Assembly (NCBI RefSeq): GCF_016863295.1
Contig: NZ_BOOP01000022.1
Coordinates: 1-64,000, forward strand
Reading direction: 5' to 3'
Length of the DNA stretch: 64,000 nt
Source: Planotetraspora phitsanulokensis
Lineage (GTDB): Bacteria; Actinomycetota; Actinomycetes; Streptosporangiales; Streptosporangiaceae
The translations under genes were made by a program, and so were the position numbers. The notes under the pieces are model-generated. The model was not told the DNA's origin. It ran no database searches and worked only from the letters and a program-made list of their open reading frames with translations. Below are positions 1 through 64,000 of this stretch, in pieces; positions within the stretch are counted from its first letter, which is position 1; each line of letters begins with the position of its first letter.

Positions 1-965
1 GCGAGGCCGGAGCGCGGTTGCGGGCGTTGCTGGACGCCTACGCCAAGCCCAAAGGTGAGGAGGACGACCGGCCGTTGCGGGTACGCAACGCGGATGCGTT
101 CATCGCGTTGGTGGAGCAGCAGATCAGCACCGAGTTGCTGGTGCTGGTCAACGCCGAGTCCCTGCCCGATGATCACCCCGCCAAGGCCTCTCCGGCCCAA
201 CCGGAGGACGCAGATCACGGCACAACGGCAGACGCTGGCGACAGCGCTACGCCCAGTGCCCAAACGCGCCCGGGACCCCGCCGGGAGACCGCCGACTCGG
301 GGCGAGAACGGGAACCGGACGCAGGGAACACGCCAGAGTCGGGGACAGCGCCCGAGCCGGGATCAAGGGCCACACCTGAGCCTGAGCCGGAGCCGAAGGA
401 AGAGCGCGAGCCGAGGCCGGGACCAGACAACGTGACAGGGCCGGGACTGGGGCCGGACAACGAGCCGAGGTGGAAGCCTGGGCCGAAGTCGCAGCATGCG
501 GCAGCTGGGTGGGCGGGCCTGGGTGAGCAGGTGGACCGCCTGGTGCCTGGGTTGTTGCTCGCGACAGGGCAGTTGCTGCCGGTGCGGGAGATTCACCGGT
601 TGGCGCGGACCTCGTCGCTGGTGCGGCTGGTGATGGACGCCGACGGCCAGGTCCTGGACATGGGCCGGGCGGTGCGGCTGGCCACCAAGGCCCAGCGCAA
701 AGCGGTCTTCGCCCGCTATGCCACCTGCTGGATCGACGGCTGCCCGCTCCCGGCCACGATGTGCCAGATCGACCACGCCGACAACTGGTCCGACGGCGGC
801 CACACCGACCTACGTCTACTCGGACCCGCCTGCCAGTTCCACAACCGCGACCGCTACCGCCGCCCCCACCACTACCAACGCCGGAAAGCCGGCAAAGACC
901 GCTGGACCTTCACCTACACCGGCCGGACCACCGGACCACGCATCAACCACCCCACGCGAACATGA
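1..965 (+). CDS. DUF222/HNH endonuclease domain protein, 3' part
   Basis: The frame is open from base 3, so the start lies outside the window and only about the last 320 residues are seen. The C-terminal 60 residues form an HNH nuclease domain: Cys-rich strands around CWIDGC, the CQIDHADNW core with the Asp-His pair, and a closing CQFHNR. The middle (about residues 60-155) is a low-complexity linker rich in Glu, Pro and Gly. This is the usual plan of the DUF222-HNH family, common in many copies in actinomycetes; the cellular role is not known. The nuclease motif appears intact. Confidence 0.85.
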   Translation, partial: EAGARLRALLDAYAKPKGEEDDRPLRVRNADAFIALVEQQISTELLVLVNAESLPDDHPAKASPAQPEDADHGTTADAGDSATPSAQTRPGPRRETADSGREREPDAGNTPESGTAPEPGSRATPEPEPEPKEEREPRPGPDNVTGPGLGPDNEPRWKPGPKSQHAAAGWAGLGEQVDRLVPGLLLATGQLLPVREIHRLARTSSLVRLVMDADGQVLDMGRAVRLATKAQRKAVFARYATCWIDGCPLPATMCQIDHADNWSDGGHTDLRLLGPACQFHNRDRYRRPHHYQRRKAGKDRWTFTYTGRTTGPRINHPTRT

Positions 966-1025
966 TCGACATTCTGAAGGAGGCTGAGATGACACAGCCG
1001 GGGATGACGGCTGCCCAAGGTTCAG

Positions 1026-1092
1026 CACCGGGGGCCTGCACCGGGGGCCTGCACCGGGGGCCTGCACCGGGGGCCTGCGCCGGGGGCCCCTG
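1026..1092. repeat. 13-bp tandem repeat
   Basis: Four exact head-to-tail copies of CACCGGGGGCCTG occupy 1026-1077, followed by a degenerate copy to about 1092. They lie between the HNH gene and the marR-type gene. The unit is not a multiple of three and no gene covers it. It is a likely site of slippage length variation. Confidence 0.9.
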
Positions 1093-1193
1093 CCCCACCG
1101 TCAGACTCTGACCGGCCTACACGGCTCTCCATGTGTACATATGGTTCCACTCGTAGATAATCCAGAACGGGACCAGTCGATATGCTGGGGGGC

Positions 1194-1682
1194 ATGACCG
1201 CCATGACACCCGCACGCACCGAGCCGGACCTGTCGTTCCTCCTCGACCACACCGGCCATGTGCTGCGAACCCGGATGGCGGAGGCGCTCGCCGAGATCGG
1301 GCTGACGGCCCGGATGCACTGCGTGCTGGTTCACGCCCTCGAACAGGAGCGGACGCAGATCCAGCTCGCCGAGATCGGCGACATGGACAAGACGACGATG
1401 GTCGTCACCGTCGACGCCCTGGAAAAGGCGGGGCTCGCCGAGCGCCGCCCGTCGAGCAAGGACCGCAGAGCCCGGATCATCGCGGTCACCGAGAAGGGCG
1501 CGGAGGTCGCGAGGCGAAGCCAGGAGATCGCCGACGGCGTGCATCGGGCTGCCCTGGCCTCGCTGCCCGACGACGAGCGCGAGGTGCTGCTCCGGGCCAT
1601 GAATCGCCTGGTGACCGGGCATCTGGCCACTCCCGCCGAGGCCCCCCAAGGGATCCGGCGGGCACGGCAGCGCGCCAAGTAG
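1194..1682 (+). CDS. MarR family transcriptional regulator
   Basis: A 162-residue winged-helix protein. The N-terminal helix (SFLLDHTGHVLRTRM) is the MarR dimerisation element. The recognition region carries the family signature DMDKTTMVVTVDALEKAGL, and the wing is the RRPSSKDRRARIIAVTEKG stretch with the usual D-R-R turn. MarR proteins are ligand-responsive dimeric repressors. I placed the start at ATG 1194; ATG 1182 and ATG 1203 are in frame and also possible. It is transcribed toward the two-component genes on the other strand. No ligand can be named from sequence. Confidence 0.85.
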   Translation: MTAMTPARTEPDLSFLLDHTGHVLRTRMAEALAEIGLTARMHCVLVHALEQERTQIQLAEIGDMDKTTMVVTVDALEKAGLAERRPSSKDRRARIIAVTEKGAEVARRSQEIADGVHRAALASLPDDEREVLLRAMNRLVTGHLATPAEAPQGIRRARQRAK

Positions 1683-1705
1683 CACCACGCGCCGCCGCCC
1701 GCGGG

Positions 1706-1768
1706 TTCAGAGGCTTCAGAGGCTTCAGAGGCTTCAGAGGCTTCAGAGGCTTCAGTGGCTTCAGAGGA
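1706..1768. repeat. 9-bp tandem repeat in a convergent gap
   Basis: About seven copies of TTCAGAGGC (two copies with one change) lie between the stop of the MarR gene and the stop of the response regulator, and run into the regulator's last codons. The 9-bp period keeps frame, so copy-number change would not frameshift. A palindromic terminator is not visible here. Confidence 0.9.
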
Positions 1769-2408
1769 GACCGGCGTCGCGCACCTTGATGGCGACATGG
1801 ACCCGGTTGTCGGTCCCCAGCTTGAGGAAGATCCGGGTGACGTTCGCCTTCACGGTCGCGACGCTCATGTAGAGCCGTTCGGCGATCTCGGCGTTCGAGC
1901 TTCCCCGCGCCACCTCGATCGCGACCTCGCGCTCGCGTTCGGTGAGCGCGGCCAGCTGCCTCTGCGCCTCCGGGCGTCGCGGTCCGGGTCCGCCGGTCGC
2001 CGCGGCGATCACCTGTCGTGCCACGCTCGGCGACAACACCGGCTCGCCCCTGGCCACCGTACGGACCGCGTCGATCATCTTCGGCGGGGGCGTGTCCTTC
2101 AGCAGGAAGCCGTCGGCGCCGAGTTGCAGGGCCCGCAGCACCATGTCGTCGGCGTCGAAGGTGGTGAGCACGAGGATCCGGGGCGGGTGCGGCCTGGCCA
2201 GCAGCAGTTCGGTGGTGGTCAACCCGTCCTGGTTGGGCATCCGGATATCGAGCAACACGACATCGGGCCTGAGGTCGCGGATCACGTCCATGGCCTGCCG
2301 GCCGTCCTCGGCCTCGCCGACGAGGTCCAGGTCGGGCTCCCCGCCGAGGATGAGGCGCAGCCCGGTTCGCACCATCGGGTCGTCATCCACGATCACCAAG
2401 CGCGTCAC
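1761..2408 (-). CDS. LuxR/NarL-type response regulator
   Basis: A 215-residue regulator with a receiver domain (acidic D8-D10, phospho-acceptor D54 in LLDIRMP, T82, K104 in FLLKDT) and a C-terminal LuxR HTH (LTEREREVAIEVARG ... TVKANVTRIFLKLG). The GTG start at 2408 overlaps the 3' end of the kinase gene by 26 nt, which implies translational coupling; an upstream ATG would add 16 unrelated residues. It is the cognate regulator of the adjacent DesK-type kinase and probably controls the divergent ABC exporter at 3725-5226, the usual arrangement for such pairs. Confidence 0.9.
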   Translation of the reverse strand: MTRLVIVDDDPMVRTGLRLILGGEPDLDLVGEAEDGRQAMDVIRDLRPDVVLLDIRMPNQDGLTTTELLLARPHPPRILVLTTFDADDMVLRALQLGADGFLLKDTPPPKMIDAVRTVARGEPVLSPSVARQVIAAATGGPGPRRPEAQRQLAALTEREREVAIEVARGSSNAEIAERLYMSVATVKANVTRIFLKLGTDNRVHVAIKVRDAGLL

Positions 2409-3561
2409 AGTGTGCAGCCTCCCATGGCAACTGGGCATCGAGGATGAACTGTCCATCTTGGACGGTATGACGGAGGACGCCGCCGGCCATCTGGGTCCGC
2501 TCGGCCAGGCCGACCAGGCCCAGTCGCCCGCCGGGGCCCGCTGGCGTCCCGGACGGCGCGGGATTGCTCACCCGGATGCGCAGGCCGTCGCCGGGCCGCC
2601 CGTCGAGCTCGGCCCGCACCCGGCTGCCCGGCGCGTGCTTGCGCGCGTTGGTCAGGGCCTCCTGCACGATCCGGTACGCGTGCCTGCCGGTCTGCGCCGG
2701 AAGCAGGTCCCGGTCGTCCACGGTGTCGTCCACCTCGAGCTGCTGGCCGGCGGCGCGCACCTCGTCGAACAGGGCGTCCAGGTGGGCCAGGCTCGGCTGC
2801 GGGGGCTCGGGGGCGCCGTCGCGCCGGAGCCCGCCGAGCACGGTGCGCAACTCGTTGAGCGACTGGTGCGCGTTCTGCTGGATCGCCAGGGCGACCTCCC
2901 GCGTCTCCTCCGGGCTGAGGTCCGTCCGGTAGGCCAGGCCGCCGGCGAGCATCGACAGCAGGGAGATCCGGTGGGCCAGGACGTCGTGCATCTCCTGGGC
3001 GATCTTGACGCGTTCCGAGAGCTTGGCCTGCTCGATCCGCCGTGACTGTTCGCGCTCCGCGGCCAGTGCCGCCTCCCGCTGCGAGGCCGCCAGGTCGCGG
3101 CGGGAGCGCAGGTACAGGCTGAACACGGTCAGCCCGCCGAGGACGGCGGTTCCGGTCGCCAGCGAGACGACGGTCGCCTGGTCGACGCCGCCCCAGCTGG
3201 AGCGTGCCGCCAGAGCCAGCCAGGACACGACCGCGACGGAGATGAACTGACGCCATCGGCGACGCGTGCCCAGCGACACGTATGCGACCTGGGCGGGCCC
3301 GACCGCGGTGGTGGAGTAGAGGGTCAGCAGAGCGGTGGCCAGCGCGACCGGCCACGGCCGGTCGCGGCGCCGGCGCATCAGGATCAGCCCGATCACGCCG
3401 AGCCCCACGTCGACCAGGGCCGGCACCAGCCGGTCGCGGTCCCGGAAGACCACCACGAAGAGGATGACGCCGTAGAACACCATCGGCAGCACGGCGCACA
3501 GATAGCGCAGCGCGATCCCCTGCTGGTCCAGGGGCGGCGGGTCATCCACAGGGTCGTGCAC
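2383..3561 (-). CDS. DesK/NarX-type sensor histidine kinase
   Basis: A membrane sensor of about 392 residues from GTG 3561. The N-terminal half carries several hydrophobic segments (YLCAVLPMVFYGVILFVVVF and others) with little extracytoplasmic sequence. A coiled region then leads to the HisKA_3 phospho-acceptor motif EMHDVLAHRISLL, followed by the ATPase with N-box EALTNARKHA and a GLVGLAERTQMAGG G-box. The frame stays open to 4077 but that part is antisense to the ABC gene, so I reject the longer start. It pairs with the overlapping response regulator. Confidence 0.85.
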   Translation of the reverse strand: MHDPVDDPPPLDQQGIALRYLCAVLPMVFYGVILFVVVFRDRDRLVPALVDVGLGVIGLILMRRRRDRPWPVALATALLTLYSTTAVGPAQVAYVSLGTRRRWRQFISVAVVSWLALAARSSWGGVDQATVVSLATGTAVLGGLTVFSLYLRSRRDLAASQREAALAAEREQSRRIEQAKLSERVKIAQEMHDVLAHRISLLSMLAGGLAYRTDLSPEETREVALAIQQNAHQSLNELRTVLGGLRRDGAPEPPQPSLAHLDALFDEVRAAGQQLEVDDTVDDRDLLPAQTGRHAYRIVQEALTNARKHAPGSRVRAELDGRPGDGLRIRVSNPAPSGTPAGPGGRLGLVGLAERTQMAGGVLRHTVQDGQFILDAQLPWEAAHCDALGDRG

Positions 3562-3724
3562 AAGCCCACAGCCTATGGACGGCCGGACCGGCGCTCCCAG
3601 CGACCTGGGTCTACGTCCGGATGGCCGGAGGTCGACAACGGGAGCGACGTTTCCGGCCCATCGGCCCGGGAGCCTCGACCCGGGTCCGATGACCGGGAGC
3701 CGCCCGTCCGGTGGACTGAACGCC

Positions 3725-4438
3725 ATGATCGAGTTCAACCACGTCAGCAAGGTGTACAGAAAGGTGAGGGCACTCGACGACGTGTCCTTCACGGTCGAGC
3801 CGGGCACCGTCACCGGTTTCGTCGGACCGAACGGCGCCGGGAAGTCCACGGCCCTGCGCGTCCTGGTCGGACTCGCCCGCCCGACCGCGGGTTCGGCCAC
3901 CGTCCTGGGCAGGCCGTACACCGAACTGGGCTGCCCGGGTCTCCTGGTCGGGACGCTGCTCGACGCCGGCGCCCGGCATCCCGGCCGTACCGGACGGGAG
4001 GTCCTGACGCTGGGCGCGATGACGCTCGGCCTGCCGAGGTCACGGGTCGACGAGGTCCTCGACCTCGTCGGGCTCACCGGCGAGGAGAGCCGGCGGACCG
4101 TCGGCGGCTACTCGCTCGGGATGAGGCAGCGGCTCGGTGTGGGTCACGCACTCCTTGGCCGGCCCAGGGTTCTCATCCTGGACGAGCCGGCGAACGGCCT
4201 GGACCCCCAGGGCATCCAGTGGATGCGCGGGCTGCTCCGCGACCTCGCCGACCTGGGTTGCTCGGTGCTGCTCAGCACTCATCTGCTGCACGAGGTCGAG
4301 CAGGTCGCCGACCACATCGTGATGATCGGCCGTGGCCGCGTCCTCGCCCGGGGCACCGTCCGCGACCTCAGCCGGGGCGGGAGCCTCGAACAGGCCTTCC
4401 TCGAACTGACCGCGAACGCCGACCGGAGTGCGCGATGA
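3725..4438 (+). CDS. ABC transporter ATP-binding protein
   Basis: A 237-residue ATPase of the drug-export or bacitracin/lantibiotic-immunity type. Walker A is GPNGAGKST, the signature is YSLGMRQRLGVG (serine-leucine variant of LSGGQ), Walker B is VLILDEPANGLDP, and the H-loop is STHLLHEVEQ. The start ATG at 3725 begins exactly at the conserved MIEFNHVSKVY strand. It overlaps the permease gene by 4 nt (ATGA). The divergent two-component system next door suggests it responds to a cell-envelope stressor; the substrate is not known. Confidence 0.92.
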   Translation: MIEFNHVSKVYRKVRALDDVSFTVEPGTVTGFVGPNGAGKSTALRVLVGLARPTAGSATVLGRPYTELGCPGLLVGTLLDAGARHPGRTGREVLTLGAMTLGLPRSRVDEVLDLVGLTGEESRRTVGGYSLGMRQRLGVGHALLGRPRVLILDEPANGLDPQGIQWMRGLLRDLADLGCSVLLSTHLLHEVEQVADHIVMIGRGRVLARGTVRDLSRGGSLEQAFLELTANADRSAR

Positions 4439-5226
4439 CCCACATGACCGGAAGCACCACGATGGACGACACGGCCGTGGATCTCCACCGGCTCGGGAGA
4501 CCGATCCCCTTCCGCCGGCTGCTTCATGTCGAGGCCCGCAAGCTCGCCGACACCCGCTGCGGCTCGATCGTGGCATCGATCCTGCTCGTCCTGGTGCTCG
4601 CGTCCATCGTCGGTCGCGGCGTCGTGTACGGCCCGGACCTGCACACCCTGGTCGACACCGCCGGAATCGGTTACGGGACCCTGCTGCCGGCGCTCGGCAT
4701 CGTTTCCGTGACCGGCGAATCGACCCATCGGACCGCCCTGACCACGTTCGCCCTCGAACCGCGACGCCGGCGGGTGCTGGCCGCCACGTACCTGGTCTCG
4801 TCGGGCACGGCGGTGGCCGCCTCCCTGTTCGCGCTGCTGGTCGCGGTGCCGGTGACGGGTGTCGTGGCGAGTGTCGGGGACGTCCCGGCCACCTGGGAGA
4901 TCGCGCCTGCCGCGCTGGCGGGCTGGACCGGGACGAACGTCCTCTTGGTCGTGGCGGGACTCGCCCTGGGCACGCTGCTGATGAACGCGCCGGCCGCGAT
5001 CGTGATCTGGTTGTCGGCCCCGGTTCTGTGGTCGGCCGTGAGCAGGCTCGGCGCCGTCGGCGAGGCCGCAGCCGAGTGGTGCGACCTCAACAGGACCACC
5101 GCTCCTCTGGCGGCGGGCGAGATGAGCGGCGACGACGCCGCCCGGCTGGCCGTCGCGGTCATCTGCTGGATCGTCGTCCCCACGACGGCCGGCGCGGCCC
5201 GCTTGATCCGCAAGGACGTGAACTGA
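4435..5226 (+). CDS. ABC transporter permease (ABC-2 type)
   Basis: A 263-residue membrane protein with about six hydrophobic segments, the first two being IVASILLVLVLASIVG and TLLPALGIVSVTG, then LVSSGTAVAASLFALLVAVP and later ones. The N-terminal cytoplasmic stretch FRRLLHVEARKLADTRCG is typical of two-subunit ABC-2 permeases. It starts inside the stop of the ATPase gene, so the two are translationally coupled and together form a simple exporter. No substrate clue is visible. Confidence 0.88.
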   Translation: MTHMTGSTTMDDTAVDLHRLGRPIPFRRLLHVEARKLADTRCGSIVASILLVLVLASIVGRGVVYGPDLHTLVDTAGIGYGTLLPALGIVSVTGESTHRTALTTFALEPRRRRVLAATYLVSSGTAVAASLFALLVAVPVTGVVASVGDVPATWEIAPAALAGWTGTNVLLVVAGLALGTLLMNAPAAIVIWLSAPVLWSAVSRLGAVGEAAAEWCDLNRTTAPLAAGEMSGDDAARLAVAVICWIVVPTTAGAARLIRKDVN

Positions 5227-5261
5227 CCCGGGGCGACCGCTCATTCTCACTCCCCCCGGCT

Positions 5262-5288
5262 CTAGTAAAAGTGATATCACTTTGCTAG
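5262..5288. promoter_or_regulatory. Perfect 16-bp palindrome upstream of the SPFH gene
   Basis: AAAGTGATATCACTTT (5268-5283) is a perfect inverted repeat, flanked by CTAG on both sides. It lies 32 bp before the SPFH start. The third-last gene of the cassette encodes a ribbon-helix-helix protein, a family that binds short palindromes, so autoregulation is a reasonable inference. Confidence 0.7.
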
Positions 5289-5315
5289 ATTCGCGATAGA
5301 CATAGAGGAGGAGCC

Positions 5316-6242
5316 ATGACAGACATGGACATCGCCGTCGACATGCCCACCCCGCGGATCGGCGAGCGGACGGCACGGGCGGCCTCAGGCTGGCCGATGC
5401 TGGTGCTCGCCCTTGTGGGCCTGCTGGGCTCGGCCGCGGCCGTCACGGTGGGGATCATCCGTGCGGCCCAGGGCAGCGGCGGCGTGGGACTGGCCCTGAT
5501 CCTGGCCGGGACGCTGCTCCTCCTGGCGGCCGGCACCGTCATCTCCGGGCTCACCGCTGTCGCGCCCGGAGAGGCTCGGGTGATCCAGTTGCTCGGCCGC
5601 TACATGGGGACGGTGCGCACCCCCGGCCTGCGGTTCGTCGTCCCCTTCACCCAGAAGCGACGCGTCTCGACCCGGATCCGCAATCACGAGACCGACATCA
5701 CCAAGGTCAACGACGCCGACGGCAATCCGATCGAGATGGCCGCGGTGGTGGTGTGGCAGGTCGAGGACACCGCGAAGGCGGTCTTCGAAGTCGACGACTT
5801 CGTGGAGTTCGTCGCCTTCCAGACGGAGACCGCGGTGCGCCATATCGCGGGCAGCTACCCGTACGACGGACACGACGACATGCTCTCGCTGCGGCAGAAC
5901 GCCGACGAGATCACCGGCCGGCTGTCGGCCGAGATCCAGGCACGGGTGGCGTCGGCCGGGGTCAAGGTCATCGAGTCACGCATCACCCGCCTCGCGTACG
6001 CTCCCGAGATCGCGCAGGCGATGTTGCGTCGCCAGCAGGCCGGAGCGGTCGTCGCGGCCCGTCAGCGGATCGTGGACGGCGCCGTCGGCATGGTCGAGGC
6101 CGCCCTGTCCCGCCTCGACGAGCACAACGTGATCGAGCTGGACGAGGAGCGCAAGGCCACGATGGTCAGCAACCTGCTGGTCGTCCTGTGCGGTGACCGC
6201 GACGTTCAGCCCGTGGTCAACACCGGCTCCCTCTACCAGTAA
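5316..6242 (+). CDS. SPFH/Band-7 domain membrane protein
   Basis: A 308-residue protein with two adjacent transmembrane segments (about residues 25-48 and 53-75) and an SPFH domain (about 78-235: [21 protein letters not shown], the [15 protein letters not shown] strand, and a helix with [10 protein letters not shown]). A C-terminal helical region ([20 protein letters not shown]) resembles the assembly helices of stomatins and flotillins. Such proteins scaffold membrane microdomains. Start ATG follows GAGGAGGAG. It is the first gene of a three-gene unit with the RHH and GPP34 genes. Confidence 0.9.
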
Positions 6243-6244
6243 CC

Positions 6245-6514
6245 GTGGCGACCGAACGCAAGAGCATCCTGCTGCGGCTGGATCCCGTGGTGCACGACGC
6301 GCTGGCCCGGTGGGCCGGCGACGAACTGCGCAGCACCAACGCACAGATCGAGTTCCTGCTCCGCCGCGCGCTGTCGGAGGCGGGACGGCTCCCCGGCGGT
6401 GCGGGCCGCATCCCCCGGCGCGGCCGGCCCCCCAAGACCTCCGCCCAGGCGGAGGCCCAGTCCCCAGAGAGCACGACGGCGTCCGGGTCCGGAGCGCCGC
6501 CCGACGACGACTGA
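6245..6514 (+). CDS. Arc-type ribbon-helix-helix protein
   Basis: An 89-residue protein that starts 2 nt after the SPFH stop (GTG). Residues 4-45 (KSILLRLDPVVHDALARWA, then an NAQIEFLLRRAL helix) form the beta-alpha-alpha core of an Arc/MetJ-fold DNA-binding protein, close to a HicB-antitoxin C-terminus. The tail is Pro/Ser/Arg-rich and probably disordered. It may repress its own operon through the palindrome at 5268-5283. No toxin partner is visible. Confidence 0.8.
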   Translation: MATERKSILLRLDPVVHDALARWAGDELRSTNAQIEFLLRRALSEAGRLPGGAGRIPRRGRPPKTSAQAEAQSPESTTASGSGAPPDDD

Positions 6515-6528
6515 GAGAAGGCAGTCCC

Positions 6529-7173
6529 GTGGACACTCCCAGTTCCCTGGCCGCGCAGCTCTACCTCCTCCACTTCGACTCCCGTAAGGACCGGGTGGTG
6601 ACGCACATGCGGTTCCCCTACCTGCTCCGCGCGGCGGCGCTCACCGACCTGCTCCTCAGCCGGCGGATCGCCGACGACAAGGGCAAGGTGCGAGTCGTGA
6701 GCGAGGACGAACTCGCGGATCCGGTCCTGGACGGCCTGCTGCGCCAGATCGCCGCGTCACGGCCCCGGTCGTGGCAGCACTGGATCAGCAAGGATCACCA
6801 CGCGACGGCCCGGGCCGTCCGCGACGAACTGGAGACCGAGCGTTGGGTCAGGGTCGAACTGAACCGGCCGTTTCTGATCTTCAGTAGGAGCTTCGTCCGG
6901 GTCCGGGACACGCGTGTGGTCAAGCGGCTCGCGGCGCGGTTGTCCTCCGCCCTGACCGGCCCGCTGTCCCGCGTCGACGAACGAGACGCCGCTCTCGTCG
7001 CGCTGGCGGCCGCGGGAGAGGTCAGGACGGTGCTCCCCAGGGCGAAGCGACGGGCGTACAAGGAGCGGATCACCCAGCTGACCGACCGGGGCGGACCGGC
7101 GTCGCCGGCGCTGCGCAAGGTCATCCGGCAGCTCCACGCGACGACCGCCGCCGTCGCCGGCGGAGGCGGCTGA
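6529..7173 (+). CDS. GPP34 (GOLPH3/Vps74-like) family protein
   Basis: A 214-residue protein from GTG 6529, preceded by GAGAAGG. The N-terminal SLAAQLYLLHFDSRKDRVVT strand-helix, the PYLLRAAALTDLLLSRRI helix, and the later DERDAALVALAAAG helix match the GPP34 fold, which in eukaryotes binds phosphatidylinositol-4-phosphate and Golgi membranes. Actinobacterial homologues are common but have no settled role. Being third in an operon with a membrane-scaffold protein suggests a peripheral membrane job. Confidence 0.85.
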   Translation: MDTPSSLAAQLYLLHFDSRKDRVVTHMRFPYLLRAAALTDLLLSRRIADDKGKVRVVSEDELADPVLDGLLRQIAASRPRSWQHWISKDHHATARAVRDELETERWVRVELNRPFLIFSRSFVRVRDTRVVKRLAARLSSALTGPLSRVDERDAALVALAAAGEVRTVLPRAKRRAYKERITQLTDRGGPASPALRKVIRQLHATTAAVAGGGG

Positions 7174-7231
7174 GCACGAGGCCGGGCCGGAGGCGGCTGA
7201 GCACGTCCAAGGAGGGACGAGGCCGGGCCGG
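7162..7231. repeat. Direct repeats over the GPP34 stop codon
   Basis: GGAGGCGGCTGAGCACG occurs at 7162-7178 and 7189-7205, and CGAGGCCGGGCCGG recurs at about 7177 and 7218. The first copy contains the stop codon of the GPP34 gene. Probably a small local duplication. Confidence 0.8.
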
Positions 7232-7336
7232 GGCGCAGGATCCACGGGAGTTTCCGGTCCTTCGTCCCTTTGCCGACGGGTAACTAGATTGGTTCTGCAC
7301 CCTCATGCAGGATGGCCGGCCTCGGGGGAGGTCATC

Positions 7337-7587
7337 ATGAGCGTTCAAGGTCACAAGGTCGCGGTCATCACCGGCGCCTCGCAGGGCATCGGAGCCGGCC
7401 TGGTCACCGCCTACCGAAACCTGGGGTTCGCGGTCGTCGCGACCTCGCGCACGATCGCCCCTTCGGACGACGCCTCCGTCGTCACCGTCTCGGGCGACCT
7501 CACCGATCCCGCCACCGCGACCGCGTCATCGACGCCGGCACCGAGCGGTTCGGACGCGTCGACGGCGGCATGAGCGCCGGCCACTGA
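7337..7587 (+). pseudogene. Truncated short-chain dehydrogenase remnant
   Basis: The first 60 residues from ATG 7337 are a good SDR N-terminus (KVAVITGASQGIGAGLV, the TGxxxGxG cofactor motif, then VVTVSGDLTDPAT). A frameshift near 7515 moves the expected continuation (DRVIDAGTERFGRVDG) into another frame, and the sequence ends after it without the NNAG, YxxxK or substrate regions. About 170 residues are missing. This is a decayed gene with both a frameshift and a 3' deletion. Confidence 0.8.
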
Positions 7588-7644
7588 GCCGCGGCACCCG
7601 CGTTCCGACTCCACTTCAGGGGAGTTGGGAGTCATCATGCGTAC

Positions 7645-8133
7645 ATGGCCGATCGCGAAACCTTGACCTGGACCAGCAAGGCGCACGGTTTCGGATTCAT
7701 GACAGGGTGCGGCTGTTTCCCCTTCGTCGCGATCCTCTGCATGATCTTGAGTGTGGTCACCCCGCTGGAGGGCACGTGGCTGATCGTCGTCCTGGCGCTC
7801 TTGATTGTCACCGGTGCCGTGGTGGGCATCGTGGCCGAACGGACCGAGGTGCACACGGCCGAGTTCACCCGGCGACAGGTTCGCCTGGTGAGCAGGACCG
7901 TCACCCGGACCGTGGACGTCGCCGACCTGACCTCGTTGACGGTGGAGCATTCGGGCGACGTCGACCAGGGCTACGACGAGACGACATTGGGAGTGACCTG
8001 GCCGGACGGAACCGAGAAGATCGACGGCGTGCACGACCCGGCGCTGGCCTCCTCCCTCACCGAGCTACTCGGACCCGGCGTAGCGGTCCGGGAGAAGTGG
8101 AAGGAGCTGGACCGTTCGCTCGGCACCGCCTGA
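7645..8133 (+). CDS. Two-TM hypothetical protein
   Basis: A 162-residue protein. Residues 20-37 and 43-64 are hydrophobic (FPFVAILCMILSVVTP and LIVVLALLIVTGAVVGIVA), forming a hairpin near the N-terminus, followed by a soluble domain of beta-rich character (EFTRRQVRLVSRTVTRTVDVADLTSLTVEHSG is broken here at family-like strands). The layout resembles small PH-like membrane proteins. I do not recognise a named family. It stands alone, convergent with the SDR gene. Confidence 0.7.
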   Translation: MADRETLTWTSKAHGFGFMTGCGCFPFVAILCMILSVVTPLEGTWLIVVLALLIVTGAVVGIVAERTEVHTAEFTRRQVRLVSRTVTRTVDVADLTSLTVEHSGDVDQGYDETTLGVTWPDGTEKIDGVHDPALASSLTELLGPGVAVREKWKELDRSLGTA

Positions 8134-8173
8134 TCGGCGAACCGGTTCCGCAGGAGGTGACGGCCTTCTCGCG

Positions 8174-9133
8174 TCAGGCGTCCCTGCGCCGGTCGGCGTC
8201 GGCGATCATGTCGAGGGACATCTGCCAGAGGCGTTCGGCGGCGCCGGGATCGACGGCGTACGCCGCGAAGCCGCGACGCAGTCCGGGGGTGTGCGGGAGG
8301 GCTTCCTCGCAGTCCTCGAAATAACGACCGGTCACGCCCTCGACGAGAGGCGAGGCGGCCAGGAGGGTCGAGGTGGCCGCGCCCTGGGGGATGTCCTTGA
8401 CCGACACGCCGTCACTGGATCCGGGCTCGAACGACGCGGGCGGGGCGGACATGTGCCGCGACAGCCCGGTGCCCCAGATGCGACCCGGGTTGAGCGCGTT
8501 GACCGCGATGCCGTCCCCGGCCCAGCGCCTGGCGGCTTCGACGGCGAACAGGATGTTCGCGGTCTTGGACTGGCTGTAGGCCTTCCATTCGTCGTAGGGG
8601 TTCTTCTCGAAGTTGACGTCGTCCCAGATGACGTCCCCGTTGACGTGACCCACCGAGCTCACGACGACGACGCGGGCGTGCCCGGCGGCCGCGAGGGCGT
8701 CCTGCAGTCCGAGGGTGAGGGCGAAGTGACCGAGGTGGTTGGTGGCGAACTGCATCTCCCACCCCTCGGCGGTGCGCCGCTCGGGGATCGCCATGACGCC
8801 GGCGTTGTCGACCAGGATGTCGAGCGGGCCCCGCCACGAGGCGACGAAGGCGTCGATCGAGCCGCGTACCGAAAGGTCGAGGACGGCGGTGCGCACGGGT
8901 GCGCCGCCCGTGGACGCCACGATGTCGGCGGCGGCCCTCTCGCCCGCGGCGACGTCGCGGACCGCCAGGGTGACGTCGGCGCCGGCCTTGGCGAGCGCCC
9001 GCGCGGTCTCCACACCGATTCCCGACGACGCTCCGGTCACGACGGCCTTCTTGCCGGACAGGTCGACGCCCTCGACGGTTTCCTCAGCCGTCGTGGCCGG
9101 CCCGAACGGGGTCGTGACGCGTGGTGTGCTCAT
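8174..9133 (-). CDS. SDR family oxidoreductase
   Basis: A 319-residue classical short-chain dehydrogenase related to retinol-dehydrogenase/WW-domain oxidoreductase-like proteins. It has the TGASSGIG cofactor loop, the DNAGV motif, an active-site serine in VVVSSVGH, and YSQSKTAN as the YxxxK catalytic pair. An N-terminal extension of about 25 residues precedes the Rossmann fold. It is divergent from a TetR gene and shares an operator-bearing gap, so it is probably the repressor's main target. Confidence 0.9.
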   Translation of the reverse strand: MSTPRVTTPFGPATTAEETVEGVDLSGKKAVVTGASSGIGVETARALAKAGADVTLAVRDVAAGERAAADIVASTGGAPVRTAVLDLSVRGSIDAFVASWRGPLDILVDNAGVMAIPERRTAEGWEMQFATNHLGHFALTLGLQDALAAAGHARVVVVSSVGHVNGDVIWDDVNFEKNPYDEWKAYSQSKTANILFAVEAARRWAGDGIAVNALNPGRIWGTGLSRHMSAPPASFEPGSSDGVSVKDIPQGAATSTLLAASPLVEGVTGRYFEDCEEALPHTPGLRRGFAAYAVDPGAAERLWQMSLDMIADADRRRDA

Positions 9134-9154
9134 GCTGACGTCCTTCTCATAGGA

Positions 9155-9209
9155 TTAATCGGAGCCGGGTCCGGTTAGCTCAATATAATCGGACCCGACT
9201 CCGGTTGCA
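9155..9209. promoter_or_regulatory. Shared operator region of SDR and TetR genes
   Basis: The 106-bp divergent gap carries two related copies of a TCGGA-CCGG motif: ATCGGAGCCGGGTCCGGTTA near 9157-9176 and ATCGGACCCGACTCCGGTT near 9188-9206. Each is an imperfect inverted repeat (AACCGGA/TCCGGTT type). Their position over both start regions fits a TetR operator pair. Confidence 0.6.
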
Positions 9210-9239
9210 AAGCGGGCGGCCCCTCACAGAAGGTGATCC

Positions 9240-9809
9240 ATGGACACGACGGACCCCAGACAGCCCCGCGCCGACGCCCGGGCCAACCGGGAACGGCTCC
9301 TCGACGTCGCGACCCGCGCGTTCGCCCGCGAAGGTCCGGGCACCTCGCTGAAGGGCATCGCGAAGGAGGCCGGCGTGGGAATCGGCACCCTGTACCGGCA
9401 CTTCCCCACCCGCGAGGCCCTCATCGAGGCCGCGCACGCGAGCGAGCTCGCGCGCGTCTGCGATTCGGCGGACGAGTTGCGCGGCACGATGCCCGCGGAC
9501 GAGGCGCTGCGCGCCTGGCTGGGACGGTGGGTGGACTACCTGACGGCCAAGCACGGCCTCGCGCAGGCGTTGCGCTCCACAACGGCGACCGACACGATCG
9601 CCGTCGCCTTCCCCGGCGCCAGGGCTCGCGCGCTCGCCGCCGTGAGCCTGCTGCTCGACGCCGGGGTGCGGGACGGCGTGCTCCGGCAGGGCATCGAGCC
9701 GCTCGACGTGCTGGTGGCCGCGAACGGCGCCGCCATGGCGGCCCTGGACCCTGACCAGGTCGGACGTCTCCTCGACTACCTGATGGACGCCTTCCGCGCC
9801 CGGGGATAG
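9240..9809 (+). CDS. TetR/AcrR family transcriptional regulator
   Basis: A 189-residue TetR protein. Residues 10-56 form the HTH: RANRERLLDVATRAFAREG, then TSLKGIAKEAGVGIGTLYRH and FPTREALIEA. The C-terminal ligand domain is SBP-like (the SbtR family shape: AWLGRWVDYLTAKHGLAQAL). It is divergent from the SDR gene and very likely represses it and itself. Confidence 0.9.
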   Translation: MDTTDPRQPRADARANRERLLDVATRAFAREGPGTSLKGIAKEAGVGIGTLYRHFPTREALIEAAHASELARVCDSADELRGTMPADEALRAWLGRWVDYLTAKHGLAQALRSTTATDTIAVAFPGARARALAAVSLLLDAGVRDGVLRQGIEPLDVLVAANGAAMAALDPDQVGRLLDYLMDAFRARG

Positions 9810-9819
9810 GCGGCAGCGT

Positions 9820-9837
9820 GTCCACCGAACGGTGGAC
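9820..9837. promoter_or_regulatory. Inverted repeat before the second ABC exporter
   Basis: GTCCACCGAACGGTGGAC is a perfect 8-bp inverted repeat with a 2-nt centre, 58 bp upstream of the ATPase start. There is no T-tract, so I favour an operator over a terminator. Confidence 0.5.
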
Positions 9838-9895
9838 AACCGGTTCCACCGGTCGTTGGTGCCGCGCAAGCCGTACCGCGACGACGCTTGAGGGC

Positions 9896-10738
9896 ATGAC
9901 GACAGCGGTGAGAGTGCGCGGCCTGACCAAGAGGTACGGCGAGGTGCAGGCGGTCGGGGGCATCGACCTCGACATCTCCGCGGGCGAGGTGTTCGCGATC
10001 CTCGGCCCGAACGGGGCGGGCAAGTCCACCACGGTGGAGATCATGGAGGGCTACCGGACCAGGGACGCCGGGGAGGTCAGCGTCCTGGGGGTCGACCCGG
10101 GCAGACCGACACGGGAGTGGCGTTCGCGGATCGGGGTGGTGCTGCAGACGGCCAACGACGTGGCCGAGGCGACAGTACGGGAGACCGTGCGGCATTTCGC
10201 GGGCTACTACCCCAGGGCCAAGGACCCGGACGAGGTGATCGAGCAGGTCGGCCTGACGGACAAGGCCGGCACTCGGATCCGTCAGCTCTCCGGCGGCCAG
10301 CGGCGCCGGGTCGACGTGGCGCTGGGGGTGATCGGCAGTCCCGAGCTGCTCTTCCTGGACGAGCCGACCACCGGATTCGACCCGGAGGCACGCAGGCAGT
10401 TCTGGGAGCTGATCGAGAACATGGCCCATCAGGGGACCACGATCGTGCTGACCACGCATTACCTGGACGAGGCGGAGGCGCTGGCCGACCGGGTGGCCGT
10501 GGTCTCCGGCGGACGCATCGTGGCCGAGGGCGACCCCGCGACCCTGGGCGGCCGGGCGACCGCCAAGGCCAGGGTCGGCTGGGCAGAGGAGGGCGAGCAC
10601 CGGTCGCGGGAGACCGACACCCCGACCAGGACGGTGCTCGAACTGGCCACCCGTTTCGACGGCGAGGTTCCCGAGCTGACCGTGACCCGTCCCTCGCTGG
10701 AGGACGTCTACCTCCGGCTCATCGAGAACCCGTCCTGA
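9896..10738 (+). CDS. ABC transporter ATP-binding protein (DrrA-like)
   Basis: A 280-residue ATPase. Walker A is GPNGAGKSTT, the signature is QLSGGQRRRVDVA, Walker B is ELLFLDEPTTGFDP, and the switch is TTHYLDEAEALADR. The C-terminal 50-residue extension (SLEDVYLRLIENP) is typical of DrrA-type exporters. The start ATG 9896 begins at the conserved first strand; the frame extends upstream without conserved content. It pairs with the permease 41 bp downstream. Confidence 0.92.
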   Translation: MTTAVRVRGLTKRYGEVQAVGGIDLDISAGEVFAILGPNGAGKSTTVEIMEGYRTRDAGEVSVLGVDPGRPTREWRSRIGVVLQTANDVAEATVRETVRHFAGYYPRAKDPDEVIEQVGLTDKAGTRIRQLSGGQRRRVDVALGVIGSPELLFLDEPTTGFDPEARRQFWELIENMAHQGTTIVLTTHYLDEAEALADRVAVVSGGRIVAEGDPATLGGRATAKARVGWAEEGEHRSRETDTPTRTVLELATRFDGEVPELTVTRPSLEDVYLRLIENPS

Positions 10739-10779
10739 CCACCCCCTCAGCCCTCCGTCCCCCCGAGGTGATTCACCCC

Positions 10780-11619
10780 ATGACGCAGACCGTCACCCGA
10801 GCTCCCGCGCCGCCCATCGACCGGCAACCCTCCGCGATACGGCTGGGGCTTTCGCGAGCGGCGTTCGAAACCAAGACGTTCTTCCGCGAGCGCGACGCGG
10901 TCATCTTCACCTTCTCGTTTCCGATCGTCCTGCTGCTGATCTTCGGTTCGATCTTCGCCGACGAACTGGAGGGGACGGGCCTCAACGTCTCCCAGCTCTA
11001 CGTCGCCGGGCTGATCGGTTCGGCGGCGATGACGGGCTTCCAGAATCTCGGCATCGGCATCGCGATGGACCGCGACGACGGCACGCTCAAGCGACTGCTG
11101 GGCACACCGCTGCCGCGCAGTTCCTACTTCGTCGGCAGGGCGCTCAACACGCTGTTCATCTCCTTCTGCCAGGTGGTGATCCTGCTCGTCATCGGCGTCG
11201 CACTGTTCGGCCTGGAGTTGCCGTCCGAACCGTCGATGTGGGTGACCTTCGTCTGGGTTTTCGTGCTCGGCGTGTTCGGCTCGGCACTGCTCGGCGTCGC
11301 CGTCAGCAGTCTGCCGCGGTCAGGCAAGAGCGCCAGCGCGGTGATCACCATGCCGTTCGTGGTGCTGCAGTTCATCTCGGGGGTGTACATCCCCGTGACC
11401 CAACTCCCGCCCTGGCTGGTGAACATCGCCTCGGTGTTCCCCCTCAAGTGGATGTGCCAGGGTTTCCGCTCGGTCTTCCTGGGCGACGCCGGCGCCACGC
11501 TGGAGCTGGCCAAGTCCTACGAGCTCGACAGGGTCGCCCTGGTGCTGGGCGCCTGGGTCGTCGGAGGGCTGGTGTTGTGCCTGACGACGTTCCGCTGGAA
11601 GAGCCGCCGCGACGGGTGA
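10780..11619 (+). CDS. ABC-2 type transporter permease
   Basis: A 279-residue DrrB-like permease with six predicted membrane segments (IFTFSFPIVLLLIFGSIFA, then around VAGLIGSAAMTGFQ, FISFCQVVILLVIGVALFG, VTFVWVFVLGVFGSALLG, FVVLQFISGVYIPV and VALVLGAWVVGGLVLCL). The ABC-2 signature region DDGTLKRLLGTPLPRSSYF is clear. It forms the exporter with the preceding ATPase and is followed by its own two-component system. Confidence 0.92.
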   Translation: MTQTVTRAPAPPIDRQPSAIRLGLSRAAFETKTFFRERDAVIFTFSFPIVLLLIFGSIFADELEGTGLNVSQLYVAGLIGSAAMTGFQNLGIGIAMDRDDGTLKRLLGTPLPRSSYFVGRALNTLFISFCQVVILLVIGVALFGLELPSEPSMWVTFVWVFVLGVFGSALLGVAVSSLPRSGKSASAVITMPFVVLQFISGVYIPVTQLPPWLVNIASVFPLKWMCQGFRSVFLGDAGATLELAKSYELDRVALVLGAWVVGGLVLCLTTFRWKSRRDG

Positions 11620-11688
11620 GCTGAGCCTTCGCCGCACGGACGGAACGGGCCATGAAGCAGAACGAGGAGTGGGCGGGCGGGTGACAGA

Positions 11689-12882
11689 GTGATCCTCGTG
11701 AGATTTCGCGACATTCCCCCACCCGCCCAGCATGCGTTCATGCGCCTGAACGGTTGGGAGTTGCTCTATCTCGTCGCCTTCCTGACCGCCCTCTTCTTCG
11801 TGCTCTCCGACGGCGCACTCGGGACGGCCGAGCGCACGACGGGAACCGTGCTGCTCGTCGCATGCCTCGCGGCGTACGTGCGCCTCGGCCGGCGGGCCGT
11901 CGGCGTGGGGTATCGGTCGTGGGAGGGCAGGACCTACGTCGTCCTGCTGATCGTGCTGTTCACCCCGGTGGCCATCATGGCGCCGTACACCAGGTTCGTC
12001 CTTTTCGCCCTTTGCTCGCAGTGCTTCATGATGATCCCGAAGAACCAGGCGAAAATCGCCGTGATCATCTTCAACGTGGCCCCCGGCCTGAAGTTCCTCT
12101 TCGTCCCGCCGTCGCGGGAGGAGCTGACCTCCTTCCTTGGGGTGACGCTCATCGTCGTCGTCTTCGCGCTGATCTTCGGCCCCTGGATCGTCGACGTCAT
12201 CGGCCAGAGCCGGGAGCGGGCCTCACTCATCAGGGAACTGGAGGCCAGACGCGCCGAGGTGGACCGGCTGTCGGCGGAGCGCGGGGCGCTGGCCGAACGC
12301 GAACGGCTCGCCGGGGAGATCCACGACACCCTGGCCCAAGGGTTCACCAGCATCATCATGTTGTTGCAGCAGCCCGACGCCCGGCGGATCGAGCTGGCCG
12401 TACAGACCGCGCGCGAGAACCTGGCCGAGGCCCGCGCGCTGATCACGGAGGCGAGCCCGGCGCCGCTGTCGAGTGCCACCCTCGCGGAGGCGCTCGCGCG
12501 CATCACCTCGCAGTTCGGCGAGGAGCTTTCGGTGTCCGCCGACTTCGAGGTCCGGGGCGAGTCCAGGGCGACCTCCACCAAGGTCGACGTCGTCCTGCTC
12601 CGCGCGGCGCAGGAGGCGCTGGCCAACGTGCGCAAGCACGCCCGGGCGGCCGCCGTCACGGTGACGCTGGAGTACACGCCGGAGACGGCCGTGCTGACCC
12701 TCCGCGACGACGGCGTCGGCCTCGATCCGTCCACGGCCGAGGGATCCGAGGGATACGGCCTGCGCGGCATGCGTGCCCGGGTCGAGCAGGTGGGCGGCAC
12801 CCTCACACTGACGAGTCCACCGGACGGGGGAACGGTCCTGGAGGCCGCCGTCCCCACGAGCCGGCCCGACCAGGGAGCGTGA
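11689..12882 (+). CDS. Sensor histidine kinase (HisKA_3)
   Basis: A 397-residue kinase. The N-terminal half has about five membrane segments, the middle a coiled segment (ELEARRAEVDRLSAERG), then the phospho-acceptor EIHDTLAQGFTSIIML and a C-terminal ATPase (N-box AAQEALANVRKHAR, DDGVGLDP, GYGLRGMRARVEQVGG). GTG 11689 is used; ATG 11740 is an alternative. The gene overlaps the response regulator by 4 nt (GTGA). Its position after the exporter suggests it controls export. Confidence 0.9.
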   Translation: MILVRFRDIPPPAQHAFMRLNGWELLYLVAFLTALFFVLSDGALGTAERTTGTVLLVACLAAYVRLGRRAVGVGYRSWEGRTYVVLLIVLFTPVAIMAPYTRFVLFALCSQCFMMIPKNQAKIAVIIFNVAPGLKFLFVPPSREELTSFLGVTLIVVVFALIFGPWIVDVIGQSRERASLIRELEARRAEVDRLSAERGALAERERLAGEIHDTLAQGFTSIIMLLQQPDARRIELAVQTARENLAEARALITEASPAPLSSATLAEALARITSQFGEELSVSADFEVRGESRATSTKVDVVLLRAAQEALANVRKHARAAAVTVTLEYTPETAVLTLRDDGVGLDPSTAEGSEGYGLRGMRARVEQVGGTLTLTSPPDGGTVLEAAVPTSRPDQGA

Positions 12883-13523
12883 CGGTGCTACGTCTGATGA
12901 TCGTCGATGACCATCCGGTGGTCCGCGAGGGGCTGCGGGGAATGCTGGAGGCCGACCCCGGGATCACCGTCGTGGGCGAGGCGTCGTCGGGGGACGAGGC
13001 GGTGGTGCGTGCCGCGGAGCTGCGGCCCGACGTGGTCCTGATGGACCTGCGCATGCCGAACGGCGACGGGGTGAGCGCGACCGCCGGCATCCTCGCCGTC
13101 CGGCCGGAGAGCAGGGTGATCGTGCTGACCACCTACGAGACCGACCAGGACATCGTGCGGGCGGTCGAGGCCGGAGCCGCCGGATACCTGCTGAAGGACA
13201 CCTCCCGAAGCGACCTGCTGGCCGCGATCTTCTCGGCGGCGCGCGGCGAGACCGTGCTGTCGCCGGCCGTGGCGACCCGGCTGGTCACCCGGATGAGGGC
13301 GCCGGCCGCCGAGTCGCTGTCGCCGCGCGAGGCCGAGGTGCTCTCCCTCGTGGCCGAGGGGCTGACCAACGCGGAGATCGGGAAGACGCTGTTCATCAGC
13401 GAAGCCACGGTCAAGACCCACCTGCTGCGGGCTTTCGGCAAGCTCGGCGTGTCCGACCGCACCGCCGCCGTCACCGCGGCCCTGGACCGGGGGTTCCTCA
13501 GCCGGCAGAACCGGTCTTCGTGA
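12879..13523 (+). CDS. LuxR/NarL-type response regulator
   Basis: A 214-residue regulator with receiver acidic pair D10-D11, phospho-acceptor D56 in LMDLRMP, and conserved K in YLLKDT, plus a LuxR HTH (LSPREAEVLSLVAEGLTNAEI ... VKTHLLRAFGKLG is its recognition part). It is translationally coupled to the upstream kinase (GTG inside the kinase stop). It closes the unit of exporter, kinase and regulator. Confidence 0.9.
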   Translation: MTVLRLMIVDDHPVVREGLRGMLEADPGITVVGEASSGDEAVVRAAELRPDVVLMDLRMPNGDGVSATAGILAVRPESRVIVLTTYETDQDIVRAVEAGAAGYLLKDTSRSDLLAAIFSAARGETVLSPAVATRLVTRMRAPAAESLSPREAEVLSLVAEGLTNAEIGKTLFISEATVKTHLLRAFGKLGVSDRTAAVTAALDRGFLSRQNRSS

Positions 13524-13541
13524 CCCGCGGGGAACGTGCAC

Positions 13542-13566
13542 GGCACCGGCCGCCGGGGCCGGTGCC
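13542..13566. terminator. GC hairpin between convergent genes
   Basis: GGCACCGGCC and GGCCGGTGCC pair perfectly around a 5-nt loop (gccgg), between the response regulator stop and the stop of the convergent serine hydrolase gene. Likely a bidirectional terminator, without a clear T-tract. Confidence 0.65.
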
Positions 13567-13587
13567 GTCCGTCGGACGGGTCGGTGA

Positions 13588-14811
13588 TCAGGAGGCGAAG
13601 GCGGTGAGCCCGATGCTCTGGAGCATGGTGGAGTCTCCCTTGGTCGTGGAGTTCACGGTGACGACGATCCGGCGCTTCAGGTCGCGGGTGGCGAACATGC
13701 CGGTGCTGTAGCCGTAGCGGCTGCCGGTCTTGCCGTAGACGGTCACCCCGCCGGGGAGGGTCATGACCGACATCCCCATGGTGTACGCGGCGGGCTGGTC
13801 GTTGGAGGGGTCGTCGTCCCCGTCGAAGAGCGGCACCCCGTCCGGGACGGTGAACATCTTCTCCAGCTGGGCGGGCTTGAGAAGCCGACCGCGGAAGAGG
13901 GCGACCATGAAGCGGTCCAGGTCGTCCGTGGTGGAGATGATCTCACCAGCGGCCCAGGTCATGGTCTGGCTCATCTCGGTGACGTCCACCAGCCGCGTCT
14001 TCCCGTCGTCATCGGTGACGGCCAGGTAGCCCTTGGCGTGCGGCCCGTGGATCCGGACGTCGTCGACCGGGAGGGTGGTGTGCCGGAGGCCCAGCGGGCG
14101 GATGATCCGCGTGCGCACGGCGTCGGCATACGGCCTGCCGGTGAGCTTCTCGATCAGCATGCCCAGGACGATGTAGTTGGTGTTCAGGTAGTGCTGCCGG
14201 GTGCCGGGCTCGAACTCCATCGGATTGGCGGCGACGCCGTCCATCCACTGCTGCGGCGTCCACTTGTCGTAGCGGTGGTCGAGGATCCACCGGTCGTCCT
14301 CCGGAAGAGTCGGGCTGGGCAGACCGCTGGTGTGGTCGAGCAGCTCGCCGACCGTGACCGGAGGGTAGTTCGCGGGCAGCAGGCCGGGAAGGTAGTGCTG
14401 GACGGTGCCGTCGAGGTCGACCTTGCCCTCGGCGACGAACTGGAGGACGACGGTGGCGGTGAACACCTTGGTGATGCTGCCGATCCGGATCCTGGCGTCG
14501 TCGGGCACCGGGCGGCCGGTCCGGAGGTCGCCCACCCCCGATTTGCCCGTCCAGGAGCCCGCCGTCCCCCGCACCTGGACGAGCGCGCCGGTCGCCTGGG
14601 AGTTCGGCAGGCCCGCGATGGACTGGCAGAGCGCCCGCGCGTTCAGCGGGCGAAGCGACGACGCGCTCTCCGGGCGCGTGGCGGCGGAGCAGGTCGGAGC
14701 GGAAGTCGTCGGGGTCTTCGTCGCGGCCGCCGCCACAGGGGAGGCGGTGCCCGCGAGCGCCGAACCGGCGAGGGCGGCGGTCAGTGCGAAAGCGGCGACC
14801 GGCTTGAACAT
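13588..14811 (-). CDS. Secreted serine hydrolase (beta-lactamase/DD-peptidase fold)
   Basis: A 407-residue exported protein. The N-terminus is a signal peptide (FALTAALAGSALAGTASPVAAA). The penicillin-binding-protein motifs are present: S112-x-x-K115 in GSITKVF, Y208-x-N210 in QHYLNTNY, and a C-terminal KTG in YGKTGSRYG. This matches D-alanyl-D-alanine carboxypeptidase/class C beta-lactamase-like hydrolases, which trim peptidoglycan peptides or hydrolyse esters outside the cell. Sequence alone cannot choose the substrate. Confidence 0.88.
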   Translation of the reverse strand: MFKPVAAFALTAALAGSALAGTASPVAAAATKTPTTSAPTCSAATRPESASSLRPLNARALCQSIAGLPNSQATGALVQVRGTAGSWTGKSGVGDLRTGRPVPDDARIRIGSITKVFTATVVLQFVAEGKVDLDGTVQHYLPGLLPANYPPVTVGELLDHTSGLPSPTLPEDDRWILDHRYDKWTPQQWMDGVAANPMEFEPGTRQHYLNTNYIVLGMLIEKLTGRPYADAVRTRIIRPLGLRHTTLPVDDVRIHGPHAKGYLAVTDDDGKTRLVDVTEMSQTMTWAAGEIISTTDDLDRFMVALFRGRLLKPAQLEKMFTVPDGVPLFDGDDDPSNDQPAAYTMGMSVMTLPGGVTVYGKTGSRYGYSTGMFATRDLKRRIVVTVNSTTKGDSTMLQSIGLTAFAS

Positions 14812-15068
14812 TTTCGTGCTCCTTCATGGGACTCTTCGTCGGTGATCCCATGGTTTCGGGGCGGCCCCACCCGTGAGATCGCCTGCGCGAGCGGTCTTTC
14901 CGCCTCCCTCGCACGAGGGATCCGATCGCCGGTGAGGACTGCGTGCGCTCGGCGTCACGTGCCCGGCTGCGCGAGGTGGTCGACGGCCGATGTCCTTTGA
15001 CACAGCTTGATCGTGCGGGATATGACCTGCGGAATGACCCACGAATCGACGCCGCGCCAGGCGATCGC

Positions 15069-15719
15069 ATGATCGAGATTCCTTCCGGGGAGATCGTCAT
15101 GCGGGACGAGGGCGCGAAGTCGAGCTGGAAGGTCGAGGTCGAGGCCTTCCGGCTGGCGCCGTACCCCGTGACCCACGAGCTGTACGGCTCCGTTCTCGGT
15201 GAGGCGTCCGCGACCTCGGCGGGGCCGCGGACGCCGGTGACCGAGGTCTCCTGGAAGGAGGCCGTCCGGTTCTGCAACCTGCTCTCACAGGCGACGGGGC
15301 TCGAACCCTGCTACTCGATGGGCGTCGACCCCGACGCGCGGGACGTGGTCTGCGACGGGGATGCCGACGGCTATCGCCTCCCCTCCGAGGCGGAGTGGGA
15401 GTACGCGTGCAGGGCCGGGACCTCCGGCGTCCGCTACGGAGAGCTGGACGAGATCGCCTGGTACCGCGAGAACTCCGGCGGCGAGGTGCACGACGTCGCG
15501 ACCAGGACGCCGAACGCGTGGGGCCTCTACGACATGATCGGCAATGTGTGGGAGTGGTGCTGGGATCTCTACGATCCCGGCGTCTACGGCCCGTACCGCG
15601 TATTCCGTGGCGGAGGCGCGCATGACCGGCCCCGCGGATGCAGGGCGTCGTGCCGCCGCAAGAGTCACCCGGCCTTCCGCATCGACGACCTCGGGTTCCG
15701 GCTCGCCCGATCACGGTGA
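15069..15719 (+). CDS. SUMF1/formylglycine-generating-enzyme-like protein
   Basis: A 216-residue FGE-sulfatase-fold protein. The order is MIEIPSGEIVM, FRLAPYPVTHELYG, PVTEVSWKEAVRFCNLLS, YRLPSEAEWEYACRAGT, NAWGLYDMIGNVWEWCWDLY, then VFRGGG and GFRLARSR. These are the hallmark blocks of the family, which oxidises sulfatase Cys to formylglycine or forms C-S bonds in thiol biosynthesis. It is shorter than catalytic FGEs and no sulfatase is near; I see no sure copper-binding Cys pair, so function is open. The ATG 15069 start is preferred over 14943. Confidence 0.8.
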   Translation: MIEIPSGEIVMRDEGAKSSWKVEVEAFRLAPYPVTHELYGSVLGEASATSAGPRTPVTEVSWKEAVRFCNLLSQATGLEPCYSMGVDPDARDVVCDGDADGYRLPSEAEWEYACRAGTSGVRYGELDEIAWYRENSGGEVHDVATRTPNAWGLYDMIGNVWEWCWDLYDPGVYGPYRVFRGGGAHDRPRGCRASCRRKSHPAFRIDDLGFRLARSR

Positions 15720-15821
15720 GCCGGTCCGCCGGGCCGCACGGAGGGGAGACCGCATCTCGATCTCGCCGGCCGTCAGCGACGGCTCGTTGGTTGTGAGGTC
15801 CAGGTCGGTCATGTCCCGCAT
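15711..15821 (-). CDS. Possible short peptide gene opposite the WYL regulator
   Basis: From ATG 15821 (or 15812) a 36- or 33-residue peptide can be read: an acidic Leu/Thr-rich first half (MTDLDLTTNEPSLTAGEIE) and a basic tail (RSPLRAARRTGSP). It faces the WYL regulator across a 35-bp gap and its end overlaps the SUMF1-like gene by 9 nt. It looks like a leader-plus-basic-tail peptide or the stub of a lost gene. No good ribosome site supports it, so this is weak. Confidence 0.25.
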   Translation of the reverse strand: MRDMTDLDLTTNEPSLTAGEIEMRSPLRAARRTGSP

Positions 15822-15832
15822 GTTAGGTTCCG

Positions 15833-15855
15833 TTCCGGACGTTCTCCTTCCGGAA
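15833..15855. promoter_or_regulatory. Inverted repeat at the WYL regulator start
   Basis: TTCCGG (15833-15838) and CCGGAA (15850-15855) form an inverted repeat with an 11-nt centre, immediately before the GTG start. Also readable as a direct repeat of TTCCGGA. A possible autoregulatory operator. Confidence 0.4.
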
Positions 15856-15856
15856 T

Positions 15857-16897
15857 GTGAGGGATGCCGTGAACTCCGACGCGAGCCCGACGGCACGGGC
15901 CCTCCTGACCCTCGAACTGGTCCAGGGCAGCCCGGGCATCACCGCGGACCGGCTGGCCGACAAGCTCGGCGTCTCGGAGCGGGCCGCCCGGCGGTACGTC
16001 GGCATCCTCCGTGAGGCCGGCATCCCGATCGAGTCCGTCCGCGGGCCCTACGGCGGCTATCGCCTGGGGCGCGGCCTTCGGCTTCCGCCCCTGATGTTCA
16101 GCGCCATCGAGGCCCTCGGCCTGGTCATGGCCGTGCTCGACGGCCACCACGACCCGCGCGATCCCACCGATCCCGTCGGCAGCGCGCTCGGCAAGCTCGT
16201 GCGGGCGCTCCCCGAGCCGGTTGCCGCCCAGGCCGAGGCCGTCCGCCGGGCCACGGCGCCCGCCCCCGACCGCGCCGCCGCCCGGCCCGACCCCGAGACC
16301 ACGACCACGCTCGTGCAGGCCTGTTCGAACCGGCGGCGGGTGCGGCTCGGCTATCGCTCAGAGGCCGGGTCGGAGTGGACCGGCGAGGTCGACCCGTGGG
16401 CGGTCGTGGTCCGCCACGGCCGGTGGTACCTGCTGTGCTGGTCCCACACCGCCGACGCCCGCCGGGCCTACCGGATCGACCGGGTCCGCGAGGTGGAGGT
16501 GCTCGGCGACACCTTCAACCCGCCCGCCGACCTCGACCCGATCGCCACATTGGAGGAGCATCTCGCCGTCGGATGGGAGTACGAGGTCGAGGTCGTCATC
16601 GACGCGCCCGCCGACACCCTCAAGCGCCGCCTCCCCTGCGCGCTCGGACGGCTCGAGCCGCTCGATGCCGAGACCACCCGCCTGGTCGGCAGCACCGGCA
16701 ACCCGTGGTGGTATGCCGAGCAGCTCGCGGCGATCCCGGCGTCCTTCCGGATCGTGGGAGGCCCCGAGCTCCAGCACACGGCGCGCGCCGTCGGGCAGCG
16801 GCTGCTGGCGGCGAGTGAGAGCCCGGCTGTCAGCGCCGTCGGCGTGGGACGCCCGCGAAATAGGCTGGACGAGGAGGTGAGGCATCGTGACGGCTGA
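15857..16897 (+). CDS. WYL-domain transcriptional regulator
   Basis: A 346-residue regulator. The N-terminal HTH_11 domain (ALLTLELVQGSPGITADRLA, then LGVSERAARRYVGILREAG) is followed by the PYGGYRLGRGLRLPPLMFS bridge, and a WYL domain at about 150-230 (VRLGYRSEAG, VVVRHGRWYLLCWSHTADAR, YRIDRVREVEVL). WYL proteins sense nucleic-acid or nucleotide ligands, often in DNA damage responses. GTG 15857 or 15869 can start it. The end overlaps the DksA-like gene by 11 nt. Confidence 0.88.
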   Translation: MRDAVNSDASPTARALLTLELVQGSPGITADRLADKLGVSERAARRYVGILREAGIPIESVRGPYGGYRLGRGLRLPPLMFSAIEALGLVMAVLDGHHDPRDPTDPVGSALGKLVRALPEPVAAQAEAVRRATAPAPDRAAARPDPETTTTLVQACSNRRRVRLGYRSEAGSEWTGEVDPWAVVVRHGRWYLLCWSHTADARRAYRIDRVREVEVLGDTFNPPADLDPIATLEEHLAVGWEYEVEVVIDAPADTLKRRLPCALGRLEPLDAETTRLVGSTGNPWWYAEQLAAIPASFRIVGGPELQHTARAVGQRLLAASESPAVSAVGVGRPRNRLDEEVRHRDG

Positions 16898-17276
16898 GCG
16901 ACCTCGGGGCGCAGCGCTCTCCCCCTCGCAACAGGCGGCCGTACGAGATCTCCTTGACGCCGACCGCGAGCGGACCATGGCGCGAATCGCGTCGCTGACG
17001 CGCGATTGGGACGCCATCGTCGAGTCGTCCGAACTGGTGGCCACCGACGACGAGCACGACCCCGAGGGGTCGAGCACCGCCTTCGAGCGCGCCCATGTCC
17101 AGTCACTGCTCGACCAGGGACGCAGCCATCTCGCCGACCTGGACGCGGCTCTGCGACGGCTCGGCGACGGAACGTACGGAGTCTGCGAGAGATGCGGACG
17201 GCCCATCGCCGCCGAACGCCTGGAGGTCCGCCCGGCGGCGACGACCTGCGTCGAGTGCGCCGCCGCCCGGCGCTGA
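16887..17276 (+). CDS. DksA/TraR C4-zinc-finger protein
   Basis: A 129-residue protein with a coiled N-terminal half (LSPSQQAAVRDLLDADRERT and onward), a short acidic turn (ATDDEHDPEGSSTAFERA), and a C4 zinc finger near the end (YGVCERCGRP ... TTCVECAA). This is the DksA-like layout; such proteins bind RNA polymerase in its secondary channel. Here the coiled-coil-tip acidic pair is not obvious, so it may be a relative with a different task. Its GTG start sits within the WYL gene behind GAGGAGGTGAG. Confidence 0.88.
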   Translation: MTAERPRGAALSPSQQAAVRDLLDADRERTMARIASLTRDWDAIVESSELVATDDEHDPEGSSTAFERAHVQSLLDQGRSHLADLDAALRRLGDGTYGVCERCGRPIAAERLEVRPAATTCVECAAARR

Positions 17277-17330
17277 CGCGGAGACGAGGACGCGGTGATA
17301 CCGCTCGGTTCGTATGGAGATTCCGAGTGC

Positions 17331-18863
17331 TCAGGCCGCGGAGAATTCGGCGGGTGCCCCGAGCCACCGGGTCAGCGCCTTGTCGAGCGTCTCCGGGGTG
17401 TCCGGGTCGCCCGACGCCCAGACGGTGATCCCGTCGGGACGGACCAGGAGGCCCGTGAGGTCGGGACGGTCGGGGCAGGTCGTCGCGACGACACGGAGTC
17501 GGTCGCCGTAGCGTTCGGCGTGCGAGCCGATTTCCGCGTCGCCGCCCGTCAGGTCGAGGAGCAGTGCCTGGCCGCCGTGGAGGAGGTCGGCCAGCCTGGT
17601 GCCGTCGGCGAGTTCGAGGTCGGGTGCCGTGCGGCCGACCAGCGGGTGGTCGCCCTCGAGGTCGTAGTGCTGCCAGACACCGGAGAGCTTCTTGGCGAAG
17701 TACGTGGTTCCGGCCACGGTCCTCGCCAGGTCGGTCACGATGTCGCGCATGGCCCGGGCGCGTGGTTCGGGACGCATCAGCGCGACCTGGGCCCGGGTCC
17801 AGTCCAGGACCCACGCGCCGACGGGTTGCCGCTCGGCGGTGTAGGAGTCGAGCAGTCCCTCGGGCGCCCAGCCGCGGATCGCTGCGGCGAGCTTCCAGCC
17901 GAGGTTCATCGCGTCCCCGATGCCGAGGTTGAGCCCCTGGCCGCCGAAGGGTGAGTGGACGTGCGCCGCGTCGCCCGCCAGCAGCACCCGCCCCAGCCGG
18001 TAGGTGGTGGCCTGGCGGGCGTTGTCGGTGAACCGTGTGGCCGTGTGCACGGCGGTGATCGTGACATCGACCCCGGAGACCCGGCGCAGGGCCGCCTGGA
18101 GCTCGTCCGCGGTGATCGGCGCGTCCCTGTCGGCGGGCGGCCCGCCGAACTGCACGGTGAGGATCCGGCCCGGCATCGGGCCGTGCACGTAGACGCCGGT
18201 GTCGGTGCGGTGCCAGCCCATCCCCAGGTCCTCGGCGCCTTCGATCTCCACCAGCGCCTGGTGGCCGGTGATCTCGGGGCTCGTGCCGGGGAAGTCGAAC
18301 CCGGCCAGCCTGCGGACCGTGCTCCGGCCGCCGTCGCATCCCGCGAGCCAGGCGGCGCGGATCGTGCCCCTGTCGGTGTGGACGGTGACCCCCTCGTCGT
18401 CCTGGTCGAACCCGGTGAGCTCGACCCCGCGCCGTACCTCGACGCCGAGGGCCGACGCGCGGTCGCCGAGCAGGCGCTCCAGCTCGGCCTGGGGCACCAG
18501 CGAGACGTTCGCCGCGGGGCCGTGGCCGGCGAGGTCGGGATCGGACGTGTCGAGCAGGTCGTCATGCAGCATGATCCCGGCGAAGTGGCCGAGGACCTTC
18601 GGCCCCGGCTTCCCGGGAGGCCCGCCCGCACCCGGCCGCATGAACCGCGCGAAGATCTCCCGCTGCGTCTCCGCCAGCGCGGGCAGCAGCCCGCGCCGGT
18701 AGAGCGCCTCGGCTGTCGGCAGGTTGATCGATCCCGCCTTGATCGTCGTATCCACCTCGGTCAGCCGCTCGACGACGACCGCCGACACCCCGGCCAGCCG
18801 GAGCTCGCAGGCGAGCATCAGTCCGACGGGACCTGCACCTGCCACCACAACATCGAAGTCCAT
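17331..18863 (-). CDS. FAD-dependent aromatic monooxygenase
   Basis: A 510-residue group A flavoprotein hydroxylase (PHBH fold). It has the GxGxxG dinucleotide motif G9-G11-G14, a mid-protein DG motif (AGCDGGRSTVRR), and the GDAAHVHSPFGGQGLN FAD-binding block. The last 120 residues form the thioredoxin-like C-terminal domain of phenol/polyketide hydroxylases. Substrates are usually aromatics or polyketides. It resembles rifampicin monooxygenase only at family level. Start ATG 18863 is preferred to GTG 18881. Divergent from a TetR gene. Confidence 0.88.
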   Translation of the reverse strand: MDFDVVVAGAGPVGLMLACELRLAGVSAVVVERLTEVDTTIKAGSINLPTAEALYRRGLLPALAETQREIFARFMRPGAGGPPGKPGPKVLGHFAGIMLHDDLLDTSDPDLAGHGPAANVSLVPQAELERLLGDRASALGVEVRRGVELTGFDQDDEGVTVHTDRGTIRAAWLAGCDGGRSTVRRLAGFDFPGTSPEITGHQALVEIEGAEDLGMGWHRTDTGVYVHGPMPGRILTVQFGGPPADRDAPITADELQAALRRVSGVDVTITAVHTATRFTDNARQATTYRLGRVLLAGDAAHVHSPFGGQGLNLGIGDAMNLGWKLAAAIRGWAPEGLLDSYTAERQPVGAWVLDWTRAQVALMRPEPRARAMRDIVTDLARTVAGTTYFAKKLSGVWQHYDLEGDHPLVGRTAPDLELADGTRLADLLHGGQALLLDLTGGDAEIGSHAERYGDRLRVVATTCPDRPDLTGLLVRPDGITVWASGDPDTPETLDKALTRWLGAPAEFSAA

Positions 18864-18875
18864 GGATTTCACTAT

Positions 18876-18899
18876 AGTCACTAAAATTTCTTAGTCGCT
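18876..18899. promoter_or_regulatory. Likely TetR operator
   Basis: AGTCACTAA (18876-18884) and TTAGTCGCT (18891-18899) match as an inverted repeat at 7 of 9 positions with a 6-nt AT-rich centre. The 44-bp gap between the two start codons leaves little other room for a promoter, so a bound repressor would block both genes. Confidence 0.6.
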
Positions 18900-18907
18900 A
18901 CACTGAG

Positions 18908-19552
18908 ATGGTGAACAACGATCCTGCCCCGCTCACACTGCGCGAGCGCAAGAAGCGCCAGACACGGCAGCGGATCTCCGACGTGGCGTCGATGCTCTTC
19001 TTCGAGCGCGGCTTCGACAACGTCACGGTCGCCGAGGTCGCGGAGGCCGCGGAGGTCTCCGCGATGACGGTCTTCAACCACTTCCCGCGCAAGGAGGACC
19101 TGTTCCTCGACCGGCTCCCCGAGGCGACGGAGCTGATCACGCTGGCCGTCCGTGGACGCGGGGAGGGCGAGTCCCCTCTCGTCCCGCTGCGCCGCATGCT
19201 GCTGGAGCTGATGGACCAGCGGCATCCGCTCTCGGGCCTGCATGACGACTTTCCGCACTTCTGGCGGGTCGTGCTGGCGGCGCCAACGCTGCGGGCGCGG
19301 GCAAGGGAGGCCGTCGAGGAGATGGAGGACACCATGACCGCCCTCCTCGCGGAGGCGGCCGGCGTCGAGCCCGGCGACTCACGGGCCAGGCTGGCGGCGG
19401 CGCTGACCGTCGCGGCCTGCCGCACGATCTACATCACCACGGCCACGCGGCTGCTGGCGGGCGAGCGCGCCGACGACATCGCCGACGAGCAGCGGGCGCT
19501 GGTCGTGCACGCCTTCGAGAGCCTGGAAAGGGCGCTTACCGACGGCCTGTGA
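18908..19552 (+). CDS. TetR family transcriptional regulator
   Basis: A 214-residue regulator with an HTH at residues 18-62 (RQTRQRISDVASMLFFERG, NVTVAEVAEAAEVSAMTVFN, HFPRKEDLF). The C-terminal domain is of the MftR type. Divergent from the FAD monooxygenase gene across a shared operator, so it is probably its local repressor, relieved by a monooxygenase substrate or related aromatic. Confidence 0.9.
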   Translation: MVNNDPAPLTLRERKKRQTRQRISDVASMLFFERGFDNVTVAEVAEAAEVSAMTVFNHFPRKEDLFLDRLPEATELITLAVRGRGEGESPLVPLRRMLLELMDQRHPLSGLHDDFPHFWRVVLAAPTLRARAREAVEEMEDTMTALLAEAAGVEPGDSRARLAAALTVAACRTIYITTATRLLAGERADDIADEQRALVVHAFESLERALTDGL

Positions 19553-19616
19553 CGACACCACCGTCTGACGAGTCCTCAGCCGGCGACGGCCCCGAAGCGC
19601 TCGTCCACACCACGCT

Positions 19617-19667
19617 CAGGTCGGGAAACACAGCCCTGACCTGTGCTTTCGCATGAGCGGAGCCTAG
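19617..19667. repeat. Worn copy of the tRNA-Ala array boundary
   Basis: This stretch closely follows 61327-61373: CAGGTCGGGAAACA, then CCCTGACCTG-GCTTTCG, then CAT/TAT-G-G and GGAGCCTAG, the last being the 3' end of the tRNA-Ala gene. The match ends after GGAGCCTAG; the rest of the tRNA half is gone. It forms a hairpin (CAGGTC/GACCTG) between two convergent genes and may still terminate transcription. Confidence 0.7.
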
Positions 19668-19752
19668 CGGGGTCCGTGCTCCCGGCCTCCCGCCCGCATG
19701 TCGGCCCGATCGCGACGATCTGGGCGGGGGACGGCGCAGCAGTCGCCGGTCT

Positions 19753-20358
19753 TCACGCGGGGTCCTCGGCGAAGGCCGACATCTCAGCGGCCGACCAGTT
19801 CAGCCTGCCGCCACGCAGATCGTCGACCACCGACCGAAGCCACTGCAGTTCAGCCGCCACGACAACGCGCAGATACTCGGCTTCGAGCATGGTGATGCGG
19901 GGGAGGCCCTGCCCGGCCTCGGCGCTCAGGTCGGCGTCCAGTGCGGCCAAAGTCTCCTCGAGCGTTCTCACGCGCCGCTCAAGGGCGTCGCCTATCTCCG
20001 GCGGGGTGAGCATCAGCAGGTGGGAGAGCGCCGCGGGGAACTCGGGGAACTCCTCCTTGGGCGTGGCCAGCATGTCCACCAGCCACTCGCGGGCCACGGC
20101 GCGTCCCGTGTCGGTGATCCCGTACACCGTCCGCTCCGGATATGCCTGGTCGCGCTCGGTCTCCCGCACCTTGATCAGGCCGGTCGCGGTGAGGCGGTCG
20201 ATCGTCCGGTAGAGGCTCGTGCGCTGGCCCACGTTGACCACCTTGTCCTTGCCCCACTGCTTGATCAGCCGCTGGATGCCGTACGGATGCAGCGGCTTGT
20301 ACTGCAACAGGGCCAGGACGGTCAGAGCGAGCGGTGAGCGGTTACGAGGCGTGGTCAT
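19753..20358 (-). CDS. PadR family transcriptional regulator
   Basis: A 201-residue PadR protein. The N-terminal winged helix (SPLALTVLALLQYKPLHPYG, then IQRLIKQWG, TSLYRTIDRLTATGLI) has the conserved proline-histidine-proline-tyrosine turn. The C-terminal Vir_act_alpha_C helices (MLEAEYLRVVVAAELQWLRSVV) mediate dimerisation. It is divergent from an alpha/beta hydrolase gene; a perfect palindrome lies over the hydrolase promoter, so repression of that gene is likely. Confidence 0.9.
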   Translation of the reverse strand: MTTPRNRSPLALTVLALLQYKPLHPYGIQRLIKQWGKDKVVNVGQRTSLYRTIDRLTATGLIKVRETERDQAYPERTVYGITDTGRAVAREWLVDMLATPKEEFPEFPAALSHLLMLTPPEIGDALERRVRTLEETLAALDADLSAEAGQGLPRITMLEAEYLRVVVAAELQWLRSVVDDLRGGRLNWSAAEMSAFAEDPA

Positions 20359-20386
20359 ATCTCGATACTAGCCACAGTGCTACTAG

Positions 20387-20416
20387 TTGACAAACAAGTA
20401 GTGTCACTGACACTAT
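20387..20416 (+). promoter_or_regulatory. Promoter with PadR-type operator
   Basis: A consensus -35 box TTGACA lies at 20387-20392, with a weak -10 (CACTAT, 20411-20416) 18 bp on. Between and across them sits TAGTGTCACTGACACTA (20399-20415): perfect 8-bp arms around one base. An operator overlying spacer and -10 is the classic position for repression. The hydrolase start is at 20455. Confidence 0.65.
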
Positions 20417-20454
20417 CTCATCCATCGGCTAACAGCGGCTCCCGGAGGACTGCG

Positions 20455-21363
20455 ATGACCCCCCACGAACAGGCTCAGACGGCGGAACCGACCACGAATT
20501 TCGTCACCTCTGCCGACGGCACCCGCATCGCCTATCACTCCGTCGGGCACGGCCCGGGCATCGTGCTGCTCCACGGCTCCATGGAGACGGCGAGAAGCCA
20601 CATGGCCATGGCCGAGGCGTTGGCCGACGCGTTCACCGTCCATCTGCCCGACCGTCGCGGCCGCGGCCAGAGCGGGCCGTACGGTGACGACTACAGCGTT
20701 CGGAAGGAAGTGGAAGACCTCGACGCGGTGCTGAACGAGACAGGTGCCCACTACGTCTTCGGCGTCAGCGCGAGCGGCGTCGCCGTGCTCCAGGCGGCAC
20801 GTGTCCTGCCGGCCATTCACAAGGTCGCCGTCTACGAGCCAGCGCTGCTGCTGGAGGACGTCCCCCAGTTGACCGGGTGGATCGACCGCTTCGACCGGGA
20901 GATGGCCGCGGGCAAGGTGGAGGCCGCGCTGGTGACGAGCATGCTCGGGCTTCGGCTCGGGCCGCCGATCATGAACTTCATGCCGCGGGGACTTCTGACC
21001 TGGCTGACCAGACTGCTGATGAAGAGCGAGAACAAGAACGCCCAGCCGGGCGATGCGACCATGCGGACGCTCGCCCCGACTTTGCACTACGAAGGTGTGC
21101 TGCTCGCCGAGATGGCCGATGACGCGGACAGGTTCGCCGACGTGAAGGCCGAGGTGCTCCTGCTCGGCGGAAGCAAGGGACTGCCCTTCCTCAAGCCTGC
21201 GCTGTCCCGGCTGGAGAAGATCCTTCCCAACGTCGAACGGGTCGAGTTCCCCGGGCTCGATCACGGTGCGTCGGCCGATGTCAGCAAGCAGAACCAGGCA
21301 GGCAAGCCGGAACTCGTGGCGGCCGAACTGAGGCGCTTCTTCACCGCGGCGGCCGCGAGCTGA
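20455..21363 (+). CDS. Alpha/beta hydrolase
   Basis: A 302-residue hydrolase. Strand and oxyanion block are GPGIVLLHGSMETARSH, the nucleophile elbow is GVSASGVAV (Ser in G-x-S-x-G), and the late Asp and His lie around LLLGGSKGLPFL and GLDHGAS. The substrate is unknown. ATG 20455 after GGAGGACTGCG is the natural start. Controlled most likely by the divergent PadR protein. Confidence 0.88.
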   Translation: MTPHEQAQTAEPTTNFVTSADGTRIAYHSVGHGPGIVLLHGSMETARSHMAMAEALADAFTVHLPDRRGRGQSGPYGDDYSVRKEVEDLDAVLNETGAHYVFGVSASGVAVLQAARVLPAIHKVAVYEPALLLEDVPQLTGWIDRFDREMAAGKVEAALVTSMLGLRLGPPIMNFMPRGLLTWLTRLLMKSENKNAQPGDATMRTLAPTLHYEGVLLAEMADDADRFADVKAEVLLLGGSKGLPFLKPALSRLEKILPNVERVEFPGLDHGASADVSKQNQAGKPELVAAELRRFFTAAAAS

Positions 21364-21397
21364 GGCCCTGGAGAGACCGCCGGACCGCGTGATGCGC

Positions 21398-21434
21398 GAA
21401 CGCCCCCGTTTCCTCATCGGAAACGGGGGCGTTC
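21398..21434. terminator. Strong hairpin after the hydrolase gene
   Basis: GAACGCCCCCGTTTCC and GGAAACGGGGGCGTTC form a perfect 16-bp stem around a 5-nt loop, 35 bp after the stop codon. The T-tract is absent, as is common in actinomycetes. Confidence 0.8.
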
Positions 21435-21613
21435 CGCGTGGTGGAGCGCGATATGCGCCTGGACGTACGACGGGGTGGGGCTAGACCTACTTCAGCGCCG
21501 CTCTCGTAGGTATCGGGCTCCGCCCGGTGCACAGTGGAACCGCCAAGCCATATCGCCTAGATCAGCACATTGCAGGTACCACGGTCCGGGTCGTGAAGTG
21601 AGAAGGAAGAGTC

Positions 21614-22873
21614 ATGCGACAACTGGTCTCGTGGGCGGGGAGCGCCTGCGTGGGGTTCGCGCGAGCGTGCGTCGTGGTGGTCGTCGCCATGCTGGTCCCG
21701 GCCGTGTGGGCCGCCGCCGTGGCTGTGTGGATCTGGTGGTGGGACGGAGACCCGTGGTCAGGGATAGCGCCGTTGGTGTGGGCGGCCATCGGCACGCTCG
21801 CCCTGTCCCGCCCGCTGTGCCGAATGGTCCGCTCCCTCGTCGAGCGGTGGACGGGCACCGTCATTCCCGCCGGATATCGGGAGGCCGGGCCGGTGATTCA
21901 GCTGTCCACCGGGTACTGGTGGAACGGCTTCAGTTACGAGCGCACCAGCCGCGACGCCCTCCTGGATCAGAAATGGCGGACCCGGTGGAGAGATCCCGCC
22001 GTCTGGCGTGATCTGCGGTTCACGGCGATCGCACCGGTCACCATGGGCGTGGTCGCGGCCATCCCGCTGGGCGGAGTCGTGGCCGCGGCCCTCGGGTTCT
22101 CGCAGCCGGACCTGTCCGCGCGCCTTGTCGGGGTGCTCGGCCTGGTCGTGGCCATCGCCGGTGCCCCGTACGCCTGGAGGTCCGTCGAGCCGGTGGCCGT
22201 CCGGTTCCTCCGCGCGTCGACTGCGATGGCGCTGGCGGATCGGGTGAACGAGCTGACGGCCCAGCGAGCGGACACGACGGTCGCGCAGGCCGCCGAGATC
22301 CGCCGCATCGAGCGGAACCTGCACGACGGGGCGCAGGCACGGCTGGTCGCACTCGGGCTCTCCCTGGCGACGGTGGAGAAGCTGATGGAAACCCACCCCG
22401 ACCAGGCCAGGGCGCTGCTGCGGGATGCGCGAGCGGGCGCCGCCACGTCACTGACCGAGCTCCGCGATCTGGTCCGTGGAATCAACCCGCCGGTGCTGAC
22501 CGAGCGAGGGCTGATCGACGCCGTCCGCGCTCTCGCCCTGAACAGCCCGCTCGAAGCGGCTGTCAGCACCGACGTTCAGCTGCGCCTGGACCCTCCGATC
22601 GAGTCCGCCGTGTACTTCGGAGTCGCCGAGCTGATGACCAACGCGGTCAAGCACGCCCACGCGACCCGGGCGCGGATCTCCATCACCCGGGACGACACCG
22701 ACATCGTCGTCGACGTCGAAGACGACGGCCGGGGCGGGGCCGGTGTGCGAGACGGCGGTGGACTCGCGGGGCTACGCCGTCGCCTCGCGGTCTTCGACGG
22801 CACCCTGGAGATCACCAGCCCGGCGGGCGGTCCGACGCGTGTGAGGATGGTGGTCCCATGCGCATCGTTGTAG
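21614..22873 (+). CDS. Sensor histidine kinase (DesK/LiaS-like)
   Basis: A 419-residue kinase. Two N-terminal membrane segments (residues 15-45 and 50-70), a 60-residue loop rich in Trp and Arg (GYWWNGFSYERTSR, WRTRWRDPAVWRDL), two more membrane segments, then the phospho-acceptor IERNLHDGAQARLVAL and an ATPase with VAELMTNAVKHAHA, DDGRGGAG and GGLAGLRRRLAVFDG. Gene 50992-52323 is a clear paralogue. It overlaps its regulator by 16 nt. Confidence 0.92.
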   Translation: MRQLVSWAGSACVGFARACVVVVVAMLVPAVWAAAVAVWIWWWDGDPWSGIAPLVWAAIGTLALSRPLCRMVRSLVERWTGTVIPAGYREAGPVIQLSTGYWWNGFSYERTSRDALLDQKWRTRWRDPAVWRDLRFTAIAPVTMGVVAAIPLGGVVAAALGFSQPDLSARLVGVLGLVVAIAGAPYAWRSVEPVAVRFLRASTAMALADRVNELTAQRADTTVAQAAEIRRIERNLHDGAQARLVALGLSLATVEKLMETHPDQARALLRDARAGAATSLTELRDLVRGINPPVLTERGLIDAVRALALNSPLEAAVSTDVQLRLDPPIESAVYFGVAELMTNAVKHAHATRARISITRDDTDIVVDVEDDGRGGAGVRDGGGLAGLRRRLAVFDGTLEITSPAGGPTRVRMVVPCASL

Positions 22874-23505
22874 CCGAAGACCTCTACCTCCTGCGTGACG
22901 GGATGGTCCGCCTCATCGAGGCGTACGGACACGAGGTGGTGGCCACGGCGACCACCGGACCCGAGACGCTGGAGGCGCTGCTGACGTGGCGGCCGGATGT
23001 CTCCATCGTCGACGTCCGCATGCCGCCGACCCAGTCGGACGAGGGCCTGCGGGCGGTTCTCGCCGCCCGCGGCGAAGTGCCCGGACTGCCGGTCCTGATC
23101 CTTTCTCAGCACGTCGAACAGCTGTATGCCCGTGAGCTCCTGGCCGACGGCGCCGGCGGCATCGGCTATTTCCTCAAGGAGAGCGTGTTCGACGCCGATC
23201 AGTTCATCGATGCTCTGGAACGCGTCGCCGCCGGCGGAACCGCCATGGACCCGGCCGTCATCGCCAAACTGCTGTCCAGCGGCTCCTCGAACCGGCGTCT
23301 CGGACGGCTCACCGAACGCGAACACTCCGTGCTCGGCCTCATGGCCGAAGGAATGTCCAACCAGGCCATCGGCCGGCGGCTCTTCCTCAGTGAAAGCGCC
23401 ATCAGCAAATACACCACCTCGATGTTCGGCAAGCTCGGCATCGCCGATGACGACGACAACAACCGACGCGTCCTCGCCGTCCTCACCTACCTGAACAGGC
23501 CCTGA
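22858..23505 (+). CDS. LuxR/NarL-type response regulator
   Basis: A 215-residue regulator: receiver with E7-D8 acidic pair, D52 acceptor in IVDVRMPP, K in YFLKES, then a LuxR HTH (LTEREHSVLGLMAEGMSNQAI, SESAISKYTTSMFGKLGI). It is paralogous to 52287-52964; the MRIVVAEDLYLLRDG N-terminus is nearly the same. Coupled to the kinase by a 16-nt overlap. Target genes are not evident. Confidence 0.92.
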   Translation: MRIVVAEDLYLLRDGMVRLIEAYGHEVVATATTGPETLEALLTWRPDVSIVDVRMPPTQSDEGLRAVLAARGEVPGLPVLILSQHVEQLYARELLADGAGGIGYFLKESVFDADQFIDALERVAAGGTAMDPAVIAKLLSSGSSNRRLGRLTEREHSVLGLMAEGMSNQAIGRRLFLSESAISKYTTSMFGKLGIADDDDNNRRVLAVLTYLNRP

Positions 23506-23674
23506 CGTGCTCTCGGCCGCGAGTGCGGCCGACTGTGGCGATGCCTCCCCTCCGCTTGATCGACCGCTGCCTGCCGTACGGGTGCGGCGCGGACCTCCAA
23601 CTCGCTATCTCAGGCCGTACTAGTTTCTAAGTTGCTAGTTGCAGAGACACTAGTGCGTGTGGCACTATTCAGTC

Positions 23675-24145
23675 ATGACACTTCTTGAGAACACCACCGC
23701 CGAGACGATCCGCGTTCACGCCGACCACACCGTGACCAAGCACCTCGGACACTGGACGACCGCGCGCACCTTCCAGATCCGCGCCCGTCGCGGCTCGGCC
23801 GTCATCGACCTGCGCTCGCCGAAGATCGCCGAGGGTGACATCGAGCTGGACGTGGACATCGACCACGGCATGGTCAAGCTGCTGCTGCCCGCCGACGCCA
23901 CCGTCGACCAGTGGGGCATCCAGTGGACCGGCGCCGGCAAGGTCAAGGACGGCGAGGGAGTCACGGCCCAGGGCGGCCGGCGGGTGCGGATCACCGGACG
24001 GGTGAGCGGCGGAGAAATCCGGATCCACCGCGGCGGCATGGCGACTCTGTCCGCCATGTTCTCCCGGGCGTACCTGGAGGACCTCAAGCGGGCCCACCGC
24101 GACGGTGCCATGCCGACCGTGGACGACCCCGCCCGCGACGCCTGA
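23675..24145 (+). CDS. Hypothetical protein with DUF4097-like strands
   Basis: A 156-residue protein from ATG 23675. It is all-beta in character with repeated strand-turn pairs (SAVIDLRSPKIAEGDIELDV, VKLLLPADATVDQWGIQW, RRVRITGRVSGGEIRIHRGG) like the repeats of DUF4097/LiaF C-terminal domains, and ends with a short helix. No signal or membrane segment. The upstream gap shares GACACTA with the PadR operator. Function unknown. Confidence 0.7.
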   Translation: MTLLENTTAETIRVHADHTVTKHLGHWTTARTFQIRARRGSAVIDLRSPKIAEGDIELDVDIDHGMVKLLLPADATVDQWGIQWTGAGKVKDGEGVTAQGGRRVRITGRVSGGEIRIHRGGMATLSAMFSRAYLEDLKRAHRDGAMPTVDDPARDA

Positions 24146-24290
24146 TCCGTTCGGCGGCGGAACCGGGGTCCGTAGCGTCGTCCTGCGAGGACGGGGCTGA
24201 ACAGGACGCTGGAAGGTTCACGCCGCGGCTCCAAGCTGCTCCTGCGGCCGCCGAACGGGCGGCCCAGCAGGAGAAGTGGACGAGCACACC

Positions 24291-25286
24291 ATGAGCATGA
24301 ACACACATCCGGTCGGCGGCCAGGGTCTGGTGACCTCAGTCGAGGGCCTCGGCACGATGGGCATGACCGCGATGTACGGCACGCCGGACGTCGCGGAGGC
24401 GGTCGCCACCGTGCACCGGGCGATCGAGCTCGGCGTGTCGATGTTCGACACCGCGGACATGTACGGCCCGTTCAGCGGCGAGGAACTGCTCGGGCGGGCG
24501 GTGTCGGCCCATCGCGACCAGGTCATCGTGGCCACCAAGGGTGGTGGCCTGACCCTCGACGAGACGGGCGGGATCGTCGGCGGCCCCAACGGCCGGCCCG
24601 ACTATCTGCGCCGTTCCGTCGAAGGATCACTCCGCCGTCTGGGCACGGACCACATCGATCTCTACTACCTGCACAGGGTCGACCCGACCGTGCCGGTCGA
24701 GGAGTCCTTCGGCGCCCTCGGAGAGTTGGTCGCCGAAGGAAAGGTGCGCTATCTGGGGATCAGCGAGGCGTCGGCGGAGAGCATCCGGGCCGCTCACGCC
24801 GCCGCGCCGCTCTCCGCGGTGCAGACGGAGTACTCGTTGTTCACCCGCACGGTGGAATCCAACGGTGTCCTCGACGTCGTCCGAGAGTTGGGCATCGGGT
24901 TCGTGGCCTACTCGCCCCTGGGACGCGGGATCCTCACCGGTGGTCTGCGATCGGTGGAGGAGTTGCCGGAACACGACTTCCGCCGTACGGCCCCCCGCTT
25001 CGCCGGGGAGAACCTGCGGAACAACCTCCGGTTGGTCGACAGGATTCGGACGATCGCCGACAATCGTGATGTCACGCCTGGTCGATTGGCGCTGGCATGG
25101 GTGCTGGCGCAGGGTGTGACCGCGATCCCCGGCACCAAGCGCCGGGTCTACCTCGAAGACAATGTCGCCGCGGCAGACCTCGTGCTGGACGCCGAGACAC
25201 TTGCGGCGCTCGACGAAGCGGTTCCCGCCGATGCCGTGGCGGGCGAGCGCTACACGCCGGTCGCGATGAGCACAATCCAGGAGTGA
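24291..25286 (+). CDS. Aldo/keto reductase
   Basis: A 331-residue AKR13-like reductase. Catalytic residues: Asp in FDTADMYGP, Tyr in the same block, Lys in IVATKGGG, and His in DLYYLHRVDP. The C-terminal cofactor region is TAIPGTKRRVYLEDNVAAAD. It uses NADPH to reduce carbonyls. ATG 24291 is taken; GTG 24276 is possible. Only 7 nt separate it from the MmyB-like regulator, so the two are cotranscribed. Confidence 0.9.
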   Translation: MSMNTHPVGGQGLVTSVEGLGTMGMTAMYGTPDVAEAVATVHRAIELGVSMFDTADMYGPFSGEELLGRAVSAHRDQVIVATKGGGLTLDETGGIVGGPNGRPDYLRRSVEGSLRRLGTDHIDLYYLHRVDPTVPVEESFGALGELVAEGKVRYLGISEASAESIRAAHAAAPLSAVQTEYSLFTRTVESNGVLDVVRELGIGFVAYSPLGRGILTGGLRSVEELPEHDFRRTAPRFAGENLRNNLRLVDRIRTIADNRDVTPGRLALAWVLAQGVTAIPGTKRRVYLEDNVAAADLVLDAETLAALDEAVPADAVAGERYTPVAMSTIQE

Positions 25287-25293
25287 GTGCACG

Positions 25294-26133
25294 GTGAAGC
25301 ACGGCGACGTGGGCGGGTTCCTCAGGGCGCGTCGTGAGGCGCTGCGGCCGGCGGACGTCGGGCTCGTGCCCGGCGGCCGCAGGCGGACGCCCGGCCTGCG
25401 CCGCTCGGAGGTCGCGCTACTGGCCGACGTGTCCGTCGACTACTACGAACGGCTTGAGCAGTCCCGCAACGCCAAGCCCTCCGAGGCGCTGGTGGCGAGC
25501 CTGGCGCGGGCGTTGCGACTGTCGGTGGACGAGCGCGACTACCTCTATGAGCTGGCGGGCTACCCACCGCCCCGGACGGGCGCGACCGGCGGCTACGTCG
25601 ATCCGGCGATGATGTTCGTGCTCGACGCGCTGACCACGGTGCCCGCGCACATCGTCGACGACCTGACCACGGTGCTCGCCCAGAACCGGCTCAGCCGTGC
25701 GCTCGTGGGTCCATGGGCGCACGGTGACGATCGCCTGGGAAACGTGACCTGGCGCTGGTTCACCGACCCGGCGTCGCGCGCCCTCAATGTGCCTGCGGAA
25801 CACGAAGCGATCGGACGGGGCTACGTGGCGGACCTGCGCGCCGCCAGCGCTCACCGCGGTCAGGACGCCGTCAGCAGTCGGCTCATCGCCGACCTCGCCG
25901 ACGCCAGCGAGGAGTTCTCCCGCTACTGGGACGACATGGAGGTCGTCCCTCTCCGGTCCACGCGCAAGAAGTTGATCCACCCGCATGCCGGACAGTTGGA
26001 CGTGCAGTGCGATTTCGTGCTCAGTGCCACCGGCGGGCACCGCTTGGTGATCTTCCGGCCGCAACCCGGCTCGGCCACCGCGGAGAATTTCGAGTTTCTG
26101 GACGTCCTGGGCCACCAGTCCTTCGAAGCCTGA
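25294..26133 (+). CDS. XRE/MmyB-like transcriptional regulator
   Basis: A 279-residue protein. An N-terminal HTH (GRRRTPGLRRSEVALLADVS, DYYERLEQSRNAKPSEALV) is joined to an MmyB-like ligand domain (about 105-270: MMFVLDALTTVPAHIVDD, LVGPWAHGD, NVTWRWFTDPASR). In actinomycetes this class commonly controls an adjacent oxidoreductase. It shares an operon with the aldo/keto reductase and probably regulates it. Confidence 0.9.
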   Translation: MKHGDVGGFLRARREALRPADVGLVPGGRRRTPGLRRSEVALLADVSVDYYERLEQSRNAKPSEALVASLARALRLSVDERDYLYELAGYPPPRTGATGGYVDPAMMFVLDALTTVPAHIVDDLTTVLAQNRLSRALVGPWAHGDDRLGNVTWRWFTDPASRALNVPAEHEAIGRGYVADLRAASAHRGQDAVSSRLIADLADASEEFSRYWDDMEVVPLRSTRKKLIHPHAGQLDVQCDFVLSATGGHRLVIFRPQPGSATAENFEFLDVLGHQSFEA

Positions 26134-26358
26134 TCACAGTCGCCGTTGACCGCCCCGCGATCGTGACGGGTGTCCGCCCGAAGCCGACGACCGGCCACAA
26201 TTTGCTCATTAGACACGTAAATCACATATTGCCCCAAGCGCCGGCAGATCATAATGACGGACCGGTTCACGTGTAGATCTCCGTCCAGAGCCGGCCTCTA
26301 CCGCCTGCCGTGTGCGTCACCGCGGGCATCGGGAGGAACCCGTCACCTGCACGACGGT

Positions 26359-26421
26359 CCGGCGACGACGAGGGACAACCGCAGCGAACACCGTTGCTGC
26401 GGCGATCATGAAGGACATCGC
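26359..26421 (+). promoter_or_regulatory. Leader shared with the second RCC1 gene
   Basis: The 62 bp just upstream of this RCC1 gene match 58075-58137 closely (common blocks GACGACGAGG, ACCGCAGCGAACAC, GCGATCATGA/TCGATCATGA and CATCGC/ATCGC before the ATG). The AT-rich stretch farther up (26195-26260) also resembles 57990-58040. A conserved untranslated leader or control site is likely. Confidence 0.6.
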
Positions 26422-28410
26422 ATGACTGGTCTGACGGCCGAGACCCCTCCCGGCTCTGGTTCGGCGAAGACACTGGATGGGTGGTTGAGAAGGTGGGGGC
26501 CGGGCCGTCGGGCGCGTGTCGTGATGATCGGCGTGGTGCTGGCCGTGAGCGCTCCTGCAGTGACGACGCTGGGGTTGGCGGGGTCGGCGGCGGCCTCCAC
26601 AGGGGACTCGTCTGTGTATGCGTGGGGGCAGGGCGTCTCCGGGCAGTTGGGCAACGAGGCGACGGTCAATCGTTCCTCCCCCGTTCTGTCCGCACTGAGT
26701 CAGGTTGCCCAGGTCAGCGGTGGTGATGTCCACACTGTGGCGGTACGCGCGGATGGCACTGCGTGGGCGTGGGGCGACAACGCCTACGGGGACCTGGGCG
26801 ACGGAACCACGCAGGACAGCTCGGTGCCGGTGCAGGTTGCCGGCCTTACAGGCATCGTGCAGGTCGCTGCGGGCGAGTATTACAACCTGGCGTTGCGCTC
26901 GGACGGCACGGTGTGGGCCTGGGGGTGGAACCCCGAAGGGCAGCTCGGTGACGGCACCACCGTCACACGCCATACCCCCGTGAAAGTGGCCGGGTTGTCC
27001 GGGGTGACCAAGATCGCCGTCGGCGGCTACCACAGCATGGCGTTGCGCTCGAACGGCACCGTGATGGCCTGGGGCAACAACGGCTACGGGGAGATCGGCG
27101 ACGGCACCACCACCAGGCGCACCACCCCTGTGGTCATCCATGGTCTGACCAAGGTGACCCAGATCGCCGCCGGCTGGAGCCACAGTCTCGCGTTACGGTC
27201 GGATGGCAGCGTGATGGCCTGGGGCGATAACCACTACGGGGAGGTCGGCGACGGCACCACCACCCAGCGCGCCGCCCCTGTAAAGGTGGCCGGATTGTCC
27301 GGGGTGACGCAGATCGCCGCCGGTGGAGGACACAGCCTCGCATTGCGCTCGGACGGCACTGTGCGGGCCTGGGGGGCCAACGAACACGGGCAGCTCGGCG
27401 ACGGCACCACCACCCATCGCCACACTCCGGTCAACGTGTCAGGGCTGACCAACGTCGCCCAGGTCAGCGCAAGCGCCAATGACAGTTTTGCGCTCCGCTC
27501 GAACGGCACCGTAATGGCGTGGGGCAACAACGCATGCGGCAAGCTCGGTGACGGAACCACAACTCAACGACTCAGGCCGGTCGCCGTACATGCGCTCAGC
27601 TCGGCGACGCAGATCTCGGCCGGGTTCTGGCACACGCTGGCGAAGGTGGGGCCGCCGAAGGTGACGGCCAAGGCGGCGATCACCGGCTCCCGCATCGCCG
27701 GAGACAAGCTGACCTGCAAGGCCACCTTCCTCGCCGCCTCCTCGGTGAAGTACAGCTGGTCGCGGGACACGACCACGATCTCGGGCGCGACCGCCGCCAC
27801 CTACACGCCGGTGGCGGGCGATGCCGGTCACAAGGTGACCTGCACCGTTTTCGGCAACAACACCTACGGCACCACCAGCACCTCGGCGGCCATCAGCGTC
27901 TACGCGCGCTTCACCACGGGCACCCCGCCGGTCGCGCAAACCGGTAAGTACTTCATTTACCGATTCACGGCGACCGGGTACTCCGCGGCGAAGGTCACTC
28001 TGGTCTCCGGGACGCTCCCTCCGGGCATGCAACTGGCCACCGGCGGCACGCTGTCCGGAACGCCCACCCGAGCCGGCGCCTACACGTTCATCCTGCAAGC
28101 GGCCGGTGGCACCGCCCCCACCGCCAGAGGTGCCAAGAGTGTCGTCGTCCGCGCCCCGGCGAAGTTCACCTCGGCCACCACACCGGTGGCGCACGCGGGC
28201 AAGTACTACATCTTCCGATTCCCGACGACCGGGTCGCCCGCACCGAAGGTCACCCGCGCCTCCGGAAGCCTCCCGCCGGGCCTGAAGCTGGCCACCGGCG
28301 GCACGCTGTCCGGGACGCCCACCCGCAAGGGCACCTACAAGTTCACCCTGAAGGCGACCAACGGCGTCGGCACCCCCGCCACCGCCACCAAGACCGTCAC
28401 CGTCCGTTGA
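26422..28410 (+). CDS. Secreted RCC1-repeat protein with Ig-like domains
   Basis: A 662-residue exported protein. An Arg-rich N-terminus leads to a signal segment (VVMIGVVLAVSAPAVTTLG ... AAAS). Residues about 70-410 hold seven RCC1 blades of 50-52 residues, each near ALRSDGTVMAWGxNxYGxLGDGTTT. Then follows an Ig-like domain (KAAITGSRIAGDKLTCKATF) and two putative-Ig (He_PIG) repeats with LPPGLKLATGGTLSGTPTRKG. It probably folds into an extracellular propeller with a C-terminal stalk. A paralogue lies at 58138-60180. Confidence 0.88.
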   Translation: MTGLTAETPPGSGSAKTLDGWLRRWGPGRRARVVMIGVVLAVSAPAVTTLGLAGSAAASTGDSSVYAWGQGVSGQLGNEATVNRSSPVLSALSQVAQVSGGDVHTVAVRADGTAWAWGDNAYGDLGDGTTQDSSVPVQVAGLTGIVQVAAGEYYNLALRSDGTVWAWGWNPEGQLGDGTTVTRHTPVKVAGLSGVTKIAVGGYHSMALRSNGTVMAWGNNGYGEIGDGTTTRRTTPVVIHGLTKVTQIAAGWSHSLALRSDGSVMAWGDNHYGEVGDGTTTQRAAPVKVAGLSGVTQIAAGGGHSLALRSDGTVRAWGANEHGQLGDGTTTHRHTPVNVSGLTNVAQVSASANDSFALRSNGTVMAWGNNACGKLGDGTTTQRLRPVAVHALSSATQISAGFWHTLAKVGPPKVTAKAAITGSRIAGDKLTCKATFLAASSVKYSWSRDTTTISGATAATYTPVAGDAGHKVTCTVFGNNTYGTTSTSAAISVYARFTTGTPPVAQTGKYFIYRFTATGYSAAKVTLVSGTLPPGMQLATGGTLSGTPTRAGAYTFILQAAGGTAPTARGAKSVVVRAPAKFTSATTPVAHAGKYYIFRFPTTGSPAPKVTRASGSLPPGLKLATGGTLSGTPTRKGTYKFTLKATNGVGTPATATKTVTVR

Positions 28411-28420
28411 TCAGCGTGAT

Positions 28421-28453
28421 CCCAGGGAATCGGCGCACCACCGATTCCCTGGG
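28421..28453. terminator. Hairpin after RCC1 gene
   Basis: CCCAGGGAATCGG and CCGATTCCCTGGG form a perfect 13-bp stem with a 7-nt loop, 10 bp after the stop. The same hairpin with few changes follows the paralogue at 60190-60222. Confidence 0.85.
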
Positions 28454-28829
28454 ACACTTCCCGATCAAGGTCAAGACGACTCTCAGGCCAGGCCCGGCAA
28501 GCTCGCAGGGGAAGGTTTGAGCAAGATCCTGGCGAATCTGGCACGGAAGATCGGTAAAGCCTCCTCGTCCTGGCCAGACGCGTCATGCCGCATGGCCTCG
28601 TACGGACTTGGGTGACTGTGTCGCCGTACGGCGGACCGGTCGTGGATCGATGAGCGCACCAGTCGGCTCCCCACCGGATTCGCCGCCGACGTCCGGGAGC
28701 GGCTTTCAGGACACAGGACGCGTGGTGTCCGATTTCTGCCAGCGACTATCGGAGGGACCCGGCAGAGTTTTCGCGACGCGACGGGACGCGAAGGGATGCG
28801 ACCTGGCGAAGGACGAAGGACACGAGGGC
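28454..28829. other. Gene-free stretch
   Basis: No convincing coding frame is seen in these 376 bases. The reading frame of the downstream flavoprotein is open back to 28608, but that part is Arg/Ser-rich and lacks family similarity, so I treat it as 5' untranslated. No clear hairpin or operator. Confidence 0.4.
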
Positions 28830-29468
28830 ATGCACAAGATCTCCGAGCTGAAAGTGCTGTACTTCGGGACCCCGGTGGTCCTGATCGGCTCCCGGAACGA
28901 GGACGGCTCGGCGAACCTCTCGCCGATGTCCTCGGCCTGGTGGTTGGACGACTCCTGCATGCTGGGTCTCGGCAACAACGGCCAGACTGCGGCGAATCTG
29001 CTGCGCGAACGTGACTGCGTGTTGAATCTCGCCTCCTCTTCGATGGTCGACGCCGTGGACCGGCTCGCGCTTCTGACCGCGAGAGCGGCGATACCGGACT
29101 ACCGGGTGCAGCAGGGTTACCGGTACGAGCGAGACAAGTTCGGGGTGGCAGGGCTGACCGAGCAGTCGGCGGAGTTGGTACGGGCGCCGCGCGTCAAGGA
29201 GTGCCCCATCCAGTTGGAGTGTGTGGTGGATGAGGCACATCCGTTCGGCGGTCCGGAGACGGAGGCGACCGCCTTCCAGGTCAGGGTGGTGCGCGTCCAT
29301 GTCGAGGAGGAATTGATCATCCCCGGGACGCACTACGTGGACCCGCTGCGATGGGATCCGCTCATCATGAAGTTCTGCGAGTTCTTCGGCGGCGGGCAGA
29401 ACGTGCACCCGTCCAGGCTCGCCGAGGGCTGGAAGATGCCGCATCAGCTCCAGCGGGCGACCGGCTGA
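28830..29468 (+). CDS. Flavin reductase-like (split-barrel FMN) protein
   Basis: A 212-residue protein of the flavin-reductase/DIM6-NTAB split-barrel family. The N-terminal strands VVLIGSRNEDGSANLSPMSS and AWWLDDSCMLGLG are the FMN-binding part; NNGQTAANLLRERDCVLNLAS follows, and the HPSRLAEGWKMP end is typical. Such proteins use FMN in reductions or as a ligand-binding fold. The start ATG 28830 follows GAAGGA. The LysR gene converges with it, leaving no spacer between the stops. Confidence 0.82.
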   Translation: MHKISELKVLYFGTPVVLIGSRNEDGSANLSPMSSAWWLDDSCMLGLGNNGQTAANLLRERDCVLNLASSSMVDAVDRLALLTARAAIPDYRVQQGYRYERDKFGVAGLTEQSAELVRAPRVKECPIQLECVVDEAHPFGGPETEATAFQVRVVRVHVEEELIIPGTHYVDPLRWDPLIMKFCEFFGGGQNVHPSRLAEGWKMPHQLQRATG

Positions 29469-30377
29469 TCAAGGAACCGTTGCCGACGGGACGGCGAGCA
29501 GGTCGTGGGCGGCCTGCGCGAAGGCGCGAACGCGTGCGGTGGCGCCGTCGGCCCGCCAGAACAGACCCCATCGCAGCGGCGAGGCGTCACTGATGGGCAC
29601 GTAGGCGACGTCAGGGCGCGCGTAATAGCGCCTGGCCTGGGCGCCGACCGTGAAGGCACCGCGGCCGGCGCCGATGAGGGTGAGCATCTCGTTGAAAGTC
29701 GCAGCCGAAGGACCGGGATCGATCGGCCGTCCGCCGGGAGTGGTGCGCGGGGTCCAGTCCTCTCGCAGGGAGGCGGGCAGGGTGTCCGGCAACTGGAGCA
29801 GCTTCACCTTGGCCAGATCCTCCAGCGACACCGACGTGCGGCGGGCGAAGGGATGCTGAGAAGGCACGGCGAGCATGCGTGCTTCGGAGACCAGGACCGG
29901 CCCGGAGACGATGCCGGGTTCGTCGACGGGGAAGGTGCCCAGCACGAGGTCGACTTCTCCGTCGCGCAGCCAGGGCATGGAGTCGGCCAGCTGCGCTTCG
30001 CGGAGCCGTACGTCGCAGTCGGGCCGGCGCCGGCGGAACAACTCGGCGGCCCCGGCGAGCAGTTGCCCGCCGGCCGCGCCGACGAACGCGACGCTCAGTG
30101 TGCCGGTCAGGCCGCGGCCGATGTCGATCGCCCGCTCGAATGCGGTGGTGATCTGGTTCCAGGCGGGGCGGATCTCCTCGTACAGCCGCCGCCCTACTGC
30201 GGTCAGCTCCACCCGGCGGCTGGTGCGGGTGAACAGGGGGACTCCGGTCCGGCGTTCCAGCTTGGCGATGGTCTGGCTGATCCGGGCGGTGGACACGTGC
30301 AGGCGGTCGGCGGTGCGGCCGAAGTGCAACTCCTCGGCGAGGGTGAGAAACGCCTCCAGCTCGTGTCGCTCCAGCAT
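29469..30377 (-). CDS. LysR family transcriptional regulator
   Basis: A 302-residue LTTR. The HTH occupies residues 1-62 (LERHELEAFLTLAEELHFG, TADRLHVSTARISQTIAKLE, GVPLFTRTSRRVELTAVG). The effector domain starts near GTLSVAFVGAAGGQLL. ATG 30377 begins at the family's usual N-terminus; the frame continues to 30431. It is divergent from the SnoaL-like and BBE-type genes and is the obvious activator of that operon. Confidence 0.92.
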   Translation of the reverse strand: MLERHELEAFLTLAEELHFGRTADRLHVSTARISQTIAKLERRTGVPLFTRTSRRVELTAVGRRLYEEIRPAWNQITTAFERAIDIGRGLTGTLSVAFVGAAGGQLLAGAAELFRRRRPDCDVRLREAQLADSMPWLRDGEVDLVLGTFPVDEPGIVSGPVLVSEARMLAVPSQHPFARRTSVSLEDLAKVKLLQLPDTLPASLREDWTPRTTPGGRPIDPGPSAATFNEMLTLIGAGRGAFTVGAQARRYYARPDVAYVPISDASPLRWGLFWRADGATARVRAFAQAAHDLLAVPSATVP

Positions 30378-30502
30378 GACGTTCCTCCGGATCGTTAATT
30401 CCAGCTTCACGATCCTTGCACAGCGGCGCATTGATCGACTCCTTGCCCCGGCCGAGAGTGGGAACCGCTCAAAGACCCCTCTGACCTGTATGGGAGCAAA
30501 CC

Positions 30503-31012
30503 ATGTACGTCATCGGTGAACACGCCCTCTCCGCCCCGGCCGCCGACGCCGATGCGGTCATCCGGGAGTTGCGGGACCGCGCTGAGATCCTGGACGCGCT
30601 GTACCGGTTCGGCCTGGGCCAGGACCTGAAGGACAAGGCGTTGTTCGCCTCGGCTTTCGCCGCCGACGCCGAGTTGGATTTTCGTCCCGCAGCCGCCAAG
30701 TGGGGCGGCCGGCCGCCGGTGATGTTCGGACGGGACACCATCGTCACCACCATCTTGACCATGTTCACCGGCCAGGTGGACACCACTCACCAGGTCACCA
30801 ATCCCCGCATCACCGTGGACGGCGACACCGCGCAGCTCACTGCGCTGGTGGAGGCCCAGCATCTGCTCACCGCCGGCCACGCCGCCTTCGCCCTGCTGAA
30901 GAACCCCTACGAGGTCGAACTGATCCGCGACGGCGAGCGCTGGGTCATCCGCCGCCTACGTATCGACAACGCCTGGTACACCGGCGACCCCACCGCCATC
31001 TTCGGAAGTTGA
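30503..31012 (+). CDS. SnoaL-like (NTF2 fold) protein
   Basis: A 169-residue protein of the SnoaL_4/polyketide-cyclase-like group: helix RELRDRAEILDALYRFGLGQD, the AFAADAELDFRP strand, the hairpin with VDTTHQVTNPRITVDGDTA, and ERWVIRRLRIDNAWYTG. The fold serves as cyclase, isomerase or dehydratase. It lies 79 bp before an FAD-linked oxidase gene; together they look like a small oxidative modification unit under LysR control. Confidence 0.85.
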   Translation: MYVIGEHALSAPAADADAVIRELRDRAEILDALYRFGLGQDLKDKALFASAFAADAELDFRPAAAKWGGRPPVMFGRDTIVTTILTMFTGQVDTTHQVTNPRITVDGDTAQLTALVEAQHLLTAGHAAFALLKNPYEVELIRDGERWVIRRLRIDNAWYTGDPTAIFGS

Positions 31013-31091
31013 CGATCATTGGGCGCACGTCGCAGCCGCGTGTTTCCACCTCGTTCCTCCTTGAGCCCACGACCCGGCTTGGAAAGAAAAG

Positions 31092-32399
31092 ATGATCAAT
31101 AAGCTGAACGACCTGCGCACCCTCGTCCGCGGACGAGTCCTGACGCCGGAAGACGACGACTTCGATCAGGCCCGGCGTCCCTGGAATCTGGCCGTCGAGC
31201 AACCTGTGCCCGCCGTGGTCGAAGTAGCCGACGCCGCCGACATCGCGGCTGTGGTCCGCTTCGCCCGTGCTCACGGCCTGTCCGTCTCGGCCCAGCCCAA
31301 CGGCCATGGCGCCACCGGGGACCTGGGCGGCGCGATCCTCCTGCGCACCCGACGACTGGACACCCTGGAGATCGACCCGGCTGCCCAGCGGGCCCGCGTC
31401 GGCGCGGGTGTGTCGTCGGGGCGCGTGCAGGCCGCCGCCGCGACGTACGGTCTGACCGGCCTGCCCGGCAGTTCGCCGGTCGTCAGCGTGGCCGGTGTCG
31501 CTCTTGGCGGCGGGCTGAGCTGGTTCGGCCGCAGCCACGGCTGGGTGGCCGACAGCGTCACCGCGTTCGACATCGTCGACGCCGAAGGCGGGCTGCGGCA
31601 CATCACCGCCGACACCGACCCTGACCTGTTCTGGGCACTTCGGGGTGGTGGCGGCTCCTTCGCCATCGTCACCGCCCTTGAGCTCTCCCTCCATCACGCA
31701 CCGCACCTGTACGGCGGCCGGATGTTGTGGCCGGCCGAGCACGCCGCGGAAGTGACCGACGCCTACCGGCAGATCACCGCCACCGCCCCCGACGCGCTCA
31801 CCGTCTGGCTGGATCTGCTGCACTTCCCTGGTTCCGACCCCGTGATCGCGGTGGACACCACCTACCTCGGCGACCACGCCGAAGCCCGCGACCTGCTGAG
31901 CCCGCTGGAGCGAATCCCCCGCCCTCTCGCCGACAGCAGACGGATCATGACCGTCTCCGAGCTGGGAACCATCACCGCCGAACCCACCGACCCCAGCGCG
32001 GGCTCCTCACGCGCCGAACTGCTCACCGACCTGGACGGCACCACGACCAAGACACTGCTGGCCGACCCCATCGCCCCGCTGATGAGCGTGCAGATACGCC
32101 ACCTCGGCGGCGCCTTCACCCGCCCCTCCGACAGCCCTCACGGCCCGCTGACCGAGCCCTACGCGCTCTACCTGTTCGGCGTGCCGACCGACCCGGCGAC
32201 GGCCGAGGCCGTCACCGCCAAACAACGCGCACTCGCCGAGGCCCTCCCGGTGAGCGGCCGCAAGCCCTTCACCTTCCTCAGCCCGGGAGAGACCGTGGCC
32301 GACGCCTTCGCTCCCGCCGCGCTGAACCGCCTGCGCTACATCAAACGCCGCCACGACCCGGACGACGTCTTCCGCGGCAACTTCCCCATCCCCGGCTGA
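31092..32399 (+). CDS. BBE-type FAD-linked oxidase
   Basis: A 435-residue berberine-bridge-enzyme-like protein. The FAD_binding_4 domain covers residues 40-180 with the flavin-anchoring histidine in AQPNGHGATGDLGG and the LPGSSPVVSVAGVALGGGLSWFGR loop; the BBE domain is at the C-terminus (LNRLRYIKRRHDPDDVFRGN). No second anchoring cysteine is evident, so the flavin is probably bound through one bond. Substrates of the family are sugars, alkaloids or polyketides. Confidence 0.9.
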   Translation: MINKLNDLRTLVRGRVLTPEDDDFDQARRPWNLAVEQPVPAVVEVADAADIAAVVRFARAHGLSVSAQPNGHGATGDLGGAILLRTRRLDTLEIDPAAQRARVGAGVSSGRVQAAAATYGLTGLPGSSPVVSVAGVALGGGLSWFGRSHGWVADSVTAFDIVDAEGGLRHITADTDPDLFWALRGGGGSFAIVTALELSLHHAPHLYGGRMLWPAEHAAEVTDAYRQITATAPDALTVWLDLLHFPGSDPVIAVDTTYLGDHAEARDLLSPLERIPRPLADSRRIMTVSELGTITAEPTDPSAGSSRAELLTDLDGTTTKTLLADPIAPLMSVQIRHLGGAFTRPSDSPHGPLTEPYALYLFGVPTDPATAEAVTAKQRALAEALPVSGRKPFTFLSPGETVADAFAPAALNRLRYIKRRHDPDDVFRGNFPIPG

Positions 32400-32660
32400 A
32401 CGCCCCCATTCCCAGGGCCGCGACTTCATAGGGCGGCCACCGCCTTAGAAGCGCCCGCGGCTCCAATTCCTCCAGCGGCACGCAGTTCTTCCTGGTGGCG
32501 TTCTCCGCCCACCACTCGAGCCGCGATTCGGCCGACAACACCGGCGTACGCGGCGCGGCTTCGTGAGCAGGTTTTCGTGAGGAGGTCGTCCGTCCAGAGC
32601 AGACGACGAGGGGAAAGGGGAGGATCCGCTCCCTTCCACTCTCAACGTATAGCGGACCAG
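32400..32660. other. Gene-poor stretch upstream of helR
   Basis: No confident gene. On the minus strand a protein-like segment (RLEWWAENATRKNCVPLEEL, about 32400-32530) can be read, but it is short, without a start or family match, and may be a remnant or chance. The helR promoter region follows. Confidence 0.35.
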
Positions 32661-32679
32661 GGGGCTTGCGGCAAGACCT
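32661..32679 (+). promoter_or_regulatory. Rifamycin-associated element (RAE)
   Basis: GGGGCTTGCGGCAAGACC matches the known RAE inverted repeat (GGGGCTTGCGGCAAGGCCC) with one base different. RAEs precede rifamycin-inducible genes such as helR and rifampicin-inactivating enzymes in actinomycetes. It sits about 150 bp before the helR start. Confidence 0.88.
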
Positions 32680-32831
32680 GGGTCGTGTTGCAGAATCGTC
32701 GGCCCAGGCCAGGACCTGCGGAAATGGGGGAACGCGGAGCGTTGCTGTCATGGCCACCGGGTTCGCCACGCCGGTCCAGACGCCTTGGTGAGCGTAGTGA
32801 TTGCAAGGGCCCTCAATTCGGAGCTGATGAC

Positions 32832-34979
32832 GTGAACCCCGTGACCACCAGCGCGTTCGACCTTCCCGACCGCCTCTCGCGCAAGGCCGACCCGACGCTG
32901 ATCGCCCGCGATGAGCAGCACTTCGCGGCAATCGCGGAGAGCCTCGAGCAGTCGATCGCCGAGCTGTCCGCCCGCCTCGACTCTGAACGCAAGGCGCCCG
33001 GCGGTCGAGGCCGTCAGGCGCTGGACCGGGACTTGGAGATCCACCGGCTGACCGCCCGCCTGCGCGCTCTGCGTCGTTTCGGATTGGACCTGTGCCTCGG
33101 ACGCATGGTCGGCGCAGACGACCCCGAGCCCGTGTACGTCGGGCGCCTCGGCCTTACGGACAGCGCGGGTCGTCGGCTGCTGCTCGACTGGCGTTCCCCC
33201 GCGGCTGAGCCGTTCTTCGGAGCGACCCACGCCAACCCGATGGGTCTGGCGAGCCGCCGCAGGTATCGATGGACGCGCGGCCGGATCAACGACTACTGGG
33301 ACGAGGTGTTCACCTCGGACGGCTTCGAAGGGCACGCCGCGCTCGACGACCAGTCCGCCTTCATCGCCAGCCTGGGCGGCAGCCGGTCGACACGGATGCG
33401 AGACGTCCTCGGCACCATCCAGGCCGACCAGGACGCCATCATCCGCGCGGGATCCCGCGGCGCTCTCGTCGTCGACGGCGGTCCGGGCACGGGGAAGACC
33501 GTCGTCGCTCTGCACCGCTCCGCCTACCTCCTCTACTCCGACCCCCGCCTCGGGCACCACCGGGGAGGCGTGCTGTTCGTCGGTCCGCACCAGCCCTACC
33601 TGGCCTACGTCGCCGACGTCCTCCCCAGCCTCGGAGAGGAGGGCGTACAGACCTGCACCCTGCGGGATCTGGTCGCCGAGGGAGCCGCGGCGACGATCGA
33701 GGACGACCCGGACGTGGCCCGCCTGAAGTCGTCCGCGGATCTGGTGAAGGCGATCGAGCCGGCCGTCAGGTTCTACGAGAGCCCGCCCACCAAGGGGATG
33801 ACGGTCACGACCGACTGGTCCGACATCTGGTTGAGCGCCGACGACTGGGCCGAAGCGTTCGAGGCACCGGAACCCGGCACTCCGCACAACGAGGCGCGCG
33901 ACCAGATCTGGGAGGAGCTGCTCACGATCCTGGTGGACAAGCACGACGGCGACGTCTCGGCCGACCTGCTCCGCCGGTCGCTGCAGCGGGACAGGGAGCT
34001 GCTCACGACCTTCAACCGCGCGTGGCCGCTGATCGAAGCGGCCGACCTCGTCGGAGACTTGTGGTCGGTACCCGCCTACCTGCGGATGTGCGCTCCCTGG
34101 CTCAGCCCCGACGACGTCCGGAAGCTGCAGCGCGAGAACGCCCAGGCCTGGACGGTGTCCGACCTGCCGCTCCTAGATGCGGCACGGCAGCGGCTCGGCG
34201 ACCCGGAGGCGTCACGACGCAGGCGCCGGCGGGAGGCCGCTCTCGCCGCCCAACGCGAGCACATGGCTCAGGTCGTCGACAACCTGATCGAGGCCGATGA
34301 CGACGGCGAAGGCCTCGTGACGCAACTGCGCCGAGAGGACCTCCAGCGAAATCTGGTCGACGAGTCCGAGCTGCCCACCCTCGACCCGGACCTGCTCGCC
34401 GGCCCGTTCGCGCACATCGTCGTGGACGAGGCTCAGGAACTCACCGACGCGGAGTGGCAGATGCTGCTGCTGCGCTGCCCGTCCCGAAGCTTCACCATCG
34501 TCGGGGACCGTGCCCAGGCCAGGCACGGATTCACCGAGTCGTGGCAGGAGCGGCTCGAGCGGATCGGGCTCGACCGGATCAACCTGGCCTCCCTGAGCAT
34601 CAACTACCGGACGCCGGAAGAGGTCATGGCGGAGGCCGAGCCGGTCATCCGGGCCGTGCTCCCGGACGCCAACGTGCCGACCTCCATCCGCGGCAGCGGC
34701 GTCCCCGTCGTGCACGGGTCCGCTGCGGATCTGGGCTCCATCCTCGACACCTGGCTCGCCGAGCATGCCGACGGAGTCGCCTGCGTCATCGGTGATCCCA
34801 CGTTCCGGTCGACGTCCCGTGTTCGGTCGCTGACCCCGGAGCTGTCGAAGGGGCTCGAGTTCGACCTGGTCGTCCTCATGGACCCAGAGGCGTTCGGCGA
34901 TGGCATCGAAGGAGCGGTCGACCGCTATGTCGCGATGACCCGCGCGACCCAGCGACTCGTCATCCTCACGAGCTCCTGA
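32832..34979 (+). CDS. helR: HelR, HelD-like RNA polymerase recycling ATPase
   Basis: A 715-residue UvrD/Rep-fold ATPase. Residues 22-85 form a coiled coil (ARDEQHFAAIAESLEQSIAE) that in HelD-type proteins enters the RNA-polymerase secondary channel. The ATPase has TIQADQDAIIRA (Q motif), Walker A GGPGTGKT (216-223), Walker B IVVDEAQELTDAEW and a C-terminal MTRATQRLVILTS motif. HelR removes rifamycin-stalled polymerase from DNA and gives tolerance. GTG 32832 follows GGAG at the right distance. The RAE upstream predicts induction by rifamycins. Confidence 0.93.
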   Translation: MNPVTTSAFDLPDRLSRKADPTLIARDEQHFAAIAESLEQSIAELSARLDSERKAPGGRGRQALDRDLEIHRLTARLRALRRFGLDLCLGRMVGADDPEPVYVGRLGLTDSAGRRLLLDWRSPAAEPFFGATHANPMGLASRRRYRWTRGRINDYWDEVFTSDGFEGHAALDDQSAFIASLGGSRSTRMRDVLGTIQADQDAIIRAGSRGALVVDGGPGTGKTVVALHRSAYLLYSDPRLGHHRGGVLFVGPHQPYLAYVADVLPSLGEEGVQTCTLRDLVAEGAAATIEDDPDVARLKSSADLVKAIEPAVRFYESPPTKGMTVTTDWSDIWLSADDWAEAFEAPEPGTPHNEARDQIWEELLTILVDKHDGDVSADLLRRSLQRDRELLTTFNRAWPLIEAADLVGDLWSVPAYLRMCAPWLSPDDVRKLQRENAQAWTVSDLPLLDAARQRLGDPEASRRRRRREAALAAQREHMAQVVDNLIEADDDGEGLVTQLRREDLQRNLVDESELPTLDPDLLAGPFAHIVVDEAQELTDAEWQMLLLRCPSRSFTIVGDRAQARHGFTESWQERLERIGLDRINLASLSINYRTPEEVMAEAEPVIRAVLPDANVPTSIRGSGVPVVHGSAADLGSILDTWLAEHADGVACVIGDPTFRSTSRVRSLTPELSKGLEFDLVVLMDPEAFGDGIEGAVDRYVAMTRATQRLVILTSS

Positions 34980-35084
34980 CGACGGTCGGACGAACGCCAA
35001 GGAAAAGCGAAAAAGGGATTGATCGGGTGTGCGCCGTGTGCTTGGGTGTGGATCACGCCCTCAATCACGGAGGAGGTGAGAGCC

Positions 35085-35141
35085 ATGTCGATCCAGCCGT
35101 TCATGCGCTCCCTCCCCGCTCGGGCGTTCACGCGGGTCTGA
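35085..35141 (+). CDS. Possible 18-residue leader peptide of the GNAT gene
   Basis: ATG 35085 follows a very strong ribosome site (GGAGGAGGTGAG, 35069-35080) and opens an 18-codon frame, MSIQPFMRSLPARAFTRV, that stops 36 bp before the acetyltransferase. The strong site on so short a frame suggests control by translation of the leader rather than a functional protein. Confidence 0.55.
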   Translation: MSIQPFMRSLPARAFTRV

Positions 35142-35164
35142 TCCGGGGAGCGCACATCTCCCGA

Positions 35165-35177
35165 AGGAAGACTTCCT
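35165..35177 (+). promoter_or_regulatory. Palindrome over the GNAT ribosome site
   Basis: AGGAAGACTTCCT is a perfect inverted repeat that ends directly at the ATG of the acetyltransferase. In RNA it can pair AGGAA with TTCCT around GAC, hiding the Shine-Dalgarno bases. It may switch with upstream leader translation. Confidence 0.5.
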
Positions 35178-36092
35178 ATGACCGATCTGGTCGTACGCCC
35201 GCTCAACGCCGGCGAAGAACACCTGTTCCTGTCCCTGTCCGCCCCGGCCACGGTCGGCATGGCCTGGGCCGGGCGCGACTATCTGGAGACCGTGAAGGCC
35301 GCGCAGTACCGTCCCGAGTGGACCTGGGTCGCGCTGCGCGGCGGTGAGGTCGTCGGCAGAGCCGCCTGGTGGGGCGGCCCCGCCGACCAGCGGCCCCTGT
35401 CCCTCGACTGGTTCGACTTCGGTACGGACGTCGAGGTGGGGGCGGCGCTCCTGCGAGCCGCTCCGTTCACCGTCGATTACTGCCTCGTCCTGCCGCCGGG
35501 ATGGCGGGAGGATCCCGAGGTTCGCGCCGCGGCAGACCTCCGCGTCGCGGCGGCCACACGGGCCGGCATGGAGCCGCTGGTCGAGCGGCTCAACTACCTC
35601 TGGACCCCGGCCGCGGGCCTGCCGCAGCGGCAGGGGCGGCTGGAGTTCCGGCCGGAACCTGACGACGAGGTGATCCTCGACGTGATCCGCCGTACGCATG
35701 ACGGCACGTTCGACGCCCACGCCCGGGCCGAAATGGCGCGCGGAGGCGTGGACGCCTCGGCCAGAGACGAGCTGGAGTTCCTGCGCTGGATGCCTTCCCC
35801 ACGCACGTGGTGGCGCCTGGCCTTCACCGGTGACGGGCGCCTGGCCGGTCTCGCGGTCCCCGGACGGAACCAAGCCCGCCCGATCATCGGTTACATCGGC
35901 GTCGTCCCCGAGCAGCGCGGCCACGGCTACGGGTACGACCTGCTGGCCGAGGCGACGCGCATCCTGGCGGACGCCGGAGCCCCCGAGGTCGGCGCGGACA
36001 CCGACATCGGCAACACCCCGATGGCCGCCGCCTTCGCCCGCGCCGGATACCCCGTCGTCCAGAAGCGTGTGTTCCTCCGTCATCCCTCCTAG
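35178..36092 (+). CDS. GNAT family N-acetyltransferase
   Basis: A 304-residue protein, twice the length of a single GNAT domain. The C-terminal domain carries the acetyl-CoA motif IGVVPEQRGHGYGYDLLAEATR and VGADTDIGNTPMAAAFARAGY. The N-terminal half (FLSLSAPATVGMAWAGRDYL) is a degenerate GNAT-like domain without the pyrophosphate loop. Substrate is unknown. It is preceded by a leader peptide and a hairpin over its ribosome site, so it may be induced by a translation inhibitor. Confidence 0.85.
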   Translation: MTDLVVRPLNAGEEHLFLSLSAPATVGMAWAGRDYLETVKAAQYRPEWTWVALRGGEVVGRAAWWGGPADQRPLSLDWFDFGTDVEVGAALLRAAPFTVDYCLVLPPGWREDPEVRAAADLRVAAATRAGMEPLVERLNYLWTPAAGLPQRQGRLEFRPEPDDEVILDVIRRTHDGTFDAHARAEMARGGVDASARDELEFLRWMPSPRTWWRLAFTGDGRLAGLAVPGRNQARPIIGYIGVVPEQRGHGYGYDLLAEATRILADAGAPEVGADTDIGNTPMAAAFARAGYPVVQKRVFLRHPS

Positions 36093-36104
36093 CCGGCTTT
36101 CCCC

Positions 36105-36136
36105 GTGCTGTACGGCCTCGCCGGGCCGTACAGCAC
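36105..36136. terminator. Hairpin after GNAT gene
   Basis: GTGCTGTACGGCC and GGCCGTACAGCAC form a perfect 13-bp stem with a 6-nt loop, 12 bp after the stop codon. Confidence 0.85.
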
Positions 36137-36210
36137 GCCTCCGGGGGCGTCAAAGAGGGCTGGGCGAAGTGATCAACAGACCATGACGGGAGTGGCTAGG
36201 GTGGTCCGTC

Positions 36211-36873
36211 GTGGCCGAATCGGACTTTCTGCTCACCACGCAAGCGTCTTACGACGCGATGGCCTCGGAGTACGAGGAACGCTTCCACGATGAGCTGGCA
36301 GCCAAGCCGCTGGAGAGGGCGATGCTCGCCGCCTTCGCGGAACTCGTGCCGGCTACCGCCGGCGGACCGGTCGCTGATGTCGGTTGTGGTGCCGGCCATG
36401 TGACGGCACATATGCACAGCCTGGGGTTGTCCGCGTTCGGGATCGATCTATCGCCGCAGATGGTCGCGTTGGCTCGGCGGGTGCACCCTGAGCTGCGGTT
36501 CGAAGAGGGTTCGATGACCGCGCTGGATCTGCCGGACGAGACCCTCGGCGGCATCGTGGCCATGTATTCGATCATCCACATCCCTCCAGCGCGACTGCCG
36601 GACGTGTTCGCCGAGTTTCACCGGGTGCTGGTTCCGGGTGGCCATGTGCTGCTCGTGTTCCAGGTGGGCGACGACCATGTGCGTCGGACTGAGGCGTTCG
36701 GTCAGCGAGTCTCGCTCGACTGCTACTGGCGGCCGCTCGAGCGCATCGCCGAGTTGCTGGGCCAGGCCGGGTTCATCGAGGTTGCTCGGCTGCTGCGCGA
36801 GCCCGACGAGACCGAGAAGCTGCAGCGGGGTTGTCTCCTGGCCCGAAAGCCGGCAGGCGTCATCGGGTCATGA
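36211..36873 (+). CDS. Class I SAM-dependent methyltransferase
   Basis: A 220-residue methyltransferase. SAM motif I is VADVGCGAGHVTAHM, followed by GIDLSPQMVALARR, and motif post-I SMTALDLPDETLGGIVAMYS. The fold resembles small-molecule methyltransferases of the Methyltransf_25/11 group. The substrate is not evident. GTG 36211 is the only plausible start. Its end is 39 bp from the end of the convergent AraC gene. Confidence 0.88.
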   Translation: MAESDFLLTTQASYDAMASEYEERFHDELAAKPLERAMLAAFAELVPATAGGPVADVGCGAGHVTAHMHSLGLSAFGIDLSPQMVALARRVHPELRFEEGSMTALDLPDETLGGIVAMYSIIHIPPARLPDVFAEFHRVLVPGGHVLLVFQVGDDHVRRTEAFGQRVSLDCYWRPLERIAELLGQAGFIEVARLLREPDETEKLQRGCLLARKPAGVIGS

Positions 36874-36912
36874 TGCGGAGCGTTCGACGCCATATGCGCC
36901 ATGGGTGTGGGA

Positions 36913-37740
36913 TCACGACTCGCCTCTGAGCCGGGCATAGGCCGCGGGGGGCATGCCGACCGCGGCGGTGAAGTCGCGGGTCAGGTGGGCCTGATCGGTG
37001 TAGCCAAGCTCGGCGGCCAGCGTGGCGAGGTCGAGGTCCTGGTAAACCCGCTCCGCGGCCTCGTGCAGCCGGAAGCGGCGGATCACCCACTTGGGGCCGA
37101 TGCCTACATAGTCCCGGAACAGCCGCTGCAGCGACCGCATCGACCGCCCCGATCTGGCGGCCAGCTCGTCGACCCTGGTCACGGACACGTCGCTCTCCAC
37201 CGTCGCCACCAATGCCGCGACCTCTTCCGACAGCGGATCCTGATTCGGCCCCAGACTCACCAGGAACTTCTCGATGAGCGCGATGGCGGCCCGGGCGTCG
37301 GGCTCAGCCAGGACTTGCTCGACAAGCGTCACACCGGCTGTGCCGTACATCTCGCCGATCTCCACGAACCGGCCGGTCAGCTGGGACACCGGACCGCCGA
37401 GCAACGGCCGGAAGCCACCGGGGCGAAAGCGTGTGCCGAGCACGCGGCCGCTGTCCCGCATCGTATAGGAGAACCCTCCCCTGATCACTTCCGCGATCCG
37501 GTGGAAGTCCCGGGTGATCGTCATGTTCACGGTGGGGTGCGAGACGATGCGCTGCTCGTACGGCTCGGCGAGATCGGTCCACGTGACGACCCAGAAGTGC
37601 TCCACATACGCCGCGAGCTCGGGCGACGGCGCCTGCCGGAAGAAATCGAAGGCCTTGAGCCCCGCGTACGGGTTGACCCAGCCACGCTGTCGCGTTTCTA
37701 CAAGTCGCGCCTCGGGCAGAGGGGGCACGCTGGTGGCCAT
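36913..37740 (-). CDS. AraC family transcriptional regulator
   Basis: A 275-residue regulator. The N-terminal effector region (PSPELAAYVEHFWVVTW) is of the DUF6597 type; the C-terminal 100 residues hold the double HTH (TRVDELAARSGRSMRSLQRL, FRDYVGIGPKWVIRRFRLHE, LATLAAELGYTDQAHLTRDF). ATG 37740 shares its bases with the ATG of the divergent gene (CATG at 37738-37741); GTG 37728 is the alternative. It likely governs that divergent gene. Confidence 0.88.
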   Translation of the reverse strand: MATSVPPLPEARLVETRQRGWVNPYAGLKAFDFFRQAPSPELAAYVEHFWVVTWTDLAEPYEQRIVSHPTVNMTITRDFHRIAEVIRGGFSYTMRDSGRVLGTRFRPGGFRPLLGGPVSQLTGRFVEIGEMYGTAGVTLVEQVLAEPDARAAIALIEKFLVSLGPNQDPLSEEVAALVATVESDVSVTRVDELAARSGRSMRSLQRLFRDYVGIGPKWVIRRFRLHEAAERVYQDLDLATLAAELGYTDQAHLTRDFTAAVGMPPAAYARLRGES

Positions 37741-38281
37741 GGAAGACATGATGCCGCTGATGACGCGCGCCACCGACCGGACCGCAAGATTGGTGCGGGC
37801 CGTGCGGCAGGAGCAGCTCGGGTTCTCGACGCCATGCGCGAAGTTCGACGTCAAGGACCTGATCAACCACCTCGAGTGGGTGGCGGAGATGTTCGAGTCG
37901 TTTGGTCGCAAGGGACCGCGCGTCGAGCAGGGACCTTACGCGGGCGACTTCCCCGAGCGAGCGGAGGACACGCTGGCCGCGTGGTCGCGGCCCGAGTCAT
38001 GGGAGGGGACCAGCCCCGCCATGGGCCTGCCGATGACCGCGCTGGCCCACATGTACCTCGTCGACATGGTCGTGCACGGCTGGGACCTGGCAAGGGCCAC
38101 CGGTCAGGAGTACGAGCCGGACCCCGAGGCCGTCTCGCGGGCGCTGCACTTCACTGACCAGATGGTGGAGATGGGCAGGCAACGCGGTGTCTTCGGGCCG
38201 CCGGTGGCAGTGCCGGACGACGCCCCACAGTTCGACCGCCTGCTCGGCGTCATCGGTCGGGATCCGGCCTGGACAGTGTGA
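37739..38281 (+). CDS. TIGR03086 family DinB-fold metal protein
   Basis: A 180-residue protein of the mycothiol-dependent maleylpyruvate-isomerase-like (DinB) fold. The metal His set is visible: LINHLEWVAEMFE, ALAHMYLVDMVVHGWDLARA. Such proteins are predicted mycothiol S-transferases or isomerases. ATG 37739 overlaps the divergent AraC start; ATG 37748 (MPLMTRATD region) would remove the overlap. Regulation by the AraC neighbour is likely. Confidence 0.82.
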   Translation: MEDMMPLMTRATDRTARLVRAVRQEQLGFSTPCAKFDVKDLINHLEWVAEMFESFGRKGPRVEQGPYAGDFPERAEDTLAAWSRPESWEGTSPAMGLPMTALAHMYLVDMVVHGWDLARATGQEYEPDPEAVSRALHFTDQMVEMGRQRGVFGPPVAVPDDAPQFDRLLGVIGRDPAWTV

Positions 38282-38401
38282 TCTGCTTTGTCAGACGTCG
38301 TCCAAGTGGGGCGGGTCAAGGTGCTGGGCCTGAGCGACCGGATCGGCTGATCGGCTACAGCTCCGCCGACCCACGAGATATCCAGTTGGAAGCGCTAGTC
38401 C

Positions 38402-38848
38402 GTGCACACGAGAATTCAACGGATGAACTGCCCTTTCTGTCTCGTCGCTGCCGGTGACGTTGAGGGTGAGCTCGTCGCCTACCGCACCGCCAACGTCTTC
38501 GTTCTGCCCGTCCCCTGGCAGCGAGCGAAGAACCTCGGTCACTGTCTCGTACTTCCGACTGCGCACGTGACGAGTCTTCATGCCGCCCCCCGCGATCTTT
38601 TGGTCGAGTTGTTCGATGTGGTCGCCCAGGTGACCGCCGCTGTTCGGGAGGCGTTTGGAGCACCCGGGAGCATGGTCCTGCAGAACGACAACATCCCAGG
38701 CCAGACGCTTTTCCACCTACACGTCCATGCGATCCCTCGTTCTCCCGGCGACGGATTCATCCTCGCGGACCCCGCCAAGATCGAGATTCCCTTCGAAGTT
38801 CGAGTGCAGCAGGCTGCACAACTCCGCAAGGCCCTCACCAAGCGATAG
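38402..38848 (+). CDS. HIT family nucleotide hydrolase
   Basis: A 148-residue HIT-domain protein with CPFC zinc-like pair near the N-terminus, RAKNLGHCLVLPTAHVTSL, and the catalytic LFHLHVHAIPR (H-x-H-x-H). These enzymes hydrolyse dinucleoside polyphosphates or adenylyl conjugates. GTG 38402 and ATG 38423 are both possible starts; the latter begins MNCPFC, as most family members do. Confidence 0.88.
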   Translation: MHTRIQRMNCPFCLVAAGDVEGELVAYRTANVFVLPVPWQRAKNLGHCLVLPTAHVTSLHAAPRDLLVELFDVVAQVTAAVREAFGAPGSMVLQNDNIPGQTLFHLHVHAIPRSPGDGFILADPAKIEIPFEVRVQQAAQLRKALTKR

Positions 38849-38861
38849 CCGGGATACCGGT

Positions 38862-38960
38862 GAAGACGACGTCACGCCGGCGGTCGCGGGGGCTGATGCG
38901 TCGGCGGGTGCCGACATGCGGCATCCGGCCTTCTCATGGAGCCTAGGGGTGTTCACCATC
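38862..38960 (-). pseudogene. Fragment of an ArsN-like acetyltransferase
   Basis: The bases here align with 40713-40815, the 3' end of the arsM-arsN gene (common blocks GAAGACGACGTCACGCC, GCGGTCG, GGTGCCGAC, ATCCGGCCTTCTC). On the minus strand it reads NTPRLHEKAGCRM, like NTASLRLHEKAGFR in the intact copy. Frameshifts destroy the rest. A relic of a second copy. Confidence 0.65.
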
Positions 38961-39180
38961 TCGGCGTAGCCGGCGACCAGTACGAATCCGGTGCCTCAGG
39001 GTCGACGTTCCCTAGCCGTGGTCAACTTCGTCTCGGCCCAGGATGACCCAACCGCCGTTACATCGATGCACTGACCAGTTACCGGCCACAAGGACACAAG
39101 TCGGCGCGTCTCCTCCCATTGCGCAATGCCGCACAGACATACAACCGCCCTGTCATCGTCGATCGACTTGGGAGATCCGC

Positions 39181-40509
39181 ATGCTTGCGCGTTGGCAGAG
39201 AAATACAGCGCAGAATCGTCGTCCGGAGCTGACCGGCAGACGCCATGAGCGCGGGCGGCGATTCCGAATCCGGCCCTTGGTGACCGCGGCCGCCATCGCG
39301 ATCGGGCTGGCGCCGCTGGCGGCAGTGGCCGGGCCTGCTCTGGCCCAGCAGACGCCCGTGCCGGGAGAATTCGCCTACGTCAACAACAACGGCAACAGCA
39401 CCGTGTCGCGGCTCAACACCACGACCAACACCATCGTCGCCACCATCCCCCTCCCTCCCGGGGCCAATACGATCGGGTCGGAGGTCACGCCGAACGGCAA
39501 CTTCTACTACGTGGCCAACGCCGGCATCGACAACCTCACGAAGATCGACACCTTCACCAACAGAATCGTCGCCGTCATCCACCTCCCTGCCGGGGCCCAG
39601 CCCAACGGAGTGGGGATCACGCCGGACAGCCGCTTCATCTACTCCACCAATAAGGGCAACAACACCGTCTCGAAGATCAGCGTCGCCGACAACACCATCG
39701 TCGCCACCATCACCCTCCCCCTGGGGGCCGCTTCCGAGTCAGTGGCGGTCACGCCGAACGGCGCCTTCGCCTACGTCTCCAACAGCGGCCTCAACACCGT
39801 CTCGAAGATCAGCGTCGCCGACAACACCGTCGTCGCCACCATCACCCTCCCCGACAAGAGCGCTCCTCGGGGGGTGAAGATCACGCCGAACGGCGCCTTC
39901 GTCTACGTCGCCGACAACGGCAACAAGACCGTCTCGAAGATCGACACCACGTTGGACAAGGTAGTAGCCAACATCCCCGTCGGGATGGGTCCGACCTGGC
40001 TGTCGATCACGCCGGACAGCGCCTTCACCTACGTCACCAACAACGGCAGCAACACCGTCTCGAAGATCAGCGTCGCCAACGACACCGTCGTCGCCACCAT
40101 CCCCGTCGGAACCGGTCCCAGGGGGATGTGGATCAACATCAACGGCACCCAGGTCTACGTGGCCGATCACGACAGCGACACGGTGTCGGTGATCAATGTC
40201 GCCAACAACACCGTCGACGACACCATCCACTTCCCCGCCGGGGCCGGTCCCGAAGGAGTGGCATTCGGGCGCCACGTGCAAGTGCCCGTGAAGGTGACCA
40301 AGACTAGGACTAAGAGCTCATCAACCTCGGGCGGCATCGTTCGGAGTAAGAACGAGAACTTCACCGGCGTCGTCGCCACAGGGGGCAACGGGGACAAGGT
40401 CCGCAAGAAGCTGGGCGGCATCGACTCCTTCGTGGAGCAGGTGAAGCAACGCCATCTCAATAACCCTGCCTTCATCAAGCATCTGCAGGCCGCCGGGCTA
40501 CACGGCTGA
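39181..40509 (+). CDS. Secreted YVTN beta-propeller protein
   Basis: A 442-residue exported protein. A long Arg-rich N-region precedes the signal segment (VTAAAIAIGLAPLAAVAGPALA). Residues 55-385 hold seven propeller repeats of about 42 residues, each like FAYVSNSGLNTVSKISVADN then TVVATITLP. The final 70 residues are basic and unrelated (KVRKKLGGIDSFVEQVKQRH). DNA repeats inside the gene follow the 126-bp protein period. It probably acts at the cell surface; the ligand is unknown. Confidence 0.88.
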   Translation: MLARWQRNTAQNRRPELTGRRHERGRRFRIRPLVTAAAIAIGLAPLAAVAGPALAQQTPVPGEFAYVNNNGNSTVSRLNTTTNTIVATIPLPPGANTIGSEVTPNGNFYYVANAGIDNLTKIDTFTNRIVAVIHLPAGAQPNGVGITPDSRFIYSTNKGNNTVSKISVADNTIVATITLPLGAASESVAVTPNGAFAYVSNSGLNTVSKISVADNTVVATITLPDKSAPRGVKITPNGAFVYVADNGNKTVSKIDTTLDKVVANIPVGMGPTWLSITPDSAFTYVTNNGSNTVSKISVANDTVVATIPVGTGPRGMWININGTQVYVADHDSDTVSVINVANNTVDDTIHFPAGAGPEGVAFGRHVQVPVKVTKTRTKSSSTSGGIVRSKNENFTGVVATGGNGDKVRKKLGGIDSFVEQVKQRHLNNPAFIKHLQAAGLHG

Positions 40510-40533
40510 CGGCGTCCAGGTCGACCGTCATCA

Positions 40534-40576
40534 GGCGCCCCCTGACCTCTCTGAGGGGAGGGGGCGCCCCTTTTCC
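40534..40576. terminator. Terminator between YVTN gene and arsM-arsN
   Basis: GGCGCCCCCT (40534-40543) and AGGGGGCGCC (40559-40568) form a perfect stem, followed by CCTTTTCC on the plus strand. It follows the YVTN stop by 25 bp. Confidence 0.85.
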
Positions 40577-40679
40577 GCAACTGATGTGTGTGGACGCCTG
40601 GTGGCCGATCCGGATCGAACTCGACTCTTCCGGTCTCGGCTGGGAGCAGCGGGGATGGTCAGGCGAACGTGCGACCGAG

Positions 40680-41930
40680 TTACTCGGGCCCCGCGACAGT
40701 GCTGCGGCGCTCGATGAAGACGACGTCACGCCAGCGGTCGTGATGGCGGCCGATGCGCTGTCGGGTGCCGACGGTGCGGAATCCGGCCTTCTCGTGGAGA
40801 CGGAGACTCGCGGTGTTCTCGGGGAAGATCCCGGATTGGATGGTCCAGATACCTGCGGTCTCGGTGGACTGGATGAGCGCATTCAGGAGTGCGGCTCCGA
40901 TTCCGCGGCCGACGTGATCGGGGTGGACGTAAACGGAGTGCTCGACCACTCCGGCGTAGACACATCGGTCGGAGACGGCACTGGCGGCGACCCAGCCAAA
41001 TATTCGTCCAGTGGACGGGTCGACGGCGACGTGCCGGTGACGGGGCAGCTTGGCGCGGTCGAACGCCTCCCAGGTGGGAGCGACGGTTTCAAAGCTCGCG
41101 TCGCCTGTGTCGAGGCCGGCCTGGTAGATGGCGAGGACCTGGGCGGCGTCGTCGGTCCTCATCGGGCGGATGAGGGTCCCGGGCGGTGCGGTCGGCTTGG
41201 TCGCCTGGATGATCGCTGAGTGCAGGCCTTCGGCTGCGGTCTGGGTGCGCGTGATCGTGCAGGTGGTGAATCCGACTGCGGCCAACTGTGTGCGGTATTC
41301 GGTTTCTGTGAGGGTGCCGACGGTGCAGCCGACGTATTGTTCGGCGTCGGCGCGCTGTGCGGGGTCGATCCCGTCGTCGGCGATGACATCGCTGATGCCG
41401 AGCCTGCCGCCAGGCTTGAGGACGCGGAAGGCCTCGGCCAGGACGCGTGGCTTGTCGGCGGACAGGTTGATCACACAGTTGGAGATGATCACGTCGATCG
41501 AGGCGTCGGGAAGCGGGATGTCCTCGATGTGGCCATGCAGGAACTCGACGTTGACGGCTCCGGCTTCTGCGGCGTTGGCTCTGGCGAGGGTGAGCATGTC
41601 GGGAGTGGCGTCGAGGCCGTACGCCTTGCCGGTGGGGCCGACCCTGCGGGCCGATAGGAGGACGTCGATCCCTCCGCCTGAGCCGAGATCGAGGACGGTT
41701 TCCCCTGGTTGGAGGTCGGCGACGGCGACGGGGTTGCCGCATCCCAGGCTGGCCCGAACCGCGCCGGCCGGGAGGTTCGTGGTGTCGTCGTAGGCGGCGG
41801 CTCCGAAGCCGCCGTCGTTGAACTGTTGTGGTCCGCAGTCGGTGATCTGGAGTTGGGCTTGGGCGGCGCGGGCGAGCCGGCCGTAGCGTTCGACGATGCT
41901 TGCTCGGACCTTGTCGGCGTCTTCAGGCAT
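40680..41930 (-). CDS. arsM: ArsM arsenite methyltransferase fused to an ArsN-like acetyltransferase
   Basis: A 416-residue two-domain protein. Residues 1-245 are ArsM: SAM motif VLDLGSGGGIDVLL (79-92) and catalytic cysteines C64 (SLGCGNP), C152 (SNCVINLS) and C202 (YVGCTVGT), spaced as in known ArsM proteins. Residues 253-410 are a GNAT domain of the phosphinothricin/ArsN1 type: TLIRPMRTDDAAQVLAIYQ, SVYVHPDHVGRGIGAALLNA, RLHEKAGFR. ArsN1 acetylates the amino group of arsinothricin. One chain may thus methylate arsenite and block an amino arsenical. It ends the minus-strand ars group. Confidence 0.9.
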   Translation of the reverse strand: MPEDADKVRASIVERYGRLARAAQAQLQITDCGPQQFNDGGFGAAAYDDTTNLPAGAVRASLGCGNPVAVADLQPGETVLDLGSGGGIDVLLSARRVGPTGKAYGLDATPDMLTLARANAAEAGAVNVEFLHGHIEDIPLPDASIDVIISNCVINLSADKPRVLAEAFRVLKPGGRLGISDVIADDGIDPAQRADAEQYVGCTVGTLTETEYRTQLAAVGFTTCTITRTQTAAEGLHSAIIQATKPTAPPGTLIRPMRTDDAAQVLAIYQAGLDTGDASFETVAPTWEAFDRAKLPRHRHVAVDPSTGRIFGWVAASAVSDRCVYAGVVEHSVYVHPDHVGRGIGAALLNALIQSTETAGIWTIQSGIFPENTASLRLHEKAGFRTVGTRQRIGRHHDRWRDVVFIERRSTVAGPE

Positions 41931-41941
41931 GTGTCCTCCGG

Positions 41942-42277
41942 TCAACAGGCGCGGCCTGGCGGGGGAACGGGATGGCCCATGACCACGTCGGCGGCTGTGG
42001 GGAAGGCCCCGATGCACGCTTTGTTGATCTCATACAGGCTGGACGTGCCGCGACGCTCGACCAGGACGAATCCCACCTCGGCCAGCACCTTCAAATGCGC
42101 GGACACGGTCGACTGCCCGACGTCGACCGCCTCGACGATCTCTTTGACCGACAGGGGCGTCTGGCGGCGGGCGAGCAGCGTGACGATCTGGATGCGCGTG
42201 GCGTCGGCCAACGCCTTGAACCACGAGGCGTACTTCGTTGCGGCGGCCCGGTCGAGTGGCCCGGTTCCCTCATTCAT
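41942..42277 (-). CDS. arsR: ArsR/SmtB family regulator
   Basis: A 111-residue winged-helix repressor: WFKALADATRIQIVTLLARR, SVKEIVEAVDVGQSTVSAHL, KVLAEVGFVLVERRG. The usual CxC in the third helix is absent; cysteines sit at the C-terminus (ACIGAF and the final GRAC), a placement seen in several arsenite-sensing ArsR types. The gene ends 11 bp before arsM-arsN and starts inside a perfect inverted repeat, so it controls itself and arsM-arsN. Confidence 0.9.
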   Translation of the reverse strand: MNEGTGPLDRAAATKYASWFKALADATRIQIVTLLARRQTPLSVKEIVEAVDVGQSTVSAHLKVLAEVGFVLVERRGTSSLYEINKACIGAFPTAADVVMGHPVPPPGRAC

Positions 42278-42301
42278 CGTTCATCGACGATAAACGATGA
42301 A
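42273..42301. promoter_or_regulatory. ArsR operator
   Basis: TTCATCGTT (42273-42281) and AACGATGAA (42293-42301) are perfect 9-bp arms with an 11-bp centre. The site overlaps the start codon of the adjacent arsR, in the 110-bp gap behind arsC. Confidence 0.8.
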
Positions 42302-42387
42302 ACTGGGTTCAGGGAAGCCTCTTACCAGGAGAGGTCCGCCAGACTGATCGGTGCCAGGCCGGCGAACCGCAAGGTCCGGCGGTGCGG

Positions 42388-42795
42388 TCAGTGCGCGGGC
42401 ACGAGTTCAGCGAGGAGTTCGCGCACCCGCTTGTCGATCTCATCGCGGATCGGGCGGACTTGGTCGACCGGCTTGCCGGCGGGGTCGTCGAGGCTCCAGT
42501 CCAGGTAGCGCTTGCCGGGGAAGATCGGGCAGGCGTCGCCGCAACCCATGGTGATGACGACGTCGGCGGCCTCGACCGCCTCGGTGGTCAGCGGCTTGGG
42601 GAACTCCTTGGTCAGATCGAGGCCGAGTTCCTCCATGACCTGGACGACGGCGGGATTGATCGTGTCGGCGGGCGCAGATCCTGCGGATCGGACACGGACC
42701 TTGCCGTGGGCGTGGTGGTCGAGCAGGGCGGCGGCCATCTGGGAACGTCCCGCGTTGTGCACGCAGACGAACAGCACCTCGGGGATATCGGACAC
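42388..42795 (-). CDS. arsC: Arsenate reductase (LMW-phosphatase fold)
   Basis: A 135-residue protein with the nucleophile loop C11-V-H-N-A-G-R17-S (the CX5R motif) and the relay cysteines C85 and C89 in GCGDACPIFPGK. The DWSLDDPAGK block is also conserved. It reduces arsenate to arsenite using thioredoxin or mycothiol. GTG 42795 has an AAGGAG ribosome site 5 nt upstream; the frame continues to 42879 but that part overlaps the aquaporin gene. Cotranscribed with the aquaporin. Confidence 0.93.
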   Translation of the reverse strand: MSDIPEVLFVCVHNAGRSQMAAALLDHHAHGKVRVRSAGSAPADTINPAVVQVMEELGLDLTKEFPKPLTTEAVEAADVVITMGCGDACPIFPGKRYLDWSLDDPAGKPVDQVRPIRDEIDKRVRELLAELVPAH

Positions 42796-42862
42796 AAGTG
42801 CTCCTTGGACTTGGGCGGTGGCGCGTAGCCGGTCGTCGGCGAACCGAACGGTGTCACGGAGG

Positions 42863-43627
42863 TCAGACGGCCCGGGCATCGGAAACCTCGGGCGCGACAG
42901 GCCGAGGATGGGCGGCCGGTTCAGGGCCGGCCGTGGCGGCCCGCGCGGGATAAAGGGCCGTGGCGATCGCCGTACCGAGGGCTGCGCCGATGAGTTGGGC
43001 GGCGAGGAATCCCGGGATGGAGGCGGGGGCGATCCCGGCGAAGGTGTCGGTGAAGCCGCGGGCGATCGTCACCGCGGGGTTGGCGAAGCTGGTCGAGCTG
43101 GTGAACCAGTAGGCGGCCCCGATGTAGGCGCCGATGATCGGAGGAGCCAGATGTGCGCGCCCCTGGCGCGGCAGGGTGATCACCACAGCGATCAGACCCG
43201 CTGTCGCGACGATCTCTCCCAGCCATAACGTGGGTGATGATCGGTCATGGGTGGAGGCGCTCACGGCGGGCAGATCGAACATCGCGTTGGCGAGCATCGC
43301 GCCGGCGATCCCGCCGATCATCTGTGCGGGGAGATAGACGGCCACACACCGCGCGGTGATCCCCGCCCGATTCCTGCGGCCGAGTAGCCAGTCGACCAGG
43401 GACACCATCGGGTTCAGGTGCGCCCCGGAGACCGGACCCACCAACACGATGATGACCGGCAACGCGGCTGCCGTCGCTGCGCTGTTGGCAAGGAGCTGCA
43501 CGCCGACGTCGGGCGACAACCGGACGGCCATGATCCCGGACCCAATCACGACTGTGACCAGCAGGCCTGTACCGAGGAACTCGGCGAAAGCCCGCCGGGC
43601 CAGACCGGGAGCGCCGCTAGTGCTCAT
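42863..43627 (-). CDS. aqpS: MIP/aquaporin channel, AqpS-like
   Basis: A 254-residue channel with six membrane segments. The two pore motifs are N72-P-M (AHLNPMVSLVD, variant of NPA) and N183-P-A (FANPAVTIAR). In Sinorhizobium AqpS replaces an arsenite pump: internal arsenite made by ArsC leaves through the channel. Its ATG overlaps the stop of the upstream arsR by 4 nt, and arsC follows, so the three genes are one operon. Confidence 0.92.
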   Translation of the reverse strand: MSTSGAPGLARRAFAEFLGTGLLVTVVIGSGIMAVRLSPDVGVQLLANSAATAAALPVIIVLVGPVSGAHLNPMVSLVDWLLGRRNRAGITARCVAVYLPAQMIGGIAGAMLANAMFDLPAVSASTHDRSSPTLWLGEIVATAGLIAVVITLPRQGRAHLAPPIIGAYIGAAYWFTSSTSFANPAVTIARGFTDTFAGIAPASIPGFLAAQLIGAALGTAIATALYPARAATAGPEPAAHPRPVAPEVSDARAV

Positions 43628-44001
43628 GCCGAGGTGCCGGCCAGGGCGGACGCTGGGCCGAGAAGGGCCGACATCCGGGCCAGGACGCCCGGGTTGATCC
43701 AGTAGTAGACCCAGGTGCCGCGGCGTTCGGAGTCGATGAGGCCAGCCTGCTTGAGCACCTTGAGGTGGTGGCTGATCGTCGGTGCCGTCAGGTCGAACGC
43801 GACGGTCAGGTCACAGACGCACGCCTCGCCGCCCTCATGGCAGGCGATCAACGACAGCAGGCGCAACCGCACGGGGTCGGCGATCGCCTTGAACAGCGGA
43901 GCCAGCTCCGTCGCCTCGGCCTCGTTCAACGGCTCGCACACGAGCGGCGCGCAGCACTCGGCGGCGGTGACATCCACGATCGGCAACTCTTGCTTCGACA
44001 C
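43624..44001 (-). CDS. arsR: ArsR family arsenic repressor with CxC motif
   Basis: A 125-residue repressor from GTG 44001. The helix-3 motif EACVCDLTVAFDL carries C61 and C63, the classic thiolate pair; further cysteines are C16, C17 and C22. HTH is APTISHHLKVLKQAG, wing ERRGTWVYYWIN. It heads the arsR-aqpS-arsC operon and is divergent from the small-protein/arsI genes, so it likely controls both sides. Confidence 0.93.
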   Translation of the reverse strand: MSKQELPIVDVTAAECCAPLVCEPLNEAEATELAPLFKAIADPVRLRLLSLIACHEGGEACVCDLTVAFDLTAPTISHHLKVLKQAGLIDSERRGTWVYYWINPGVLARMSALLGPASALAGTSA

Positions 44002-44056
44002 ATCTCTAATTTGACAGCAATCTATGCACAGGTGCAAGCTGAGGCCGGAACGCTAC

Positions 44057-44072
44057 TTAGACAGTCATCTAA
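44057..44072. promoter_or_regulatory. Operator before the arsI operon
   Basis: TTAGA and TCTAA flank CAGTCA in a perfect inverted repeat, just before the strong ribosome site of the 58-residue gene. A second related motif (TTTGACAGCAATCTA, 44010-44024) lies near the divergent arsR start. Likely bound by the CxC-type ArsR. Confidence 0.65.
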
Positions 44073-44087
44073 ACAGGAGGTGCCGTG

Positions 44088-44264
44088 ATGGCCCATCGAC
44101 TGTCTGCCCTGATCCGCAGACCCACCGGCCGGACGCGCCCGATGCGTGATCCGGTGACCTTCAACGAGGCCACCGGCGAGGTCTGCGATGCCACCTGCCG
44201 TAGCGACGCCCGGCTTGATCGGGCTCGCACTTCTGCCCTCGCGGCCCGCCTCGGCCGCCTTTGA
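44088..44264 (+). CDS. 58-residue cysteine-containing protein of the ars operon
   Basis: A short frame with a strong ribosome site (AGGAGGTG, 44076-44083) in front of GTG 44085/ATG 44088. The product is basic (HRLSALIRRPTGRTRPMR) with a C-x3-C pair in GEVCDATCRS. It lies between the operator and arsI and ends 41 bp before arsI. I do not recognise a named family. The thiols and position suggest a metalloid-binding or chaperone part. Confidence 0.65.
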   Translation: MAHRLSALIRRPTGRTRPMRDPVTFNEATGEVCDATCRSDARLDRARTSALAARLGRL

Positions 44265-44305
44265 CCTGGCCCCCGTCAGCCCCTCTCACCGTGAGGAGAA
44301 ACGCC

Positions 44306-44761
44306 ATGTCCCGTGTTCAGCTCGCTCTCCGGGTCGCCGACCTGGAAGGCTCCGTCGCGTTCTACTCCAAGCTGTTCGGCGTCGAACCGGCCAAGCGCCG
44401 GCCCGGTTACGCCAACTTCGCCATCACCGAGCCCCCACTGAAGCTCGTACTCCTCGAAGGCGAGGGCGACGAGCCAACCCGGATGGATCACCTCGGCGTC
44501 GAGGTCGAAGACACCGACCAGGTCACCGCCGCGACCGAACGGCTCAAGCAGGCCGGGCTGGCGACCTTCGAAGAGAACGACACCACCTGCTGTTACGCCG
44601 TACAGGACAAGGTGTGGGTAACCGGCCCCGGCAGCGAACCGTGGGAGGTCTACGTGGTCAAGGCCGACGCCGACAGCCTGTCCAAGGAAACCGGCTCCGT
44701 CTGCTGCGCCCCGTCCGACACCACCGACCAGGCGCCCGCGGCCGCGTCGTCCTGCTGCTGA
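44306..44761 (+). CDS. arsI: ArsI/CadI C-As bond lyase
   Basis: A 151-residue vicinal-oxygen-chelate dioxygenase. The substrate-binding cysteine pair is C95-C96 (DTTCCYAVQDKVWV); metal ligands are expected at Q5, H62 and E114, all present. ArsI demethylates trivalent methylarsenicals and aromatic arsenicals. The C-terminal tail adds two more Cys pairs (SVCCAP and the final SSCC). GTGAGGAG precedes the ATG. It completes the organoarsenical branch started by ArsM. Confidence 0.93.
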   Translation: MSRVQLALRVADLEGSVAFYSKLFGVEPAKRRPGYANFAITEPPLKLVLLEGEGDEPTRMDHLGVEVEDTDQVTAATERLKQAGLATFEENDTTCCYAVQDKVWVTGPGSEPWEVYVVKADADSLSKETGSVCCAPSDTTDQAPAAASSCC

Positions 44762-44770
44762 GGGCGTACC

Positions 44771-44809
44771 GTCCGGCGATCACCAGTTATCCGAGGGTGA
44801 TCGCCGGAC
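44771..44809. terminator. Terminator after arsI
   Basis: GTCCGGCGATCACC and GGTGATCGCCGGAC form a perfect 14-bp stem with an 11-nt loop, 10 bp after the stop codon of arsI. Confidence 0.85.
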
Positions 44810-44819
44810 ATCGCGGCTG

Positions 44820-44933
44820 CTAGTTCTCGATTCCCTCGACGAACCACCTATCGGCGTTGTACCGGCTCCACCACCGCGAAGCGTAGGCAGCGGCGGAGTG
44901 ACTCCCCCTCCTCCACGGATCCATGGGAATCAC
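44820..44933 (-). CDS. Tryptophan-rich 37-residue protein, coupled
   Basis: GTG 44933 overlaps the stop of the membrane protein gene (GTGA) and has GGAG eight bases upstream. The product, starting VIPMDPWRRGSHSAAAYASR and ending in RWFVEGIEN, has four tryptophans, which is high for 37 residues. Overlap with a stop codon is a usual sign of a real cotranslated gene. The family is unknown. Confidence 0.5.
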   Translation of the reverse strand: MIPMDPWRRGSHSAAAYASRWWSRYNADRWFVEGIEN

Positions 44934-45361
44934 GCTTTGATCTCCGCCTGCCTGAGCCCACTGGCCATCAGGAACACGACAGCGGGTAGAACGATGGTCG
45001 GCACCACGATGGAGATCGTCTGGATGGCCGCCTCAGCGGCACTCAAGTGGTCGAGGTGGGAGCTGTGAAACAGCGTGTGCGGTACGGCGAACACGAACAG
45101 CGCGGCCGTGCTGGTACGGACCAACGCCGGAGTCAACCTGATCGCGGCCACCACGAAGACCACGGTCATCCCGAGGTTCATGAAGCCGTAGTCCCGTACC
45201 AAGTGTTCGTTGTACGGCGGCAGCATCGCCACCCAGCCCGTGTCCACGAAGGGCAGGGGGCCGTCCTGGTAGAAGGACACTGGCGCGAATCCGGCCCACA
45301 CACCGAGGGTGGCGGTCAACACGGCGAGCACAACGACGAGTGCCCTTGTCCACGTCCTCAT
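44930..45361 (-). CDS. Four-TM hypothetical membrane protein
   Basis: A 143-residue protein from ATG 45361 with four hydrophobic segments (ALVVVLAVLTATLGVWAGF, a second around GMTVVFVVAAIRL, FVFAVPHTLFHSSH, and IVVPTIVLPAVVFLMAS). A conserved-looking YQDGPLPFVDTGW loop follows the first. The fold looks like DoxX/DUF4345-type small membrane proteins; the function is unknown. The tryptophan-rich gene follows it directly. Confidence 0.7.
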   Translation of the reverse strand: MRTWTRALVVVLAVLTATLGVWAGFAPVSFYQDGPLPFVDTGWVAMLPPYNEHLVRDYGFMNLGMTVVFVVAAIRLTPALVRTSTAALFVFAVPHTLFHSSHLDHLSAAEAAIQTISIVVPTIVLPAVVFLMASGLRQAEIKA

Positions 45362-45399
45362 CGCTGCCCGCAATCCGAAGGGGTCCGGTTGTCCGAGCG

Positions 45400-45600
45400 G
45401 GCCGCGGGGTAGCCGGCGAGGGTGATCCGACCGTCGGCGTGGCCGGGTGCCTGGTGGTAACCGGCCCGGAAGACACCGAAAGCCACTACCGGATCAAATT
45501 GGCCGCAGACCGGATCGTGGAGCAGTCGGGTGTTCCGTACACGATCCAGCGCGCCGAGCCACCCAGTGCCGCCGGTCGCGAGAAAAGTATTGGTCATGCC
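45400..45600. pseudogene. NmrA-like NAD(P)-binding gene remnant, rearranged
   Basis: On the minus strand from 45597 a Rossmann start can be read (MTNTFLATGGTGWLG). Directly beyond it, on the plus strand up to about 45556, lies an inner NmrA segment (ESHYRIKLAADRIVEQSGVP, then YTIQRA). The two parts of one gene now point at each other, so an inversion plus deletions broke it. Confidence 0.6.
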
Positions 45601-45790
45601 CTCCCAGACGGGGGAGCCATCCAGAATGTGACAGTGGCTCACGCCTCACCCGCGTCCGGACCTGGTCAAAGCAGCACGGTGGCGACTCGACGCCGTAGAT
45701 GATTGACACCTTCCGGAACGTCAGCTCCTCCGGCGGAGTAACTGACAACCCCACGCCCGCACATCAACCCTCACAGGAGGCGCCGGCGCA

Positions 45791-46426
45791 TCACCGCGAG
45801 AGCCCGCTGATGCCCCTGGCCAGGGGGGCGCGCCAGCCGTACCGCATGGCGAGAATACGGAACGTGAATGCGAGCACGGCCGAAGACAAGGTGGCGACGA
45901 ACCCCCGGACGCCCAGCGTGTACAGCACGGCCATAGCCGTCGAGCCGAGCATCGCCGGCACGGCATAAAGCTGGCGGTCGTAAAGCAGGGTCGGCATCTC
46001 GCCGGACAGGACGTCGCGGATGACGCCGCCTCCGACCGCTGTGCAGACCCCGAGGAGTACGGCGTGCAACGGCGCGAGGCCGTAGTACAACGCCTTGGTG
46101 GTCCCGACCGCGCAGAACAGGCCGAGGCCCGCCGCGTCGAAGACCAGCACCCCAGGCATCGCCCGCTCGACCTGCGGATGCCAGAAGAAGGCGATCACGG
46201 TGGCCACGACCGGCACGAGGAGATATCCCGCATCCCGGAACGCGGCGGGCTGCACGCCGATGAACAGGTCACGCATTACGCCGCCGCCGACGGCGGTGAA
46301 GAACGCGAGCACCGCCATGCCGACCACGTCGAACCGTTTGCGCACGCCCTGCAGCGCTCCAGAGAGGGCGAAAACGAAGATTCCGGCGAGGTCGAGCACG
46401 GACGTCACAGCCCTGAAGTCTCCCAT
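45791..46426 (-). CDS. TRIC-family cation channel (UPF0126 type)
   Basis: A 211-residue membrane protein with two repeats of three segments; each repeat has the kink motif (AVGGGVMRDLFIGVQP and AVGGGVIRDVLSGEMP). Bacterial TRIC channels conduct monovalent cations. ATG 46426 begins at the conserved first helix; ATG 46447 is the alternative. It stands alone. Confidence 0.9.
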   Translation of the reverse strand: MGDFRAVTSVLDLAGIFVFALSGALQGVRKRFDVVGMAVLAFFTAVGGGVMRDLFIGVQPAAFRDAGYLLVPVVATVIAFFWHPQVERAMPGVLVFDAAGLGLFCAVGTTKALYYGLAPLHAVLLGVCTAVGGGVIRDVLSGEMPTLLYDRQLYAVPAMLGSTAMAVLYTLGVRGFVATLSSAVLAFTFRILAMRYGWRAPLARGISGLSR

Positions 46427-46699
46427 GTAGCGGTCATGCCGCCGCATGCTGGGCCCCGACGCGGGAGGCTGCCGTCTCGTTCGACCCACAGCCAGGCCGC
46501 TGGTCGTACGACATCCCCGAGCAAGGTCTGCCCGCTTTCTCCGGGCCCGTCCTCCCCGTAACTGAGCGAAGAAGAGACAACACCGGCGACGCTAGAGCAG
46601 CTTGGCGATCAACTGGATTCGTGGCCGTGTCTGTGACTGACAGCCCCGTCGCCAACGGTTGATTGCTGACAGGAAGCACTGCGTGGAACAGTATGCGGC

Positions 46700-46903
46700 G
46701 TGTCGACTCCGCTGCCTGTTATGCGCAGAATCGCCCGTGGTTTCGCATTGATCCTGCTTGGGTGGACCGGCCCCGGAGCGCTGCTCTTAATTTCCGGGTC
46801 CCGCATCCCGAACAGCTACTGGTACGGATTCATGGTTCTCGACGGGCTCATGGCAGTGATCATTCTGGTGGAGATGTATGTCCGCTTCCGGCAGCAGCGG
46901 TGA
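46700..46903 (+). CDS. 67-residue two-TM protein
   Basis: From GTG 46700 a small protein with two hydrophobic segments (FALILLGWTGPGALLLISG and YGFMVLDGLMAVIILVEMYV), ending in RFRQQR. Codon use follows the region. No family recognised. The 250-bp gap upstream toward the TRIC gene shows no other gene. Confidence 0.5.
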   Translation: MSTPLPVMRRIARGFALILLGWTGPGALLLISGSRIPNSYWYGFMVLDGLMAVIILVEMYVRFRQQR

Positions 46904-47152
46904 CGAACCCACCTGAACCGGTGTGGCTCGATGGGGCCCAACATTTCGTCGCTGATCACAGTGTCGTGTGCCCTGGTTGGGCCCTCCCGGTCTGACAATG
47001 CTGGATCTCGGTGTTTCGTGGCACGATCTGTGCCGACTACCTCAGATGGCCCGTATGGGCAGGGCTCGCGAAGAATTTTCGACCTCTCGTGTAATCCGGT
47101 GACGCGTTCTCCGACTTCTTGGCGTATCTGCCCCGAGAAGAGAGGAGGTGGC

Positions 47153-47710
47153 GTGGACGAGCAAGAGGTCCGATTCACCCGTCTCTACGAGACCTATTAC
47201 CGCAACGTCTTCGGCTACCTCGTGCTGCAGGTCGCGCCCCATGCCGCCGAAGACGCCACCAACGAGGTGTTCACCACTGCGTGGCGGAAGATCGACGAGG
47301 TTCCCGAGCGAGCGCTTCCCTGGCTGCTGGGCGTGGCCAGGAATCTCGTCCGCCAGTCGTACGGCGCAGCCGGCCAGGCGCGCCGCCTGGCCAACCGGCT
47401 GGCTGACCTGACAACTGACGCCGACCGGCACAGCTGGGATGCCGCCGACCACGTCGTGGCCCGCGATCATGCGCTGGCCGCCCTCCGCACTTTGTCCTCC
47501 AAAGAGGCGGAGGCTGTCACCCTGACCGCCTGGCACGGGCTCGAGCCCGCCGATGCGGCCCGCGTCGCCGGCTGCTCTCGCGCCGCCTTCCTCGTCCGGC
47601 TGCATCGCGGACGCCGTCGGCTGGCCATGGCACTAGACGCTTCCCACGAACTCGGCATGGAGACGCTCGAACGCGCTCCTCGCCCTCGAGCCATCCCGGA
47701 GAAGCCGTGA
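47153..47710 (+). CDS. ECF sigma factor
   Basis: A 185-residue sigma-70 family protein. Region 2 is FTRLYETYYRNVFGYLVLQV then DATNEVFTTAWRKIDE; region 4 is LSSKEAEAVTLTAWHGLEPA, DAARVAGCSRAAFLVRLHRG. GTG 47153 follows AGGAGGTG. The gene overlaps the next by 4 nt; the partner is a CU044_5270-type protein, the usual downstream gene of this sigma group, thought to act as the membrane regulator. Confidence 0.9.
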   Translation: MDEQEVRFTRLYETYYRNVFGYLVLQVAPHAAEDATNEVFTTAWRKIDEVPERALPWLLGVARNLVRQSYGAAGQARRLANRLADLTTDADRHSWDAADHVVARDHALAALRTLSSKEAEAVTLTAWHGLEPADAARVAGCSRAAFLVRLHRGRRRLAMALDASHELGMETLERAPRPRAIPEKP

Positions 47711-48894
47711 AGAACGACGAACTCAACAGCGTGATCGATGCCCTGAAGCCTGTGATGGTCGATGAACTCGCCGATGCTGCCTACGAACGACGTCCCGACA
47801 TAGGGCTGGTCCGTGCGCGTGCCGGCACATCTTCCCCACATTCGAGCCAGGTGCGGGAGTATCGGCCGGCCCGGCGGCTGGCCTTCGCCGCCGGAGCGAC
47901 TGCGGTGGTGACAGCGGCGGTGGTGATGGCCGTGGGAGTGCTGTTTGGAGGCAACCCGGGCACCCGCGACGACAGCGCCGCCCGGAATGGCACTGTTCGA
48001 GGCAGCGAGGCGATCGATAGCCGCGCGTTCCTGCTGGCCAGCGCGGAGACAGCCGCCAGGCAACCCGCCACCCACGGGACCTGCTGGTACACCCGGACAC
48101 GAGTGTGGGTGGACTTCATGCCCTTCAAGCCCGGCCCAGGCGTCCCGACGCCCGCGGACAAGCGCTTCCGTTGGACGTTTCAGGCCCGGACTGCGAGCAG
48201 TATCGAGGAATGGCAATGCACTCTGCCGGGAGGGACCGGCATGCGGTTCCGTGCGCATGGCCCGCTGGACATCGAGCTCACCTTCCCCACCAAGAAGGAC
48301 AAGGCCGCCTGGCGAGCGGCGGGCTCGCGGCCACTCGGCGTCAACGGCGGCACGACGGCTTCCAAGCCGATCACGACCACGTATGACAGGGACTCGCATC
48401 TGGTGAACCCCCAAATCGGCAGCCACGAGATCGAGTGGAAGACGATACCGAAGTTGCCTGCGACCAGGAACGGTCTCGAGGCGTACCTGCGGAAGCTGTG
48501 GCAGGAGGACGTCAAGAACCGTGTCGGCGGATGCGCCGCCTCCACTGATTTCGGCGAGTACGTCTACTTCAGCGCTTGGGGCCTGTTCATGGCTCCGACC
48601 ACCCCCGGCACCCGGGCGGCGCTCTACCAAATCCTCGCGGACAGCCCGTCCGTCAAAGTCACCGGACAGATCACAGACCGACAGGGCAGGACCGGCATGG
48701 CCATCAGCGCCTACTGCGCCACGGACGGCACTACGTCGCGGCTGGTGGTCGACCCGGCTACAGCCCAAATCCTCGACAAGGAGGTACTGCCCGGCGGCCC
48801 CCCCGGCACCCCGGCGGAGCACAGCACCGGCGACTACGTCTCCCTCGAACGCCAAGGCTGGGTGAACAGGATCGGCGCCGTGCCCAAGGACTAG
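47707..48894 (+). CDS. CU044_5270 family protein, likely sigma partner
   Basis: A 395-residue protein. A cytoplasmic N-terminus (ELNSVIDALKPVMVDELADA) is followed by one membrane segment (LAFAAGATAVVTAAVVMAVG, about 58-80) and a large extracytoplasmic domain with three spaced cysteines. This topology fits a membrane-bound anti-sigma factor, though the zinc-binding motif is not seen. Translation is coupled to the sigma gene by GTGA. The end coincides with an integrase fragment. Confidence 0.82.
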   Translation: MKNDELNSVIDALKPVMVDELADAAYERRPDIGLVRARAGTSSPHSSQVREYRPARRLAFAAGATAVVTAAVVMAVGVLFGGNPGTRDDSAARNGTVRGSEAIDSRAFLLASAETAARQPATHGTCWYTRTRVWVDFMPFKPGPGVPTPADKRFRWTFQARTASSIEEWQCTLPGGTGMRFRAHGPLDIELTFPTKKDKAAWRAAGSRPLGVNGGTTASKPITTTYDRDSHLVNPQIGSHEIEWKTIPKLPATRNGLEAYLRKLWQEDVKNRVGGCAASTDFGEYVYFSAWGLFMAPTTPGTRAALYQILADSPSVKVTGQITDRQGRTGMAISAYCATDGTTSRLVVDPATAQILDKEVLPGGPPGTPAEHSTGDYVSLERQGWVNRIGAVPKD

Positions 48895-49088
48895 CAGAGA
48901 ACGCGCTCGCCGCACATTCGGGTGCGAGCCTCGCCGCCCTCAAGGCATGCATGGGCCACGACAGCGACCGGGCCGCGATGATCTACCAGCCCGCCACGCG
49001 CGACGCCGACCGGAAGCTCGCCGATGCGTTGAGCGCCCAGGTGGAGGCCGAGAAGAAGGGCAAGATCCCAGCGCCAGTCACGAGGTAG
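48892..49088 (+). pseudogene. C-terminal fragment of a tyrosine integrase
   Basis: Sixty-five codons in frame with no start: AENALAAHSGASLAALKACM, GHDSDRAAMIYQ, then DADRKLADALSAQVEA. The G-H pair and Y of MIYQ are the last catalytic residues of a tyrosine recombinase of the actinomycete tRNA-element type. Everything before is lost and the fragment starts at the stop codon of the upstream gene. Confidence 0.85.
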
Positions 49089-49150
49089 AGGGCTCCTCAC
49101 CCTGCTCAGTAGGCAGTTGACGGCCGGTGAAGGATGGCAATGTGCGGCGG

Positions 49151-49176
49151 CGTTGCTGTATCCCGGCTGCTGTATG
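49151..49176. repeat. Integrase-arm-like repeat, copy A
   Basis: CGTTGCTGTATCCCGGCTGC then TGTATG; the same sequence, with one base gap and two changes, recurs at 50052-50076. Each holds two GCTGTAT boxes. The pair flanks the Imm32-like/MmcQ gene and the first copy lies 62 bp after the integrase fragment. Confidence 0.7.
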
Positions 49177-49229
49177 CAGCCCATGGCGGCTATGGGAACG
49201 TGTTCGGAGCCATCATTCCCAGGGACAGC

Positions 49230-50003
49230 ATGAAGATCTTGTTTTCCACCTCAACCGGCGAGATCGACTTGTCTGCCGATCGTGCCACCCTCAGGTACCT
49301 CGCCGACCTGTTGACCCGTGGCTCGGGCTCGATGGCCGCCGAGATCACTCCCGACACCATGGCCGGCCAAACCGTGCTCACATACGTACGTGTCCACACG
49401 GTGGATGGTCAATCAGTCCTTGTTGCCGCCGCCCCTGAGAGCCGATCCCTGTCCATTGCCGGCGCCCGCGGCACTCTCAAGCTCTTCGCTGACAACATCC
49501 TGGCCATAGCAGAAAGCAATGATGGCGGCCATCTCCACATCGAGTTCTACCCCGACCATGCTTACCTCACAGAGGGCTCAGCACCCTTGGTCGTCAACAG
49601 CCCTCACGGTGGAATGCCCGAGCACGGTTCAACCGCTGAAGACGACCAGAGGAGCCCATCCATGATCACGCTGGACGACATCCGCGGCTACGCGATGGCC
49701 CTGCCGGACGTCGAGGAAAAGACGCACTTCCGGCTACCCGGCTTCCGCGTCGCGGACAAGCTCCTCGCTCACCTGGAGAAGGGCGACGCGCACGCGATCG
49801 TGTGCGTCGGCCAGGCCCAGGCCAAGACGGCGGCCACGGATGAGCCGGATGTCTACGAGGAGGTGTGGCGGAACGGCCGGATCTTCGTCGGCCTCCGCGT
49901 CGACCTGGCCAAGGTCACCGAGAAGCGCATGCAGGAGCTGATCGAGCACGCCTGGCGCAACCGGGCGCCGAAACGCCTGGTCGCCGAATACGACAACCAC
50001 TGA
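49230..50003 (+). CDS. Imm32-like domain fused to MmcQ/YjbR domain
   Basis: A 257-residue open frame with two parts. Residues 1-128 (MKILFSTSTGEIDLSADRA; near its end HLHIEFYPDHAYLTEGSAPL) resemble Imm32-type immunity proteins. Residues 145-257 (MITLDDIRGYAMALPDVEE; then HFRLPGFRVADKLLAHL, RNGRIFVGLRVDLAKVTEKR) are a whole MmcQ/YjbR domain. ATG 49662 of the second part has its own ribosome site (GAGG), so it may also be made alone. No stop lies between. Confidence 0.7.
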   Translation: MKILFSTSTGEIDLSADRATLRYLADLLTRGSGSMAAEITPDTMAGQTVLTYVRVHTVDGQSVLVAAAPESRSLSIAGARGTLKLFADNILAIAESNDGGHLHIEFYPDHAYLTEGSAPLVVNSPHGGMPEHGSTAEDDQRSPSMITLDDIRGYAMALPDVEEKTHFRLPGFRVADKLLAHLEKGDAHAIVCVGQAQAKTAATDEPDVYEEVWRNGRIFVGLRVDLAKVTEKRMQELIEHAWRNRAPKRLVAEYDNH

Positions 50004-50051
50004 GGGGAGACTACTGACCTAGCGGGCTGGATTATCACCTGGAGTCGTAGT

Positions 50052-50076
50052 CGTTGCTGTATTTCGCTGCTGTATG
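50052..50076. repeat. Integrase-arm-like repeat, copy B
   Basis: Second copy of the two-box GCTGTAT sequence of 49151-49176, directly before the hairpin and the first tRNA-Ala half. Confidence 0.7.
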
Positions 50077-50083
50077 AGATCAA

Positions 50084-50117
50084 AAAGGCCACTTCCCAAT
50101 CATGGGAGGTGGCCTTT
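50084..50117. terminator. Hairpin left of the first tRNA half
   Basis: AAAGGCCACTTCCCA and TGGGAGGTGGCCTTT pair over 15 bp (one G-T) with a 4-nt loop. It differs in sequence from the hairpins at the other array boundaries and may be the original terminator of the tRNA-Ala gene. Confidence 0.8.
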
Positions 50118-50126
50118 GACATGCGG

Positions 50127-50168
50127 TGGAGCCTAGGAGATTCGAACTCCTGACATCCTGCTTGCAAA
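50127..50168 (-). repeat. tRNA-Ala 3' half, copy 1
   Basis: 42 bases identical to the 3' half of tRNA-Ala (61364-61405), from the end of the acceptor stem to the anticodon loop. After it the sequence leaves the tRNA (TCGGTCTG...). This is the form of an attachment site made by integration into a tRNA gene. Confidence 0.9.
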
Positions 50169-50262
50169 TCGGTCTGCCCTTCAGGGGAAACGGGCGCGAC
50201 CTGGGCGCGAGGCAGCCCGCGAGTGACCGGGAGTGCCCGCTGGTTACCGCCCTTAATGGCAC
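50169..50262. repeat. Common unit left end, copy 1
   Basis: TCGGTCTG-CTTC, AAACGG-CGCGACCTGGGCG, GAGTGACCG-GAGTGCC and CCGCCCTTAATGGCACG occur in this order here, at 57725-57840 and at 60383-60500. Such a shared end beside an attachment core is what an integrative element keeps for recombinase binding. Confidence 0.75.
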
Positions 50263-50330
50263 GGCGGTGCGGAAGATACCTCGCCTATTGAGCAGCCTGA
50301 GCTGCGCCAATGGCCTATGGCCGGGGCGGC

Positions 50331-50822
50331 TCAGCGGCCCTTCTTCTTCACCGATGCCTTGACGATCCGGGCACGGACCTGCGGACGGGTGACGCTCCAG
50401 GCGACGCCGAGCAGCAGCAACCCCTGCACGGCCTGCTCCACACGGGCCCACATCGGGTACGGGCCGGGCAGCAGGACCAGGGCGGCGATGCCGATCGGAC
50501 CGACCACCGACACCCACAGCATGCGCAACCACGCCGAGCGGGCGCCGTCACGCATCCTGGCCGCCCAGCGCAGCGACATCAGCGCCAGCAACAGCACCCC
50601 GGCCGCCCGGATCCACACCACCGGGTCGAGACCGTCGCGGAACAGGAACGCCAGACCGAGAAAGGCCACACTGAGACCGACGTTGGCCCGGAGCAGCGTG
50701 AAGGTCCACCGCGTCGGGGCATCAATGACAAGCGGGACAGGGCTGACGAAGACGTCGGCCCCGGCGGGACCAGCGGTGACGGAGGCGGGAACGGCAGCGG
50801 GAGCGGTCTGCTGAGCGGTCAT
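50331..50822 (-). CDS. Four-TM hypothetical protein
   Basis: A 163-residue membrane protein. After a 35-residue Ala/Pro-rich start, segments lie at about 43-62 (TFTLLRANVGLSVAFLGLAF), 70-88, 98-118 (WVSVVGPIGIAALVLLPG) and 125-145. It ends with a basic KKKGR tail. Divergent from the kinase operon of the same array unit. Unknown function. Confidence 0.7.
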   Translation of the reverse strand: MTAQQTAPAAVPASVTAGPAGADVFVSPVPLVIDAPTRWTFTLLRANVGLSVAFLGLAFLFRDGLDPVVWIRAAGVLLLALMSLRWAARMRDGARSAWLRMLWVSVVGPIGIAALVLLPGPYPMWARVEQAVQGLLLLGVAWSVTRPQVRARIVKASVKKKGR

Positions 50823-50991
50823 CGTCCTGAACCTTTCGCGGTGTGTTGCGGTGATGTGGACGACGCTACGGATCAGGCATCGGCTGCCGGTATCCCGTTA
50901 GCCACCGTCCCGGGTGGGGCTGGACCCACTTGATCGCGGGGCCCAGGTGGGTACGGTCGCCTCCGCGCGGGACGGCACACTTGGGGCTGTG

Positions 50992-52323
50992 GTGAACATC
51001 TGGGCCCCGGCCCGCGCGCACGGCGTGGCACTGATCCGCGGTCTGCTGCTCGCGGGTCTGAAGCCGGTGGCGGCCCTGGTAGCCCTGCTCCCGGTTCTCG
51101 TCGTCGCCGACGGCTACGCCGGCGTGGTGTCCCTGACGCTGCTGATGATGTTCGTCCTCGGCCGCCGGCTCGCCGGGCTGAGCCGTAGGCTGGCCGGTCG
51201 TTGGGGCGGCATCGAGATCCCGGGCCCTTACCTGCTCCGCCCGGCCCTCCAGCAGGTCGAGCACGGGTGGTACTGGACCGGCTACGACTACCACCACTCG
51301 CGCTGGGTGGCCAAGGCCTCGCTCTACACGAACTGGTTCTTCCGCGACCCCGCGACCTGGCGCGACCTGCTCTGGCTGCTGGTCGATCCGGTGGTCGGCG
51401 GCGTGTTCGCGCTGGCGCCCGCCGCGCTGGTCACGTACGGGCTGGCGAGCGCGGTGCTGCCGTGGCTCCCATCGGAGGGCGTCACCCTGCCGGAGCTGGC
51501 GAGATACGGCGTCATCCACGGCGGCTCCACCACCACGGCTCTGCTCGCCACGCTGGTCGGGGCGGCCACCGTGCTCTTAGGGGTCGCCGTGGCGCCCTCG
51601 GCCGTGCGCGCGCACGCGCGCTGGACCCACGCTCTGCTGGCCCCCACCAGACAGGCGTGGCTCGCCCGCCGCGTCGAGCGCCTCACCGAGACCCGTACCG
51701 ACGCGATCAACGCGCAGGCCGCCGAGCTGCGCCGGATCGAGCGCGACCTGCACGACGGCGCCCAGGCCAGGCTGGTGGCGATCGGCATGACGCTCGGCGC
51801 GGCCGAACAGTTGCTGCGCACCGACCCCGCAGCCGTCGCCCCGCTCCTCGTGGAGGCCCGCGAGAGTTCGGCCGCCGCGCTGCGTGAGCTGCGTGACCTG
51901 GTGCACGGCATCTACCCGCCGGTGCTGGCCGAACGCGGCCTCGGCGACGCGCTGCGCCTGATGGCCCTGGAGAACCCGCTGGACGTAACCGTGCAGGCGG
52001 ATCTGTCCGGCAGACCGGAGCCGCCGCTCGAGTCCGCCGCCTACTTCGCGGTGTCCGAGGCGCTCACCAACGCGGTCCGGCACGCCTCCGCTCGTCACGC
52101 GCAGGTGGAGATACGGCACGACGGCAAGTTGCTGCGCATCGTCGTGCGCGACGACGGCCAGGGCGGCGCCGACCCCTCGCGCGGCTCGGGCCTGCGGGGG
52201 CTGCAGCGCAGGCTCAGCGTCTTCGACGGTAACGTGATCGTGGACAGCCCCCGTGGCGGTCCCACCGAACTGACGATGGAGATCCCGTGCGCGTTGTCCT
52301 CGCCGAGGACCTCTACCTCCTGA
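50992..52323 (+). CDS. Sensor histidine kinase, paralogue of 21614-22873
   Basis: A 443-residue kinase with the same plan as the copy at 21.6 kb: two membrane segments, a Trp/Tyr-rich loop (GWYWTGYDYHHSRWVAK, WFFRDPATWRDL), two more segments, then IERDLHDGAQARLVAIG (phospho-acceptor H) and an ATPase ending in GSGLRGLQRRLSVFDG. GTG 50992 is used. It overlaps its regulator by 37 nt. Confidence 0.92.
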   Translation: MNIWAPARAHGVALIRGLLLAGLKPVAALVALLPVLVVADGYAGVVSLTLLMMFVLGRRLAGLSRRLAGRWGGIEIPGPYLLRPALQQVEHGWYWTGYDYHHSRWVAKASLYTNWFFRDPATWRDLLWLLVDPVVGGVFALAPAALVTYGLASAVLPWLPSEGVTLPELARYGVIHGGSTTTALLATLVGAATVLLGVAVAPSAVRAHARWTHALLAPTRQAWLARRVERLTETRTDAINAQAAELRRIERDLHDGAQARLVAIGMTLGAAEQLLRTDPAAVAPLLVEARESSAAALRELRDLVHGIYPPVLAERGLGDALRLMALENPLDVTVQADLSGRPEPPLESAAYFAVSEALTNAVRHASARHAQVEIRHDGKLLRIVVRDDGQGGADPSRGSGLRGLQRRLSVFDGNVIVDSPRGGPTELTMEIPCALSSPRTSTS

Positions 52324-52964
52324 GAGACGGGCTGTCCCGGCTCCTGCAGGCCCACGGCCTCGAGGTCGTCGCGGCCGTGGAGAGCGGCCCCGAGCTCACC
52401 GACGCCCTGGCCGAGCACCGCCCCGACGTGGCCGTGGTTGACGTGCGGCTGCCGCCCACCTTCACCGATGAGGGACTGCGAGTCGCGCTGGAAGCCCGCC
52501 GGGAGATGCCCGGCCTGCCGGTGCTGGTGCTCTCGCAGTACGTCCAGCAGCTCTACGCCCGCGAACTGCTCGCCGACGGCACGGGCGGGGTCGGCTACCT
52601 GCTCAAAGACCGTGTCTTCAACGCCGAGCAGTTCGTCGACGCGGTGCGGCGTGTCGCCGCCGGGGGCACCGCCATGGACCCCGAGGTGATCTCGCAACTG
52701 CTGGCCGGCACGGGGCGCGAGAGCACACTGAGCCGCCTGAACCCGCGCGAGCTCGACGTGCTGGCCCTGATGGCCGAGGGCTATTCCAATGCCACCATCG
52801 CCCAACAACTCTTCCTCAGCGAAGGCTCGGTGAGCAAGTACACCACCACGATCTTCGCCAAGCTCGACCTCGCTTCCTCAAACGACACCAACCGACGGGT
52901 GCTGGCCGTCCTCGCCTACCTCAACGGCATCGGACCCGGCGATGTGCGCATCACCTCCGACTGA
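52287..52964 (+). CDS. LuxR/NarL-type response regulator, paralogue of 22858-23505
   Basis: A 225-residue regulator: E7-D8, phospho-acceptor D52 in VVDVRLPP, K in YLLKDR, and a LuxR HTH (NPRELDVLALMAEGYSNATI, SEGSVSKYTTTIFAKLDL). The start lies well inside the kinase gene, as in the paralogous pair. It belongs to the first unit of the tRNA array. Confidence 0.92.
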   Translation: MRVVLAEDLYLLRDGLSRLLQAHGLEVVAAVESGPELTDALAEHRPDVAVVDVRLPPTFTDEGLRVALEARREMPGLPVLVLSQYVQQLYARELLADGTGGVGYLLKDRVFNAEQFVDAVRRVAAGGTAMDPEVISQLLAGTGRESTLSRLNPRELDVLALMAEGYSNATIAQQLFLSEGSVSKYTTTIFAKLDLASSNDTNRRVLAVLAYLNGIGPGDVRITSD

Positions 52965-53132
52965 GGTGGCTACCGGTCCGGAGCGGGATCGAGGCAATGG
53001 TGATGCACATCTCGGCCGCTGCCCCATCCCGAACGATGCGGCACCCACGGCCAGCGAAACAGCCGGACCGTTTGTGCCTTGGCTCTACGGCTCCACCGCA
53101 CCTGAAAGCGGCAGGAAGTCCGAATGAAGATC

Positions 53133-53171
53133 AAAGCCCAGGTCAGTGGATACAACCCTGACCTGGGCTTT
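53133..53171. terminator. Array hairpin with lost tRNA half
   Basis: AAAGCCCAGGTCAG and CTGACCTGGGCTTT form a perfect 14-bp stem with T-run. As at the other boundaries it is followed by TTCG-ATG-GTGGAG, but the match to tRNA-Ala ends after GGAG. It terminates the kinase operon and probably marks a former unit junction. Confidence 0.85.
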
Positions 53172-53251
53172 CGAATGTGTGGAGTGCTCCTCGAATTAAC
53201 CCGAGGCCCGGCGCGTCATCAGACGAACCAGGCCTGCGGGGACGGGCGGCC

Positions 53252-55162
53252 TCACTTGGTGAAGGTGAAGTACTTCCAGGAGCTGTACGTGGTCGCGTTC
53301 ACGGTGTCCCCGGAGGAGGCGTTGATGTAGCCCGACCGAATGCGCATCAAGTAGCCGACCTGATGCGTGCCGGTCAGTTGCACCACCGACTTGCCCTTGG
53401 AGCTGAGCGTGAAGTACTGGGATCCCGACGACCGCCAGGCGCCCTTGTAGTACACCTGCAGCTGCAGCCTCTGCGAGCGGCCGGGATAGGCCGTCATCGT
53501 GGTCGTGAAGAGCGGGTTGGTCTTCTTCCGGAAGTAGTACCTGACCTGCCCGCGGACCGTGGCCTTACTGTAGTAGCGGCTGAGGCTCAGCGACACCTTG
53601 ACCTTCGTACCCACCGAGCTCTTCGCCGCCTTCGAGGCGGTCCGAGAGTCACCGGAGTAACTCGCGGACACGACGGTGTCGCGCGCAAGCGTCAGGGTGA
53701 CCGACAGATTGCCCTTGCTGTCGACCCTGCCGGTCTTGACGAGGTACTTGGCCTTGTTGTCGCCCGCGGTGTCCGCGTAGAGCGACAGCGTCCGGTTCTT
53801 GTACGTCTTGCCGAGGTGGGCGGTGAACTTCACCTTGCTGCCGTACGCGTAGACGCCGCCGTTCCTGTTCACCGTCAGGCTGGTGGCGTCCCGGGAGACG
53901 TCGACGGTGTCGGAGGCGGAGATGGCCGAGTGGGTGGCGTCGCCCGCGTACCTGACGGTGTACTTCACCTTTCCGCCGGCCAGCGGGATGTCGGTGAAGC
54001 TGTAGACGCCGCCCGCCCGCACGGTGACGGAAGGCAGCGCCTTGCCGTTCGGCGACTCAAGGTCGGTGCGGGTGACCTGAAGCGGGACACCGTTCGGCAG
54101 CGGCACGGTCGACGACAGCTTGCCCGTCACGGTGAGCGACTTTGCGCGAGAGGCCTTCGCAGGGGCGTTCACCGTCAGGATCGGGACGTTCGTGGTCGGC
54201 TGGGTGAGCGCCTGAAGGCTGTAGCCGCCGCTCGTCCCCACGAGGGCGAAGAGGCGTGAGGAGTCCGGGGCCCACGTCAGGGCGGACGTGGCGAGGGTGT
54301 AGGTGCGGACCGGCTGGGGGGCGTTGGGCCGGTAGACCGCCACCTCCCCGCCTCTTATCTGGGCGACGAGCCCGTTCGCGGCGATGTCGGCGCGCTGGCC
54401 GGAGGGGTAGGATCCGGCGGCGGTGAACTTCCCGGCTGCAAAGGCGTTCCGCTGTGTGCCATTGACCAGCACCTGCGAGACGCCGGGCACCAGGTCGATA
54501 TCGGAGATTCCGTCGTTCAGTGTGTAGTCGCCCTGGTGCCAGGCGACCAGTTGCGGGGTTGCGCCGGAGACGTCGACGACGGCCATCGAATCCGTGGTCA
54601 GACCGGTCTCGCCGATGGCCAGTAGCCCCGGAGCGGATGGGTCGGTGTCAAGGAGCGCCGGGCCCCAGACGCCCTGGAACTGGCTGAGCGTCACCGGGTC
54701 GGTCCCGCTCGCCGGGTCCACCGCGCCCAGGTTGCCGTCCCACTGGTCGCCGTACGTGAACCAGACCTTGCCGCCGGCGACGGCGACGTAGCGCGGGCCC
54801 CTGTTTGTGGCGACGGCGTAGCGGCGCTTGACGTTGAGCGTGGCAGCATCGAGGGCCACGATCTCGTGGCTGCCCTCCGCGGCCGCGTACAGGGTGGCGC
54901 CGTCGTCGGACAGCGCCAAACCGGAGACCCCGCTGACGCCGCTCACCGTGTCGACGAGGGCGCCGCTGTAGTCGGCGGCGAGGACCTTCCCGCCCGAGCG
55001 GTCGCCGACGAACACCCGCTTCAGGGCGCCGTCCGCGACGATGCCGCCGGGCGAGGCGACGAGGGAGGAGGCCGAGGCGGACCCGGCCCCCGCGACGCTC
55101 AGGACCGTCGAGCCGAGGAGGACCGCGAGCACTGTCGCGGTCGGAATGCTGCGCGTGTGCAC
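53252..55162 (-). CDS. Secreted propeller protein with Ig-like repeats
   Basis: A 636-residue exported protein. The signal segment is PTATVLAVLLGSTVLSVAGA. Residues 25-330 read as propeller blades (RVFVGDRSGGKVLAADYSGA; GATLYAAAEGSHEIVALDAA). Then come two Ig-like repeats (PAKASRAKSLTVTGKLSS; YTVRYAGDATHSAISASDTV) and a basic C-terminal module ending in SSWKYFTFTK. GTG 55162 is taken; GTG 55180 is possible. It is the main cargo of the second unit. Confidence 0.8.
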   Translation of the reverse strand: MHTRSIPTATVLAVLLGSTVLSVAGAGSASASSLVASPGGIVADGALKRVFVGDRSGGKVLAADYSGALVDTVSGVSGVSGLALSDDGATLYAAAEGSHEIVALDAATLNVKRRYAVATNRGPRYVAVAGGKVWFTYGDQWDGNLGAVDPASGTDPVTLSQFQGVWGPALLDTDPSAPGLLAIGETGLTTDSMAVVDVSGATPQLVAWHQGDYTLNDGISDIDLVPGVSQVLVNGTQRNAFAAGKFTAAGSYPSGQRADIAANGLVAQIRGGEVAVYRPNAPQPVRTYTLATSALTWAPDSSRLFALVGTSGGYSLQALTQPTTNVPILTVNAPAKASRAKSLTVTGKLSSTVPLPNGVPLQVTRTDLESPNGKALPSVTVRAGGVYSFTDIPLAGGKVKYTVRYAGDATHSAISASDTVDVSRDATSLTVNRNGGVYAYGSKVKFTAHLGKTYKNRTLSLYADTAGDNKAKYLVKTGRVDSKGNLSVTLTLARDTVVSASYSGDSRTASKAAKSSVGTKVKVSLSLSRYYSKATVRGQVRYYFRKKTNPLFTTTMTAYPGRSQRLQLQVYYKGAWRSSGSQYFTLSSKGKSVVQLTGTHQVGYLMRIRSGYINASSGDTVNATTYSSWKYFTFTK

Positions 55163-55180
55163 AGTGTCTGTTACCCCCAC

Positions 55181-55570
55181 GAGGAAACCCGGTGGCTGAC
55201 CGGGAGCTGAGAGCACCGCGCGATGCCCGGACGTGACCTCCGACAAGCGGTGAGGCGCCGGGGCGCGGTTGGTATTGGGGAGCGTATGGCATGGAAGTAA
55301 CAAATGATGATCAAAGGGGCAGGAGTAGTCGCGGCACCTGATGCGTATTTACGGTTCTAGATGGCGAAGTGGGATCCCCCACGATTGGTGCTGAGGAAAT
55401 GCGCCTGCGGCGTACCGATATGGGTGTCCCTACGCTCTCCGAGTTCGATAAGTCACGGATTAACCGGCAGCCGGTCCGGCCGGGGGAAATCCGCTCGACA
55501 GGCAAGCCACAGTGCACTGTGATAGCCCAGCCGCCCGCCACACGGCGCGGGCCGATCGCAGGAGTTGCTC
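55181..55570. other. Gene-free stretch
   Basis: No convincing gene. An open frame from 55369 continues into the phosphotransferase region in another frame and shows no known family. AT content is higher than the neighbourhood, fitting promoters for both divergent genes. Confidence 0.4.
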
Positions 55571-56470
55571 TTGGCAACCGTGAGAACCGCGGACACCCGC
55601 CCCACGATCAATGCCGCACTGGTCAGGAGGCTGGTCGATACGCAGTTCCCACAGTGGGCCGCGTTGCCTCTGGAGCTGCTCGATCCGGCGGGCTCGGACC
55701 ATGTGATCTATCGGCTGGGCGAGCAACTGTCCGTCCGGCTGCCCCGCCACGCCGGCGCCATCGGACAGGCCGAGAAGGAACTTGAGTGGCTGCCCCGGCT
55801 TGCCCCGCGACTGCCCCTGGCCATCCCGGTACCGGTGTGAGTGGGTGAGCCCGACTTCGGCTATCCGTGGCGGTGGGCGGTGTCCCGCTGGCTGGAGGGC
55901 GAGGTGGCGACTGTCGAGGCACTGGCCGACTCGTCCGCGGCCGCCGTTCAACTGGCGGAATTCCTAGCCGCCCTTCAGCAGTTCAGGTCCGAGGACGTTC
56001 GGGGCATGGAGGCCCGCGAGGGCCTCGCCGACCAGCCGTTGGCGGGCCGGGATCGCGCGACGCGGGCCGCCATCGCACAGGCCGACGGCGTGTTCGACAC
56101 CACCGCCATGACCGAACTGTGGAACGCGGCCGTGAGCGCCCCCGGATGGGATCGCCCTCCGGTCTGGTTCCACGGCGACTTCCACACGGGCAATCTGCTG
56201 ACCGTCGACGGCCGTCTCAGCGCGGTCATCGACTTCGGCGGGCTTGGCATCGGCGATCCGGCCTGTGATCTGACCATCGCTTTCACCCTGATGTCGGCCG
56301 ACAGCCGGGCCACCTTTCGCGCCACGCTCGATGTAGACGACGCCACCTGGACCCGGGGTCGCGGCTGGGCCCTTGCCACCGGCCTGAACGCCTACACCGC
56401 CTATGCCGCCGTCAACCCGAGGGTCGCCGCGCAGACCACCCGTCAGATCACCGAGGCCCTCATCGGCTAG
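55571..56470 (+). pseudogene. Aminoglycoside phosphotransferase-like gene with an in-frame TGA
   Basis: An APH-fold protein of about 299 codons. The N-lobe (HVIYRLGEQLSVRLPRHAGA) ends in IPVPV, then TGA (55838-55840), then in the same frame GEPDFGYPWRWAVSRWLEGE. The catalytic WFHGDFHTGNLL and VIDFGGLGIGDPACD blocks are intact. The next codon after the stop is GTG, so the second half might restart. A CGA to TGA change would explain it. Confidence 0.8.
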
Positions 56471-56773
56471 ATGAGACTTCGGTGGAAAGCGGAGCCGCAG
56501 CAGACAAAGATCGTAGGAGCGGTGTCCGAAGTGACACTGGACGCAGCCGGCCTTTCCCACACCCTTCACGTTCTCGAGGGAATCGCCGCAGAAGGAAAGA
56601 GATTGGGTCGAACAGCAAGACAAACGCACGGGCAACCTCTTGACCGTCTTGAAGGAGCCCGAATAACGCCGTTGATTTGCAGGAGGCCATAGTCGCTGGG
56701 CGCCTGCCAGAGCCCCAGGACGATCCCGCGATGGCAACCTCAAGCCGCTCCTCCTCCCACAGAAACCACCTCC
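56471..56773. other. Gene-free stretch
   Basis: Between the phosphotransferase stop and the antitoxin operator I see no convincing gene; a 73-codon frame from 56471 has no recognisable features. Base composition is less GC-rich than the surroundings. Confidence 0.35.
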
Positions 56774-56790
56774 GTGCTACGTCGTAGCAC
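56774..56790. promoter_or_regulatory. Antitoxin operator
   Basis: GTGCTACGTCGTAGCAC is a perfect inverted repeat around one base, and a further TAGCAC follows at 56795. It lies 30 bp before the antitoxin start, the place where Phd-type antitoxins repress their operons. Confidence 0.75.
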
Positions 56791-56819
56791 TTGATAGCAC
56801 TCGGTTGTACTTTTGAGGA

Positions 56820-57140
56820 GTGAGTGCTCCCGAACCCGACCCCTCGCACCAGATCTCACAGCGTGATCTACGCAACCGGTCAGCCGAGATCATGGACGGT
56901 TTAGAGCGGGGAGAGCGATATGCCGTAACGCGCAACGGCCACCACATCGGCGACCTGGTCCCCCTCCGTCGTCGGCGCCGTGCCGTCTCTCGGGCAGAGT
57001 TCGCCGCTGTTTCCCGAGGGATGCCTCTGCTGGACGACCGGAAGTACCGCGAAGACATGGATCATCACGTCAACGACGATCTCTACGACCCCTACGACCG
57101 CGCCTACGGCAGAGGCGCGTTCGCGCAGGACGAGGAATGA
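56820..57140 (+). CDS. Phd/YefM-type antitoxin
   Basis: A 106-residue protein. HQISQRDLRNRSAEIMDGLE and RGERYAVTRNGHHIGDLVPL are the Phd/YefM N-terminal DNA-binding fold; the C-terminal half (YREDMDHHVNDDLYDPYDRA) is the acidic toxin-binding tail. Its stop overlaps the toxin start by 4 nt (ATGA). The toxin is broken, so this antitoxin may persist alone. Confidence 0.85.
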   Translation: MSAPEPDPSHQISQRDLRNRSAEIMDGLERGERYAVTRNGHHIGDLVPLRRRRRAVSRAEFAAVSRGMPLLDDRKYREDMDHHVNDDLYDPYDRAYGRGAFAQDEE

Positions 57141-57546
57141 CCTACCCTCAAGGACTGCTCGACACCAACATCCTCATCCTGCGGGCGGGAATCGACCCGA
57201 CGAGCTGCCCGGCGAGATGATGATCAGCGCCATCACCACCGCCGAACTGTCTGGCGGCGTGTTGGTAGCGTCCGGCCCACAGGAGCTAGCCCAGCGAATG
57301 AAGATCCTTCAGACCGTTGAGGCCGAGTTCGATCCCCTGCCCATTGACGACACCGCCGCACGCGAGTATGGCCAGCTCTGGACCGCTGTCATCGCCTTGG
57401 GTCGCAAACCTCGTCCCCGAACAGCAGACTTGATGATCGCTTGCGTGGCCATCGCCAACCGGCTGCCTCTTTATACCTGCAACCCCAAGGACTTCAAGGG
57501 TCTCGACCACCTGCTCGCAGTGGTCCCCGTCACCCGCCCACGATGA
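57137..57546 (+). pseudogene. PIN-domain toxin (VapC-like), frameshifted
   Basis: ATG 57137 gives MTYPQGLLDTNILILRAG with the first catalytic Asp, then a frameshift near 57198 (one base missing between GACCC and GACGAG). The other frame continues with ELPGEMMISAITTAELSGG, and the later acidic residues in RTADLMIACVAIAN and the NPKDFKGL end. All PIN motifs exist but in two frames. Confidence 0.8.
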
Positions 57547-57635
57547 GGCATCACGCACCAGACTCTGCCCCTGACCGACGACGGCGACTCGACATGCTGA
57601 TCAAGCACGCACGGCGACAGGGCCGAAAAAAGATC

Positions 57636-57674
57636 AAAGCCCAGGTCGGTGGACACAATCCTGACCTGGGCTTT
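57636..57674. terminator. Array hairpin, unit 2/3 boundary
   Basis: AAAGCCCAGGTC and GACCTGGGCTTT pair perfectly; the flanks ATC and CG are the same as in the other copies. Directly followed by the tRNA-Ala half at 57683. Confidence 0.85.
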
Positions 57675-57682
57675 CGTACGGG

Positions 57683-57724
57683 TGGAGCCTAGGAGATTCG
57701 AACTCCTGACATCCTGCGTGCAAA
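57683..57724 (-). repeat. tRNA-Ala 3' half, copy 2
   Basis: Forty-one of 42 bases equal the tRNA-Ala 3' half (one change, GCTTGC to GCGTGC, in the anticodon stem). After it follows the common unit left end (57725-57840). Confidence 0.9.
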
Positions 57725-57840
57725 TCGGTCTGCTCTTCGGGGGAAACGGCCGCGACCTGGGCGACAACCAGTCCACGAGTGACCGTGAGTGCCCCCTGTC
57801 GACCGCCCTTAATGGCACGCTAATGGCACGGCGATCACGC
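57725..57840. repeat. Common unit left end, copy 2
   Basis: Same order of blocks as at 50169-50262, here with the doubled TAATGGCACG (CCCTTAATGGCACGCTAATG then GCACGG). The similarity to copy 3 goes on for about 80 more bases (GATCACGCTCACGACCTGCG, TCCTCGTAGCTG). Confidence 0.8.
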
Positions 57841-58074
57841 TCACGACCTGCGGCGAGATGTCTCGAGCGGTCCGTCCCCTGGCCTGCCCCCGCCTCCTCG
57901 TAGCTGTTGCCACCCGGCTTGGAGCTCCCCGCGAAAGCCTGCGCGAACACCTCGCGGCGACGAATTCACCGTCACTGCGCTACAAAACCGACGATTGGTC
58001 GTAACTCGCCTACACGTCATGTAAACCGCATATCGGTCCTAGGCGTGATAGATCATGGGTGGACGGCCGGTCCA

Positions 58075-58137
58075 GTGACGACGAGGACGAACCGCAGCGA
58101 ACACCCATGGCTGCGTCGATCATGAGGGGCATATCGC
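58075..58137 (+). promoter_or_regulatory. Leader shared with the first RCC1 gene
   Basis: Counterpart of 26359-26421: GACGACGAGG, AACCGCAGCGAACAC and CGATCATGAGG before the ATG. Conservation of untranslated bases between two paralogues 32 kb apart suggests a shared control site or a recent copy. Confidence 0.6.
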
Positions 58138-60180
58138 ATGGCTGATCTAATGGCCGGAGCTTCGCCCGGCTCTGTTCCCGCGGAGATGGTGGGCGGGCGA
58201 TGGAGAAGGCACAGGGCCCGTGGTCGAGGGCGTGCCTTAGCGGCAGGTCTTGTGCTGGCCGTGAGCGCTCCCGCAGTGTCGGTCCTCGGGCCGGTAGGCC
58301 CGGCGGCGGCCTCCAGCGGCACCTCGACCGCGTACGGGTGGGGTTATAACTTCTGGGGGCAGGTGGGCGCAGGGTCTTCGGAGGAGGACACGTCCTCCCC
58401 GGTGGCTGTGTCCGGGCTGAGCCAGGTGGCGCAGGTCAGCGCCGGTGACTACCACAGCCTCGCGGTGCGCACGGATGGCACCGTGTGGGCCTGGGGCGAC
58501 AACACCAACGGGCAGTTGGGCAACGGAACGACGTCGTATAGTTCGGTGCCCGTGCCTGCGCAGGTGCCTGGATTGACCGGCGTCGTGCAGGTCGCTGCGG
58601 GCAACCAGCACAGCCTTGCGTTGCGCTCGGATGGCACCGTGTGGGCCTGGGGATCCAACGGCTTCGGGCAGCTCGGTGACGGCAGCAAAACCTGGAGTCG
58701 TAGTACCCCGGTGAAGGTGGCCGGGTTGACCGGCGTGACCCAGATCTCCGCCGGTTACTACCACAGTCTCGCGGTGCGCTCAGATGGCACGGTGTGGGCC
58801 TGGGGCGATAACCATTCGGGGCAGCTCGGTGACGGCACCGAAACCGAGCGCGCCACCCCGGTGAAGGTGGCCGGGTTGACCGGGGTGACCCAGGTTGCCG
58901 GCGGCGTCGGCCACAGCCTTGCGGTGCGCACGAACGGCACTGTGGTTGCGTGGGGCTCCGACAGCGTCGGGCAACTCGGCGATGGCAGCGCCGGCGTCAA
59001 CCTGGAGCGGCACACCCCGGTGGCGGTCAAGGGCCTGACCAAGGTGATCAAGGTCGACGCCGGCGATGCCCACAGTCTCGCGGTGCGCTCGGACGGCACG
59101 GTGGCGGCCTGGGGCTATAACTACTACAGGCAGCTCGGTGACGGCACCACCACGAATCGCGCCACCCCGGTCACTGTGCCAGGGCTGACCAACGTCGCCC
59201 AGGTCAGTGCGGGCAGTTACGACAGTGCCGCGCTCCGCTCGAACGGCACCGTGGCGGCATGGGGATTCAACTACCTCGGCCACGCGCAGCTCGCAGACGG
59301 CACCCCCGTCACCCAGCCGGATGACAGGCAGTGGAGATCCCCGGTCTACGTGCCCGGGCTGAGCTCGGTCACCCAGATCTCGACCGGGAGCTCCCACACA
59401 CTGGTGAAGGTCGGGCCGCCGGTGGTGACCGCCAAGGCGTCGATCAGCGGCACCGGCGCCGTCGGTGCCAAGCTGACCTGCAAGGCGTCCTTCCTCGCCG
59501 CCACCTCGGTCAAATACAGCTGGATGCGGGACACGACCACGATTTCTGGCGCGACCACCGCCACCTACACACCGGTGACTGGCGACGCCGCCCACAAGGT
59601 GACTTGCAAGGCCACCGGCACAAACAGCCGGGGCAGCACCGACACCTCGGCGAGCATCAACGGCTACGTCCCGGCGAAGTTCAGCACAGGGACTCCGCCG
59701 GTCGCGCAGACCGGGAAGTACTTCATCTACAAGTTCGCGGCCACCGGGACCCCCACCCCCAAGGTCACCCGCGCCTCCGGCACACTCCCGCCCGGCCTGA
59801 AACTCGCCACCGGCGGCACCCTGTCCGGAACCCCCACCAAGGGCGGCACCTACACCTTCACCCTCCAGGCGACCGGCGGCATCGGCACCCCCACCAAGGC
59901 CACCAAGACCGTCATCGTCAAAGCCCCGGCGAAATTCACCACCGCCACCACACCGGCCGCGCGTGTCGGGAGGTACTACATCTACAAATTCCCGACCACC
60001 GGATACCCCGCACCGAAGGTCACCCGCGCCTCCGGCACACTCCCGCCCGGTCTGAAGCTGGCCCCCGGCGGCACCCTGTCCGGAAAACCCACCCGCAAGG
60101 GCACCTACAAGATCACCCTCAAGGCCACCAACGGCGTCGGCACCCCAGCCACAGCCACCAAGACCGTCGTCGTTCGCTGA
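58138..60180 (+). CDS. Secreted RCC1-repeat protein, paralogue
   Basis: A 680-residue protein built as the copy at 26.4 kb: Arg-rich start and signal segment (LAAGLVLAVSAPAVSVLG), eight RCC1 blades (SLAVRSDGTVWAWGDNHSGQ type, about residues 60-420), an Ig-like domain (KASISGTGAVGAKLTCKASF), and two He_PIG repeats (LPPGLKLATGGTLSGTPT). It is the only gene of the third array unit. Presumably an extracellular propeller on a stalk; role unknown. Confidence 0.88.
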   Translation: MADLMAGASPGSVPAEMVGGRWRRHRARGRGRALAAGLVLAVSAPAVSVLGPVGPAAASSGTSTAYGWGYNFWGQVGAGSSEEDTSSPVAVSGLSQVAQVSAGDYHSLAVRTDGTVWAWGDNTNGQLGNGTTSYSSVPVPAQVPGLTGVVQVAAGNQHSLALRSDGTVWAWGSNGFGQLGDGSKTWSRSTPVKVAGLTGVTQISAGYYHSLAVRSDGTVWAWGDNHSGQLGDGTETERATPVKVAGLTGVTQVAGGVGHSLAVRTNGTVVAWGSDSVGQLGDGSAGVNLERHTPVAVKGLTKVIKVDAGDAHSLAVRSDGTVAAWGYNYYRQLGDGTTTNRATPVTVPGLTNVAQVSAGSYDSAALRSNGTVAAWGFNYLGHAQLADGTPVTQPDDRQWRSPVYVPGLSSVTQISTGSSHTLVKVGPPVVTAKASISGTGAVGAKLTCKASFLAATSVKYSWMRDTTTISGATTATYTPVTGDAAHKVTCKATGTNSRGSTDTSASINGYVPAKFSTGTPPVAQTGKYFIYKFAATGTPTPKVTRASGTLPPGLKLATGGTLSGTPTKGGTYTFTLQATGGIGTPTKATKTVIVKAPAKFTTATTPAARVGRYYIYKFPTTGYPAPKVTRASGTLPPGLKLAPGGTLSGKPTRKGTYKITLKATNGVGTPATATKTVVVR

Positions 60181-60189
60181 TCACATGAT

Positions 60190-60222
60190 CCCGGGGAATC
60201 GGCACACCACCGACTCCCCGGG
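60190..60222. terminator. Hairpin after second RCC1 gene
   Basis: CCCGGGGAATCGG and CCGACTCCCCGGG pair with one mismatch around a 7-nt loop. Related in sequence to the hairpin at 28421-28453. Confidence 0.8.
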
Positions 60223-60293
60223 ACCCCGAACAGAAGAGCACAACGGACAGGCGCGCAGCGGGCACAAAAGCACGGCAAGAACGAATAACGATC

Positions 60294-60332
60294 AAAGCCC
60301 AGGTCAGTGGATGCGTCCCTGACCTGGGCTTT
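60294..60332. terminator. Array hairpin, unit 3/4 boundary
   Basis: AAAGCCCAGGTCAG and CTGACCTGGGCTTT form a perfect 14-bp stem, followed by TTCGTATGGG and the tRNA-Ala half. Confidence 0.85.
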
Positions 60333-60340
60333 CGTATGGG

Positions 60341-60382
60341 TGGAGCCTAGGAGATTCGAACTCCTGACATCCTGCTTGCCAA
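60341..60382 (-). repeat. tRNA-Ala 3' half, copy 3
   Basis: Forty-one of 42 bases equal the tRNA-Ala 3' half (one change in the anticodon loop, TGCAAA to TGCCAA). Followed by the common unit left end. Confidence 0.9.
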
Positions 60383-60500
60383 TCGGTCCGCTCTTCAGGC
60401 AAAACGGCCTCACCTAGGCGAGGAGCCGTGCGCGAGTGACCGTGACCGCCCCCTGTTGACCGCCCTTAATGGCACGCTAATGGCACGGCGATCACGCTCA
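60383..60500. repeat. Common unit left end, copy 3
   Basis: TCGGTCCGCTCTTCAGG, GAGTGACCGTGA, CCGCCCTTAATGGCACG and the second TAATGGCACGG. Similar to copy 2 up to about 60570; no gene lies here or up to 60693. Confidence 0.8.
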
Positions 60501-60693
60501 CGACCTGCGGCGGCCGGCCATGCGCGGCCCGTCCCCTGGTTCGCCCGCGTCCTCCTCGTAGCTGCCGATCCCCAGGGACACTCGACAGCGAGGAGGACGA
60601 AGATGTCCCGCGCCCGTCTCCATACAGCACCCAAGGAGCCGGCTCTCAGAGACGAAGCACCGAATCAGCGATCGCCCCTGACCCGTACAGCGA

Positions 60694-61098
60694 TCAGCAC
60701 ACACGTGACCAGTCCTCACTACATGCCCTAGCCTCCCTCGCGGCCTCCTTCGCAGCCTCGCTGGAGAGCTGATCCAGCTCAGCACGCGCTGTTGCGACCA
60801 TTGAGGCGTCAAAGCAGGCAGGGTTGTCGGCGATTACATGCAACACCACGCGAGTCTGAAACTGCTTCTCCGGCCCCGGATCCATTTGGTCGGACTCCTT
60901 AATGCTGTCGAGCGCCCCTTGGCGGAGGCTCCCGCAGTCGGATGTTGGCGATGACTTCCTGCCAACAGCAAGGCCTCCGAGAAACGCAAGCAGCACGACC
61001 GCAACGATGGAGGCATAGGCGACAACCTTGATGCCGGACACCGGGCGGGCTTGAGGGGCCAGAACCTCTTGGGGAACTTGGGGCTCTTTCGGCGGCAT
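60694..61098 (-). CDS. One-TM protein with cysteine-containing outer domain
   Basis: A 134-residue protein from ATG 61098 (GTG 61104 possible). A short Pro-rich N-terminus, one membrane segment (VVAYASIVAVVLLAFLGGLA, about 25-44), and an outer helical domain with four cysteines (SDCGSL, NPACFD, ARACSED, and the last residue). It is the only gene of the 1-kb last unit before the intact tRNA. No family recognised. Confidence 0.65.
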   Translation of the reverse strand: MPPKEPQVPQEVLAPQARPVSGIKVVAYASIVAVVLLAFLGGLAVGRKSSPTSDCGSLRQGALDSIKESDQMDPGPEKQFQTRVVLHVIADNPACFDASMVATARAELDQLSSEAAKEAAREARACSEDWSRVC

Positions 61099-61318
61099 TG
61101 ACACGTGAGTTTGACGCGCATCTCGTCTGGTGGGTGCACAACTCGTTTGCGCGCGGCCCGAGCTGCCGGCGGCCGGGACCCTCCCCCAAGCCGTATGCCC
61201 GGCCGGCGAGCGGGCGTAGGGCCGCGAGGGGGCGCGAAGCGCCGCCCTTGACAGCCTCGCCCGTGAACAGCTCAAGAACGGATCGGGCACGGAAGCCGAA
61301 GAAGGCCGAATAAAGATC

Positions 61319-61355
61319 AAAGCCCAGGTCGGGAAACAACCCTGACCTGGGCTTT
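61319..61355 (-). terminator. tRNA-Ala terminator
   Basis: AAAGCCCAGGTC and GACCTGGGCTTT form a perfect 12-bp stem. It follows the tRNA gene on its own (minus) strand by 8 bp and ends in a T-run there (AAAGATC read backward). Confidence 0.88.
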
Positions 61356-61363
61356 CGTATGGG

Positions 61364-61436
61364 TGGAGCCTAGGAGATTCGAACTCCTGACATCCTGCTT
61401 GCAAAGCAGGCGCTCTGCCAGCTGAGCTAAGGCCCC
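61364..61436 (-). tRNA. tRNA-Ala (anticodon TGC)
   Basis: 73 bases fold into a full cloverleaf: acceptor GGGGCCT/AGGCTCC, D stem GCTC/GAGC, anticodon stem CCTGC/GCAGG with loop TTTGCAA, T stem AGGAG/CTCCT with loop TTCGAAT, discriminator A. CCA is not encoded (CCC follows). The 3' half from the anticodon loop on is the repeated attachment core of the array to the left. Confidence 0.96.
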
Positions 61437-61573
61437 GAAACAGTGCACTGACCTGGAACAACGCCGACCGTGGCACGACTTGTTCCGGATGCACACCGTA
61501 GCAACAGCCCGGCCCTCGCGCCACTCGACCACGTCGGCCGCCGCGGAAGGCGATCCCCCGCGCCTGTCAGGCG

Positions 61574-62287
61574 TCAGGCGGAGGTGACGATCTCGTTCGC
61601 ACCGACCTCGCTGGCGAGGACCAGCGAGGGGAAATCGGCGATCGAGTCGATGATGTGGGTCGCGCCGGCCTCGACCAGGCGGGCCCGGCTGTGGCCGCCG
61701 GTCATCACTCCGGCGACGATCGAGGCGCCCGCCCGGCGCCCGCAGAGCATGTCGCTCTCGGAGTCTCCGGCCACGGCCACCTCCCTGACGTCCTCGATCC
61801 CGGCTCGCAGGCCCGCCGTCAGCACCAGGTCGGGATAGGGCCGCCCTCTCCCGGCGTCCTGCGGGCACAGCGCCAGATCGAGCTTGTCCGCCCACACGAG
61901 CGCGCTCAGCACCCGGCTGAGCGTGGACCGGCTGAAGCCGGTGATGAGGGCGATCTTCACGCCCGCGTCGCGCAGTTTCTCCAGGGCCTCGACGGTTCCG
62001 GGCAGGGGAACGAGCCCGCTCCGGTCGATGGCCCCTTCATACGCGCGCTCGAACGTCAGGTTCGCGGCCCGGGCCTGGGCCTCGTTGTCCGGGAAGATCC
62101 CGTGGAAGACATCGATCTTCGGGCAGCCCCGGGACCGGTGCACATGCACCATGGCACGCGCATATGCGCTGGTCCCGGGAACGATGCCCTGTGTGGCGAT
62201 CGCCTCGGCGAACGTACGCTCCACCATGGCGATGTCACCGATCGTGGTCCCCGCAAGATCAAGGCAGGCCAGTTTCACGGGTGCCAT
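61574..62287 (-). CDS. HAD hydrolase, phosphonatase-like
   Basis: A 237-residue HAD-superfamily protein: motif I is DLAGTTIGD (nucleophile Asp), motif II is ALITGFSRST, motif III and IV are RPYPDLVL and VAVAGDSESDMLCG. The helical cap (ARAMVHVHRSRGCPKIDVFH) resembles phosphonoacetaldehyde hydrolase-like proteins. The lysine of true phosphonatases is not certain, so the substrate is open. ATG 62287 is chosen over 62317. Confidence 0.88.
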   Translation of the reverse strand: MAPVKLACLDLAGTTIGDIAMVERTFAEAIATQGIVPGTSAYARAMVHVHRSRGCPKIDVFHGIFPDNEAQARAANLTFERAYEGAIDRSGLVPLPGTVEALEKLRDAGVKIALITGFSRSTLSRVLSALVWADKLDLALCPQDAGRGRPYPDLVLTAGLRAGIEDVREVAVAGDSESDMLCGRRAGASIVAGVMTGGHSRARLVEAGATHIIDSIADFPSLVLASEVGANEIVTSA

Positions 62288-62326
62288 TCCCGGACCCTTC
62301 CCACGATCAAGACCCATCTCGGGTGA

Positions 62327-62446
62327 TCAGTTCTCGCTACCTGTCGCCTCGGTCCACAGGTCAAGCTCGGCGCGGTTAGTCTGCACCTTGCGCCAGACCA
62401 GCAGCCCCCCGAGAGCGACCAGCGCGAGAACGAGCAGCTTCTTCAC
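62327..62446 (-). CDS. DLW-39 family small protein
   Basis: A 39-residue frame from GTG 62446: KKLLVLALVALGGLLVWRKV, one membrane helix, then a basic turn and the ELDLWTEAT stretch with the DLW motif. This small family is widespread in actinobacteria and often close to gyrA and tRNA-Ile/Ala genes. Function unknown. The HAD gene follows 40 bp on. Confidence 0.85.
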   Translation of the reverse strand: MKKLLVLALVALGGLLVWRKVQTNRAELDLWTEATGSEN

Positions 62447-62586
62447 GGTGTGACCCCACTTCTCAACGGTCTCACCTGCCGGGTGAGACAACGCCCGGTT
62501 CTACGGTTCTCTGCAGCCTAGCAAGGGTTCGGCGCGTGACCCTGATTGCTTGAGAATCGGTTGCACCAGATCAATAATTAACGACC

Positions 62587-62628
62587 CACCTGCCGGGCAT
62601 GCCGTACGGCATGCGCGACCGGTAGGTG
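62587..62628. terminator. Long palindrome, likely terminator
   Basis: GCATGCCGTACGGCATGC (62597-62614) is perfect, extended by CACCTGCCGG on the left and CCGGTAGGTG on the right (one mismatch, four extra bases). It lies 145 bp beyond the ATPase stop on the minus strand and ahead of DLW-39. The gap 62629-62773 shows no confident gene. Confidence 0.7.
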
Positions 62629-62773
62629 AATCATGACTGCCCAGGTCACGCCTTCGTTAACCCTCGTGGCACCCTACCGCGGAGCGGTCGTGAGGGCCCT
62701 GTTTCGGACAACGCACCACCGCTCCGCCGTGAGCATAAGGCCGTCCGGGTCGGCGGAAAAGGCTCCGGCGTCT

Positions 62774-63169
62774 TCAGGGAAGCTTCGTGCAAAGCCGCAG
62801 GATCGTGCCGCCGGGCCCCGTCCTGACGTCCCTTTTGGCCAGGCGGTTCATCAGCCACAGTCCACGCCCGCCGAAGTCGAACCGGGTCGACGGATAGTCG
62901 AGATCAAGAGCCTTGGCGGGGATGCCCGGCCCCGCGTCGGACACCTCGCAGATCAGCAGACCCGACTCCGTCCACAGGGCGATCCCTCGCGGCGGCAGGC
63001 CGTGCCGCACCGCGTTGGTCAGGGCCTCGTGGACGGCGAGCACGAAGTCCTCCAGCGCGGCACCCCTCAGCCCGGCGTCGCGCGCCGACTCCGTGACGAG
63101 ATGCCGCACCCTGGTGATCGAACCCAGTTCGAAGTCCAAGGTAAGCAGGCTGCTCACCAACGTCATCAT
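62774..63169 (-). CDS. RsbW-like ATP-binding protein
   Basis: A 131-residue HATPase_c_2 protein. The N-box is VHEALTNAVRHGLPP, the G1 box is VSDAGPGIP, and the G2 box GGRGLWLMNRLA. The family includes anti-sigma serine kinases and stand-alone ATPases common beside XRE/DUF5753 genes in actinomycetes. That gene is its upstream neighbour here. Confidence 0.88.
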   Translation of the reverse strand: MMTLVSSLLTLDFELGSITRVRHLVTESARDAGLRGAALEDFVLAVHEALTNAVRHGLPPRGIALWTESGLLICEVSDAGPGIPAKALDLDYPSTRFDFGGRGLWLMNRLAKRDVRTGPGGTILRLCTKLP

Positions 63170-63269
63170 CGCCTTCCGCTTTCACACAGTGGCAACCACT
63201 CCCCTTACCACCGATGCACACCTGACACATCTCACCTGCCGATCAGGCGCTTCCCCGGGCGTGACAGAG

Positions 63270-63290
63270 CCGTGGCCGAAGAGGCCACGG
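63270..63290. terminator. Hairpin after the DUF5753 gene
   Basis: CCGTGGCC and GGCCACGG form a perfect 8-bp stem with a 5-nt loop, 24 bp beyond the stop of the DUF5753 gene on its strand. Confidence 0.65.
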
Positions 63291-63313
63291 GGAACGGCGG
63301 GACGACAACGGGC

Positions 63314-64000
63314 TCAGAGGTCCACTGAGATCTCGTGCAGGACGCGACGGGAGTCCGTCGCCGGCTTGGCCGTGATGCACAGGCGTTCCATGACCGCGAG
63401 ATAGTGGTCGACGTCATCGCGTTTGTCCAGGTAGACCGCACTGGTGAGCTGTTCGAGATAGACGACGTCGGGGATGTCCGGCTCGGCGAAGCGCAGGATG
63501 CTGAAGGGTCCCCCCGCGGCCGCGTGACCGCCGGCGCTGAACGGCACCACCTGCAGGGTGACGTCGGGCCTCGCCACCAGTTCCAGGAGACGGTCGATCT
63601 GCCCTCGCATGACGGCCGGGCTGCCGGGAGAGCGCCGCAGCACCGACTCGTCGACGACCGCCCAGACATGCGGCGGGTTCGGGTCGTCGAGCACCCGTTG
63701 GCGAGCCATCCGGAACTCGACGCGGCGCTCGATCTCCTCTGGACGGGCGTCGGGATGTCCGAGCCGGATCACCGATCGCGCGTAGTCCGCGGTCTGGAAC
63801 AGGCCGGGAACGAACTGGACCTCGTAGTTCCGGATGCCGGTGGCCGCCTGCTCGAGGCCGACGTACGCCTCGAACCATGAGGGGACGATGTCGCCGTAGT
63901 TGTGCCACCAGCCGGGAACACTGGCCTCCGACACCAGGGCCAGCATGGCGGCGCGCTCGCCCTCGTCGGCCACGCCGTACAGGGTGAGCAGATCCGCGAC
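63314..64000 (-). CDS. XRE family regulator with DUF5753, 3' part
   Basis: The frame is open to the window edge, so the N-terminal HTH lies outside. The visible 228 residues are a DUF5753 domain: VPGWWHNYGDIVPSWFEAYV, YEVQFVPGLFQTADYARSVI, RRVEFRMARQRVLDD, VVPFSAGGHAAAGGPFSILR. In this family an HTH precedes it and the pair is linked to development and antibiotic control. No DUF397 gene follows; the RsbW-like gene does. Confidence 0.9.
   Translation of the reverse strand, partial: VADLLTLYGVADEGERAAMLALVSEASVPGWWHNYGDIVPSWFEAYVGLEQAATGIRNYEVQFVPGLFQTADYARSVIRLGHPDARPEEIERRVEFRMARQRVLDDPNPPHVWAVVDESVLRRSPGSPAVMRGQIDRLLELVARPDVTLQVVPFSAGGHAAAGGPFSILRFAEPDIPDVVYLEQLTSAVYLDKRDDVDHYLAVMERLCITAKPATDSRRVLHEISVDL

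Follow-up and report, generated by a model that had tools for sequence, protein, structure and literature searches.

Integron cassette arrays consist of small gene blocks, mostly without a recombinase of their own, that are shuffled between relatives. The locus described here lies in a 64,000-nucleotide stretch of the Planotetraspora phitsanulokensis genome (hereafter the window) and resembles these arrays in its small, mostly recombinase-less blocks shuffled between relatives, but its boundaries are tRNA halves accompanied by integrase arm repeats. Cis-mobilizable elements (CIMEs) and the tandem accretion of ICEs and IMEs at the end of a target gene have been defined (PMC5704250), and the locus agrees with the account given there in that its blocks are bounded by att copies of the 3′ part of a tRNA, have lost or decayed integrases and are piled on one side of the tRNA; it differs from the CIMEs of that account in comprising many blocks of ~1–4 kb and in a tRNA terminator that varies by species. 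The ssrA islands of Dehalococcoides, of which sixteen are said to carry an integration module and others to be without it (PMC3146451), likewise form a tandem series downstream of a single RNA gene, with a 3′-end repeat bounding each island; that source describes a serine recombinase and a 20 bp tmRNA repeat, whereas the present locus involves a tyrosine integrase, a 44-nt repeat reaching to the tRNA-Ala anticodon loop and a tRNA-Gly counterpart. The AICEs, for which tandem insertions are described in Frankia and Streptomyces avermitilis (PMC3218068), share with it actinobacterial tyrosine integrases beside tRNA genes, but the contig studied here (C22) has no PF00589 match. Arrays of this kind are known, as tandem accretion, cis-mobilizable elements, ssrA islands and tandem AICEs, and the novelty of this one may lie in the number and small size of its integrase-less blocks. 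Among the literature matches listed, taken at the level of titles and abstract openings, this array in Streptosporangiaceae is described nowhere.

Results

The array is anchored at an intact tRNA-Ala(TGC) gene, called by ARAGORN at 61362–61436 on the minus strand, 42 kb from the 19.6 kb site that is the subject of this report. The terminator of this gene, designated T1 from its sequence and fold, occupies 61319–61361 on the same strand. A full boundary comprises a terminator, the tRNA-Ala 3′ half as far as the anticodon loop, and an arm of conserved sequence in which TTAATGGC is repeated. Three such copies, given on the plus strand, lie at 60281–60502 (T1, tRNA-Ala 3′ half at 60339–60382 and arm), 57621–57845 (T1, 3′ half at 57681–57724 and arm) and 50082–50268 (terminator T2, GGCCACTTCC..., 3′ half at 50125–50168 and arm). 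Each holds 44 nt identical or nearly identical to the tRNA-Ala 3′ half from its end to the anticodon loop, together with an arm of ~115 nt of conserved non-tRNA sequence that carries TTAATGGCACGCTAATGGCACG or, at 50.1 kb, a single TTAATGGCAC. A relic detected by profile at 53120–53184, also on the plus strand, retains T1 but no more than 4 nt of the tRNA acceptor end. The only other ARAGORN call in the window, a tRNA-Phe at 60339–60427, was rejected as an artefact of a boundary copy that holds only a tRNA-Ala 3′ half; there is no tRNA gene near 19.6 kb, as the initial annotation had stated.

The terminators are of three kinds, T1, T2 and T3. In a comparison of this genome with four congeners (G001–G004), the terminator of the intact tRNA-Ala is T1 or T1-like in this genome, G002 and G003, T2 in G004 and T3 in G001. 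Since the terminator of one and the same gene differs between species, it has been exchanged, as would follow if the 3′ half of the gene and its terminator were replaced together at every insertion.

At 19.6 kb, between convergent genes for a TetR-type and a PadR-type regulator, the window contains CAGGTCGGGAAACA (19617–19630), CCCTGACCTG (19634–19643), GCTTTCG (19645–19651) and GGAGCCTAG (19659–19667). The initial annotation had likened these four strings to the terminator and 3′ end of tRNA-Ala, and they indeed follow the order seen at 61325–61373, with two additional bases in the hairpin loop. Local alignment of 19614–19667 with 61322–61373, which spans the terminator and the 3′ end of tRNA-Ala(TGC), gave a score of 69 with two gap positions, compared to a ceiling of 25 over 1546 window positions outside the repeat family. 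By alignment, profile and fold, positions 19614–19644 are a relic of terminator type T1 with the hairpin CAGGTCGGG...CCCTGACCTG, while 19659–19667 match the last 9 nt of the tRNA-Ala acceptor end, on the minus strand, as a string. The likeness to 61.3 kb that was expected to continue past the hairpin thus holds through position 19667. From 19668 to 19711, alignment and profile indicate a weak, decayed likeness to the remainder of the tRNA-Ala 3′ half and to the first part of the arm, but 8 of 500 shuffles of this segment reach an equal score. Support for a putative eroded tRNA half at the site is marginal.

The match is specific to the repeat family. The tail pattern GCTTTCGYATGRGYGGAGCCTAG occurs four times in the window at up to 3 mismatches and in none of 100 shuffles. 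When the whole 9.17 Mb genome was searched at the same stringency with a pattern related to GCTTTCGYATGRGYGGAGCCTAG, five matches were obtained, four in the window with no mismatch and one elsewhere with 3 mismatches; the reversed control gave three. CCTGACCTGNGCTTTCG, which joins the second arm of the hairpin to the tail, is found 21 times in the genome at up to 2 mismatches (control, 4). All five exact matches lie in the window, at the boundaries at 19.6, 53.2, 57.7, 60.3 and 61.3 kb, and the two with one mismatch are on C45 and at 163.6 kb of C21, the latter directly preceding a tRNA-Gly half. The same hairpin at many unrelated terminators, which had been named as the observation that would speak against a common origin, was not seen. 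Moreover, a boundary profile built from 22 copies, chosen from 58 distinct rows by a loose rule that admitted a few T2 and other rows, finds 19612–19714 with 28.3 bits (E 3.5e-8 in 84 kb) and 53120–53184 with 41.3 bits, the best match outside the family reaching 5.6 bits. Of the copies in the window, those at 50.1 and 57.7 kb were among the rows used for training, and those at 19.6, 53.1, 60.3 and 61.3 kb were not. The core-plus-arm profile alone did not find the 19.6 kb site in a search of the window.

The boundaries at 19.6, 50.1, 53.1, 57.7 and 60.3 kb are all oriented as the tRNA. Att copies of the tRNA 3′ part thus stand in one orientation at block boundaries, as in tandem accretion, the 19.6 kb copy being clear only in its terminator and 9 nt. 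The profiles detected no boundary between 19.7 and 50.1 kb, so it is mosaic synteny that connects the array across that 30 kb, and neither profile reported one at the left end of the array (17.2–17.5 kb).

The hairpin at 19.6 kb can still fold. Its folding energy is better than that of shuffled sequences on the plus strand (z -2.55) and not clearly better on the minus strand (z -1.26), where the T-run of a functional T1 copy has been lost. A terminator scan of 19400–19900 alone predicted none. Of the two components of a functional intrinsic terminator, a G+C-rich hairpin and the T-run that follows it, the site therefore retains the hairpin and lacks the T-run.

The relic is flanked by two blocks with different histories in the congeners. 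To its left lie genes for an FAD-binding aromatic-ring hydroxylase (monooxygenase; 17331–18881, minus strand), absent at this place in all four congeners, and for the TetR-type regulator (18908–19552, plus strand), placed in the same block by Pfam and synteny; the TetR side has no match at that place in any of the four. To its right, the gene for the PadR-type regulator (19753–20358, minus strand) is kept in all four congeners with differing left neighbours, and shares its block with an alpha/beta hydrolase gene (20377–21363, plus strand; Pfam and synteny). The PadR/hydrolase block, from 19750 to ~21400, is 86–88% identical in the four congeners (PadR part, 86–93%). In G002, the end of a dksA-like gene (17278) is joined to PadR (19750) through 166 bases, and the 2.4 kb monooxygenase/TetR/hairpin block is missing; this block was therefore gained here or lost in G002. 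A strain free of the feature had been predicted to show a clean TetR/PadR junction, which is not what G002 has. On the left side of PadR, a tRNA-Ala half in shortened form is present in G003 (26.6 bits), and G004 has a hairpin resembling T2 (36 nt at 89%) that lacks a tRNA end; neither profile reports a boundary there in G001 or G002. None of the 11 best loci in the family with homologous monooxygenase/TetR pairs has a boundary, and the pair is accordingly not known as a cassette elsewhere. In G003, 110 nt resembling the end of the monooxygenase gene (17326–17435, 85%) lie right of the hydrolase at 3234–3342 of locus L010, beside sequence like 57969–58056.

Synteny over the compared regions defines a variable mosaic between conserved flanks at 17280–61361, its left limit being approximate. 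Right of 61.36 kb, collinearity extends over all of the 22.6 kb compared in the case of G002 and G004, and as far as ~75.8 kb in that of G001; the compared contig of G003 ends before the counterpart of 61.36 kb, and the tRNA-Ala of that genome is near the start of another contig. Left of 17.28 kb, the sequence is largely collinear with G002, G003 and G004, and G001 shows scattered matches only. The interval from 15.8 to 17.3 kb is rearranged in G003 and G004, which makes the left limit of the array (~17.3 kb) uncertain. Between the flanks, gene blocks occur in differing order and number among the congeners, and 8,388 to 19,186 of the 44,080 bases match strongly in the compared part of each congener. 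Against G001, 500-base windows of the array reach up to 96% identity with a median of 90%, compared to a median of 80% for the right core and 84% for four left windows, which suggests that this species and G001 have exchanged blocks. The corresponding array and core medians are 90% versus 92% for G002, 86% versus 89% for G003 and 87% versus 89–90% for G004; in none of these three does the array exceed the core in similarity, and the exchange signal does not hold for these pairs.

The array blocks carry further genes of several kinds. Two RCC1-repeat proteins are encoded in separate blocks (26254–28410 and 58138–60180), with related blocks in the compared parts of all four congeners. Separate blocks also hold two mutually related histidine kinase-type genes, at 21614–22873 (scanned against Pfam) and 50914–52323, and 51.7–52.9 kb matches the congener counterpart of 21.4–23.5 kb at 69%. 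A reading frame with Imm32 and YjbR domains lies at 49134–50003, just left of the 50.1 kb boundary, and one block ends (56820–57546) with a PhdYefM-like antitoxin, below the Pfam cut-off, and a PIN-domain reading frame that is possibly disrupted near its start. The Pfam scan covered 19 reading frames of the region and an integrase stump.

When five whole genomes of the genus were searched for T1 joined to the tRNA end at up to 3 mismatches, 12 matches were found, comprising three intact tRNA-Ala genes, five full boundaries and four relics, and all are on contigs of the array region or at tRNA-Ala itself. The relics, at 19.6 and 53.1 kb in this genome, 333.1 kb in G003 and 43.2 kb in G001, keep T1 and lose similarity 4–11 nt into the acceptor end, as judged by eye and from alignments; with n = 4, a preferred break at this place is only a suggestion. 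Three of the four sit 0–20 nt before a block that is found unmarked in another genome: the G003 relic precedes the block at 38988 of this genome, the G001 relic precedes the block at 45803, and the relic at 53.18 kb here precedes a 175-nt match in G004.

We extended the census to 0.88 Mb of loci, which were chosen by arm or core similarity or as congener regions, so that their proportions are unlike those of a random sample. These loci hold 98 distinct copies (58 Ala and 27 Gly boundaries and 13 intact tRNAs), compared to none in the reversed sequence, and the TAATGGC arm is present in 61 of the 85 boundaries. Over the window and longer stretches, 31 spacings between successive recognised copies have a median of 2.1 kb, with 25 below 4.5 kb; decayed boundaries are uncounted and the true spacing is thus smaller than this median. 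In the family, 155 of 250 genomes match the arm query in full or in part (E up to 0.01 per genome). Elsewhere in this genome, C21 161–171 kb (L111, L145, L147 and L165) and C20 10.2–10.6 kb (L144) hold like boundaries at tRNA-Gly, where an integrase accompanies the intact tRNA-Gly(CCC), as well as, next to tRNA-Val(TAC), a remnant of an integrase that has arm repeats and a T3-like hairpin.

Although PF00589 has 22 matches genome-wide, there is none on C22. The only trace of an integrase there, as opposed to the own integrase of an AICE, is a 49-residue C-terminal stump at 48900–49046 (plus strand), which was found by tblastn alone, has no Pfam match and shares 84% identity with the end of the integrase that adjoins tRNA-Ala in locus L091. 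Both in relatives and at other places in this genome, integrases of the PF00589 family adjoin tRNA-Ala or tRNA-Gly; the C21 gene beside the intact tRNA-Gly(CCC) of this genome is open over 409 residues. Same-direction matches of six integrase queries from this genome were counted at those 87 copies whose left side offers at least 1300 nt of sequence: within 1.6 kb, 61 copies show no integrase, 20 show fragments and six show matches of at least 200 residues. Loss or decay of the integrase in most blocks, as seen in tandem accretion, is evident from these 61 of 87 and from C22 itself. Where an integrase or fragment is present, it ends 61–128 nt before the tRNA end in 17 of 26 copies. The integrase at L111 in this genome is 40% identical to one on the Micromonospora rosaria record NC_006910, which we take to be pMR2. 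A common G+C-rich sequence (GAGCTGCCGGCGGCCGGGACC ... GGCGCGAAGCGCCGCC in the window) occurs at 61160–61258, in the tRNA-proximal block, and at 4807–4900 of L091, on the 5′ side of a shortened integrase gene.

Discussion

The 19.6 kb site is very probably a decayed att-site boundary inside a tandem array of integrative elements anchored at tRNA-Ala(TGC), and the relic is best read as parting the monooxygenase/TetR block from the PadR/hydrolase block. The initial annotation had called it a fossil of the same array boundary, and its sequence, its orientation and the comparison with congeners all argue for this. In the mechanism that we propose, a tyrosine integrase would recombine a circular element with the tRNA-Ala 3′ half, with the crossover presumably in the anticodon-loop region. 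Each insertion would supply the tRNA with a new 3′ half and a new terminator, and the displaced old 3′ half and terminator would come to separate the new block from the older one. Further rounds of insertion, integrase loss and the deletion and reshuffling of blocks, in an order that we infer, would then leave old boundaries far from the tRNA.

Three other explanations bear on how this site arose or why it persists. Short sequences in a G+C-rich genome can invite chance likeness between a hairpin with its tail and the array boundary, but an alignment score of 69 where 1546 unrelated positions give 25 or less, the absence of the tail pattern from 100 shuffles and the profile E value of 3.5e-8, together with genome pattern searches and window scores that reveal no equal match at unrelated places, lead us to reject this explanation, to which we attach a negligible probability. 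The proposal of the initial annotation that a terminator carrying a tRNA end entered at a place other than its tRNA site, or that the interval was moved away from the tRNA, would account for the 30 kb that separate 19.6 kb from the nearest other detected boundary. We consider such an event improbable, and it is not needed, because the site lies within the ~17.3–61.36 kb variable stretch that begins at tRNA-Ala and has the orientation that repeated insertion gives; in addition, G003 and G004 have relics next to this PadR block, and every one of the 12 matches in the genus falls within the array region or at tRNA-Ala.

It is possible, though rather doubtful, that an array-derived terminator was retained because it serves the convergent TetR and PadR genes in both directions and is now domesticated. 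The position of the site and the survival of the hairpin (plus-strand z of -2.55) are in keeping with this idea, as are the four T1 relics of the genus, since a surviving hairpin and a tRNA half lost from 4–11 nt into the acceptor end are expected if the terminator and not the tRNA half is retained. Against it stand the loss of the T-run, with no terminator found in the scan, the minus-strand z of -1.26 and the other sequence that G002 has between PadR and its neighbour.

Taken as an att-site boundary of the tRNA-Ala array, the 19.6 kb relic enlarges the array from ~11 kb of obvious copies (50.1–61.4 kb) to a variable stretch of ~44 kb, pointing to a pile of mobile gene blocks much longer than is apparent. 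Terminator type and block junctions in congeners make decayed arrays of this kind traceable. More speculatively, tRNA-Ala and tRNA-Gly in Streptosporangiaceae might carry integron-like arrays in which integrase-less blocks, each with a tRNA half, a terminator and a TAATGGC arm, would move in trans through a tyrosine integrase able to recognise the shared arm, and the 19.6 kb site would then belong to a class of relics that keep the terminator and have lost the tRNA half at a preferred place 4–11 nt into the acceptor end. With its small, mostly integrase-less blocks and swapped terminators, the locus provides a good case for testing movement in trans, and the family-wide pattern makes such movement of integrase-less blocks directly testable.
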